Below are positions 1-64,000 of a DNA stretch of 64,000 nt, piece by piece. Source of the DNA: Owenia fusiformis (lineage: Eukaryota > Annelida > Polychaeta > Sabellida > Oweniidae). Position 1 is the stretch's first letter. Each line of letters opens with the position of its first letter. The notes under the pieces were generated by a model, which saw nothing but the letters and a program-made list of their open reading frames with translations, had not been told where the DNA came from and ran no database searches. The DNA lies in contig CAIIXF020000008.1 of NCBI GenBank assembly GCA_903813345.2, positions 15,546,822 through 15,610,821 on the forward strand. Reading direction: 5' to 3'. Both the position numbers and the translations under genes were made by a program.

Positions 1-140
1 GTTCACTTTGGCAAATATGGCCAAAAATCACTCAAAAATTAGTCAGAATGGTGAAAAACTGCATGATTTTGAAAGAAATTTTGGCCAGGGGGGGGGGGGG
101 TTCGCCCGAACCCCCCGAACCCCCCCTGGCTACGGGCCTG
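1..140. mobile_element. Partial TIR element ending CAGGCCCGTAGCCAGGGG (cut by window edge)
   Basis: The minus-strand end reads CAGGCCCGTAGCCAGGGG and is followed inward by G/C-rich runs and an AT-rich body. This is a typical terminus of non-autonomous DNA transposons in invertebrate genomes. The other end lies outside the window. Confidence 0.5.
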
Positions 141-215
141 TGTAACATATGTCACAACTTCTTGCTGGTTACATAATATCAAAGATCCACAGGCAAAAAA
201 TACCATAAGTGACAA

Positions 216-763
216 CATGGGCTCTATCCCCGGGGGTTCACTGTATATAAACCTTGACAGGGATCCTCGGCGCACATGGGGTACTTTTTTGAAATTTGGT
301 ATGGCAATGGACCCAAATTTTAGGATGTGGTATGAGAATGCCCCCTTATTATGACTTTTGAGGGATGGAAATGGTCAGATTTTTCAACTTTCTGGTATGA
401 GAATGGTCATGGAAAATATGTTATCTCACAATTATGGTATGGCATTGGTCAAGTATCTAGTATCCTAATATGAGGTAACTGGTTGTTTTGGTTTGTTTTC
501 CTCAAAGATCACCTTCTTCTTGGGACCTTCTTCAGTTTAAATAAATAGCTTTCTTCCCAGGAAATATTCTACTTTGGACACTGGTTTCATATTTGGGCAT
601 TTGGTATGGCTTTTGAGCACTATTTCGGTTGGTATGGGAACACATCCAAATTTGACATTATGGTATGGGAATATATTGATATCTGAGGGTTCAGCCTAGG
701 ACCCCCACCAAATTTTTTACCCAGTGAACCCCCCGGGATCTATCAGAGGTGGTAGAGCCCATG
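216..763. mobile_element. 548-bp MITE-like element with CATGGGCTCTA inverted ends
   Basis: Left end CATGGGCTCTAtcc..gggggttcac and right end gtgaaccccccggg..TAGAGCCCATG are inverted copies, although the right arm has a short insertion. Flanks are GTGACAA on the left and GTGACAT on the right, a possible imperfect target duplication. The interior is AT-rich, with repeated tggtatgg words and no ORF. Confidence 0.65.
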
Positions 764-1045
764 GTGACATGTACTAAGAGAAAAGTACTAAAGTGAAAAG
801 TACTAAAGTGAAAGTACTAAAGTGAAAATACAATGAATAGAAACTGTTGAGTGACTCAAACTCAACTCAACTCAATCAAAGTTTGAATTTCGAAATCAAT
901 TTACAACGTTACAACGCATACATCAGTCTGTAAATGAATTTGGAATAAACAATATTTATTTAAAAATATACATTACCGTATTTTCACTCATTTTGATGTT
1001 AGATTATTCTGTTAATTGGAACAAGAAAAAAGTTTTTGAGAAGTT

Positions 1046-1350
1046 CAAGGAGGATTGGCTCCCAGGATCGAAACTCGATATTTTCCAACAATGAAAACGT
1101 CGAAATGTCGTTATTTTCTGAAATTAAAACCGACTATAAATTCAAAATAAACAGTTCAAAAGATTCGAACCAATATCTCGATCGTTTCTTGTGAGTTTTG
1201 GAATTTTTCGTTTGGAAATAAGACCAAAATTCACGATTTAAATGTTGAAGTGAACAAAATGGCGGCTGTTTGAATTCGAATTTTGTATTACGACATACCC
1301 ATATATGGGACAGAATATCGGTGGTGCACTCTGGGAGCCAATCCTCCTTG
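1046..1350. mobile_element. 305-bp MITE, 20-bp perfect TIR, 9-bp target-site duplication (Mutator-like)
   Basis: CAAGGAGGATTGGCTCCCAG at 1046-1065 is the exact inverse of 1331-1350. The flanks are TGAGAAGTT at 1037-1045 and again at 1351-1359, a perfect 9-bp duplication. A 9-bp duplication is characteristic of the Mutator-like superfamily. There is no transposase. Confidence 0.9.
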
Positions 1351-1850
1351 TGAGAAGTTTTAACTTTTCTAATTTAATTGTTTGTTTTCCCACCTTCTCA
1401 CTAAAGAGTTTTGACCTACCACATGTATAATTCGCGGTATGAGACATCAATTTCCCGTGAAATTTGAATTCCACTTTTCGGGATGTTCTATGTTACAGCC
1501 AGAATTACAGCCAACCACCAGCTATTGTCTAACTGATTTTGACTATTGGAGAATCATGGAGAAGAATAGTATATCAAGTGAGGTGATGTACACCTGAATG
1601 AGCCTTGGTAGACGTGAAAACTCGGGCGAGAAAAGTACTTCAGACAGAAGAGGTTCACAGTCGGGTTCACAGTCAAAATTGTTGTTTTAGAGAACCAATC
1701 AAAATCGAAATAATTGTATACCGCAAGTGTCTCCCCTGTTCGGAAGCACAGGCATCTTTGATTGGGGTATCTGAGACGGCCATGGACCATACTGGTTTAA
1801 CAAAAAGTGGATACCCACTGATTAGAAAAAAACAGTCAGTTATTATCCAG

Positions 1851-2115
1851 CAGTGGCGGATCCAGGGGGGGCATAGTGGCGGGCATAGTGGGCCCAGATT
1901 TTTTTTTAATTTTGGGCCTCAAAATTTTGTAGGGCATCAAAAATGGGCCTTTTTGGGCATAATTTTGTGCATGACTTTTTGGGCCAATAAAACAAAAATG
2001 GGCCTTAATTTTTCAAACTTTGGGCCCAAATTTTGGTTTTTAGGGGCCCAAGCGCAGAAATCTTTTTTCAGACCCCTTTGCCCCCCCCCCCTGTTAATTT
2101 CTGAATCCACCACTG
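1851..2115. mobile_element. 265-bp MITE with CAGTGGCGGATCCAG ends, 5-bp TSD
   Basis: CAGTGGCGGATCCAG at the left pairs with the inverse of CTGAATCCACCACTG at the right (two mismatches). Direct repeats TCCAG at 1846-1850 and 2116-2120 flank the element. The ORFs of 193 and 73 residues across it are TE-derived and not genes. CAGTG-type ends with 5-bp duplications occur in some hAT groups, so that assignment is tentative. Confidence 0.85.
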
Positions 2116-2695
2116 TCCAGAGTTTGACTTCAAAATTATATCCCCGGGTTGATACCACGGTTTACTTTATAGGAAGGAACTATTGACCGCCTTATATCCA
2201 ATCTGAATCGAATATTTCAGATTGAGTAGTTACAATAAAACCCGTCAACCTTCTTTTTCATGTTAAAATGAAGAACTAAAGAATGATTGGCTTTGTAGAG
2301 AAACACTTTTGAGAATGAGGATAGAAATTGTTAATTATATTTTGGAAAGTGAGTAATGGAGTGGGGTAATGAAGGTAGGGCCATACGACTGTCAGAGGAA
2401 TCACCATAAAACGTTTCTCAACATTAGCCTCTATTAGAACGTGTCCATAATGTCAGTTGAAAGAATCATGAATAAATCTCATTAAGTTAACAAATGACTA
2501 GTTCTAGTGTCTTTAGATATTAAGAAAAATGTGCTAAGAATCTGTTTAACTCCTGATACGGTAAAGTGGAAATGCAAAACAGGCCAATTTACTGTATTGA
2601 ACTGGTGACTTTCAGCTTCTGATTTCATGTGATTGTGGACACATCCAGTGCAATAAAGAGCCATTCAGTCGTTTCAATCTCATCTCATTATCAAC

Positions 2696-2845
2696 GAGGC
2701 GTTAACATGCAAAATTCACCACCTGCCATTTGTTACAGACGCCGAACGCCAGACGCTGCCCACCGAACGCCAAACACCAGACGTCGAACATCGTCCACAA
2801 AAAGTTGGGGAATATAACAACATGTCACCACTTGGCATAATAAGC
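2696..2845 (+). mobile_element. Dispersed non-autonomous element, 'GCCATTTGTTACAGA' family, copy 1
   Basis: This family of about 100-160 bp has a conserved head (aacatgcaaaatgtcaccac then GCCATTTGTTACAGA). A variable core is built of short A/C-rich repeats (gccaaacacc, gccgaacgcc). The conserved tail is gtccacaaaaaagttggag followed by aatatgtcaccacttgtggtg, which can form a hairpin. At least nine copies lie in the window, both in and outside the KASH gene introns. This copy has the full head, core and tail. Confidence 0.8.
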
Positions 2846-4185
2846 GATATGAAATATTGTGACACTTGTGACCCCTACCCCTCCCCCATTACACACTACG
2901 TATACGTCCACCATCAAGTAGACAAGATGGGGGGGGGTCTAGAGTCTCGTTTACTAGATCACATGGAACAATGATCTGGCTGAATGTTTATTCATTTTTA
3001 ATGCCTTTTAGTCTCTAAATAATACTCCTGACGTACTGGATAAGAGAATAATATATGTCCTGAAGATCGGACTTTTGCAATATTAAGACAAGCTAATGAT
3101 CCTAAGTGATGAGAATCTTAATGAACCTACAGGGTCAAGCTTAAGAATTCAGCAAGATGACACGTAAAGAACATGTTGCGAATCCGAATGTTAAAGAGAC
3201 ACACGTGTCGTCACGTCTCCCTGCCATACATTACCTGAATATAGAATCTGCGCCTAAGATATCGTTAATTGTGTAATCCGTTTGCATTTGACTGCGTTCG
3301 TGTTTTCGGTGTATAATGAGCTGAATCAGCGCTTTCAAATTCCAATTTAACACGTGCGTTAATTCAGTTTGGAAAAACGTGTCTATAATCTATCTAAATA
3401 CTATTATAGTATCACTTTTTCTACAAAGCATTGTGTAACTTTATTCTTTACACGCCGCACTTATGTGATCAATGTATTTAATCGTTTCTCCCATGTTTGT
3501 TAGACATTAGTATTTATTGACGTTGATGGTTTTATTTCGATCATGCCTTATTGTAGATACAGCCCTCATATGATATTAGTGATCACATTTCAAGCCTTCA
3601 CGTCGGATATGCGCTGATTGGCCTTGGGGGATATGAAAAATATACTCTTTTACTTAACGTCTTTCGGTCTATTTTCTTAAGACCAAACTATTGTAATTCT
3701 ACTAGTCAAAAGTTGTGCTTAGTAGACAAATGACAATTCATTCCAAATATCCAAAAAGAAGAAAGATGGATGTTAATCTAAAAATAGAAGGAAAATAAGA
3801 GAAAAACATCAGCTATAATAGTGATTAATTAATGCCAATTTTGAATGATATTACAGACAATATAGCGTCATTTAATGATGCTCTCATATGATGATGGCCG
3901 AAGGGCTAAGGGAATGGCGTGGTAGGCCCCTGATACACCGTGGAGAATTATTGAGACATACCAAGTGACGTAAGATGATGATTAAGTTCAGATACGTATT
4001 AACGTCAGTTGGATCTTCAATTTCATTAGGTCTGACACATTTTGAAAGTAACTATTTTATTGTACGTGTCCAAGATTGAATTCCACTTTATAGTTTGGCC
4101 TAAGGACCTTCAATATACTGATATCAATTATATTAATAAACATAAATTCCAGTTATAATGTTTTAGTACATGCGAATTTCCTGCC
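2846..4185. other. No gene recognised
   Basis: AT-rich unique-looking DNA. I see no open frame with coding character, no RNA gene and no clear repeat. Confidence 0.6.
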
Positions 4186-4557
4186 TTAAAGTTGCAACAA
4201 TTAGTGCAGAGGGGCCATTCAACGTTCATGGACCAGTATCAAAATATATTTAAGTTGGAATATTTCATCAAGACTAACATCTGTTTTTATTATCTACAAA
4301 TAATCCCCCTAGATAAACATTATTTCAGCTGATATTTCTCTTGAAACACGGTGGATCTTAAAATTATAAAAGTGGATTTCCCCTTTTTGAAGCTTTGAAC
4401 TGAATTTACACTTCTTAATGCTGAAATTGATAGTTTATCCATACATTTTAAGAAAATAGGTATGTCAAAGAAGATGTTAAGCCAAATGTTGCCTTGATAG
4501 CTCAGAAAAAGTTAAAATTTTCCTATTTTCTCTCTACAGTCCTTGTTGCCCCTTTAA
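4186..4557 (+). mobile_element. TTAA-flanked MITE, 372 bp, copy 1
   Basis: Begins TTAAAGTTGCAACAATTA and ends GTTGCCCCTTTAA. The TTAA at each boundary suggests a TTAA target duplication, as in piggyBac- or Kolobok-type elements. The whole sequence is repeated inverted at 5072-5444. Confidence 0.8.
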
Positions 4558-4745
4558 AGTGAATTGTGATTTATTGAAATGTGTCAAATAACACTAGTTG
4601 CGTATCCATCTTAGATTTTACATGTACTGTAGGTTCACATAATGCATGATTGGCATCGTTTCTATTGTTACAGTATTTTCAGGGGGTATGCAGAGATAAT
4701 GTGCATTTCTTAAATAGTATTTCCAAAAAAGTACCTGATTTTTTA

Positions 4746-4862
4746 TGTGGTGATAATAAATTGTTATCTCCAACTTTTTTTGTGGACGGCGTTCTGCGGC
4801 TAGTGTTCTGCGGTCGGCGCTATGCGTCTGTAACAAAGGGCAGGTATTGACATTTTGCTTGT
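4746..4862 (-). mobile_element. GCCATTTGTTACAGA family, copy 2
   Basis: Minus-orientation copy between the two inverted TTAA elements. Head, A/C core and the gtccacaaaaaaagttggag tail are present. Confidence 0.75.
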
Positions 4863-5071
4863 TGAATTTTGCCTCGTTCCTATTAGCTTACTCGTCATTT
4901 CTGGCTTTAAATCTTCAATTACTACATCGTTTAATGAAGTAGTCCGAGATCCGAAATCAGGCGATAGAAATTAAAATTCTCCTTTGTCCGAAGTTGAAAA
5001 AATTGAAATTCTAAAACTAAGATGTTATTTTTAGATTTGGAAAATACGATGGCATTTCACTTATTGGTTAG

Positions 5072-5444
5072 TTAAAGGGGCAACAAGGACTTTAAGAGAG
5101 AAAATTCGAAAATTGTTATTTATTCTGAGCTATCAGGTCAATATTTGGCTTAAAATCTTCTTTGACATAACTATTTTCTTAAAATGTATGTATAAACTAT
5201 CAATTTCAGCATTAAGAAGTGTAAATTCAGTTCAAAGCTTCTATAAAGGGAGTCCCACTTATAGATTTTTAAGATCCACCACATTTCAAAAGGAATATCA
5301 GCTGAAGTAATTTTCATCCAGGGGGTTTCTTTGTAGATAATGAAAATATGTGTTAGTCTTTATGAAATATCCAAACTTAAATATATTTTGAGACTGGTCG
5401 ATAATCATTGAATGACCCCCCTGCATTAATTGTTGCACCTTTAA
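5072..5444 (-). mobile_element. TTAA-flanked MITE, 373 bp, copy 2 (inverted)
   Basis: Near-full-length inverted copy of 4186-4557 with the same terminal TTAAAGG-type ends. The two copies are separated by about 514 bp that contain a member of the GCCATTTGTTACAGA family. The short ORFs at 5113-5516 are repeat-derived. Confidence 0.8.
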
Positions 5445-5789
5445 TTGTTCCAATATCTCAGATTCCTCAGTACAGTCTAATAACAATAGCAAAGTGCAAG
5501 ATAATTGACTTGTCAAAAATGCACACGTTTTTTACATAACAATTTAGTTTAAGTTCGATCTTTTTGACCCCGTCATGTCATGAGTGCATTTCTGATAAAG
5601 ATTAAGCTGTACTGCTAAATTGATACGTGAGACATGTAGTGTACGTGACATGTTATGACGACCTCTTAATGTCTTATCGTAATTGTTTTACATGAGATAG
5701 TCAGATAATCATACACTATTTCCAATTACAAAATCAGCTGATTAGAGCTTTTTATGTCAATGAGGTATACTTTGATGAAAAGAACGTGA

Positions 5790-6425
5790 CTCGTTTGATC
5801 GATGTGACACCGAATGCCTGACCCCGGGAGACGTACACTAAATGCTTGACCCGAGGGAGTATGAAGCTTGACCAGAGGGTGTGATATCGAATGCTTCGGG
5901 TAACGTACACTATGCTATACAGGGCTTGAGCTAAGGACCAGTCCACTGGTCATTGCCAGACTTTTGAAATGGACTGGTTGATTTTTTCAGTAAGTTAAGG
6001 AAAATAACATGGCAACTGGTCTGTAATGCCATTTCGATACCCTGCGCGCAGAGTCTAGTTATAAACTAGGAAGACGAAGCTCTCTTTTAAGAAGTGAAGT
6101 CGAACGAATATGCAAAGGGTGCCAATTCGACCAACTGCTCTCAGAACCTTAGCTCGACCCCCGACACTAAATGCATGACCCGAGGAATATGAGGCTTCAA
6201 CCGAGGCTGTGGCAGTGGACATGGTACAGTGGAGTGGATACCTGATCCACGTACAAGACTTAGACGTACAAGATAAACCAATGCATGGGAGATTTGAACC
6301 TGAATGCCTGACCCAGGGAATGCGAAAGAAGTGCTCCGGCAAATTTTCGAACGTGACCCGAATGAAACTTGAGTACTAGTTGAATGAAAGACCCATGATA
6401 TGAATGCTTGGATCAAGAGTTCAAT
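5790..6425. repeat. Degenerate repeat cluster of gaatgcctgaccc-type words
   Basis: At least six imperfect occurrences of (g)aatgc(c/t)tgaccc followed by g/a-rich sequence, spaced irregularly between 5812 and 6415. Some are followed by atgaagcttgacc or atgaggcttc. This looks like an old decayed minisatellite. The minus-strand ORFs across it have no recognisable domain. Confidence 0.55.
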
Positions 6426-9397
6426 GACATGACATTTGATTGAGAAAATATGAGTGTACAAAATGGTCATGATAACATATTAAAACGTATCAATAATATG
6501 ATTGCCGCATTTGGTTATTGTTTTGTCACATTGACCTGGCCATATCTGAATGGGAGTTCCTTTTGACAAGAGTTTTGTCGGTACGTCTATCGATGTACAA
6601 ATATTCCCATTGTCTACCCAAGGGCAATCCCCATTTATGATTCCTTAAAAAACAATGGCCTTATCTTTTTGGTGACTTTGCCGCATCTGGTCATTGGTCA
6701 GACATCGCACGTCTGGTCAAACTGCAAATATGTTATAATTATACTGTTTTTTAATTACTCACAATTAAACCTATCAATAAATAAAGATATATGAGAATCA
6801 CCTTTGATCTGTTACAAGTGGCACGTATTTGGTACTTTATATCATAAAAATCTGTTTTGTCACATTGATCATGAAATATGTCACGTACCATCATGTGACA
6901 CGTATAAATCCTCCTACTACTTAAGAGTACTTTTTACAATAGAAATATCGTTCATTGTGTGAAAAAAGTCTGCAGAGGGCTTCAGTTTGATTTTTTGAAG
7001 TCCCATATATTCAATGTCAATCAATGATATTGAATAACGTTACCATATAATTTTTGCTGCCTGAAAGTGGCAGTCTGCACGTTCTGGCGAAAACGGTCTT
7101 CCTACCTAAAATGGACAAGATACTAAGATCTTTCTGATCTCTGGATGTCCAAGGTGGTATACCTTCAAAGTTATGCATAAGGGGTTATGGCCATGTATTA
7201 TGAGTTGAGATCATGCATAAAAATACCACACATTTCTACACAATGGATGGATCAACATGAAGAACACGTTTGAAAATTATTAAAAAATAAATAAATGCAA
7301 AATAAAAGCAAATCATTTTCAATCACTGTGGGATAGATGGTAGAAGGTAGTATATCAGAATGGGTCAAGAAGCTAATACATGCACAGAACACGTAACTCT
7401 GTTATTGTCATTATTGGCGACATCAATTCTGATGTAAAATTGTCACTATTCTATTTTTCATCTTTTCACATGTCTTGAGTGAAATGCGTGTAAAACGTGT
7501 AAAAATTAACACAATGTCGCTCTGTCTTTCTATTTTCATTTCTTCTGAAAATGATTACGTCTTTCCATTGAAATGGGTGTTACCATATGGGAACCCGAAC
7601 ACCTCTGAGCACAATAAACACATGCCTATCTATTATCATAAACACACCATAGGAATTCGCTTTACACAAGTTTCATTGTGTATCAGTTAGTATTAAAAAG
7701 CCTACGGTATCATCTTACCTGTGTGATAATGTATTTTTACCTTACATCAGATTGAAAGATTTATGTACCTACACATTGAGTTTGTTTGTCGAAGGATAGT
7801 AGTATAAAACATTATTTTGCCGTGACATGGAGAATTTAGGACGATCTGACATTGCAAGTGTTTACATGGTACTTTAATGTTCAAAATCTAGAATGAAGAA
7901 AGATCGAAATGAAAAGCTAGCTACTAATGGGCACGAAGTTAAGATTTCAGATCTGAACCCCTCCAATTTATACCTTAAATGAGGTTTCAAGCCCCCTCGC
8001 GTCGCCCGTTCCATCCTCCGCTCCATCACAATGTCCCTCTAACACCTTCAAGATTCACAACATATCTATGAGTCTCGCCAAACTTTTACAGATATATATT
8101 TTCTCAGTCGTTTCTTTAACTAAAATGTGAAAATGAACTCCAAATGTAGTAATGAACCTCCTTCAGTCTAAACTTGCTCGCCTATTCTAATTTGCACCAA
8201 CTAATTTTTGAATCTTGCAACGAACTCTGTTGGCCGTTTCCTTTACATTTCTCCTATTTCGGAGATGTCTGAGCATTTCCCTCATGTGCATCGCTAGAAT
8301 TTTAGAAAATCATCAGTTTTTTTTTCAATGAAACGGAGAAAATAAAGAGATGTTTGAGCATTTCTTTCTTGGGCATCGCCAAATTTTTAGAAAAATATTA
8401 TTTTGTACGTTTTTAAATTAAACAGGAAAATGAAACCTTTTGAAAGTATTTTCCCCTTTAACTCGGATGCATTTTATTTGTGCCTATTTTAAGATCATAG
8501 CTACGCCAATCTCTTTATAATTGTTCACAACCGTTTAGTTGGAATTACGAAATACTTGGAATCCAGGGTTTACTCGCTTTAGTTGAAATCAAGGTTTCTC
8601 CAAATCAAACTTTTTTATCCACCTTTTGGATAAAACTAACTCTAGTAAGTGGTAAGTATCATCCTTGCTGGTCCCCAGCAGAAATGAATGGAAAACGATC
8701 TTTCGAAGTATAGGAAAGTTGTAAATCTCTGTTTTTTTAAATGAGATTTTTTGAATAAAAAGTCATTCCACTCATAATAAATCTTTCCCCGTATTAATAT
8801 ACAGGGTGGTCTAAAAATACGTTTACAATGGTGTTTACTTACCGAGTATGATTTGTCGCTTTATCAGGTATGTGAGGTTGGATCAATGCGTCGCTAGTTA
8901 ACCCCTCGATGCTCAATGCCCTACAAATAGAGATTGCTGGTCAGTACCACGAAACAGTCTAGCTTAGCCTTATAGCCCCCCCCCCCACAACACACCACCC
9001 CAGTGAGTTTTCATACCTGTGTAGTCAAGAAGTGGGAGATGGGGTCACAGGGGCTTGTAACTAGGAAACGACGACATTTGCCACATAATCTAAAGAAAGA
9101 TTTCTTGAACTTCCTACTGGTGTCTTCAAGAATCGTCTAAGATTGATTGTACTAAAAGCACAACGTATATTGTCATTTTCTTGTTGATTGATAGCTTGGT
9201 GAAATTATCCCATAAGCGTGCTCGTGTTAATGCATCTCCCATTTTCTCCCGGCGGAGAAGGTCTAGTCTAGTCGCTGTGGTTATGAGCATGTCTTGTGAA
9301 TGTCATACGTCTTCTTGAAGGCGTGGGTTTCTGTAAGTCCATTTGGAATTATTTGGACGGTATTAAAAATGCGCTTTCCTTGTTGGAAACCTACATA
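6426..9397. other. No gene recognised
   Basis: Noncoding flank with a solo mariner-like end at 8801 and short C/G runs. The 71-codon ORF at 7475 has no recognisable domain. Confidence 0.6.
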
Positions 9398-9883
9398 CAG
9401 GCTGGGTCAAAAAACGTCCATATTTTCAATTAGATATCATGGACGTATTTGAAAATGCATTTCTGGCCAAAAAGAGAAAATCATTTTTCACCCAGAATTC
9501 GACCTACCAGTTCCGTTTTCTTGATGTTGAACCAGTCTGCCTAATCTTCCCATTGGTCTGAATACCCTTCCAATAAATTTTTTATTAGAAAGATAAATTA
9601 AATTACAATAGTGCAAGCAAAAACATAACATGTTGTTGCTTTGAATATCCTCCTGAAACTACAGTTTTTACATGTATTTTTAAATTCCTGAAAACTGTGT
9701 ATTTTTATTTAGGACCCTCGAGTCTGTTAATAGTTCTTATTCAGAAAGAGAAGATTTATTTATCTCATTTCAATGATATTGCAGAATTGATTTTTGCATC
9801 TGCGGCAAAAATATTTGTATATGCATGCATTGAAAAAGGTATCATCGAATAAAAAATATGGACCGCGTTTTTGGCCCACCCTG
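9398..9883. mobile_element. 486-bp MITE with mariner-like CAGG-TGGG ends
   Basis: The left end CAGGCTGGGTCAAAAAACG pairs with the inverse of the right end (CAGGGTGGGCCAAAAACGCG). Both continue into gtccatatttt. TA precedes the left end, and the right flank reads gata. A solo end of similar type (ACAGGGTGGTCTAAAAATAC) lies at 8801. There is no ORF. Confidence 0.7.
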
Positions 9884-12800
9884 GATAAAACTAAGCCAAT
9901 AACCCTGAATGAAATATTAACTTCCTTGATCATGCCAAAATTGTGGAAATGAATAAAGTATAGTACCTATTGTACAAAAAACACAGACCCTGACCTTTGG
10001 TTCAATGTGGTTAGGAAACACTAATTGAGGACCGTGTGAATGATGCGAAGAATCCCAAGCAAAAGTAATTTATTTTTTCGACCGATGAACGTGATTGCTG
10101 ATTGCTTTGACGAGGTGAAACCAATAACATTTCTCCTCACATGATTCAGATATCGGTGATGTAAAACAAAAAAAACATGTATTTAAAAAATCAATATTTG
10201 AAAAAAAACTACAAGGAACAATTCAAAGACTTTGTTATGTGACTTTTCATGTTTTTTAAGTAACAATTTTGATTTTTTGCAAAAAGACAGAACAAAATAA
10301 ATAAATATTAGGTTGAATATACTGCATGTTATTACACCATCATGACCAGGAGTTGCAATCTGAAATGATATCCATGCCCTCCGTGTTAATCTGACAACTA
10401 CTCTTGCTTCAAGACCTTGACCTCCCACCTTAACAGTATTGTAAATTCTAAGTAGATAGGGGGGGGGGGGGCAAGCAAGACTGGATACTCTACTATGTTG
10501 GCTTCGTGCTTGGACCCCTTTCAACAGAAAGTATTGTCCTCGATGGATTAGGTCCGCATTCTATATTTTTCAAACTAATTCAAAAGAAGGCATAGTTAAT
10601 TTCATCCTTCAATATTTGGCTTCACCGAGCTACAGTAGCTATGGAAAGAATCAAATTAACATTAGACCAAGGATGACTTAGCTTAGTTGTTTATACTTTG
10701 TATAAATCTAGAAAATGGACAATTACTCAAAGGATGCACTCATCTCAACCAACTTTCCCCGGGGCTAAATTTCGTATCTTTATGTTGACCCAGTTTCTAT
10801 TTTTCATTCTAATCCTGGCCCCAATAGCAGAGGACGGCACTCAAGAATAAAGAATGTTGACAGAGAGCTAGTTTTTGAATCCTCTGTAAACAAACACACT
10901 GTCCTTCATACGTGTACAATATTCTTGATGGACCGAGATGATGAAGACATTGATGATTATAAGGATAAGGAGCATGATGCAGACGTTGCAACATCATACG
11001 AAATGCCTGTCAGTGTCAGAAGAACGCAACCGTTAAATGTCTACGAGCTCGGCCACGCGTCATTCTAATGCTATTCCAGTCCGTCCACAGTTGTCTCCAG
11101 TTTTTGCAGTGCATTTTTGATGGATTGATTTCCAATATTGATGGTGGCATTCACCACCGACTTTAACGTTTAAACTTACCGCATTTTTTTAGTCTTCATG
11201 ATGGGTCCCCTAGACACTTCTCTGTACACAGCCATCTTGCAATACCATGTAAGAATTTTTACGTTTTCACCTACTTTTATCGTTTTTCATAACTAAGGGC
11301 CCATCTTAGAATGAGCTGTTATTAGGGCTTCTGTAGATTTTACGAAAGTTTCAGTCGTAAGCCATTGTTCTGATAAACCTGACCTAGTAATAATATCTCA
11401 TTAGGTAAGTTTGAGATGACTTTGTAAGAAGTTTGGGGTTGACGTCCCCAGGCCTGCTATTTGCCTCCATGGTGAAATATATCCGTTAGGTTATTGTGCT
11501 CTCCTAAGTAAAACATGAATGACTCTTCAGAACCCATGCAAATCAATGTTTAACGAAACTGTACTCCTTTAACACCTACAAAAGATACCAACTGAACAGG
11601 AGCTTAGGTCCCAGGGTAGAAGGTCCGTGGATGAAACTCAAACTCCGGTGTATTGCTTCACGTTTTCCTTAGTCGTAGTTATGACCCGTTTGCTCTATTT
11701 AAACTTAGGCTTAAAAAAGAATATAGACTAATATGCACGTTATTTACAAACTATAAATTGCTCACTCTCTTACTGTTTTTTTAAACTTTATTTGAGCTTG
11801 TACTTATTAATTTTTCAACGGTGGATATGTTTTTTAAGAATACACAGAGGAATAAAGTGTCATACACATGCTATAATAGTCAAATATAGATGTTAGGATT
11901 TCGTTTTTGTTTCTTTTGAAAAAATCTTTTGTGCATACTTTGTTAGTTTATCATCTGATTTGCATGTTTTTAGACTGAAATCACATTGTTCATAGGTCAG
12001 GGTAACCGCGCCAAGAGTTCTACACACAGGCAACCGTTTTAAAGATCGTAATGCGAAACAGATAAATAAAATAAATCGTTTTAAGAAAACACTTTCCATG
12101 TTGGATTGGATATACCAGCATTGGCCAATGTCATTAGCTAAGTATCATCTCGTTCTGATTGAAGCACATATTTGGAGGTATTGCTTTTCATTTACTTGAA
12201 CACGTGTGTCCTTCTTTAATCATTTGCACATTGTACTAGGTGTGTTAATGACGCCTTTTTATTTGTTAATTCAAATTGAAAATACCATACTTTTCATTTT
12301 TATATGGTTTATGGGGTTATTTACTTTCCCAAAATATTGGAGTGTTGCAAGGGAAAATTGGCGTGCTTTTGAAAACATAAGTATTTGCTGCCAAGCACTA
12401 GCAATTTGTATCTTATATTTCAAATTGCGACGGACATACCGTGAATGTCATAGCCATAAATATTGAAGCTCTCTAAAAAATAATATATTGAAGACAGAGA
12501 CGTCCCTACAAGTTTGAAACCCTCGTCTCCCTACTGGAAACATAGCTTATTAAAAACTGTTTGAAATTCAACTTTCTTCTTTCATATTTTGTCGGAGATT
12601 TAACACAAAAAGGAAGATAGCATTCGAAAAATTGCGAAACGTGGGCAACACTGCCAACTTACGGGATTGTATGTTACCTATATTTGTTGTATTGTAACCT
12701 CAATGGCGTTTTATGAATGAACTGTGCCAGAAACACAGTAAGGTAAGGTTAGGTAAGGTGTTTTCTCCTTTACTTTAAAATCTGATTTTGCTTAAGATCA

Positions 12801-15243
12801 AATATAAGAAAATGCATTATGAACTAGTCTAGGCCTATTGTAACGGTACAAACCTTGTGAAATAGAAATCCGGATCAATGTCCATAACTGTCCGTGTTAA
12901 GTGAAATATACCTTATATGGACCGTCCTTTAGTGTAGCACCATATTTGGCATATTTTTGTTACTTCAGTGCAATTGCAATTTGTTTATTAATGACCCGTT
13001 TTCTCTGACGTTCACCAGCATACTAACATTAAATTCTTACATCATAATTCAAATATCACTATCCAAGAAGAGTATTTGCCAATCAAATTAAAATGGTGAA
13101 TTAATTCAGGACTACACATCCGCATCTGTAAAAAATATTTTCCTCCGATTTCTCACTCTCTCAGCAATTTCTGGTGCCTCAAAAATAAGATGAAATTAAT
13201 TGGTGAAACCATTAACTCTATTAGATTAATAAGGTGCTATTTCAATTGTCTTTGGGGGACAAACATATGTTACACACTGACATATATGATTTACAGCTCA
13301 GTTAAAGACAGACGTGGAACTATTTTGGTTAATGTCTTGGTGTATTCTGCATTGTCATTTGAAATCTGCATTATTTCCTCCATTATTTTCCAACATTTGT
13401 CATTTCCATTACTTTGTACTCATTTATATTTACGTTTGGATATTCCTTTTAGAAATAAGCTTGTGATAATTTTATTCTCATTATATTGCTAAAAAGTCTC
13501 AATTCAATTTCCAGCAATATCCCCAAAACTTCCTTATTTCTAAAAATATACATCTTTTTTTTATAAACAAAATATAGGTTTATGGTGTAGATGTAAATAT
13601 TAGTTTTATTTCATTTTTTTTCAAAGACATACATTTCTACAATTCATACAAGCAGCACATCTATTGTCTACATACATTTAAAAAATAAATAAAAAAAGAC
13701 TTTTAAAATTAAAACATCTACATACATATTAACTAGCCTATGTAAGTATAAATGTAGGATTTCCTCTTTAGGAAACTGAGGAATCATAAATAGGGAATGG
13801 AAATTGACTAAAACCAAATCTAGCAAATAATGAATGGGACACTTATGCATCACATTTGTTTCTTCATGATGTGTCACATCAATAATGTTTGTGTCATTGT
13901 GTAGGTGTCACATCATACAAGTGTCACATCATGAAAGTGTCACACCATGCTAGTACTCAATAAAAAAACAGCAACAACTATAAACAAAAAATGAAAATTC
14001 TATTTGACTGAAGTTATGAAACTGCGGCAAAAATAAGGAAGCATCATATCTCCATTCTACACCATGAGGGTATTGTAGCCATATATTTGATATACATTCA
14101 ACAATACTATGAATGTACAGTCCAGTCAACTTTACATACTGTATGTGTAATTCTGTCCATACTTTTGAATCACCCCAAGTGTGTCATTTCACAGGGCTTC
14201 CAAAATATTGTCAATTCTAGGGTTGTTTCAGTATTGTTTCAATTTCAGTATTGTTTCAATTTCAGTATTTTTCAATTTAAGCTAATAGTTTTATTTCCTA
14301 CTTTTCAATCACTTGAACCTTTTCTCAAAATCATAAAAACTGGCCATTTGGGCATTTTTTAGTATTCCCTGACTTGTTCAGGTCACCTTGGCAACTGACA
14401 ACCCTATTTCATTAATCATTAATCATGATGCACAAATTACTTTGAATTGACTGGACTGTATAATCGCAGTTAAATGTTGATCAAGTACATTGTATGTGAA
14501 TGATAGTATAAATACATGCAAAGTGTATATGTTCATACAAAAGCGTTAAAATACATATATACAAAGTTTGATTCAATAATATATTATTATTCATGATATT
14601 CATGAATTTAAATTCTACAAATTGCACCTGACATATTTTCGTAAAATCACCAAATAAGTTTAAAAACTTATTTGGTGATTTTCAAAAAATCATGTTACAG
14701 CAGCCAAGCAATCACCTCAAATGCACCAGTCAAAGGACAGATCATCAATAATTTCAAACAATTTGAAAGACCTAATTTGTAGCTTCTCTGAAAAGTACTT
14801 TGTATTTTATTCATCATTTCTTAAAAGGACTAGACATTTTTCATTGGTGTATAATTTGCCTAAGATATAAATCAACTGTCAATACCATATTGTCACACAA
14901 ATGTAGACATGAAATCAAATCATTTTCTTGAAATAAAAACTCAAGTTGTTTTTTTGGTAAGAATATGTATTGAACAAATTTTAGTTAATTTCACTATGAT
15001 TTAATGTTATATTTGACCTTTTGTCTGGTGCAGTCAAACGTGCAGCTAGGCCAATTTTTCAAGACACAAGGTCCAGTTTTCTGTAAGATCCCTTTTTGTA
15101 GGATCATATAGAAAAGTGACCTCAGTTCTCAACATGAACCTTTAGCCAAAATCCTGAATTACGTTTCCTGATTTAAGTGGCAAGAACAGACAATCACGAC
15201 AAGAGAGGGGATGGAGGTGAACATTTTTGATCTCTGATCCCTT
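9884..15243. other. No gene recognised apart from the palindrome
   Basis: AT-rich intergenic DNA with simple-sequence patches (gtgtcacatcat words at 13895-13950, tttcaatttcagtatt words at 14228-14275). ORFs of 60-113 codons are AT-rich and lack domains. The KASH gene 3' UTR could extend into the upper part, but I cannot fix a polyadenylation site. Confidence 0.55.
14643..14682. other. Perfect AT-rich palindrome, 19-bp arms
   Basis: AAAATCACCAAATAAGTTT, a 2-nt spacer, then its exact reverse complement. It is isolated in noncoding DNA. It may be a hairpin-forming remnant of a tiny foldback element. Confidence 0.9.
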
Positions 15244-15662
15244 TACCCCCTCCCCTCAAGTCTGTCAATGAGCCTACACCTGTATTACCCCCTCCCCTCA
15301 AGTCTGTCAATGAGCCTACACCTGTATTACCCCCTCCCCTCAAGTCTGTCAATGAGCCTAAAACTGTATTACCCCCTCCCCTCAATTCTGTCAATGAGCC
15401 TACAACTGTATTACCCCCTCCCCTCAAGTCTGTCAATGAGCCAACAACTGTATAACCCCCTCCCCTCAAGTCTGTCAATGAGCCTACAACTGTATCACCC
15501 CCTCCCCTCAAGTCTGTCAATGAGCCTAAAACTGTATTACCCCCTCCCCTCAATTCTGTCAATGAGCCTACAACTGTATTACCCCCTCCCCTCAAGTCTG
15601 TCAATGAGCCAACAACTGTATAACCCCCTCCCCTCAAGTCTATCAATATGCCTACAACTGTA
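15244..15662. repeat. 42-bp tandem array with open frames on both strands
   Basis: Roughly ten copies of a 42-bp unit, plus-strand core ctgtcaatgagcc and taccccctcccct. The unit length is a multiple of three, so both strands are open over about 150 codons, encoding artefactual 14-residue repeats (LRGGGNTVVGSLTD on minus, LYYPLPSSLSMS on plus). Variant order shows a higher-order period of four units: the aaactg, caattctg and ccaacaactgtataa variants recur 168 bp apart. I see no gene context for either ORF. The array lies about 2 kb beyond the KASH stop codon. Confidence 0.9.
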
Positions 15663-15959
15663 TTTCCATGATCTGCAAGTAGTTATATTGAGCATTCATT
15701 TATCTCTGTATTAACTATTATGGATGTTTCCCCTGAGTGTAGTTACTAAAAAATAATCTGTTAAAGGCAAATGCATAATTTCTTTTTTCTCATATTATGA
15801 AAGAACACATTTTCTTAACCCTCTAGAGACATAATCATAATCAGAAGCATGTTTCTTCAGAAAATAAATGTTGCATCATCAAAACAATGTGACATCTCCT
15901 TTAAAATTATGGCACTTTCCTGGGAAAATTACATATTTCACAGGAAAATTATTTTCCAA

Positions 15960-16135
15960 CATAACTGTGACACATTCTCAATGAGAATTGTGACATATTC
16001 ATATTGAGAATTGTGACATGTCCCTATCGAGAACTGTGACATATTCCTATTGAAAATTGTCTCATATTCCTATTGAGAATTGTGACATATTCATTTTCAA
16101 TATTCCCTTTGGAAAATTGTGACATACTTAAGAAA
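15960..16135. repeat. Degenerate ~26-bp tandem repeat
   Basis: Five to six imperfect copies of a unit resembling attgagaattgtgacatatt. The spacing is irregular. No coding potential is seen. Confidence 0.7.
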
Positions 16136-16428
16136 TACCTCAGATTACTTCATGAAAAATCTGTAATATACTCTAGAATATTATTACATAAGAAAATAGT
16201 ATTATAGGAAGACTCTATGGCAAGGTACCTGTAGTTATATCAGATCATCTCATTTCCATGGTTTCTCATGAACAATGTCTCAATATGTACAATGTTATAT
16301 GGTTTAATTACAATCCAGACACTTGTATACACATGTTCATAATTTTGGACTAGTGACCACATGTATGCAGTGCTAGAATAATGCCATGGTCACATTTGCT
16401 CAGATTTTCAGTACTGGGACCTGATGGA

Positions 16429-16474
16429 TGAGTATTTTGTTCAAAATTGCATTCACTTTTGAACAAAATACTCA
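16429..16474. other. Perfect inverted repeat, 18-bp arms, 10-nt loop
   Basis: TGAGTATTTTGTTCAAAA and its exact reverse complement are separated by 10 nt. It lies about 1.2 kb beyond the KASH stop codon and could fold in a long 3' UTR. Confidence 0.9.
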
Positions 16475-16564
16475 CTTGGCAGGTGCCAGTGTTGAAGAGC
16501 GGAGCAAACATGACCACAGCATTAGTGGTTTATACAGTAACATATTTATCTTATATGAAATGGT

Positions 16565-16650
16565 CATTCTGATACTCATAGCATCGCTGTTGTATCACAG
16601 ATGTCAAGAAGGACAGAGTTGGAGAAGACATGGCTTACCACGATGCTAAA
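16565..16650 (+). mobile_element. Dispersed repeat, 'catagcatc...gagatggaga' family, copy 1
   Basis: Shares ctgatactcatagcatc, a central cacaga and gttggagaagacatggcttaccacgatg with copies at 56585-56720 and 57175-57370. The family is AG/CT-rich, and short ORFs over it are artefacts. Confidence 0.6.
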
Positions 16651-17189
16651 CTGTGCAAATTCTTAAATAAGTTATTATTTCACAGATCAGGTTTTAGTGT
16701 TTTTTGACATGTTTGCATATAAAGTTAAGATGAACATTTCATATCACATGACGTGTTTATCCTCACAACATGCACAAAGTGACTTATTAGGAAAGTCTTG
16801 AACGTTAGAATATGGCCATATATGGGCATATTCTATTATAGCACCTTTATGATTTTCGCTTAACCGTCCTATGCAACCAATCTAACTATACAGTGTGTAC
16901 CAGCCTAGGGGCGTGCATTCATCTTGTTTTGATCTTTACCAAATGAATACTTCCATGTAATTTGTATATGAAAAGAACATGATAACTGTTCCATTTTTCA
17001 ATTTTCACAAGTGGGTCTGCAGTCCCTATGGCACACACTGCTCATATGCCTCAAAATGTGAAATATTTACATGCATATATATATATTGATGGATAACATG
17101 TGGCCCTATTCCAAGTAAGAAAAAATGAATATTTGCACCATATTTAGATCTATTTTTTACATATCAAGATGTATTGGTACATCTAAGAA

Positions 17190-17706
17190 TAAGGGCAGTT
17201 TTTCGCATATCTCAGACCTTTTACACATCTCAGCTTAGAATGGGGTCAGACCTTTCACATATCTCAGCTTAGAATGGGGTCAGACCTTTCACATACCTCA
17301 GCTTAGAATGGGGTCAGACCTTTCACATATCTCAGCTTAGAATGGGGTCAGACCTTTCACATATCTCAGTTAGAATGGGGTCAGACCTTTCACATATCAG
17401 CTTAGAATGGGGTCAGACCTTTCACATATCTCAGCTTTGAATGGGGTCAGACCTTTCACATATCTCAGCTTAGAATGGGGTCAGACCTTTCACATATCAG
17501 CTTAGAATGGGGTCAGACCTTTCACATATCAGCTTAGAATGGGGTCAGACCTTTCACATATCTCAGCTTAGAATGGGGTCAGTTCTTTCACATATCTCAG
17601 CTTTGAATGGGGTCAGTTTTTTCACATATCTCAGCTTTGAATTGGGTCAGACCTTTCACATATCTCAGCTTAGAAAGGGGGTGGGCCTTTCACATATCTC
17701 AACTCA
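17190..17706. repeat. 34-bp minisatellite overlapping the end of the KASH coding exon
   Basis: About 16 copies of a 34-bp unit occur here, with some 31-32-bp variants. On the minus strand the unit core is GAGATATGTGAAAGG followed by tctgaccccattctaagct. The most gene-proximal unit is the last coding segment of the KASH exon itself, and the rest fall in the presumed 3' UTR. Noncoding units align base-for-base with the coding copy except around the Pro-Pro-Pro codons. The outermost copies near 17190-17240 are degenerate. Confidence 0.95.
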
Positions 17707-17856
17707 GGATTAAGTATGATGCCCAAGTCTTTTGTTGCATCATTGACTCTTGGGTCCAGTATACATGCAGCTAGAAACACTGCTACAATCATGACTTGGA
17801 CAGGACGGGCGGCCCTTAGTATTCTCTTCACCCAAGACCTTCCCTCCACATGGGCA
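17670..17856 (-). CDS. Exon K: KASH domain (membrane anchor and SUN-binding tail), stop codon
   Basis: The coding part is 187 nt, phase 2 in, with acceptor ttttgattgtttccag. After a basic juxtamembrane stretch (GRSWVKRILRAARP) there is a ~16-residue hydrophobic helix (VQVMIVAVFLAACIL). The luminal tail that follows is 28 residues long and ends LNPELRYVKGPPPF, then TAA. The LRY-x-x-GPPP signature is the KASH peptide that inserts between SUN protomers. Compared with vertebrate nesprin-1/2 the tail is about two residues shorter. It has Asn at position -23, where those proteins carry the Cys that makes a disulfide with SUN. The stop codon lies inside the first unit of a 34-bp tandem array. Confidence 0.95.
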
Positions 17857-20800
17857 CTGGAAACAATCAAAAGAACTTACATGAGTATAGATGTGAAATG
17901 ATGGCAAAAACAGACCTTGTTGTCTGCTAAACAAAGCAGTAACAAAAATTGGGTGTTCTATATATTTCATGAAAAATCAGATTAATGTTTTGAGGGTTTG
18001 AACAATTGCAAATATCAAGGTTATGACAGTCATAATCTGCTAAACTATATGGTAATATATGTAAATTAAGAAAATGAAGTAATTTCTTTTAACCAGCGCC
18101 CATTTGTTCTTACCTGGCCTGGTCTTCTGTCTCTAAGCACTGCTTCAGTTCTGTTTGTGTTGTGTTCTCCTTAGTTGCACCAGTCACACCACTAGCCCCA
18201 CTTGCATCAGTAGCTTCAGCCACAACAGTGGCATCAGTCTCATCAATAGACATTAGAGTGGCATCAACAGCCAACCCATCTGTCTCTGTGGTGGCACCTT
18301 CCTGGGAATCCATCCCACTATCCTGACTAGAATCGTCCTCTGTTGCCTTAGCAACTGTAGTTGTCTCCATAGCAACTTTACTTGTTTCAGGCTGGATTAA
18401 TTCAAGCTGTGATGCCCCATCTGATTTGAAGTCACCGGTGTTAAGTCTCTCTTCAAACGCAGCCTCTAATCGTTCACATCGGAGTTTTAAACTGGCTAAT
18501 TCATTGGCAGTTGTCCCGATATTAGCACGTATTTCATTTTTTCGCTCCGTGTCAGCAATTTTACAAATGTCAGCTGATATATTGCGAAGATTTTCTAGTT
18601 TGTCATCATATTTGTCCAAGTCAGATTTCATCCCCTGGAAAAATAAATCAAACGTGATTATTCCAATATGATATGATAATCAGTGTCATTATTCAGACTA
18701 GATGTCCTATTATATTATATGTCCTCACGCTGCACATCATCGCTGGCACAATCTGAGCAAAACCAAAAAATGTTCACGATACCGAAAATTCCCTTTTATC
18801 ATAAGACATAAACTCATAATTTTAAAAGTAAAATGTTAACTTAAATGAACAGCTCCTATATGGTACATACATGTCATGAACTCAAAATTAATATAAAGGG
18901 ATTCATTTCATTGGTTTATAATAGGGAGTAATATTGTTAATTCTGTTTAAAGGGACGTAAGGTTATAAGGCATCACAGTAAGATTTTTTATCATTGATGT
19001 CTGACATATTGCCGTTGTGAATAATGTGGCAATCTTACAATATTAGTGGAGCGATATCAATAAAGGCAGAGGTTAAACTAATCCGTCAACCGTGGAATAT
19101 TAAGAATAGCATCAGTGTCTCTGATGTTCATTTCTATGAAATATTGAACAGGCGTCCCCAAGAGAGTTAAATACAAACTTTCACGATGAAGATGATTTTC
19201 TGATAACTTACGCATGCACTATTAATATTCCTAATTTAAGAGGAACAATTTTTCAAAGATAACAGCCTGAAATGATTTGTCTATTTCCAAAATGTTCACG
19301 TTTTGTACAAACCGGTTGGAAATAATGAAAATCACGCATCAATGCCTTAAACATTTTTCATATTCATATAAACTCTAATTCTAGACATTTTTTTCAAAAC
19401 TACTCCACGAGGCAATAAAACAATTTAATTTTATAAACGGAAGCCTCCAGCTTGGGAAATTAGATGGATCACCGTGAGACATATTATTTACTCCCTATTT
19501 GACCAACCAATTTAAAGTGCTCATCATTATGCTAATGCAATTTCACAACATTATCACCCAATATGGCACAATGAATTTTCAGCCTAATTATCTGATAGAA
19601 TTACCAGCCGGAAAAGAGCTGAGTTGAACCCTGTATACCTTATTAACCTCTAAGTTATAACTACATTTCTATTGAACCCTTCGCAAGAACCAAACCTCAT
19701 CTATCCTCTTTATATGAGAGATAATGCTTAAATAATATACAATAGGGAGAACCATGATGATACATTTTCTGCTTATTTTTTCTACATATTCTACATAATG
19801 GATTGTAAATATGATTAATATGACATAAAATAACCTTAAAATTTTGCTTATAAATAGCTTACACAATGAGTGCTTCATTTGAGACTGTAAGATAAGCACC
19901 AAAACATCAAAATCATCTGTAGCACTAAGAGGGTAGGTTGACTAGCTGAATGTGATTCAGGGTATGATTGACCATGTATTCTGTCTTATATTCATTGACA
20001 CTATTAATATCATGTCTACAGAGGAAGAGGATAAACAGATATATATGTAAGAGGACTTTAAGATAATCATCCATGGCTAGATCATTAACATTGGTCCATC
20101 TGTAATTGTCATACATCCATTTTGCATTATAAATACTGTAATCTGAAATTAGTGAACAATTTATCGATTGATCTTAACTTTTGCCAAGTTTTTCACCTTA
20201 GACTTTCTTTATGACTCTTTCAATCATGGACTTCATTTAACAGTATAACAAAGACAGGACATGTAGTCAGTGAAGTTTTGGTACATTTCCTAAAAAATTG
20301 CACCATTCAATGAGGTCACAAGGTGAAAAAGCGGAATGGAATTTCCATTTGCCAAAATAGTTATGATGGACAGACAGATGAGTCAGAGATTCCCAAAACA
20401 ATTCAATAACATCAATATTGTGTCCCCCATCCTTATTACACCATGGCCCTTTAGCTGTAACATCCTGTCTCAACCCAGCTTTAACTCGACCCCTTGCCCC
20501 CCAATGACATATTGAAAATTGACCTTTGACCTGGGAATCATAAAGATTCATTGGCTCAGAGGCAGATCTATGTGACCTTTGACCTGCACAATCTGTGACA
20601 AACATCAGGAGATAATTAGAGGCTCAGTTATCATGATGAATCAACAAGATGACACTTATTTATGGGATTCACAGAAGATTGATTTTATCTCTAGAAATAG
20701 AAATTAATTCTGATGCAGACATTTATATCAGAGAATAACTACTCAAGTGACATCTATCAATTGGTTGTGAAAAATGTCGATTGAGCTTCCTTCTTATTTT

Positions 20801-23800
20801 TATTACACTACTAGCTCCCTCTATACTAAATGAAAATGACAAAAGTGAGCCTCCAATATCTAAATAAACAACCCTCAGCCGGTTAAAATGAAACCACTGT
20901 GCAACCAATTTTATTCAGGTACCAAGACACTAATTTCCTGCAGTCCACAGGTCCCTCTCTTCCTCTGACTCCCTAGATATTATATATTTCCCTATGGATA
21001 TTTCAGAATCAAAAACATGTCAATATATCAAATCAATTCGAAAGGTCTGTTTCTCTGGTAAATCACTATTTTGATGCATTAAACAAATTTCTGTGTCTGT
21101 TTGACCTTACTTATGAATGTTTACCTTCAGATCATAGAGAGTATCCTTGATATCCTGCTCAGTGAAGTCAATGACGTCATGAGTGAGCTCTAGACACTGT
21201 AGCTGTCCTTCCTCTCGATGAAGTAAATACTTAAGCTCCTCCATGGTCTCGTCATGGTCGTACCATGTGATCAAGGTAGACTTGAACTCATCGATCTTCT
21301 TGCTCGACCTTACAATAAAATGTTAATCCATCAATTTAGTGTTTTTGCAGTACATTCCTTGCCAGTTTATCAAAATCTCATGTGTGAATGACCGAATTCA
21401 ATCAGCATAGATTTAACGTTATGTTTTCAAGGTGAATTCCAAACATGAAATGGATGCCAAAATGTCCAGTATTTCATTCCAAACATATTGCCAGATCATA
21501 TTCAAAGGGATTTAACAATTATACAATGTGACCGTTCTGATATACTGAGCCAAATACAGGAAAACCTGTAAAGTGGAACACCTGTATGTGAAACAATTCT
21601 AAGTGGAAGACTATTCCTGTTACCATTACTTAATACAAAAATGAACCTCTGTACAAAGAACACCTCCCAAATCGAACACTATATTGAGGTACCAAAGGTG
21701 TTCTACTTACGCAAGTTTTAATGAATTGTGTTTATGCTGAGTTAAAATTAACTTCACACTGTACTAATTTAAAACACAGCATTTCCATCTTTGAGTTATT
21801 CCCCTAAATCCATATATATCCATAACACATGTATTTACCTGTCAGCCACTTCTTCAACTTGGTCAGAGAGAGTCATGGTTTCCTCTTGGAACTTTGTCAT
21901 GCTTATGTGTTGGTTCTGCCTAGCATAGCTGGCTATCTCATTCTTTACTCTTTCCAGGTCATCTCTCAGGGGTTGTACATCAAGTCTGTTGTTCTGTAAC
22001 ACATGGAATAGCATGTTTAATACTCTTTCTGAAAGATCAACTTCTATTCTCTTTCATTAGAGACAATAAAATATGTAATCAGGAAATCACATCATTACGT
22101 TTTCTGCCTTAAAGTAGTTGATATTCATTTTATTTCACATTACTCATACAATTACATAGAAACAGTGTATCAACATAACAAGGCAATAACATGGAAAATG
22201 TCATAACCTGCCATTTGTTACAGATTGTGACAATTGAATGCCATTGAATGTTATGCCAAACACTGTTACAGATGCCACACACCATCCATAAAAAAGTTAG
22301 AGACAATAACAATTTGTGACCACTTGTTGGAGAATAAGGGTGCCTGTTTATAAGTACGTCAATCTCAGGTTGATACAAGGTTGAGTTGACCTTTTTCACT
22401 TCAAACTTGTTTTGTTTTCAAACAAAGTAATATTTTCTCAATAAATGTTTTAGAATATCTTATTGATTTAAGACATTCAGGAATGTTGGCATTATAATAT
22501 TTCAATCAAAATATTTAACCAGGATTTACAAAGCTCTATTTTTATAATTCATAATAAAAATATAGAGTGAATGTAGGCCAGAATTCCTATTGTAATCGCA
22601 ACAAAAAGGCCCCATGCATTGACCTACAAGAAGAGTTGCCAGAAATACCTGAATATTGTTAACTCAAAATGTCAGCCTTGAAAAATTGTACAAATCTGCT
22701 GATGATTATGTACATTGATCAAATGTCATGTAAAATATGCAGAAATGCAGTATTGGATTGCATGTGTTTCAAATGCTCCATGTGGTAGTTTTGCATGATG
22801 CAAGTTTTCATTTGTTCTCATAATTCTAATTAATGATAATTAAATGGTTCATATTTTTCACATTTCAAATGGCAGAATTTGCAGAAAGTATGTCCATGGA
22901 TACATTTCATATTTTTATATACCTCTATGGTATGTCTGATGATAAAGCTCAGTGATAACAAATACTGTACTTCTACTTCATTTGGTGCTACTTATTTGGC
23001 AGAATTGCTATTTTGAACATTTGGCGGCTACTTAATTTGGCGGATTTGCAATATTGAAATGTATATACTACACATATTTAAGATTGAAATATGAAATATT
23101 GAATTTGGTGGCTACTTAATTTGGCGGACTTACACAAAACGGCTGCCAAATCAGTAGAACTACAGTAGCCCAGAACAGATTAACCGAATACTGTAAGCCT
23201 TTACCTCAAGTTCGCCTTACTTCCACCTAATCATAAGGTCATCTAAACCTCACTTTTAAACATGAAACAAATGAAAATGGGAAAGTGTGAACCTTCAAAC
23301 AGCTGCCAAAATATTCCTAACCTTGGCAATGACTAGCATTTTAACTCTCTGCATCAAATGATAACAGTATTTTGCAAATGAATGACATGACATGAAACCA
23401 TCCCATTCTCCAAATGGAAAAGCGAGAACACAGGTGATGGTATTTGGAACCCTGCATTCGGAGAATGGAGCATCTCAAAACAAACAACATTTGTTCTAAA
23501 TTAATTTTGATTTTTCAATCTAAAATTCAGTACGGATCCAGCTATACCAGCTATACTTGTTTATAAGTGCTGTTTATTACAATGACTATTAATCAATGAG
23601 GACCCTGGGGCTTTCCTTCTGTGAACAGGAATAATGCAACTATGATACATTTGAAAGTGAGTTATGATAAACTATGCCAACTGGTGATATAAATCTTTCC
23701 AGAACCCAAACATTAAGGAAGGCCTGGTACAATGACTTTTGACTGATTATAATAATAGTATCACCCAGGTTAATCATCCTGCCTGGCCCACCTAAGGATC

Positions 23801-26800
23801 CTGTACCATACTTGTAAAATAAAAAAAGCTAAACTTTATAATACTACATACTCATATTTATCTAATTTATTAAATGTAAATCATACAAAAACCTACCTAC
23901 TGTACCTATAGAGCTATTTTGCAATATCCTCGTTAGTAACTTTCTACCTTTAGCCACATTTAACATGTATCCACTAATACAGTTCTACAGGCATGTTAAC
24001 CTAAATGTTGTTTACTAAGCTTTAAAAAACATGCTGTTCAGTTAGTTTTTATGAGCCAAAAAACTTGAGGGCGTAAGGTCAAAGGTCACTTGTAGATTGT
24101 TTATATTGCCAAGGTAAAACAGCTATATGTAAAATAGGTGGGTTGTTTTGTTTGATGAATTTTCACCTTGAATGGGCTTTTGAAGTGTTGACAGCTCATA
24201 CAAAACTTGAAATAAAATTGAAATGTTGCTCTTTTAACTATCAATTCACTGTTTGTATTGAAATACACGCCCAATTTTTTCAATTTGATCAAGTTGAGTG
24301 CTAAACAAATATTAGACTTTGACGTATCTAAGTTGTCCTATCTATTTTTCTATTGACTGATATAAAAATGTTATTTTGAAGTCTTTCATACATAGAAACA
24401 TCCTTGAAAATTTCAGATGAATCTCTCAAATGGTTTTGCTGAAAACCTGTAGACAAGATTGGGACGCCTACACGATTGACTGCCCGACCGGCACACTGAT
24501 GACAATATAGCACCCGAGGGAGCGATAAAAATATCACCATTCCATTTTCTCACATAGAAAATGCTAATGAGACAAAAGTAGGACTTGGTATCAATTGTGT
24601 AGATTTCCAGGATGGGCCACCATGTAATGGATAATGTACATTGGCTCTAGCAGTTTTCATTTGTCTGAAAATTGTTGATGGATGAATGGAATGATGGGTG
24701 AACAGAAAGAAGGATGATTGCGTTATTTAATATGAAGTAATATCCAGACAGCCACAAAAACCTGCAGATTTGCTGCAACATTGGTACATATTTTTTATTT
24801 TTTTTTGTACATGTACAAGGAGTGATCAACAAATAATAAAAAAGAGCCCTATCTCATAAAACACCAAAATTGGCACATAGCATCACTAAACATTCATTAT
24901 CATTTCCAGAAAATCCGATGCACATATATAATATATTGTATCTAACTTATAACAAATTGCTCCAATTACCTGTAAATGTTTTACTGCAGACTCTAATTTG
25001 GAAACATCTTCAAACACATCATTGCCCAGTTCATCTTGGTATTCTGCCAGCGTCTGTGATAATGTCACAAACTGTTTATAGATGGCGAGAAGATCACGTG
25101 ACTGTGCTTGGCGCTCTAAGCCTAAACTGTGAAGAGAGTCCCACTCAGCTAGAGTGTCTGTAACCAAAGAAAGATGGCGCATTTTAAAATTAGTTTTCAC
25201 AAAATAATTCCTCTTTTACAGAGATTGCAATTTAGCGAGATCAATAGTGCAAAAATAGTTCATTCAGGGAACGAAGCGTGAAACTTTCCACATATCATCA
25301 GAATACCATTCCCTTTGATTTAAGAGCCAGAGCCATTTTTGTGGTCCACTAGAATGATCAAAAAATAGTAAGTACCCCCTCCCACCAAATCCCATGGGGG
25401 TGGGGAGATATCGAAATATTTTTTTCATAAAAAAATTCTTTGAATATGGTCATACTACAGTTTAAGAGTGGTATTTTCATGGTAAAGAAATTTTGCAATC
25501 ATAACAAGATGATTTATCATCGATTTTCATCATTGTTAAAGACTAATCATGGGCGACGCCCACTTTTCATACCTTGAACATTTAGGTTATTAAATCTCTA
25601 TCATGGGTTGAACAAATAAATGTAATTCAGTTTTCTGGATAGCACCAGATACCTTTTTGATGTAAGGTGCTATAATCAATCTTTGCATTTGACTTTTTAA
25701 AGGCTTACACCATATCACAACCCTGTTTAGAAGAAGAAAGCAAGCAACAAATGTCCCAGATCTACAACATGTATCCACTATTCTATGTACATGTATGAGT
25801 CTTTATACTCTCCTGAAGAGAACCTATGCTACAGACACAACTGTCCAGAATTTAGATGATGATGTGCTTAAACAGTTTGATGAATGGTGTGCTAACCAAG
25901 TGCCTAAACAGTTTGATGAATGCCGTGAACAGAATGTACCAGTCTTCAAGCTTTGGTTTCTGTTTATTCAAATTGAAATACTGTGCCTTGACTATGTGAG
26001 GGCTATAGGACAGGAGAATTTTCCTCTTTATTTCCAGATGGTTTCTCTTTGATTTTCATAGTTGTTAAAGACTAGTCATGGGTGACGCCCACTTTTCATA
26101 TGCTGAATTTAGGCTATTAAACCTCTTTCATGGTTTGAACCGGAACCAGAAGGGCCGCCACAGTCACAGCCTGCAGTCTCTAAATTCTCAAGAGAGCCTA
26201 TACTACATATACAGCTGTCCAGAATCTAGATAATGAAGTGATAAACAGTTTGATGAAAGGTGTGCTGACCAACAGAATGTACCAGTCTTTAAGTTTTGGT
26301 TTCAGATTATTTGAATCGAAATACTGTGCCTTAACTAAGTGTAGGCTATTAGAGAGGGAAATTTCCCTCTTTATCTCCAGTCAATTATCAAGCTTGTCAC
26401 CTGGTTTTTCGTTTTTTGACCTTATCAATATGCTTGCTGAGTACCAGTTCAGTATATCATCAGAACTCAAAGTTCAAAAATGGATAGCTTTTGGAAAAAA
26501 ATTAGAAATATCTCACTTCCCATGAAATTGCAGCTGCCCTTTGACATGGTAGGACTATGTTCTCCCCTTATCTCATGCTCCCACAGGTTCAGACACTACA
26601 CCAGCAAAGGCTGGGAAAATGATTTGGGTGCCAGTGTAGAAAACATTGCCCCAAGCTTCAGATGCAAGCCAAACGCTAGTAAAATGCAGGGATTGTAATG
26701 GACATGACACATAGCTCAGTGATAATGATAATAGAGTGTTGAAGTGCTTAAATGCACAAAATATGATATTTGAACTGCAGTTAAGATACCTAATAAGGTA

Positions 26801-29800
26801 ACTTGTATCAATTAGTCAAAGTGCTCTCATTAAAAGCCAAAATAATGTATCATTAATTATGAATTATATATTATTATATCTTTATATCTAAAAGGGATGT
26901 GGCCTTTTAATTGACTTACTTAAAGAATTTATCATCTTAACATAAATAACTGACTTAATCTTATCAATTTTATTCAGCCTTATTAGGTAATTTTCCTATT
27001 CATAATAGAAGACTCATTAACTTGTATATTAACATGTTGATAAAGTGGGCGTCGCCCTTGGTCAGGCTTTAATAATGAATATCCATGAGAAATAGGATCC
27101 AATCTTGAAAATTGTTTTTATACACTGAAAATAACATACTAAAAATGAATATAGATCATATTCAAAAAAAAATCAACAAAAAAATACTCTCCTCCACACT
27201 TGCAATTTTTCAGATATCATCAGGACACCATTCCCTTTGATTTAAGAGCCAGAGCCATTTTTGTGGTTCACTAGAATGACAAAAAAGCACTTGCATCTTT
27301 TTGTTCAGCACTGTTGTTTGCAGCTGCATTTTACTAGCATTTGGCATGCATCTGGAGCTTGGGCAATGTTTTCCACACTGGCACCCAAATTATTTTCCCA
27401 GCCTTTGTGGTAATGGATTCCCAACTCAATTGTGAGGGTGAAGCGAGGACTGACATAGGTATAATTGTCTTGAACCAACTTATGCAACTTATGGTGGGAT
27501 GTTCTTATGGTGGGATGAGACACATAGTCCTACCATGTCGAAGGGCAGCTGCAATTTCATGGGAAGTGAGATATCTCTAATTTTTTACTTTTCCAAAAGC
27601 TATCCATTTTTGAACTTTGAGTTCTGATGGTATACTGAACTGGTACTCAGCAAACATATTGTCAAGGTCAAAAACAAAACAAAAAAACAGGTGATAAGAT
27701 TGCTCATTGACTGGAGATAAAGAGGGAAATTTCCCTCTCTGATAGCCCACACTTAGTTAAGGCACAGTATTTCAATTCAAATAATCTGAAACCAAAACTT
27801 AAAGACTGGTACATTTTGTTGGTCAGCACACCATTCATCAAACTGTTTATCACTTCATTATCTAGATTCTGGACAGCTGTGTATGTAGTATAGGCTCTCT
27901 TTAGAATTTAGAGTCTGCAGGCTGTGACTGTGGCGGCCCTTCTGGTTCCGGTTCAAACCATGAAAGAGGTTAAATAGCCTAAATGTTCACTGGTACTGGT
28001 ACATTCTGTTGGTCAGCACACCATTCATCAAACTGTTTAGGCACTGGGCCAGCACACCATTCATCAAACTGTTTAAGCACATCATCATCTAAATTCTGGA
28101 AATTTGTAGCTGTAGCATAGGTTCTCTTCAGGAGAAAATAGAGACTCGACATACATGTACATAGAATAGTGGATACATGTTGTAGATCTGGGACATTTGT
28201 TGCTTGCTTTCTTCTTCTAAACAGGGTTGTGATATGGTGAAAGCCTTTAACAAGTCAAATGCTACGATTAATTATAGCACCTAACATCAAAAAGGTATCT
28301 GGTGTTATCCAGAAAACTGAATTACATTCATTTGTTCAACCCATGATAGAGATTTAATAACCTAAATGTTCAAGGTACAAAAAGTGGGCGTCGCCCATGA
28401 TTAGTCTTTAACAATGATGGAAATCAATGACAAATCAGCTTGTTATGTTTGCAAAATTTCTTTACCATGAAAATAGCACACTAAAACAGTAGTATGACCA
28501 TATTCAAAGAAATTTGTTTATGAAAAAAATATTCCTATATCTCCCCACCCCCATGGGATTTAGTGGGAGGGGGTTCTTACTATTTTTTGACCATTCTAGT
28601 GGACCACAAAAATGGCTCTGGCTCTTAAATCAAAGGGAATGGTATTCTGATGATATGTGGAAAGTTTCATGCTTCGTTCCATGAATGAACTGTTTGCCTG
28701 TTTTCTTGCACTATTGATCTCGCTAATTGCAAAATTATCAGGTTTAACATAAGAGCTGGTCAATATTCGTGGTTTCAATTCATCATGTGCTTAGTTCCAT
28801 AAAGGTAATATCCCGGTCAACATAATATAGGGACTTGTCCATATTTTGTAGTTAATGATTTCAGTTCATCATGTACTTAGTTCTAGATAGGGGATATAGT
28901 ACGAATGTCAATATATTCACCTTCCATTTGCTGTAGGTCTTCTTCAGTGAGGTTTGCCATGCCCTGGTCTGACTCCAATGTGTCACTGATCACCTCAAGG
29001 CATGTGATGTTCATTTGGCATGTAGCAACCACTTCAGCCTGACAAATGAGAAAAAATATTTTTTTATAAATTCACACACTGGTAATATGGGTATCAGCAC
29101 ACATATCAACATCATGAATTATGTAGAAGCTCTAACATCTCATATCTAATTCAAAGATTGATAAATTGCAAATTCATATTGGATAGACATCAACTTAAGT
29201 AAATGTAATGTGTTTCTTAAAAACAACTAAAATCTTGGACAATTCATTTATGTACAGATTGAGACTGCTACTAATATAAGTGACTTGCATCAGAAAAGCC
29301 CCACTAAGCTTTTATCACTCCCAATCACTTTTCATAGTTTTACATGTACATTATTACTTACATATTTAGATGGGTCAAGGTAGATCCCAGTATCCATGAC
29401 ATCTTTACGATATTTCTTAAGAACAGCAGCCGCAACATGAATCTGATCAGTCGATTCCTTGATCACATGATGAAGATCCTCGATATCAGAATCAGAGTCC
29501 TCCATTTTGTTCACATCACCAGTGAAGCCACCTGGTGAGGGTTTTGGTCCCTAGAAATACATAAATGTAAAATCAATGAATGTTCAATGAATGTTTCTAA
29601 TCCTGGCGCTTCTTGACTATATTCAAGTATTTCACCAAAATTTTGACGCAATTTTGGTCAGCAGTACAATGAAAAGTCTTTGAGGGTCTTTAGGTTCAAA
29701 ATGAATGATCCAAAATGAATACTTGAATAAAATGTTTGCAAAATTGAGTCTGAGAGCAGTGAACTTTGATTATGAAATCGCAAATCCAAAACAAATACTT

Positions 29801-32800
29801 AAAACAACTCCTTTCAAGAGCCTGCCAAATAATTATGCAAGAAAGCATAAAATACAAATACAAACTTTATATAACGCCTGAATGCATAAAATTTACAATT
29901 TCTGTATTTCCTTTGGCAGACATGTCTCTGTACATGTTCAATGTTGAATACATAAACAGCCATTTTGCTATTTGGAATGTGTTCAATGAATAATCCATAT
30001 TTGATGCATAAAGTATATTAAACAGCAATTCATCCTCAAGGTCATATTGAGTTCAGCCCATGGTATGAAGCCAGAATCGAAATGATCTTTAATACATTAT
30101 AGCACTTTCGTGAAAGTTACTAATCTGTGTATTGGAGTCAGAATCAATCATCCTGATGGCATCTTCATAATGTGCCATGTTATCCATATTTGGTTGAACA
30201 ATCAACTGGTATGTTCTACATGTATGTGCTTTATATATAACATGTATTAAGTCCTCATGTCTCAGAGACACATATTTGTTAGCTAATTCCAAAATACGTC
30301 CAAAATCGAATATGAACGTGTAGGCCTATAGATGACTAACTTCTTCTTCCAAATCCCTACTTTTAAGTAATTCTTCAAACTGGGTATTGTTCTATCGGAG
30401 ACTAAACACTACATGTCTCTGCAAAATCGCCTCAAGCTGTTAGCGCTACAGGCTGCAGGGATACATTTACATGAGATGTGGAAGCTGAGAATGATTTGTG
30501 GCAATAGCGGATCAATATGTTCTTACAGTATGGTTGTGTACAGCTAGAACATTTAGAAGACATTACACGGAAAGTAAATGTCAAGTTTGGATTGATTACA
30601 GAATTATTACATCATTCGCAACAACAAACTCATCTGCCACAAAACACACATTTGAGTTGTATACTATAATATAATACAACTGTAATTCTATTGCAAGGAT
30701 TGATAAAAATGTTCTATTCTATGAAAGCTTTTGATATCGTTGGTTAGAGACATTAAATGAACTATATGATGACATACGAAAGCTCTTAATCTGAACAAGT
30801 AATAATAGTGGCAAAAATCATAAAATAAAATGGATATATCATTTAATGTGTTCCTAATAAATATACAAGGCATTAACGTGCAAAATGTCACCACTTGCCA
30901 TTTGTTACAGATACTGAATGCCAAACTTCAAACACCAACCGCCACTTGTGGTGGTGACATAAAAATGTTTGTACTAAAAGAATCTCATTATACACTGAAA
31001 ATACAATCAATATATAAAAATATCTCACATTTTAATTCTTTTTAAGTGCTTCCTGAAATCTACCAACAACTTTAATCCATTGTTTTACTCCACATAACGG
31101 TTGGTTCACTTTAATCTGAATCCATGTTTTAACCAAATAGTTATCATTTCATCTCTGTATTTTATATTTGGATGTAACATCAATCTGAATATAAGTTTTA
31201 CGGATATGTCCAATCATTACATTTATTCCACTTGACTATGTTGAATGTTTCTATTTCCCATGTTGACATTTGAATGTTTTCCAGATAAATGTGTACAAGT
31301 GATAACCAGAAGTTGAAATACGTCCAAATATTGTTTTTTGACTTGATAACATTATTTCAGTAGGACAGAGAACCTAATATTAACTGAACTCAGACGTGCT
31401 GTTAGAAGTTTGTTCATTACAGGCCAATATGGCAATCAAATATTCTACATACTTTTCAAAACGTCAGATAGCATTTGAATTACTTTAGAGCTGGAGTTAA
31501 AATGGGAGTGAGTAGTTTGCCTAATGATCTCTGTTCGTACAGTAAAACCTGCATATCTAAATACATTTTTTGTCTAAAAATCTCTCAAAGTGAACAATTT
31601 TTGTTTCACTTTTTAATCCGCTATACCCTTCCATGGTAAAAAAACTTGAACAGTGAATACCTTCAAATAATGAACATCAGTTCGGATAGTGTTCAGACAA
31701 TACAAGCTTTACTGTTCCATGATGTAAATAAAGCCGCATGCCATCAGTCCTAGTTCATAGCCTCAAGACAATAAAATGAGGTCATATCGACTAATATGGA
31801 TGATACCCGATGTAATAATAATGAACTGAGCATAACCTCTATTTGATGTACTTTAATGATTGTGCATCGAACTGCATTAATATTCTTACCTTGTATTTTC
31901 TCTCTTTATTTTTCTTCATCTCTGGGGGTGACTTGTTACCTCCAAGACTGGCAGCATATTTAAAATCAAAGTCTTCCTCGTATTCAGAGGGTTCCCACTG
32001 TAACGCTGTATCTGTTAATTTTTCTTCATTTGGGTCTTCACTTACACTAGTGTACATAGGAGCCTGAAGTCAGAATTAAACAATTAATTTTGTGATCAAA
32101 AAGAATAAGTTTCCGATGAGCCTGTTTTTTCACTTGAATCATTCTTCAAAATAAAAAAATGTGTTATAAAATTAATCAAAGCCATTATGGTGAAAAAATG
32201 AAGATTATTTAATTCAAAGCAATTTAGTTTCATGAAATTTGTTTATATTGAGAGATACGGGGAAAGTAATAAGAAAAATTTTCTCAACTCCCACCCACCT
32301 CTCGTGCTGTTATTTCAATGCATGCACATCAACACTCTACTCTACCACATCACCACATTTAAAAGGGATACAGGCTACAGTGAAGTTGCAAATGGAGGAT
32401 GTTTGTTTATATCCATGTTTCTGAAGGTGTACAAGATTTTACATATGTTCAAAGTATTCTACTATACATTGTATATATTCATCAATCAGTTTGCACTTGT
32501 ATTATTACCAGAAAAGCCCTATTGACAAAAATGGAGAATATCCACTCTAGACTATTTGAAACTTCACTGTAGCCTGTATCCCTTTTAAATGTTGTTACAT
32601 GGTAGGGTAGAGTGATAAAGTGATGTATACATGCACTCTTAACACGAATTCAAGTGATGTTTAAACAAAAAACATTCAAATTATATTATTAGTATGAGGT
32701 TTCAACAGAATATTAATATGCACGCTACAATAAATGATAAATTAATTAATTAATGTGAATAATTAATCCAATGAACACTGAATGAATAAACAAACATTAT

Positions 32801-35800
32801 ACACAATGTTAAAAACAAATATCAACTCCTCGTCTAAAATAAAGGTTACTTATAATATTAAAGCCAATGTCTACATAAAAGCAAAAACTGAACTCATAAT
32901 CAAAAAGTATGCATGTAAAGATCACAAAATAATATAATAAAATACAGATAAACATAGGAAACCTAAAAAGCTAGCTTTATCAACTAATAATATGAAACTA
33001 AAATGCAGCAATGCAAAATAAGTGAAAATATTAAATAATCAACTCTATAAAATAAATAGAAAGCGCAGCTTGAAAATAAATAAAAATAAAATACATTTAG
33101 TAATACATGTAAAAATAATTACAAAATGTGACCTGGACATTATATTTTTATGGGGGACTTCTTTGCTCATCATATTAAGTACATGGATTTTAATGGCCAG
33201 ACCACATTTTGAGGCTGTTATACATGTACATGTTGATCAAGGGAACGATGAATAAGCCATAAAAGATGCTGCTAGAAGCTGTATAGTGCAGATGAACAAG
33301 ACAAAAAGGCATACACTTAACCGAGATTACTTACTGAATATTTCAGTGCTGTGTACCCAATCTAGTTGCAAAGAAAACATAGTAAGCGAGAAATAAATAT
33401 GACCTGTACATCTAACATAGTCTTGCATCAGGTTCACCCATTATCTGTTTCACCAGCCTCGAGTATGAGAGTAGGAGTAGGGGGAAACGGGGGCTTGATG
33501 CAAGACTAGACTACGAAGCGACAGTGCTACTATACATAACATACACATGTACAGTACATCTAAAGCATGAAAAAGAATGATTTACAAAACGTCTATTGTA
33601 AACCCTTTTTACAATTATATAAAGTGACTGTAACAAGCCTGTTCTTCCTATTCATATTCTTTTCAGAAAAATTGTATGGACTATAGCACCATCTTTAATT
33701 TTTAAGATTAATGTATACAGAACAGAAGAAAAGAAATGAATATATTTTCATTGAAGTTCATGAAATTGGTTGATTAGAAAGGCAAAGACAGAGCTGGAAA
33801 TCATAATCATCCCTCCAAAAAACGGTGCTAGGAAAGTAAACAAATTCAATTGATAAATCATGTGGAACCTTCCCTCTACTCCAGACATATGAGCAAAGAT
33901 ATGCCAGTATGTACAGAATGAATATATGGGACAAAATTTAGAAAAGCCCAGGTGCCAGGATCCATTGTGCTGTAATGGGACCATATATGGGACCATTGTG
34001 CTGTAATGGGACCATATATGAGACCATTGTGCTGTAATGGGACCATATATGGGACAATATACAATCTAGCAGAGCATTGCAGGAACACAATGGTAGGAAA
34101 AACTGACATTTTCTGTGGTGTCCACAAATAAGCAATAGCTCCAACATGGGCAACCAATTAAAATGTAAACCTTGGAAGGTATACATCAGAAATAATTCTT
34201 CATTATGACAAGAACCACCCCCCCCCTACAGTGTACAGCAAGTTCAAATGAACCTACCTGATAGTTGTCCCATGCCTCTTCAGAGAAGGATTCCACTGTG
34301 CTGTTGATGAGGTCATCTGTATTATCAGCACTACTAGCAACTTTAACATCTACAAATGTAAAGGAAAAAAAAACATCATGGCACCATTACATTTTGTCAC
34401 ATACGTTGACTAAAGAGGTCGTTTGCTTGAATATTGATTAGTTTGAATAGTCATATGGCAATCCTCAGAAGTCAATAATTCATAAATAGTTCCCAAGCTG
34501 CTTGGACTTTTTAGCAGGATAAGGAAATTTAATCGAAGCATCTATCTATAAATCATTATCATGTTAGAAAGAAGTCAACTACAAGTGTGCTTCAATGCAA
34601 CATATCAACGTCACTACTATGGAAGTAAAAATAAATTATTATTTATATTGCTATATTAATCTACATTACCTGGTACATGTTCAACATCAGATCCGCTTTC
34701 ACTGCCTGAACTTCCAGATCCATTCCGCCTTTTAGACCTGCTCTTTTTCTTGCGTCGTTGACTGATGTGACTTGGTATACTAGTTTTAGGCCTAGCGCCA
34801 TTATATGCATCAGATGATGTATAACACTGGGCAATGTTCTGTGAGTTGGTTAATGTTTCCCTTGAATTTGAGCTATATTTACTTGAGAAGGCACCAGTAT
34901 TCAGTTCTTGGCAATTTCCTGGGAGAGACAGAGTGGCTTCTGGAGGTGAACAAGGTGCAGTTTCTGCATTCTCAAATATTTCTGCCGATCCTAGAGAATC
35001 GTGGGACTTTGTGATGTCACTGTTTTGTTCTGCTTCTGAAATGGAGCGCTTTAATTTCCGTGATTTATTCCTGAGTTTTCTAGTTGGTGTTCCGACTCTG
35101 AGACTGTGTGTGGATCGCTCAGAGTTTGTCCTACTGAGTCTATCACGACTGCTTGCGGCACTACTACTTTTGCTTCCTCTCTCTCGGGGGATATTGTCAA
35201 TGGCACTCTCTGATATAGAGAACGGGGAGAGATCCAATCTATTTGTCAATTCGTACATTTCGGTCACACTTGATGGACGATTTCTTTGTTTGACTGGTGA
35301 GCCGAGATTTGATTGGCTGTTGTGTCCGCTACTTAGCAGGTCGCTACTGTGACTTGTTGACATCCTAAGAACACTGTTATACTGCTCTTCATCACTGGAA
35401 GCTGTGGAGTAATACTCCGCTTCAGAATTACTTGTGTATTCCCCACTTGCCTCACACGCACTGGCTTCACCTAACATAGAGCCCTCAGTGCTGAGTGTAC
35501 TTGCTAAGGAGTCAGTGGGGAGATCACGTGGAGAACTCTTTGAAGAGGACAAGTCTGGGGATTTACATTTAGGAGGTCTAAGATCTGGGTTAGTTGATTC
35601 CCGACTGTGTAAAAATGTGATAGATTTATGCACTTGTTCATCATCCATCACCAGAAGTTCCGCTTGCTTGATCAGCCGCTTTATTGCTTCCTTATTTGGA
35701 GATCTTGGTGGTGCATCTACCTGTTCTTCCATGAGGAAATCATCTGATATGAATCCATCTTCTCTCTGTAGAGCATCAGAGTCGACTTGTACAGACAGAG

Positions 35801-38800
35801 AGTCTGATGTTCCAGACCCTTCCTTCCCCATACCTTCTTCCTCACCTATTGTTTCTTTACCATCTGTGACGTCACTTGTATCCATGGCACCAAAATCTAA
35901 GCGCCGTGCAATCTGTTCAACTTTTCCAGATTCCTGATAGGTAGCTACATCTACCCCAGGGGATTCCCCTAGGTTTGGAATCTGGAAGGGTTGTGCCTTA
36001 TATGGTGTAAGGCCCACATCATGAGTGGGTGGGGACTGGGAGAGAAGACCACAGGTGGCATCAACATCTACTGAGGTCATCTTGTAGTAATCCTTATCAC
36101 CAGATTTAGGTATACTTTTAGGACCTGATTTCTCGACAGCGCTGTCTTCCTCCACAGTTTTATGCTCATCATCATCTGTTGGTGAGTTGTGATCACTACT
36201 TGTGTCATACGCTGATGTCATAGAGTGTCTCCATGACGACTCGGGTAAACTTGACACATTAGTCAAGCTGGTATCATTCATCTCATCCATTGATACATCC
36301 CTACTATGTGAGGTTTTCTGCCGTAGCTTCACACTTGATTTATCCACATGGCTGGTGTCAATGCTGGCACCCGACTTCATAGCTTCATGTTGCTCGTCGT
36401 TGGAGTGACTCTCACTGGAGTAACCAATATCATGGCTTTCAACCTTTACTCCGTATTTCTGGGCATTTTTAGCCACCAAACGGCTCTCCATTGCAGATAG
36501 AGATCCTAGCTTTCCACTTGAATTCCGTGGCTTCAATTTCGTGTATTCATCTTCTTGGAGATTAGAATTGTTGTGTTCTTTACAGTTTGCTGTTTCAAAG
36601 CTGTAGTCGGAGTCACTCAGGGCTGCAGTGACATCAACATTATCAATGTCCATGTAGTCTTGTTCATCTTTTATGTTATCTTCAAGTGCCTGTAGTTTAT
36701 CCTGTAGCTCTTTGCTGTACTCCTCAACTAACTCATTTGGCTCGTTCTCTGAATCATCTTCAATCTTTTCGTATTCGTGTTCATCAAATGGGATTACATC
36801 ACCGTACTCATCACTGCTGTATGGTGACTCGTTATAGTCGTCATACTGTGCTTGTCTAGTGACATCGCGGGGTTCAGGCCGTGGGAGATCAGAGTGTGCA
36901 GTGTTGTAGCTGAAGTCACTCCAATTAGAGCCACTGCCCTCGCTTGTACGGAAGTTACTTCCTGTTAATACAGTCTGCAAATAAATAGCACAATATATCA
37001 ATACATTGCTCACTTTATATCAATAATATTTAATATGCGTTTACAAAATGAAATATTCTTCAATGCAGGTCGTCTATTGTGTTGACAATACCTTCACATA
37101 CCTGTGCATCATGCTTTTAACTTTTCTTATACGTTTTTTGTCAATATGTATTGACCTTTCTGTATTATAATAACCGATTTTAATTTTTTCTGAATTGAAT
37201 GCGAGTCCTTTGAATGAACACTTTTGAATACAGAAATATCAGTAGGTCACAATCAAGCAAAATCTATTAAATCCGTATTCTTGTCTGACTTATAAAGCCT
37301 AGCAAGGATATCATAACCTTTCACAGATCATAGGAGTAAAAGTTAATAAAAATATAGCACGGAGTATGGTCATTATATTCCTTTAAGCCACCAATAGAGT
37401 AAAGGTCAGTTCACATGAAACTATGGATGACCATTGAAGAGCACTTAACTCTGTACATCCATATACGGATACACCTGGGGTGCATCATGTACAAAACTAT
37501 TAATTTATGGGAAATATTTCAATAAATATATATTTCAGTTAATATAAATATGAAAAATTGGAATAATGTTTTTTGTGATTCTTTACATGTAAAATAATAT
37601 GAAAATATCAATGCAGGTATACATCTTAAGAAACGTGATTAAAGGGACGTGACCAAAGGCAATGAATTCTGGGACACGAACATGACGTGACATTAAACAT
37701 GATTTTCCATCATAAAACTCTCAACCTGCTGGTTGCTGTGACTTTCTATTCCTAGAGTTCTAATTAGCATTTGGTAATATGAGACTTTATCAAAAGATAT
37801 CCTTCAAGTATTAATAAGTGACAAAAATAAGGCCAATTTAAATCACTAGATTACTCTCAAAATAAGAAAATTTATATTAATATATTTATAGCTAGAACTG
37901 GCACTATCAGACTCAAATTGATTCTTTAAATCATGAATAATCTCATAATTGTGAAATCACAGACCCAGTGACCTAACAGGTGTTGAAATAATAATTTTCA
38001 TTTTATCGATAATTCCGCGATAATTTCCTATTTAGTTAAGGCACAATCCACGACACTTGTGGTTGATAATCTACTTATAAATGCTGAAATTGATCCTTAG
38101 TGCGACATGAGTTAACAATTTAATATCACGGCTATTGTTTTTATGATTGAACATCAAAGAAACAATTTCATATTTCATTTTAAATACTTTTTTAATAATG
38201 GCTTGTAATAAATGACTTTAATGAGATTATAACAACATCTGTATCAGATTTATGTGCGACTGTTTTTGTCCATGCCTGGAGACACTAAAATATTTGTTTT
38301 TGTATCATATTTTTGTACTAATAATCAGATCTCCTGTATAATATATTAAACCAGATAACCCCACCACTGTGTGATCATTGAGTTTTAATAACATAATGAA
38401 TCAAATCAAACACAGCGGAGATAATAATCCCGCTATAATCCTGTTTTATCTAACATCAAAGCGATCACAAATTCTCCTTCACTTGAATTCGATCACTTAC
38501 TTCCATATGTATCCCTCGTCTAGTAGTAAACAAATATGCAGGTACTCCATAATATCGTAAAAAAGAATTATGATGAGTTTTACCTGATCGCCATAGCAAC
38601 CAATCTAAACTCTCACAAAATGTTGACCTTCGATCTGAGATTGAATACTTTATATTGTCAAAGGCAACAGTTACTATCTTGACATATTCTAAATGAATAA
38701 GTTTGGATTATTAATATGGTTTTTTCTGACTTGTGACGATCCCTCATCTCCAAAACATTTTGTTTTGCATTTCAAAACAAAGCTATCAACCTAAGAAATA

Positions 38801-41800
38801 TATGTTCTATTACATTGTAAATTGTACTTGTTCATAGAATATTTCCTCCATATGATAAAGTATTTTCATATAAAAAACCTGCCCCTTAACTGGTAATTAT
38901 AACATTAATAAATGGTATTATTGAAGATCCTATAGAACATGTGTATGTAACTTATTGTCAGACAAACATAATTAAACAAGCTCAAAAGGCAACATTGGAA
39001 AACAACTTGAGAACTATTAAAATGAAAGAAGATCTTGTGATAAATGTTGAAGATAACTGATCTTATGACCACTTAGAATAGACCTTCATAAACTAGTTTA
39101 TTGTCACCAACTTAAAAAGAGTTGTAAAATATACAATATCATAAACAAACTTGTGCACAGAACTAAAAATAGCTCATACAGAACTGACATATTATGAGAA
39201 CATTCTTAGTTACGGAAATTCCTAAGTACATTGTTGTTACCATGGAAATCATGATGTCACTATTTGAGACAACACACTTTGTAAAACTTTTCTGCTCATG
39301 CAAATGCACACCTATAAATACTACTACATATATATGTTAAACAAGGCCAGAATTACCCGAAATGGCTGGGTTTGTGACTTTGCGCCTTACTGAATATAAT
39401 AAAGTGCAATTTAAAATGTCATATCTAGTTATAGAGTACCTGATGTTTGTCATTCATGAGATAACAGAAATTGAAAGAGCTCTGTTTAGTTATTTTATCA
39501 GTTGACAACTACTCTACAAATATTCTGCTCTATCATGTTTTACGTTGATATCTATAAATAAACATACACGTTACAGTGTCGTTACAGTATAGTTACAGTG
39601 TATTACCATAAATGAGTACATGGGTTAAGGACAAATAGAATGCAAGGGATCCAACCATTTTGTTTGACCAGTTTGTACTCTACTTAAGAACAGGACCTTT
39701 CTTTGGTGTGTCATAATGAGTACACATGCATTAACATGCAAAATACCACCACCTGCCATTTGTTACAGACACAAAATGCCAAACACCAAATACCGAACAC
39801 TGTCCACAAAAAAGTCGGAGATAATCTATCATCCCTTGTGGTATTGGCATAACAAAGGGATTTAACGCAGGAGTAAGTGTCGTTGAACCTGATGACTCAA
39901 AATCTGGCAATGGTCCACTTTAATGCCATTAATTAATAAATAGGCGTCTCTAAATGAAATTGAAATTAACAATCACAATTTCTGCATCACCATGATACCA
40001 TTCAGAATATATCTGCTATTTTGTGACTATCTTGCTGATTTGAACGCAACAAACTAATTGATTGTGCAGATGAAATGAAGTGGCAGCATGTTCAATAATT
40101 CATCACAAAAACAAAAAAATAATATTTATTGTCACACTATGTGTAATAGAAAATACAGTATTTTATTATATTCACATTAGGTTAATTGTTTATATATTTG
40201 AATATCAATAATAATTATTTAGCAAATTGTTCCTCTAGTTTATTGTATAGTGACACAATAACAAAGAACTGTATTGTTTTCCAACTTTTGACCTGAGGTA
40301 TCAGTTTAACTATATGATAAAAAAATCAATCTGATATATAGCACTAACTAGAAACAGAGGGTGCTAAAAATGGCACCACGCAAGGTCAATGGGGAAAAAA
40401 AACCAAGAATACTAATTAACAAAAAACTAATGCCTAGAATAATTTCTTGGCTTTATTTATTCCAAATAATTAAAATAATTTACCTCAAGGCTTGGTCCTA
40501 TAGTGAACCAACATCTGCCATTGTTTTTGTTTTTTTTCTAAAATGTTCATTCACTTTTTCATGGTCAACATTATTGTTTGGAAATATCCTAGTTCTTCAT
40601 TTATTTTTTCTATTTGTAATTATTGTAACTAATTGTAATCGATGTGTTATGATCAAGTTCGCGAAAGCCTCTGGAACACTATACTATTTTTAGTTGAATT
40701 AAATCTAAATCAATTGTTTTTTGATTCATACCTCCTTCAAATCTGTACCTTTTTAAGTGAATGTCCTTCATTACCTTGAAACAGAGAAGCTTTGGTGATA
40801 TCACAGAGAGATCCAACCCATGATGCTTTAGTCATATCACATGACATAAATCCACCAATCAAAACACAGGGATTCAATAGACCGGGTCAAGAATGATGAG
40901 TGTTACAACAGAGTTAGTCCATAAAGAAGAGAAAGGAGAACCATACCTTACATGACATAATGCAGGTTTTCAAACATGGCACACTTTGACACTTTGAGTC
41001 TTTTGTGATACTCTCTTTGTCTTTTAAAGATACCATGAACGCATTTGTTGAGATTTATTGCTCTTTCTGTTTGTGCCATTCATTGATCAGTTTTTCCTGG
41101 GACTGGCTCAATGCCAGAGAGATTCTGTTTGTTTCTAAAGCTCCTCAGAAACACAGATATTCCGTTCAGGCGATGGCAAATTATGAATCCTCCACAAGGA
41201 TCATTATATTATGAACCTGAAAGGGCTATTCTGATATTTAACACATCTTTTTGTTGTACCAGAACCATGATGTCAGAAATGAGATTTCATGGTTTATCAT
41301 AATGGGTACTGTGGATAATATGGTAATAGTCAATTGGCCACTAGGGAAAATATGTACCAGGTTTGTTTTATTTTGTGTCAGTCCCTAGATTATCACAACT
41401 GATTAGATGTAATTAGGTTTGTTGAAAGGAAGAATTAGTGTCATGATAATAAGTAACAAACAGATTAGTATTAGTTTTAAAAAATATCAGGGTAATTAAC
41501 AGTGGGTGAGATGACAGGCTTTTTAGAATCAGATATTGGCTTAAGACTTTCACACCTCTGAAAAACAATGGAATATACAGTGTCACCAATATTCCAAATT
41601 CCTTGTTCACATGTGAATTTTCATAATTTGCCCCAAAATAGTGTTCCTTGTTCCCTGTTCACAGGTTTTCCCTACAGAGAGGGTCTGTTAACATGTAAGT
41701 CAATGGAAAAATATTTGGTTCTTTTGAAAAGCATTCCTTGTTCATAGGTTTTCCCTACAGAGAGGTATTCCATCGGACAGGTTTTACTGTACATGCGAAA

Positions 41801-44800
41801 AACTGAACAAGAATAAAGTGAACCTAGCACAGATTGCCCCCTTTCTCGTTGGTTGTTTTTATTTACAATAAATGTAACTAATGTATATAATAATTATAAT
41901 AGTTTATGGGTTTCACGATTCTTGATTCAACCTCAATCCGTAGAGGTCTTTTAGTGTAAAGCACTTGGTCTGTATGCAATAATCAATGCAAGTTTCCGAC
42001 TAAACTATTCAATTATCTGCGTAATCAGCTATCATTGATTTCCAGACCTAGAATCTTCACGGAAGCTTTATGGCTCTACATGATGTATACATGTACATGT
42101 GTATCATCATCTAATATAGCCGTTACATGAAAATATATTTTGGTTAGACCAATGATATAGATGGCTGAGATTATATACTTCACTGTATATTTTCGGATCA
42201 TCATGGCCTTAATCATTACAACCTGGAAATCTAGTGATTTCACTTTCTTTTTGGTGCTGTTGATTGCCTATGTTTTGTACATACTATAATAAGTTGGATT
42301 AAATTAATAATACAGAAGAAGAAAGTATTCAACTGATGCATGATGCCCAAGAGCATGACTCCCATAAAAGTACCTGATGAATATTTTTTAAGAGAACACA
42401 GATGACAAAATAACATGATAATGAAAAATACTTAATATCGCCTCAGGTTTCAGGACAGAGTCATAAGGATGTAAATAAATTTGTCTTGTACCTGAATCCT
42501 GGAACAAACTCAAAAAAAACATCTCCATATTTCATCTACTTAAAGGAACATAATTCCCATTGCCATAAATGATCACCTGTCACTTAAGAAAATTAAAACC
42601 TACATTACCTTTTTGTTAATATCCAATATCCTTGCAAAATTAAATGGCCTGACATATTTTTTGAGTTGTATCTTGTATATAACTCTCCTATTAAAAAGAT
42701 ATCCGTGAGAGACATATTTGTATCGTTTATACACTTCATATAAAGATGTCCCATATAGACCTGCTATCTTCATCTATACAGTCATAGTATTAAGATCTGT
42801 ATTCTTTTAGTTCAATGTACATTTGTATTTTCTGCCACGTGAGTTCAGTACAGATGTCCTTGACCTTTTAATTACTTCCTCAGGCTTTCTAAAGCAAGCA
42901 GAACTTGGTAGAGAGGTTGATAATGAAGACTGAAGGCCACATAATTGCGGTAATATCTATCATATTGTATTGGCAAGTAGAAACTCCAGATATTCCTTTA
43001 CATCAATGTACACATGTAATAGTAGATATTTCATGTAATAGTAGATATTTCACTTAATAGTGTTAATTTCTCCTACATCGTTTAACAGTAAATATCAACC
43101 CAATCAGGCTAGTTATTTCACGATATTATCTCAAGAAATTTGAACAAAGCATGTGGTTGGTTTCTAATAATCAATATGATGAAAGTTGAAGACTGTGAAA
43201 TATATACACTGTATTAGAAATCTATAAAAATGGAGCTAACTTTAGAAGACAAACAACCCCATTGTGTTATCATGTATGTACAACTGACAGCCTGAATGAA
43301 ACAGAATCTAAGATTACCAAAGTCAAGAATGAGATAACTGTTACAAGAATAATGTTACACTATCAATACACAAGAGAGCCAACAGTTTAAACAAAGATAT
43401 ATTTTACATTTTAAATGTTACAGACAGTCAAAAATAGTAACTTTTACAACTTATTGAAATACCAAGTGTAGTCATCATCATAAAACGTGTTATCATTTTT
43501 TTCTGTAATGACATGGAATTGTGTCACAAAGTATGCATCAGAATCATATGCATCATTGACCCCTGTTACACAGGCCAGTTGAAATGCTTCGTTACGAAGC
43601 AATTTGACAAAAAGCTTCGTAACGAAGCAATTTTGGGCCAGTGTAACACCTCCGCCTTCGTTGGAAAAGCTTAGTTGATAACGAAGCAATTGAGTAGAAA
43701 ATTCAACGAAGGTTAGCTCCCAACGAAGCTTTTTTGGCCTGTGTAACAGGTAGCTTCGTTAGAAAATGCTTAGTTGGCGGTTTGCGCATGCGCGTAATAA
43801 AGAGCACATTCATCATTTTGTATTAAATGAGAGGAATCGCGAGGAAAGAACATGTTTTTAAGTACGTATTATTATAATGCTACGTTTTGATTAAAATAAT
43901 TACCTATTTGCGTCACTGATTGACGCTAACTCAAGCCCTAAACGCCACGTGCAAATGTGATTTACCGTCTTTCGTAGCATTTCATTCGATTCCCTGCCTT
44001 TCCTCGCATTGATATGACAAAAAGTATTAAACTAAAAACGCAGGTTTTACCGTATATAGTTTTGAAACGTTTATCTGATCTATAGAGAATAAACCTCATA
44101 TGTAGAATATTTAAATGTCCCTCTTTCGGAAAACTCCGTCTCAAGTGTGGAAGGGTAAATTTGAAATTACATAAGATATGCTTAAACTAAATAGAAAGTT
44201 GTGGCATACATGTTTAATATAATTTTTTCTTGCGCCTCGAATAATTATACCTTGAATGTAATTCTAAAGGTGTTAATCCATGATACTGATACAATTGCTT
44301 CCCGGTGAACCCGGCCGGTGAATCACATCAGGGAATATAGCCGATTTGATTGATTCGAAAATGTCTCTCTTCAGAAATCGTATTCAACTGGCTATCGCTC
44401 CATTGCAATACATGTACTTGTACTAGTCGTTCCATTATTTATTCTTCGACGATTTTTAATTGTAATTGAATTTAAACTTCATGTTGAAATATATTGAATT
44501 AATTACGTTTCAAAACTTCCGTATACAAATACGATAAAACCTGCGGACAAGGAACGGTGGCCAAAATTGTTTCTTGTCGACAGATATTTGCCACAGAGAG
44601 GCTGCATGTTTTAGGCCAGCCCCAAACACTATTGATGTGTCGTAAGACGATGCTTACAACTGGTATTCAAGTTTCTTCCTATTTGCGCCATTTTCGAATT
44701 CAACGGACGGCTGATGGATTAACATACTAATTTATGTCAAACTCACTCAAATATGCATGGAGTATTGGCGAGATGGGTAATATTCATATTAAAATGAATT

Positions 44801-47800
44801 GGTCATGAAATAGTAGTTACACGCGGTCCTAACTTCGACCGTTAATTTAAATTTTTGACCTACCGGATGTTTGAAAATCAAGGATTACGAGTCTCATACT
44901 GCACCGTTTTTCTTCAAACTTGTTCCATTCAAAGCATAACAAAAATCCCTTTCTGATGGTACATTATTCTCTGAAACAGAGTCCCTACTTCCAGTGGCAT
45001 TTTGGTCCCCAGCTGTAAGAAGGCCTTCTAACAGCTGGGGACCAAAACGCTGCTAGAACGAGGGACTCTTTACAATAAAGTAATGCATCGACAGAAAGGC
45101 AATTTTGTTTTGCTTTTAATGGTATAGGTTTGAAGAAAAACGGTGCAGTATGAGACTCGCAATCCTTGATTTTCAAGCATCTGATAGGTCGAAAATTCAA
45201 ATTAACGATCGAAGTTAGGACCGCGTGAGTTAAACCACCAGCCGATCACCGAGATATTTTAGTAATGGCTACACTATTTGAAATATAACTGAGAAGTCCA
45301 TTTAGAAATTGAACGTTTTCATACGATATTACATACTAGTCGTCTGTATAAACCCCAAATCCAATTCCTCCTAGTAATTAACATAGGCCTATTTTTATTC
45401 CACTATATGTTTTCCAAAGGAAATGATAGAAAATGAAAACAATACTTGTAATCGTATTGACAGCTGAAATATATAAAAATCGAAATGATAGGAAAAATGT
45501 ATGGACATGTGTACGGAATGATCACATTAATCTTGTTTTATTTCCCCGAGAATTTTGAACTAGTCTTTTTCTGTGCTGACTTATTAAAATAAAGATTAAA
45601 AATTAGATTTTTTGAGTTTGATCAATGGTTTATATCAAAAGAATAAAAATATTAATCATAATAAGTGGATGGGGCAGATGAGTAATGCGCACGCGCAACG
45701 AAGCATTTTAAGTGCAGTGTAACACCAAATAATTGCTTCGTTTGGGTTGGATAAAGCCAGTGTGGACACAATTTTTTCGCTAACCTTCGTTACAAAAATG
45801 CTTCGTTAGACTCAACCCAGCAGTGTAACAGGTACCATTATCTCATATCTTTAATAGTACCAACTTGTTATTCCTTTAATATGTTGTTGTTATACGTGCA
45901 TACAGAAATCAATTGATACAGTGATCTCCCTAGCATTAAAGCTAGTGGGCGCAGCACCCATCTGAGATTTTAAAAACAGGTTTGCACCCACCTGAAAATC
46001 TATTTGCACCCACTTGAAAATGAGAAAATTCATGAAAATTAGCCATATTTTGACCAAATTTGGTTTAAATTTTGAGATTCAGAATTTTGCATCCACTTGA
46101 GATTAAATCCTGGGGAGATCACTGTGATATGTTGATATAGTAAAACGACCAGGCTCACTTTGTCAGTCTATGTACATCATCAATCAAAGGATCATTACTG
46201 TTACCCCAACTCTATCCACATAACATGACCTTAAAAATAATTTTCAAACTAAATATATTGAGACTGAAGTTCAATTGTAAATGTCATGATTACAGTCTGA
46301 ATATAACACAAATAAATGACATGATAATAATGACCCAATTGATTTCTCACAACCATCAATCATGTTCATGACAAACTCACCTTCAGGGCAATGATGTAAA
46401 CTTTCCAAGTTCACAATATTATAACTGTGAAGATATTAACACAGTTCTTGTTTGAACTTCCAAAAACTTATCCAAATTCAGGAAAAAGAATATGTTAATA
46501 TAATTGGTTAGTAAATATCATTTTTACTCTCTTTTAATAATCCCATCTAATATTTCATCTGGTATATTATTTATTGAATTGATCTGGCCCGAAACAGAGT
46601 ATAATGTTATCTAAAATGAAAGTTTCGGTACATTACGACATGATTCTATTAAGTAAAGCCTCCCTTATTTTATACTGTGTATCCATTTCACGTTGCTTTG
46701 TGAACTAATATCCAACTTTCGAACAGGATGTAACTTTACTCCTTTGAAAACACAACATTTTATTTAACCATGCACACGCACTCATATTTTCCTGGTGTAT
46801 GTTTATTTGAAAGATCACATATGTCACATTATATAAAAAGCACTTGTTGAAATATTTCAACCTCACTGTGTTCAAACATGGCTGATTAGATTAAGTAAAT
46901 CTCTGCTAAACTGGACAACTTATGGTTTAAGATTAAAGGGATAATCCAATTTTAGGGTAGGGGGTCTTGGTGCATGTATTCTGCTATAGTTTAAACTACC
47001 CCTCTATAATATGATCCGTACTTTGATTCAATATTGAAGATTATTAAACAGGATAGTATTCATTTGAGATTATGCTGTTTTCTATACTACTGATAGCTGA
47101 AGTGTGAGATCAATGTCACTTGGACTCTTGTGCTTACTCTAGTGACCACCAATCATCTATTTAATGTCATATGGAGTGTAAAACTACGTTTACGGGCATT
47201 AGTGTTTTTCAATTCAGTTAAGCTTGTCTTCAGTCTCAGATATAAAAAGGCAGTTTATGTATCATAGGTACAGGTACAAGATGAAATTGTTGACTTAAAT
47301 GCACCGTTGTCATGGTAACTGATGGAGATAACCTTCAATCTTGAACAAATTGAAGATCTTGCAAGACTTCATTAATTCTAACACTTCCAACAGACATTCT
47401 CTGAATTTGATCTTTTGATGAAACCTCAAATGCAGAGATCAGGGTTTGATTTTCACTAATTTATTTCACCTTTCCAGACAAATCTAGACATCACATTGGT
47501 TTAATATTTGATTCATCTCACATAAATATACTTTTAGCTTTGTTTATTAATTGTATTTACATATAGAAATAAAGATAATTTGGTCAAGCTGAATTTTTCC
47601 AGATCATGTTAAGATAGACGAGGTATTATTACTAATTTGAGGTATATCACCATACAAGAGTTTGTTAAGATTACTGTTTTCTGAATATGACATTATGATT
47701 TCCATGGATACAATAGTAGGTACAGTATAGGAATTTTCATAGCTAAGAATATTATGGTAATGTTGCTGTACTAATTTGACCCATAATACATGTAACCTTT

Positions 47801-50561
47801 TTACCCCATTATTAGTGTCTAAATGTACTTTTGAACCTTTCTTCATTGGAATTTTATTCTACTTATTTCCACCTCCTACAATCTGTCTTCTCATAAACTC
47901 ATGATGTAGAAATTCTCAAAGGAACCATAAAATCTTTCTGTATTTTCTGAAGAATCCAGATAGGTGCTACTAATTTGAAGTAATACTCATTTAATCGCTA
48001 CATTACTGAATCTTTCCCACTTTTCTAATTCCATTGCCAAGCACACAAGGCATTAAGATGCAAAATGTCACCACCTGCCATTTGTTACAGATACCACTGA
48101 ACACCAACCACCGAACAACAACTGTCACCATAAAAATAAAAAGATAAAACCTATAACAATATGTCAACATTTGTGGTGAACCATGGTGAGATAAATGAGC
48201 CAAAAACTGCACACTGCACTAATTTGACCAAGTTCTGCATGAAATCTGACTGGTTTGTCATGGGTCTCTACATCAAAGATGTCATTTACACGCAGACATT
48301 TACATTCTTATGTTCTCCAAATCATTATTAGGATTCAGTGTTCAACCTGGATCAATACATTTTGTGTATGCTCCACAAATATTGAATTCGGATCAAACAA
48401 AAAAGGTTCATTTGACCTAGGAAAGCTATTAATTCTGATTCAGTTTTAATCATTCTATTTTTTTTGCTATTGGCCACATGCAATTAAAGCCCAAGCACAA
48501 TTAAAAGTATAATCAACTTAAGTATCTTTCCGTACATTTTCCACAATCAGGTCATCAAACATTGAAACACAAATTGAAAATCACCTCACTCCAATTTTAA
48601 ATGAAAAGTCATACAAAACTGAGCAATATTTAACCAGCTCATGGTATTTCTTATATATTATCAAATCAAAATATATTTTTTAATTGTCACATGTTTTTTA
48701 TTTTCACTGAGTTGACAGAAAATCCTAAAGAACATTGCACTTACCTATACTGGCTCTAACAGAAGTTCCAACTTATCCTTACTGATCCTAAATAGCCCAG
48801 TTATCCACAGAAAGTCAACAGGTCAACGTTATTAAAGAATATAAGATGTATTGTAATGGATAAAGAGTCTTGTAGGTGGTGCCTATGTAAATTGACTTCT
48901 AGTACTCACACATTCAATTGTGTATGCTGTTGTGCTTATCAAGTCTAGTGGCCTGATTTAGTACATACATCATAATCATATGCCACTTAGTGATAACTGC
49001 CATTTTTTATATTTTAATTCAAATATTCTTGAACATCATAGCAATATCTAGAAAAGTTTCTTTTAAAAGCTAGAAACTACAGGGTGTATACCTATAGAAA
49101 TGGCACTGATTGTGATAAGTACCGAATTGATTAGTAACATTGCTACAAGACAGTATTCAACAATGAAAATCAACTTCACAAAGTACAAACTTTCCTTGTC
49201 TACAATGAAGTACATATTTCAATAAACTGCACTTTATAACTTTATCTCACGCTTGACTTACCAGTAAGTTAACATATCCCTAAACTGTTATGCATCACTG
49301 AAGAACATGCTTCAAGGCACATTAGAGCCCAAACAGACAACAACAAAAATGTAAAAACAATTATTCATGTTTGGCTAATGTTAGCTCACATCCTTCATGG
49401 TCCAACTAAGAAATTCTTCGAATGTTGAAATGATCAGTGAAGCATACATCCTTATTCTCTAGGCTTTAATTGTATCCATCCTTTCAGCAGGAAATCAATT
49501 TGCGGATAAGAACAGAGTGACCTGTTACTCAATACCTAGTTATCTTATATGGAATCCTTTTAGAGATCACTTTAAGTTAATCTACCTAGCTATTTCATAT
49601 GAAATCCTATTTTGAGTGTCATCTCAAATGCAACTTATTCATCCCATTTACCTCAGATTTGCATTTAAAAATTTCATTTCGCTGATTGCAATACCTTCCT
49701 AACTATTTCATTTGAAACCTATTAGAAGTGGCTCTAAGATTTTTTCAAAAGCGACTGATGGGTCACGTATCAACTCATATTCACACTTTGAAATTATGTT
49801 TTGTTTGCAATTTTGTATCTAATACTGTTATAATTCTATGTTTTGATTGTCAATTTACAATTTTATCCAAAGATTAAAATCGAATCTGGGAAGATCCATT
49901 AATCTGAATAAAAACAGATTCTTGCTGACATAAAAAGCCACTTGTTAAGAAAAGAAAATTTCACTTGGAGTTTATAAACTTAAAACACACAGCAATCAAG
50001 ATTTATATATTTACCTTGAAGTTTTTATGTACCTGTAATATCAGAACTTTTGTGTTGCCAGGAGATGAGTTCTTAAAGTTAACACATTTTCAAATAAAAA
50101 CATCATTCAGTGTGTAACTAGAGTAAAGCTCAATTACAAACATCAGAAATGCATAAGTCAATAATAAATGTCAGCGAAAATAGTTGAACGAATAAAAGTA
50201 CATATCGATGCAGTTTGTATATTGATGGAACACATATTTCTTTTTTACTTATGTAAATGTCAAACCAACATGAGTCCATTGAAACAATAATGGCTGCAAA
50301 ATGTTCAGCATCCAAAAAAACATATTTGGAAAAAACTGTCCTTACCTTCCTTTGAGTGATTGCCTCCTCTAGCCGACACTGCCACTCTAATGACTGAAGC
50401 CAGATGGCGTGCCAACGTCTCTCTAAGTTCACAGCTACCAGTTGTAGCGATTCTCTCTCAGACGTGTTCTCGCACGCTGTCTCGTTCAACTGGAGTCTCT
50501 CACAGAGCTTCAGAACTGCCGAGACAATCTTTGAGTGCGATTCTATGTCACGTTGAAGTAC
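17670..50561 (-). CDS. KASH-domain LINC-complex protein (nesprin/SYNE or Klarsicht type), C-terminal 1442 residues, 11 exons
   Basis: Spliced gene, 5' end not in the window. Joined minus-strand exons: 50561-50346, 36974-34670, 34349-34258, 32063-31890, 29550-29362, 29038-28921, 25157-24970, 21993-21839, 21308-21125, 18634-18114, 17856-17670. Every junction is GT-AG and the reading frame is unbroken for 4329 nt, which is strong internal support. The protein has spectrin-repeat helices, a long disordered linker, more helical repeats, one transmembrane helix and a luminal tail containing LRYVKGPPPF before the stop. That tail matches the SUN-binding KASH peptide of nesprins (LRYTNGPPP-x). KASH proteins sit in the outer nuclear membrane and couple the nucleus to actin, dynein or kinesin through SUN proteins. 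Nesprin-1/2-type and Klarsicht/UNC-83-type proteins cannot be separated here: the domain order suits either, and the missing N-terminus (calponin-homology domains or not) would decide. Confidence 0.9.
18114..18634 (-). CDS. Exon J: last helical repeat and Thr/Ala/Asp-rich juxtamembrane region
   Basis: This 521-nt exon is phase 0 in and phase 2 out, with acceptor tttatttttccag and donor CCAG|GTAAGA. The first ~95 residues are coiled-coil (SDLDKYDDKLENLRNISAD, then ASLKLRCERLEAAFEERL). The remaining ~78 residues are low-complexity and acidic, rich in Thr, Ala, Asp and Glu, with imperfect DAT/EAT repeats (VDATLMSIDETDATVVAEAT). This should be a flexible cytoplasmic spacer before the membrane anchor. 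Confidence 0.9.
18635..21124 (-). other. Intron I-J, 2.49 kb
   Basis: AT-rich intron. It contains no feature I can support apart from its splice sites. Confidence 0.7.
21125..21308 (-). CDS. Exon I: spectrin-like repeat with LITWYDHDE segment
   Basis: This 184-nt exon is phase 2 in and phase 0 out. The acceptor (attttattgtaag) has a modest pyrimidine tract, but frame continuity supports it. The donor is AAG|GTAAAC. It encodes 61 residues after the split Arg, with a Trp in a helix (KSTLITWYDHDETMEEL) and further helices ending DIKDTLYDLK. This is again spectrin-like. Confidence 0.86.
21839..21993 (-). CDS. Exon H: spectrin-like repeat helix
   Basis: This 155-nt exon is phase 0 in and phase 2 out, with acceptor ccatgtgttacag and donor ACAG|GTAAAT. 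It encodes 51 residues with a strong coiled-coil pattern (VQPLRDDLERVKNEIASYA, then MTLSDQVEEVAD). Hydrophobic a/d positions and surrounding charges fit helices B and C of a spectrin-like repeat. Confidence 0.87.
21994..24969 (-). other. Intron G-H, 2.98 kb
   Basis: Holds one GCCATTTGTTACAGA-family copy at 22166 and a duplicated ggcggctacttaatttggcgg word near 23025-23125. The rest is unremarkable. Confidence 0.7.
22166..22326 (+). mobile_element. GCCATTTGTTACAGA family, copy 3 (intron G-H)
   Basis: Head, longer degenerate core and tail (ccataaaaaagttagag, then tgtgaccacttgtt) are present. It sits in the intron between exons G and H. Confidence 0.75.
24970..25157 (-). CDS. Exon G: spectrin-like repeat with conserved Trp
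   Basis: This 188-nt exon is phase 1 in and phase 0 out, with acceptor tttctttggttacag and donor CAG|GTAATT. It encodes a split Asp plus 62 residues, starting TLAEWDSLHSLGLERQ and continuing QFVTLSQTLAEYQDEL. The EWDSL element with Trp at a helix-A position and the following heptad leucines are typical of spectrin repeats. It joins exon H directly, which continues the helix. Confidence 0.88.
25226..26700 (+). pseudogene. Left arm of an inverted duplication: decayed element ORF, plus strand
   Basis: Intron F-G contains a broken coding sequence of a repetitive protein. Recognisable pieces are a 66-bp end sequence at 25293-25358 (aagagccagagccattttt core), QKTELHLFVQPMIEI-like remnants, VFKLWFLFIQIEILCLDYVR at 25948-26007, and a downstream region corresponding to SELKVQKWIAFGK and GWENDLGASVENIA. 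Frameshifts and stops interrupt it. The protein family is not one I can name. The multi-copy, intron-embedded, inverted setting suggests a mobile-element passenger or host ORF. Confidence 0.65.
27213..28735 (-). pseudogene. Right arm of the inverted duplication: decayed element ORF, minus strand, with terminal inverted repeats
   Basis: This is a near-complete inverted counterpart of the left arm. On the minus strand it starts with the 66-bp end sequence (28657-28592) and runs through the same ORF remnants. The longest open piece is 27523-27305, with KLHKLVQDNYTYVSPRFTL, GWENNLGASVENIAQ and CQMLVKCSCKQQC before a stop. It finishes with an inverted copy of the end sequence at 27279-27213. The ends therefore form TIRs of about 65 bp, consistent with a DNA-transposon-like unit of ~1.45 kb. 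A short internal segment (accattcatcaaactgttt) is duplicated. Confidence 0.65.
28921..29038 (-). CDS. Exon F: helical segment of spectrin-like repeat
   Basis: This 118-nt exon is phase 0 in and phase 1 out, with acceptor tctcatttgtcag and donor GAAG|GTGAAT. It encodes 39 residues beginning AEVVATCQMNITCLEVISD. The Glu/Leu pattern and its position between helical exons E and G suggest part of a spectrin-type repeat. The intron downstream (25158-28920) carries the large inverted duplication described separately. Confidence 0.82.
29362..29550 (-). CDS. Exon E: start of the membrane-proximal helical repeats
   Basis: This 189-nt exon is phase 0 at both ends, with acceptor atgtatttctag and donor TAT|GTAAGT. 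It encodes 63 residues. A Gly/Pro linker (GPKPSPGG) is followed by an acidic patch (MEDSDSDIED) and then a helix-forming segment (DQIHVAAAVLKKYRKDV). The change from disordered to helical composition marks the start of the C-terminal spectrin-like block. Confidence 0.85.
30866..30963 (+). mobile_element. GCCATTTGTTACAGA family, copy 4 (short)
   Basis: The head and a reduced core run straight into the palindromic end ccacttgtggtggtgacat. The gtccacaaaa segment is missing, so this is an internal deletion derivative. Confidence 0.75.
31539..31713. mobile_element. Short MITE with ACAGTAAAACCTG-type ends
   Basis: Left gtacagtaaaacctgc and right gctttactgttcc are inverted with one or two mismatches. 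The interior is AT-rich. Similar termini appear near 41778-41792 and 56012. It lies in intron D-E. Confidence 0.55.
31890..32063 (-). CDS. Exon D: second Trp-acidic exon, Lys-rich end
   Basis: This 174-nt exon is phase 0 at both ends (acceptor ctgacttcag, donor AAG|GTAAGA) and encodes 58 residues. The middle reads ALQWEPSEYEEDFDF, a second tryptophan-acidic motif resembling the nesprin LEWD element. The exon ends in a strongly basic run (MKKNKERKYK). Since length and phase are multiples of three, the exon could be skipped without a frameshift, which makes it a candidate cassette exon. Confidence 0.85.
32318..32634. mobile_element. Inverted-repeat element, ~75-bp arms, intron C-D
   Basis: Arms 32318-32393 and 32557-32634 are inverted copies sharing ttaaaagggatacaggctac and agtgaagtt. 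They flank an AT-rich spacer of about 165 bp. Small plus-strand ORFs here are not supported. Confidence 0.75.
33418..33508. mobile_element. 91-bp MITE, TAGTCTTGCATCA...TGATGCAAGACTA
   Basis: Ends TAGTCTTGCATCAgg and ggcTTGATGCAAGACTA are inverted. The core contains a G-rich run. Related copies lie at 55632-55739 and 57895-57979. It sits in intron C-D. Confidence 0.75.
33962..34056. repeat. 31-bp intronic tandem repeat, three copies
   Basis: Three near-identical copies of a 31-bp unit containing ccattgtgctgtaatggg and ccatatatggga, in the intron between exons C and D. Overlapping minus-strand ORFs here are repeat-derived. Confidence 0.9.
34258..34349 (-). CDS. Exon C: short acidic exon with a Trp-acidic motif
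   Basis: This 92-nt exon follows a 320-bp intron. The acceptor is cctttacatttgtag and the donor CAG|GTAGGT, phase 1 in and phase 0 out. After the split Asp codon it encodes 30 residues ending SFSEEAWDNYQ. A tryptophan flanked by Glu and Asp (EAWD) fits the loose W-acidic consensus used by kinesin-light-chain binding peptides, including the LEWD motif of vertebrate nesprins. The functional reading is inference. Confidence 0.85.
34670..36974 (-). CDS. Exon B: giant linker exon, 768-residue acidic/Ser-rich disordered region
   Basis: A single 2305-nt open exon, phase 0 in (acceptor tttatttgcag) and phase 1 out (CCAG|GTAATG). The encoded region is rich in Ser, Asp and Glu and poor in hydrophobic residues, so it is predicted to be disordered. 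Visible landmarks, numbered within the exon, are an acidic tract around residues 45-80, a short heptad-like helix around 83-105 (EEYSKELQDKLQALEDNI), a DIGYSSESH motif at about 182-190, a Ser/Arg-rich stretch (SSSAASSRDRLSRTNSERS), and near the end a basic cluster RRKKKSRSKRR followed by a Gly/Ser/acidic tail. The basic cluster could be a nuclear-localisation or microtubule-interaction patch, but this is inference. The overlapping plus-strand ORFs here are shadows of this exon. Confidence 0.9.
39727..39853 (+). mobile_element. GCCATTTGTTACAGA family, copy 5
   Basis: Complete copy with A/C-rich core and tail ending cttgtggtattggcat, in the 13.4-kb intron A-B. Confidence 0.78.
43562..45832. mobile_element. 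2.27-kb inverted-end element, CCTGTTACAC termini, cttcgtta subterminal repeats
   Basis: The left terminus CCTGTTACACAGGCCAG is inverted at the right (…cagcagtgtaacagg). Both ends carry many copies of cttcgtta/taacgaag in both orientations, over 43583-43780 and 45697-45815. An internal inverted terminus (ggcctgtgtaacagg) ends at 43750, so the left 189 bp could also be a self-contained short element. The interior is AT-rich with no convincing ORF, plus a nested hairpin element. I do not see a clear target duplication. Confidence 0.7.
44820..45227. mobile_element. 408-bp hairpin (foldback) element with AGTTA target duplication
   Basis: Two arms of nearly 200 bp are inverted copies around a centre near 45020. 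The outer ends are CACGCGGTCCTAACTTCG and its inverse. The flanks are AGTTA at 44815-44819 and 45228-45232. The 71-codon ORF across the arms is an artefact. It is nested inside the CCTGTTACAC element. Confidence 0.9.
45919..46124. mobile_element. 206-bp MITE with CAGTGATCTCCC ends, TGATA target duplication
   Basis: CAGTGATCTCCCTAG at the left is the inverse of CTGGGGAGATCACTG at the right, with one mismatch. TGATA flanks both sides (45914-45918 and 46125-46129). The core repeats tttgcacccacttgaaaat-type words. Confidence 0.88.
48040..48185 (+). mobile_element. GCCATTTGTTACAGA family, copy 6
   Basis: The head is intact (caaaatgtcaccacctgcc). The tail is degenerate, with a small A-rich insertion. 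Confidence 0.72.
50346..50561 (-). CDS. Exon A: spectrin-repeat segment (residues 1-72 of visible protein)
   Basis: This 216-nt exon is phase 0 at both ends. The acceptor reads ttgtaattccag and the donor AAG|GTAAG. It encodes 72 residues with an amphipathic helical pattern. The segment NLERRWHAIWLQSLEWQ has the conserved tryptophan and the spacing of a spectrin-repeat helix. The ERRW element followed by a hydrophobic/basic helix resembles C-terminal spectrin repeats of nesprins. It is the most upstream exon I can support, and the next exon downstream is 13.4 kb away. An upstream exon must exist because there is no start codon in phase and the exon begins in mid-domain. Confidence 0.85.
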
Positions 50562-51098
50562 CTGGAATTACAATGAAATGAATTAAGTCCTATGCATAAT
50601 GCAGTGTAACTCTTGTACTATTGCATACAGTTGCATATATACATGCTCTATAGCCCAAAGCTGTTGTTGAACTTCCTTATCTTAAACTAACAATTGTCAG
50701 TAGAAAATATTTTGAAAAAAGAAAAACTCTCGGGGCTATGATGAGGTAATAATTACTACTCTTGGGTTAAGTTGCACTTTGGCTTTCAACTAGTTTATCA
50801 GAGTTTAAGACCTTTTATATCATCAAAATCTACTATGACATCAATTATGTGAGACTGTTGCCACTGGAATTTCAAATTTAACAGTACTGTTAGAAGCCCC
50901 TGTCGCTCTCTCTAACAATTTCTCAAACACAAGTCTAGCTACAAGCCCTTGTGAGCTACAAGTAGTGTGTCGTTGACATAAGGGGGAGGTCCTTTGTCTT
51001 GAAGCAAAACTACACAAACACACGAGGGAAATAGATACTGAGGGAGAGCTAAGTAGACATCAATAGGAAATGTCTATAAATTGTGTGGCATATTGTTA

Positions 51099-51455
51099 CT
51101 TATTAGGAAAAGAACTCTCTTTTATATTTACTAGTGCCAATATTTAGTATATGGTTGCTATGGTAACCCAGACTTATTAAGAAAAGAACTATCTTCATTT
51201 ACTTGTGCCAATATTTAGTATATGGTTGCTATGTTAACCCGAACTTATTAGGAAAATAACTCTCTTTATTTACTAGTGCCAATATTTAGTATATGGTTGC
51301 TATGGTAACCCAGACTTATTAGGAAAAGAACTCTCTTTATTTACTAGTGCCAATATTTAGTATATGGTTGCTATGGTAACCCAGACTTATTAGGAAAAGA
51401 ACTATCTTCATTTACTAGTGCCAATATTTAGTATATGGTTGCTATGGTAACCCGA
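51099..51455. repeat. 71-bp tandem repeat, about five copies
   Basis: Five copies of a ~71-bp unit, recognisable by cttattaggaaaagaac, gtgccaatatttagtat and ggttgctatggtaaccc. The ends contain the palindrome-like gttgctatggtaac. It lies upstream of exon A on the gene strand. Confidence 0.92.
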
Positions 51456-52298
51456 TTTGACCCAAATGAGTCCGAATCTACTATGGATTTAAGTATGGGT
51501 TCTTCTTAAAAAATTGAAATAAATCATTTTTAGCTGATATTAGGAATAGTAAAGCTGAGAATAATTTGCTAACATCGTAAAAATGAAAACAAACGAACGA
51601 ACAAACAAATTAGATACAAGATGAAAACAATTTGGACAGTGCCCACATTAAACATGTAGTACTTCTGTAACCTATGTGTAATGTGTAACATGTAGGTACA
51701 ACTTACTTATGAACATGAATGTTGAGTAATAATCTAAATATTAGCTATGTAATGATATAACAGATAACCAATTAATTAAACTGATACCACTATGTATTAT
51801 ACATCATTCACAAATAAATGTCATCTGGGGACCATTAGAAACAATAGACCCTTAATTAATGTGAAGAGGTATTGTGAGGATAGTACTATACTATACTATA
51901 TCTCGTATATGTATGGCCTTGAATTTGGACCCCCTCACTTTTATACTTCAACAACAGAGAGAAAGCGGGACTGATCAGATTGATGTGAAACAGTTGTCAT
52001 CAAAGTAAGGCTTTGGCCCTGCTTCTATCACCCCTTCATAACCTTTCTTGCAAAGTATGAGAAATACCATAAAAACGAAAAATCAAAGATATTATAAAAA
52101 AATTTTTCTATAACACATCAAAGTAGGCGAAAAAATGTGTCAGGGGGTACTATGATATAAGACTGTATCCTAAATACAATATTGATCTCCACTGCATATG
52201 ATGTTCAGTATAATAAGTCACAGAACCAAGCAGAGTTAATTGTTTATCAGGGTTTAGTACCCCATGATTCATAATTATATCTACTAAAAATCATCCTA

Positions 52299-52376
52299 AT
52301 TATCTACTGTTTTAAGATAATTATCTACTGTTTTAAAATAATTATCTACTGTTTTAAGAAAATTATCTACTGTTTA
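52299..52376. repeat. 21-bp tandem repeat, about four copies
   Basis: Consecutive copies of attatctactgttttaagat(a) with one or two substitutions. No coding signal. Confidence 0.85.
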
Positions 52377-54977
52377 TTCCATATAGTGAATTTACAGTCA
52401 GTAATATTACATTTGACACCTAGAGGAACTATACAACTTGTTGTTTTGCTTACACATACTTTCTTCTATCAAACAATAGCATCGAAGACTGACAAACAGT
52501 ATACAGTACACAAAACCTGTCTAATCTGAACATACTGAGACCAATAATTTCTTTGGGGAGTAATGGTAGTAATATGTATTGTACCAAGTCTATGCCTTCC
52601 CTCACTCATTAACTATTTCCCTAACCAGAAGAATTGTGTAGAAGGTTATCATGTAAGTGCAGGGGGGGGGGGGGTTTATAAGGGCTTAGTGCAAGACAAG
52701 AGGAATGGGTAGCAAAATCAGAGCATGTGTATATTATATACAGATATGTTGATCCTTCTTCATTGCTACACCTGTAGAACATATGTTGACATGTTAGTGC
52801 TGACTAATTCCTGTCCCTCCCACCTGTGTGTAGTCCTATCTTATCATAATGAACTTATTATATGCTTTTCAGATGTAGATTAGCATTAGAACATATGGCA
52901 ACACTTTCAATATAACATGAATGCGCATTCTTTATGGTAGTACCAGTAGTACCTCTAGGCCACAACGTATATTCTGCGAAGCAATAGTATCATAATATTT
53001 AGGTGTGGAATATCACTTTTATCAAAATTAGTGATAAAACGATAATACATGTAGTGATAAAAAAAGACAAAGCAACTTAAACTCGGGACTAAAAATGACA
53101 ACATCCAACTTCCATATCTTGAAATAATTACCCAGAAATAATTTCAGATTTCAGTCTCCGACCCCATATCTGTGTAAACTGAATCATTATGAGAGATCCT
53201 GGCTTTCTATTGTGGTGCCTTATCCTATATTATTATATTACCACCTTGCTGGGCCTGTTCTAGGGGTATTAGTGCTAGTTTAGAAGGCATTTATTTTACT
53301 ATATCCACCTGAGCAATATGTGACGTCATTGTGGCTGGGCAATAATGCATTAATGCCCCGCAATTTTCCCTGGGAAATGAGATATCGTTCAATTCGTATA
53401 ATTTTTGCTATTTCAGCCCTGGATACTAACAGTTGTAATAATACTAATAACGTCATTTCTGCGGGCCAGTTGATTTGAATATCAGAATGATATTACTGAG
53501 TCATCATATCTTTCTATCAATAAAAAAATAGTTGAGATGAATAAAATTGAAATATATGTGTGCATTGCAAATCAAATTACATATCACCCTAAATCCCAGA
53601 GACTATCAGTGAAACTCTACCCACAGTAGATAAATCTTCATTTTACAAATGCGAATTCAGTCTGTTTAAAGGGTACTTACAGATATCTTAATTATTGATA
53701 AATATCATATGACAAATGTCTGTATGCAGGCTGCAGTAACTTACTGCTTATACTTACATGTAATATGTATGTACAATCGATAATCAGACAAAAATCCAAT
53801 TCATGAAGTATCTCATTGAGAACTGCATCAAACCCCTAAAAATCCAATTCATGAACAGGCGGAATGCTTAGATAATCTAGTTGTAATGTAATTTAGTTTT
53901 GAATGACAACCTTAAAATTGGTAAATATCCCATTTCATAGAACTGTTTTTATCCTCTTTAGTCTAATATCAAAGATCCACGAATGTATCATTAAGATACC
54001 CAACTAACAGATAAGTATCCCCTGTTTCTCTTATCACCTATTGTTCGAGATTTTAATCCTGTCTTCCTTCCTTCCTTCCTGATGAATTCAGTATTCAGAC
54101 TGTATAATGTTACTGTGTAACGATGATATAAATTGTAACATTAGACCAGGTAACTGTATTGTAACATTACATCCTTAGTGAATCTTTTCCAATATGAAAT
54201 GTACCACTGAGTCTTATCTGTGTAGTACCTTCAAATCATCCTGATATCATAGCGTATGCATACAGGTGACTTCTAATATACTGCCTTATCTCAGAGAATA
54301 CCTTGAGGCCCGAGGCTAATTGTAATCACTGTGGAATCTTATTGAAATGAATTCTCTGAGAAATTCTTGAAAATATCATGAGTTTTTGCCACTATTTAAT
54401 GCAGCCTACCAGTCTCTTGTTTTATCCTTTTTAAACTCATCAATCCCAAACTCATCAATCTGACTTTGTCACTTTTCCTTTTTTCCATGTACTGTTTTAA
54501 TATGATCACTACAGGCTGTAAGTGGAGTATATAGATGCGTTCACTGATATACATGCTCTCAGTGCCCCTCCCTGTGGGACTCCAGCTTCACCATGATTAG
54601 ATACTGTGCCTTATTAAAGAAGCCAACCAGATGAAACAAACATGCTGAGACCAAATACAATAAAATACTGCGAATTATATCAAATCATTGTTTGTTACAT
54701 CCTTTGCTGTTGGGTTTGGATTTATTTTTGTTATAAGGTTATATTCAACCTTATTCCAAAGATATTAAGTCAGTGCTTATTGCAAAGACACGAATCGTTA
54801 TAATTCTTCAGGAGGTGAATGATAAAGAGCATTCAATATGTCATAGAGAGACTTTTCACATGAAGGTTATACCTGGATTTATTTCTGCATTCAGAAATGA
54901 TGATCCACAACAAGTCCATGTATATGTTGAAAAATCAAAACAATATTTTTCACTTATAGCTATGGATGTGAACTTTT

Positions 54978-55014
54978 GTTTGTTTGTTTGTTTGTTTGTT
55001 TGTTTGTTTGTTTG
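54978..55014. repeat. (TTTG)n microsatellite
   Basis: An uninterrupted run of about nine gttt units. Confidence 0.9.
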
Positions 55015-55631
55015 TATCCTTTATAGCATTATTATGCTGGTTATTGGTCACATGCTAGTCACTTTTTTCCTGAATGTTATATGTCAGGTTGAAAGTCTGT
55101 CCACTAGTCTAGCAGTTAAAATCTAAAGTTACTTATTTCCTTCAATTAATTCCTAACTGAGACACATTCCTGTGCTCATCATTTTCTTTCATCTTATTAT
55201 TGTTAATCATCATCAGGAATATTATATATTTATTTTATTGACAATTGTATCAAAACATGACACATTAGTCTATCTATAAGACAATACTTAACTATTTACT
55301 TAATGCTATGTATTAAAAATGCACCTGACCTTATTGCGATTTCCTGTTGTTATGAAAAATCTTGGTATTGAACTCTATCTGTCTTTCTTTGAAAATAACC
55401 TGTCAATTAGAACCCCATGTATCTCTTTTAAACAAGCAATATCAAACTACAAGGACAGTAGACGAGCCAATCAAGATGATCAAGAAATTTAACAAGATTA
55501 CTTTGCCATTTGAAGAATAACAATTCTACTTAAGTGGATAAAAACAAACTATTCTATTATCAGTATGTTATTTCTTCCTTATCAGCAGTACATGTAGTTT
55601 CATTTTATGTCTACTTCTTTCACTAACCCTT

Positions 55632-55739
55632 TTCTCGCATCAAGCCTCTGGTCACCCAACACTATAATTCGTACCCAGAGTTTTTATGTAGAAAATGATT
55701 ATACAGAGGGGGGGATAACAAGGACTTGATGCAAAACTA
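55632..55739. mobile_element. TTGCATCAAGCC-end MITE, copy 2
   Basis: Left end tctcgcatcaagcctctg, right end aggacttgatgcaaaacta, with a G run inside. Confidence 0.65.
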
Positions 55740-56584
55740 CTTTAGGGTGATAACAAAATATATGCAATATAATCCAAAATGACCTATCATTATTACCACA
55801 GTCCAAGAGAGATGACCATACAGCAAATCGTATAAATATTCCTTAATTTGACAGCTGAGAATCTGAATAGAATGCAAATGATGTTATTATTCCAATGGCA
55901 AATGCTTCATTTACAAGTGTTAATTATTTTTAGCATTTGTCAACTACTCATCTTAATACAAATGTTGAAATTATAAGCATCTCTGCCAATCTGGCCACAA
56001 ATTGCTTGTACAGTAAAACTTGACTACAGTGAATTTTGCTTAAACTGGATGAAAGTGTTCATATATATATTGAGAGGTATTCACATTAGAAATTCTGGTA
56101 ACATAAAAGTCAATGGGAGATCAAAAATGTATGACTGGCTGAAAGTGTTTATATTAAGAGATGGTATTAGGTTAAAATAGGTATTCACATATGCAGGTGA
56201 TACTGACTTGGTAGAAACAAATGACAGGGTTGACCAAGGTTTCCAGCAATTTGAGGGTGTTAATTCAAAGATACACGAACTATTGTTTCTATCTGAGGCT
56301 AATGACACCTAAGGGTCTATTAAAGACCTGCAATCTGTCTCTATGAAAATTACAGTAATTCTGAAAGCATTCTGATTATTCAGTTAAATTAGTTATTTTG
56401 GTTCTGACTACCAAGAGAAAACGAGATAAATTGAGAAAACTTAATAATCAAGCCAATATAGCACAAATGAGATAAGTGTTAATTAATATGTCCCATGAGG
56501 CTTATTACATTTGACCCCCTACAATGGCAAATAATTGACAAATACAAACTTAATAATTTTACAAACAAAAACAAAAGACATGTA

Positions 56585-56720
56585 CCATTCTGATATTCAT
56601 AGCATCTCTCTCTATTGCATCTCCATAAGGACAGAGATGGAGAGAGGTGTTGCTTATCACAACAGAGATGTATCTAAATACAGTGGAGTCATGCACAATA
56701 GTAAACCAAAACAAACCATA
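56585..56720 (+). mobile_element. 'catagcatc...gagatggaga' family, copy 2
   Basis: Contains catagcatctctctctattg, gacagagatggagagaggtg and ttgcttatcac, matching the neighbouring inverted copy at 57175-57370. Confidence 0.6.
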
Positions 56721-57174
56721 TAAATGAATGGTAGGGGCACCTGATACTGTTGCATTCTTGAGGGATGTCAAAATATACGTATCCTGCGGACAAATTAGCC
56801 AGAATCCAAAATATTCAATTTTCACTCTCTTTTATACTGTAGAGAGTATTTAACATGACAAATACTTCAAACCAATTCTCATATATCTAGTAGCATTATG
56901 TGAAATAACAACCTTCTTTCAGTTCCATTCTAGAAACTTATCACTCCTTGAAACTAGAAAAATGTGACGCAGAGTATCAGAATAACAACACTAATACCTC
57001 AATGTAGCTTGCTGTAAGCAATTCTGTGTCGACTCCTCTTTCTTAATAGCATCTCTTATATTCATACAGTTCTTGGCCATGGAGAGAAAAATCAATTTAT
57101 ATTAGTAGCAATATTTCAATCTTTGAGAACATCAATATATCTCCAATTTCCTTGAATCTTCCTCTAACAACTTC

Positions 57175-57370
57175 CTGCTAATGTAACAGTGAATATACTA
57201 TCTCTTTGAGTACTACCATCTCAAGCATTAGATAGAAGGACTCTGTCTCTGACAAATCAAAATGTGAATTTCCCATCGTGGTAAGCAACGCCCTCTCCAT
57301 CTCTATCCTCCTGGATAGGCCGAGCATCTGTGATGCAACAGAGAGAGATGCTATGAGTATCAAAATGTGA
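57175..57370 (-). mobile_element. 'catagcatc...gagatggaga' family, copy 3
   Basis: Minus-strand copy with catagcatctctctctgttg, gatagagatggagagggcg and ttgcttaccacgatggg. The 61-codon ORF here is repeat-derived. A weaker relative lies at 60455-60540. Confidence 0.6.
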
Positions 57371-57894
57371 ATTTCCTATTACAGAAAATATGAGAAAGCA
57401 CAGGAGGCAACATTAGGAAAACTACACAAGATTTGAAGACTCAAGAGTAACCTAAAATCCTGGTCTAAAATAACTTAAGACATCGGCAAAACTACTTACC
57501 TTTAGTTTAACTGCTTCAGTATCTTTCACGTTTTACTCATCTTATAATGAAGCATAGAATGTGACTTAATCCAAGAGATGACTTACCTCTTACAAAACTT
57601 TACAGACATAACGTTTGCAAATAAAGCTAAAGCACATAAATGTTGTCATACACAATTGTTCTACCTCATAATCTCTACACAAACAATGACTCAGGAGGCA
57701 AACCAATCCAGACCACATGTTTATTTGATTCTCCTTCCTCATGTTGTTTGCATTCTCTCGTCAACACACATTTGAATGAATGACCAATGTGGTCAGTGTG
57801 TACATTGATTTTCTGATAAAGTCACAATTTCAGTTCAAGTCTGCAAAACATCTTAAAAACAGTGAAATGAATGTATTTTCTGTTTTACTACATG

Positions 57895-57979
57895 TAGTTT
57901 TGCATTAAGCCCCTGTGTTGCCCCTAACATTTTCTCTTTAACCCAGGTTCAGCAATAATAGAGGCTTGATACAAGACTA
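57895..57979. mobile_element. TTGCATCAAGCC-end MITE, copy 3
   Basis: Left TAGTTTTGCATTAAGCCCC and right GAGGCTTGATACAAGACTA are inverted, about 85 bp overall. Confidence 0.7.
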
Positions 57980-58921
57980 CTGCATTTTTCACCTGTGTTC
58001 TACTAATTATCAATTTACCTCTTGTTATCCTTCCACTTGTATCTGAAACTCTTTTTGAATAAAGGATTATAAAATAAAATGTTAAACATGAACACCTTAT
58101 CTCTCAGTTATTTCAAGTTACTTCACAATATTGCCTAGTATTGGCAGCACTTTCTCAAAAGCTTCTCAAATTAAATATAAAATCCAATCCAAAGCAGAGC
58201 CCACAAAAATAAAGTTATAGAGCCTAAACTCTGCTAAATCATAATGGAAAATTACTTTTTAAGGTAAGTTTTTTCAGCTGTGCGCTACAGCGTATATGGT
58301 AGCCTATTAACATGCAGGTTTTCATGTTACCGCTTTATATTACACCAAGACCTGTTGAACCTAATCATTAACTTGAATTGATAAAGAACTTCTATGAACA
58401 AATGTTTCAATAAAAAAAGATAAATGTCACTCAGATATAAAAATAGTGACAATCCGGGTCAATGCAACTTAATAAAGAAATAAGATCCGTTGACTTTGTC
58501 ACATAGTCTATCATCACTGAATATATAAGAGAGTTATACATACAGGTACTTTCAATTATGTGGAGTGTATCATCTTAACTTTGTATGTCTATTTAGTTTG
58601 TTTTCAATCATATCAAGAACGTACAAGATATGCAAATATGATTGTGTTATTTCTAATGATGTTATAGAGTACATAATAAAGTCACACAAAATAGTAAGTT
58701 TCCTTCAGATTGTGATCAATGAATTTCATGAGTTACGAGTATGACATATTTTGTCTTTGTTTTTGGCTTGCATAAACCATCTATTGAAAGCCCATGCATA
58801 AACTACCCTTGTTTACTCACCCCCTACCAACTAGAACAGGGGCTTTGAAACATGAATGTGGACCATCCGATCTACAGCTACATATTCCTAAAACTCAACT
58901 TCTCTAGAAACAATTCTTACT

Positions 58922-59058
58922 ATGTCACCACCACAAGTGGTGACATATTGTAATGGTGTCCATTTTTTTGTGGTGGCAACTGATGTTCAGTGGTTGGTGC
59001 TTGTCATCTAGGTAACAAATGGCAGGCAGTGGCATTTTGCATGTCAATGCCTTGTTCT
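58922..59058 (-). mobile_element. GCCATTTGTTACAGA family, copy 7
   Basis: Minus-orientation copy. It carries the perfect terminal hairpin caccacaagtggtg on the plus strand and the full head. Confidence 0.78.
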
Positions 59059-60324
59059 ACCTGCTCTACCTTTAGTTAGCAACAATAGACTATACAATCC
59101 AACCATATTAAGAACAATACAATAAGACAGAAATCAAACAAACTATGTCCTTGGTAGCATAGCTTATTAATTAACCTTTATGCATCATTGAACATTAATT
59201 ATAAATCTTTTTTATTGGGCAGATCAAATTAACAAATATTGATTTTCCACAAAAAGATATGATCTCTGTCAGTGCATAAAACATATCTTCATATAACAAG
59301 TCCAAATTAAGTGCATCACCTCCCATATGATTTGGGTTCCACATAGTATTGATTGAGTTTGATATCATGAAATCAAGTAGAGGATAAGCTAGCAATGATT
59401 TTTGGCATAAAAGCAACTGTTTTAAAGCTTTAGCCCTTGTAGGAAATGTCTTGCACTTGGTTTTATGGCATACCATGTACCTTGGATTGGAATTTTGGAT
59501 TGGAATGCTACAAGTAGCTTTAAAATCAAGAAAATTATGTCAATGGTAATATGCCATTAAAACAATGCCTGAATAGAAATCAAAATACACTATAGCATCA
59601 GGAAGGACATATGTAACAGAAACAGAAAACATGACACTGTACAATGAACAAATAAAAATCTCTGACAAATTATATTTTTCATTGAGAATCATCGATTCAA
59701 AATAATTATTGGCATTGATTCCAAAATAATTGATGCAGTATAAAAAATCCACTCTTTTTCTGCCTTTAAGTTTAGTTAAAATATTCCATCTGCCATTTGT
59801 GAATCTTAAACACAACATTCGGATATAAACTAAAAACAGACTAGACATATCCCTAATTATTCAATGATTTATATCTTTCAATTATTACTATTAAATGGAA
59901 TGTTGTGAAATTAAATACCCAATTTATGATATTTTTCATTACATTCCCAGCAGGGTCCAGTTACAAGATATTGAAACAAAGAAAATCTTGAATTAATCAC
60001 TTTAGGGGCGATGCTAATATTAGTTGAACTCATGGTATTTTACAATGCCCTTGATTTTGATTTTCAATGGATAAAATAATAAAAACTTCACAATACTTTT
60101 CATATATTTTGTTTGAGATAGTTATCTTCATGTATTTTAATATCAGTGATTCATTAAAGATAATTTCATTGAATTTTTTAAAATTTCTGATGTGTGTGAA
60201 GAATTCATAAAATAAAATAAAATAATTACTTTGTTTATTCAATAAAATACTATTCTTTCCCTTCTTTTAACAATTGCTTCTTAAAAGAAAGCTTTGTCTT
60301 TTTCTTTAGCTTACCTCTGTGCTC

Positions 60325-60432
60325 AGGTAATAAACCACCTGTCATTTGTTACAGATATTGACTGCTGTTACAAATGCCAAACATTGTCACAGACACCGAA
60401 TGCCAAACACCAACCACTAAAATGTAACTCTG
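60325..60432 (+). mobile_element. GCCATTTGTTACAGA family, copy 8 (partial)
   Basis: Head region (ccacctgtcatttgttacaga) and A/C-rich core (aatgccaaacaccaacc). The tail is not recognised. Confidence 0.6.
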
Positions 60433-60559
60433 CATTTTTGGTTTTGTTATCTGTACTAAGATGTCTATCTCTCTCCCTCTAGAAGGAGAGAGATAGAGAA
60501 GGTGTGGCTTAATAGTAGGCATTACTAGATTCTGTGCCACAGGGTACTACACTGACTAC

Positions 60560-60707
60560 ACTGCCCCTCCTCCCAAAATTTAGCCCAAAAGTGTTAGGGT
60601 AACAAAACTGGCATCACTGGGATATATCTTTTAATTTTGGTCTCAAAATTGGGGCCCAAAAGTGGATATTTTTAGGCTCCTTTTTTAATTTTCAGATCCG
60701 CCCCTGG
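60560..60707. mobile_element. Fragment related to the 1851-2115 element, inverted
   Basis: The minus strand begins CCAGGGGCGGATCTG and is followed by a gggccc-containing AT-rich body like the element at 1851. Only one end is recognisable. Confidence 0.5.
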
Positions 60708-61627
60708 AGTATCTAAAATAGTGAGTTTTGACTTCATAATGTGCTCAATGGATTCCTAGTCCTACTTAATTATGCCACATAGAATTCTAAACATTATCAA
60801 CATTCTACATCAAGCTATACATTGACAAACTGCTGAATAGTGCGACATTCCTAAACTGTTCAACATAGCATATAGAAAAGAAAATAACATACCAGCTTAC
60901 CTATATATGATCAATGCCAGTTGAGATTTATTCTGTTTGTAGTTATTACTTAATTATATCAATGTCATTAACATGTGCGGTTTATTAGCTGCAATTTTTG
61001 TGGTAATTTCCTTTATGATATCATATGGTGAATCTCTATATTAAATGGCACTTCTGATAAACAGAACTTCTAAGGACGTCTTAAATACACATAATCCAAC
61101 AAATATAGTATTTGTGACTTTCTATAGACTTTTGTAGTAATGTTTACATCGGTACACATGTCCTCGTGCCTCAACCTGGCGCTAGAACAGATTCGACCAA
61201 TCAAATGCCAGGATCTCTCGCCTTATAAAGTGACAGCTGGGGGAGTTGACAATGAAATTTAAATTGACTTGTGATTTGTTTTGAAAATGAATGTAGTTCT
61301 ATTGAAACTTTACCAAATGGGAAAGATGTAGCAATTCAAAATATTTTTTTTTACATCTGTAACAGTGAGGAAAATTAACTACAATTGAAATATGCCCAAT
61401 GAATTATTACTTGTTTTGGAAGACATTATAGAGACAGTGCCTGTCTTATTAAATCAAAAATAAGTTAAATCCAAGATAATTTGGCACTCAATGGTACTAA
61501 ATTGGTACTTAATTGGCACTTATGAACTACATGTCCCTTTCTCTTTTTTCAAAATACTTCTTAACATCTTTAATCAGATGATGATGCAAAAGAACTGTCT
61601 TAAAATACAGATTGGGTTTTAAACAAA

Positions 61628-61783
61628 GCATTAACATGTAAAATGCCACTACCTGCCACTTGTTACAAATACAAACTGCTGAACACCAACCGCTGAATGG
61701 TGAACATCAACTGTTGAATACCATCCACAAAAAGTTGGAGATTATAACAATGTCACCACTTCTGATAGTGACATGATAATATT
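61628..61783 (+). mobile_element. GCCATTTGTTACAGA family, copy 9
   Basis: Full-length copy with an expanded core (gctgaacaccaaccgctgaa and related words) and the tail ccatccacaaaaagttggag. Confidence 0.75.
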
Positions 61784-64000
61784 TTTGCTTGACTTTAATT
61801 TTTCCCATGAGTAACTCAGATTATCGCTTGTTTAATGGAGAGAAAACATAAAATAAAATAAGTTCAATTTCACATCAAATCATGTGATGAAAAGCTGGCA
61901 TGGCTGCAAAGGATTACCATATAAATATGCCAAAATAAGCAATTGATATAATTCACAATGGGTATATATTCTAAACAAACAGAACCATAACTGTATCTTA
62001 ATCCCCAGGGGAATTTAAGGGTTGAACAGTATGACTAACTGCAAATTATAATATAACATACATTATGACTATGATATTATGTACTCAATGAATAAGTAAC
62101 AATAACATACAATTGCTCGATCAATAGTTGTCTACATGCGGAATAAGAATGATATTTATCAACTACATTCGTGAAATGACAAAGAGCACCCATTTATTAA
62201 CATTCATATTAGTCTACTCAAATTTATTGAATAACGTACCTGTTGTTTTTCACGTAACCACCACTCATAATGATAATCCAAAAATCATAAAATATTCCAG
62301 AATGTAATACCGTACTTGCTGTATTCTACTGAACAGTTCAATAGAAACTCAGGCCAAATACTCAATGGTCTTAGTGCACTTGCGGCCAATATTGATCCAA
62401 TTGTTTATTTTGAAATGAATCCAATAGACAGTGGTGATTTATTAGTGCTACTTTTCAATCAATCCCTTGTGAATATATCCTTAGTTTATGCCTCACGTAT
62501 GCGCTGTCGTTGTCGTTGTGTTAAAATGAGATCAGGACATATACTCTTCAATTCCAGCCTTATCTTACATTTGCTGTTGTGGCAAATCCCTCATGAAAAG
62601 CCACATATAGGTTTCCAGATAAATGCAATTAATGATTGTATGTGTAACCTTGACAACGAATAATAGATATTGCTATAAAAACTTCATTTCACCACCAATC
62701 AATTTACTAGTAGTCTATTAATCTAAACTTGATATACTATATAGAATTGAATTAAATTTCTCATTTGTTTTCAGAGCTGGGTGAATACTCTTGAAAGCCC
62801 TAATTCAATACTTTATCATGTGGTACATGTCAAGTGTCACATATAACTTTTAAAGGCATGAACATATTTGATTATAAATTATGTCCCTTGCTATGTCATC
62901 TAGCTTGGTTATCTAGTGTTATCCACTGTTACATGAACTCAGATATGTTCAATTACTACAAATAATAGTTATTATCACTTTCAGCTGTTTCAATAATTAT
63001 TAGCGTGGGGTCATTAGCATTGTTCACAAGTTCAGATGTTTACTCTAATGTTTATTCCACATACATGATATAAGAAACGTTTCATTTAAAGCTGGGAAGA
63101 TCACTGAGTGGTTTTCCTGGAGTTTTGATGACAACATTTATATGGCATCCACTTGCCTAATGCCTATCCGCACGCCAAAAATTGTGCAATAAAAATTCTA
63201 AGCTAGGGACTATCTTATTATCCAGTTGATCGATAAGTTGCCATGTTATAATTACATTCTCGAGTGACATCTATATTTTACAATAGATATTTTTATGTAT
63301 ATCTGTATATGACTTTATAGAACTAGAAGAATGGAAAGTTGTTTCTTTGTATAGATGTCACCATAATCACCCTCAAGATGGCATTTTGATTGACAAGTAT
63401 TTCAAACAATATAATACATTTACTTCTCTGTGTCATGCTTTTTTCAGTCTATTGGAGGCCTATATTGCAGACATCTGTTGTGTTATCAAAAATATGAATA
63501 GATGGGCACCAACGTTTTTTTAATTCACTGGACATTTTTCAACAGACCAGTGTTTATGCTCCATCTTGATATCAAAACTAATGACACTTATCTAGTAACT
63601 CTAGTACTCTACCTAGCTCTGAGTCAACTGACCTCTACAACCACGTTGTCATGCACTAAGGCTTTCCCCTCTCACAATATCTATTTTCCCAACATAAGTT
63701 AGAAAGAGAAAAGGGTGAGGAGGGGGAAGGAAGGGGGCACACAGGGACTTGAAAAGACTGGTAGGGTACATATTGGAAACTACTTGCAGGCTTGCATCTT
63801 TCAGAGTGCCTCTTTATCTAATGCTCACACTTCACAGATAAAGTAGACACTGAGAAATGATAGGGTTGCAAATCAGCTTCTACTCAGTTGAAAATTAGGT
63901 AAATTGTGAAATTAGACTAATGTACTTGGTAAAATAATCATACACAGAGTGAGAGAAAACAATCAAGGGAAACACTGAGCTTGATCAAAGGCCTAATTAT

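Follow-up and report, generated by a model that had tools for sequence, protein, structure and literature searches.

A 34-bp minisatellite probably born from the terminal codons of a KASH gene in Owenia fusiformis

A gene on the minus strand of Owenia fusiformis, coding for a protein that ends in a KASH domain, closes inside a tandem array of 34-bp units resembling its own last codons. This minisatellite was probably born from the end of the KASH gene, by way of a founder copy without the PPP codons and subsequent array turnover, with the PPP of the coding copy kept by SUN binding. Such an origin is of a kind already known, that of minisatellites born from coding sequence, and is mechanistically ordinary. 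The window referred to throughout is the whole 64-kb stretch of DNA that was analysed; all positions are those of this window, and the gene end is read on the minus strand.

The KASH domain and its gene

The minus-strand frame ending at 17670 is closed by a KASH domain (Pfam PF10541, E 1.1e-7, 32.5 bits, cut-off 23). The match is full-length, covering profile positions 1-58 of 58 within the open frame 17673-17876, and the tail of the domain, NPELRYVKGPPPF, aligns with the tail of human nesprin-1, HPMLRYTNGPPPL. With a Pfam score over the curated cut-off and this alignment, the identification of the tail as KASH, made earlier in a sequence-only reading of this DNA, is borne out. Used as a query against the PDB, the 29-aa tail retrieved two nesprin-1 chains, aligning ILNPELRYVKGPPPF over SFHPMLRYTNGPPPL with a best E of 0.79, a weak value obtained with a short query, and a 68-residue query matched none of the solved structures at E 0.001.

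In the numbering used in PMC6527376, the tail holds PPPX, Gly -4, Tyr -7, Leu -9 and Pro -11. The PPPX motif is described as a C-terminal feature of KASH domains (PMC5371868, PMC6527376) and here, as in KASH proteins, it is placed directly before the stop codon (GPPPF-stop). The segment LRYVKGPPPF additionally carries the KASH-type Tyr -7 and Leu -9, which are reported as buried SUN contacts in the human complex (PMC6527376). Position -23 is occupied by Asn instead of Cys, the nearest Cys being found at -30. In longer KASH domains, Cys -23 forms a disulfide with SUN (PMC6527376). Since the same source describes a short KASH domain without this residue, and in vitro binding that is independent of it, Cys -23 is not treated here as defining. 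Binding of this KASH protein to a SUN domain in the perinuclear space is predicted.

The last coding exon (17670..17856, minus strand), recognised by the Pfam match and the nesprin-1 alignment, encodes the transmembrane segment and the lumenal tail ending in NPELRYVKGPPPF. Its putative start is set by an acceptor motif only, TTGTTTCCAG, at 17866-17857 on the minus strand. The stop codon TAA (17670..17672, minus strand), taken from the list of open reading frames, is part of the repeat tract, as judged by the register of the upstream extension described below. The probable preceding coding exon, which is acidic and would be spliced to the KASH exon, is located at 18114..18634 on the minus strand, within the open frame 18110-18679. 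It is recognised by its predicted splice motifs only (acceptor TTTTTCCAG, donor GCCAG/GTAAGA) and holds no Pfam family above cut-off.

Spectrin repeats were not matched by Pfam in any of 15 open reading frames (12 on the minus and 3 on the plus strand). The only match under E 0.001 in this search, Cadherin_3 for the frame 21110-21322, is taken as a chance result (E 0.00029, 21.2 bits, below the cut-off of 25.5). The frame 50136-50567 weakly matches utrophin chains, with an E of 0.026. A minus-strand open frame of 787 codons at 34659-37019, acidic, serine-rich and with no Pfam match at E 0.1, is likely to be a giant exon of the KASH gene.

Structure of the array

The array is reported by TRF as 14.6 copies of a 34-bp unit with 93% matches, at 17212-17701. 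Delimited by hand, the copies comprise the coding copy, 13 complete noncoding copies of 32-34 bp each, an 18-bp remnant, and a diverged 32-bp unit, all of them read on the minus strand. The coding copy (unit 0, 17665..17698) reads RYVKGPPPF-stop followed by GCTGA. It is identical to the consensus of the 13 complete noncoding copies at 29/34 positions, differing from it at unit columns 14, 16, 17, 18, and 23, and both the earlier reading of this copy and the earlier claim that the 34-bp unit is the terminal coding segment itself are upheld. Next come the noncoding edge units 1-3 (17563..17664), with 2, 4, and 2 differences from the consensus and with units 1 and 2 devoid of a stop, and ten homogeneous core units, 4-13 (17230..17562), three of them 32 bp, one 33 bp, and six 34 bp long. 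The degenerate distal end (17180..17229) consists of the 18-bp remnant and the diverged 32-bp unit, which ends in ATTCTTAGATG. Between 17366 and 17562, the three core units of 32 bp are found without one GA of GAGA, and the one of 33 bp without a G.

When read in the KASH register, 9/13 complete noncoding copies give RYVKGLTPF-stop, the form that had been called typical in the sequence-only reading. Unit 3 gives RYVKELTPF-stop, and units 1, 2, and 7 have lost the stop in this register and run on to 22 residues. The noncoding consensus thus reads HSKLRYVKGLTPF-stop, as against the NPELRYVKGPPPF-stop of the gene. In place of the CCA of the coding copy, CTG is found in every one of the 13 complete noncoding copies, in agreement with the previous observation that the noncoding copies resemble each other and depart from the coding copy at the PPP codons. 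The diverged distal copy also has CTG at this site, at which the 18-bp remnant is not unambiguously alignable. Other copies of the unit were sought by BLAST in the 64-kb window, with matches of only 10-14 bp. An exact search of viral contigs with 30 bases of the unit gave 0 matches, and a KASH search of viral contigs gave 14 pattern matches, none of them confirmed.

The array had been described as following the stop codon, a statement that has to be corrected. Directly upstream of the 34-bp coding copy, a 12-bp extension, ATCCTGAGTTGA (17699..17710, minus strand; codons NPEL and the first base of R), is identical to the unit end ATTCTAAGCTGA at 9/12 positions. As good an extension was found for 32 of 20,000 random 40-mers from the window, in a null model that was set up after the sequence was seen. 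The repeat tract covers approximately 17180-17710 and, because the similarity runs these 12 bp further upstream, it includes the terminal Phe and the stop codon. With its distal end closing with ATTCTTAGATG, the tract opens and ends in a common short motif, as would be expected if short direct repeats had flanked the seed. In the model of Haber and Louis, as described in PMC3389668 and PMC6947457, minisatellites are seeded between short direct repeats, given as 5-10 bp, or as 5-20 bp in one survey, which are presumably identical copies. The 12-bp extension is a probable flanking microhomology of this type, although its being imperfect, with 9/12 positions in agreement, speaks against seeding by microhomology.

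Direction of descent

The noncoding unit keeps L(-9), R, Y(-7), and G(-4), all of them shared with human nesprin-1. As these residues are KASH hallmarks, the coding copy is most likely the source of the array, which agrees with the earlier proposal that the coding copy is ancestral and the array its amplification. If the repeat had come first, the presence of LRYxxG in its unit would be a coincidence. This motif, which was chosen after the sequence was seen, is encoded by 80 of 100,000 units drawn at random from a Markov model that preserves the neighbour frequencies, in any register and on either strand. The direction from KASH domain to array is therefore the better one, and the most likely, as argued entirely from conservation within the family.

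In the opposite order of events, a repeat already present downstream would have taken the place of the end of the KASH frame or lengthened it, and RYVKG, Phe, and the stop codon would come from this repeat, with PPP being regained or retained. The fact that the last residue and the stop codon of the gene lie inside the repeat tract would agree with such an order, as would the 11 other tandem-repeat loci of the window (period of at least 10, at least 2.5 copies). It would need, however, the chance occurrence of LRYxxG just described, none of the 13 complete noncoding units contains PPP, and the unit has no other copy within the 64-kb window. An origin of the array before the gene end is for these reasons considered highly improbable.

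Together with the array at the KASH gene, the tandem-repeat loci selected from the TRF output with these same thresholds are 12, and cover 1,902 bp, or 3.0% of the window. At this density, we estimate that chance alone would place a few percent of stop codons within or next to an array. Finding one at a gene end is hence unsurprising in this genome, and the case is probably not rare in kind.

Loss of PPP and homogenisation

PPP is absent from 13/13 complete noncoding copies, edge units included. A loss common to all of them most likely took place in the founder unit, and not through later homogenisation, so that the array probably descends from one altered founder.

The divergence among units was assessed by pairwise counts rather than by a unit tree, given that there are only 34 columns with little variation. 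Core units 4-13 show 18 substitutions in 45 pairwise comparisons, and edge units 1-3 show 82 substitutions in 30 comparisons with the core. The core units are thus more alike than the edge units, as for a minisatellite under concerted evolution, and a homogeneous centre with diverged ends has been described for satellite arrays (PMC5615363). The coding copy is 5-6 substitutions away from the core units, and 7, 8, and 6 away from units 1, 2, and 3, respectively. It had been suggested that the repeats were homogenised while selection held the coding unit. This conclusion does not follow from the divergence of the coding copy, which is itself an edge unit: edges diverge anyway, and its separateness could be explained by its position alone, with no need for selection.

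The distribution of the differences is odd. All five differences of the coding copy fall within 10 bp, four of them in the PPP codons and one at the wobble position of the Gly codon, with none in the other 24 positions. The probability of such a clustering is 0.012 for any 10-bp span, 0.012 for at least four differences in the nine PPP positions, and 0.0009 for the 10-bp block as chosen, a block picked out in hindsight. Differences from the coding copy would be expected all along the unit of an unconstrained array, but the other sites, where drift would be unhindered, show none. Plain drift of the array does not predict the cluster.

The cluster can be read in two ways. According to the first, the change was clustered from the beginning, in the founder. 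According to the second, exchange is ongoing: conversion from the array overwrites the coding unit on both sides of PPP, and selection removes only those conversions that reach PPP, so that the coding tail would evolve in concert with the rest of the repeat family, except for a single protected island of approximately 10 bp. This would account for the identity of the coding copy to the consensus at 24/24 positions outside the PPP block, among them synonymous sites and the variable V and K codons, against 5/10 differing positions inside it, and for the reappearance of differences (3/12) directly upstream. The conversion tracts, on the other hand, would have to stop within the 11-13 bp of identical sequence on either side of PPP, unless selection filters them. 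Moreover, the block was recognised only in retrospect, a single clustered mutation in the founder gives the same pattern, and the 7 substitutions between the coding copy and the adjacent unit 1 are no fewer than the 5-6 between the coding copy and the core units. Ongoing exchange is consequently judged unlikely, and a clustered change in the founder is preferred as the simpler explanation. If exchange were nonetheless ongoing, the array would be a standing source of null alleles of a nuclear anchor, and from the size of the island one could read directly how long conversion tracts are in vivo in the face of selection.

The altered block, GGTCTGACC, is a short palindrome, as judged by eye, and a templated local mutation is a possible source of it.

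A model for the birth of the minisatellite

The proposed series of events starts with a stretch of approximately 34 bp, comprising the codons PELRYVKGPPP, that would have had an imperfect 12-bp direct repeat on its two sides, namely ATCCTGAGTTGA within the coding sequence and a similar sequence holding the stop codon. Slippage or unequal exchange between both repeats would have duplicated this stretch downstream of the gene end. The first noncoding copy would then have lost its PPP codons through a change from GGCCCACC to GGTCTGAC. Expansion to about 15 copies by ordinary minisatellite turnover would have produced the uniform core and the diverged units at both edges, whereas the coding copy, at one of these edges, would have retained PPP because SUN binding needs it. 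If the seeding did take place by microhomology, a relative free of the array would be expected to show NPELRYVKGPPP followed by a stop region similar to TTTCTAAGCTGA.

The stop codon itself may have belonged to the flanking microhomology, or the duplication may have created it. Given that 34 = 3x11+1, a duplicate placed behind PPP is read in a shifted frame. A second copy right after PPP would read TCC TGA, providing a PPPS-stop at once at the KASH position, which would later have become TTC TAA. In silico, duplication of the 34 bp from 17710 to 17677 does indeed yield NPELRYVKGPPPS-stop. Nevertheless, this scenario relies on a coincidence, because a stop at this place was already required in the ancestral gene, and fewer steps lead to the same sequence if the microhomology existed beforehand at the old stop codon. 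A stop codon made by the duplication therefore has a very small probability, and flanking microhomology is kept in the model.

Transcript and genomic surroundings

Eight poly(A) signal hexamers were searched for up to 2,500 nt behind the KASH stop. None of the eight is present between the stop codon and the end of the array, and AATAAA and AGTAAA are absent from the whole 2,500 nt. The candidates found are an ATTAAA at 1,364 nt and, as the nearest weak variants, AATACA at 497 nt and AATATA at 585 nt. The absence of hexamers up to the array end fits a transcript that would cross the array. The RNA of the array (17180-17672) folds better than 100/100 dinucleotide shuffles, with a z of -3.46. This result is given no weight, since tandem copies multiply any weak complementarity present in the unit; possibly, the palindrome GGTCTGACC, found in most units, pairs between copies and aids the fold.

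Among the other repeats of the window, ten copies of a 42-bp unit are found at 15243-15664, approximately 2 kb behind the KASH stop. Both strands of this array carry an open frame, of 162 and 158 codons, 42 being a multiple of 3. Five copies of a 71-bp unit, with 92% matches, are found at 51098-51453. There is also a large imperfect inverted repeat, 25253-26560 and 27522-28695, formed by nine arm pairs of 65-379 nt that are 81-97% complementary. Six of these pairs are collinear over stretches of approximately 1.3 and 1.2 kb, and similar peptide-like open frames are found on opposite strands. The structure resembles two copies of one repeated element in inverted orientation, which might lie within a KASH-gene intron.

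Tail exchange and mutational hazard

The consequences of an exchange between units were explored in silico by substituting each of the 13 complete units for the tail, beginning at its Arg codon. None of the resulting 13 tails contains PPP: nine end in RYVKGLTPF-stop, one in RYVKELTPF-stop, and three are extended, with 22 residues in place of 9. The LTPF tail lowers the KASH score from 32.6 to 22.2 bits, which is slightly less than the cut-off of 23, although the domain can still be recognised, with an E of 0.00017. The earlier suggestion that recombination could swap in a non-binding tail is thereby supported in one of its parts, the removal of PPP by any complete unit, with loss of binding being a prediction.

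This prediction derives from work in which PPPX is described as essential for SUN binding, and the addition of a single alanine after PPPX as abolishing it (PMC6527376, PMC8115505). On these grounds, both the LTPF and the extended tails would be expected to be non-functional. The same sources, dealing with a change of Tyr -7, indicate that changes of single contacts can be milder in vivo than in vitro (PMC6527376, PMC8115505). If an exchange took place upstream of the PPP codons, PPP would be missing from the new tail, and 3/13 units would extend the tail. Such alleles may arise by exchange with the array, whose units would serve as non-functional donors next to a motif that is essential. The array may thus be a measurable mutational hazard.

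Comparison with known systems

Searches of the literature for a KASH domain together with a minisatellite retrieved no such case, as judged by titles and the beginnings of abstracts. A second search, for minisatellites at a stop codon or in an untranslated region, retrieved no such case either, its match concerning another gene.

In the minisatellites of Haber and Louis (PMC3389668, PMC6947457), a unique segment flanked by short direct repeats is amplified head to tail, the same motif opens and closes the array, and further turnover takes place by exchange between copies, all of which resembles the case presented here. Those descriptions concern mainly seeds derived from transposons. Here, in contrast, the seed would be a functional coding end including its stop codon, and the flanking repeat is 12 bp long and imperfect.

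The protein resembles nesprin-type KASH proteins in its full PF10541 profile above cut-off, its PxLRYxxG, and its terminal PPPX before the stop, and differs from them in the Asn that replaces Cys -23 and in having its stop codon within a tandem array. Another related system is the coding minisatellite of the Prdm9 zinc fingers, where, as here, repeat turnover touches the protein sequence (PMC3890296). The repeats of Prdm9 are translated, though, while in the KASH gene only the first copy is, and the rest are kept behind the stop. The interest of the present case lies in a seed that is identifiable and constrained: with the seed still recognisable and its coding copy under constraint, the founding changes of the minisatellite can be given a direction.
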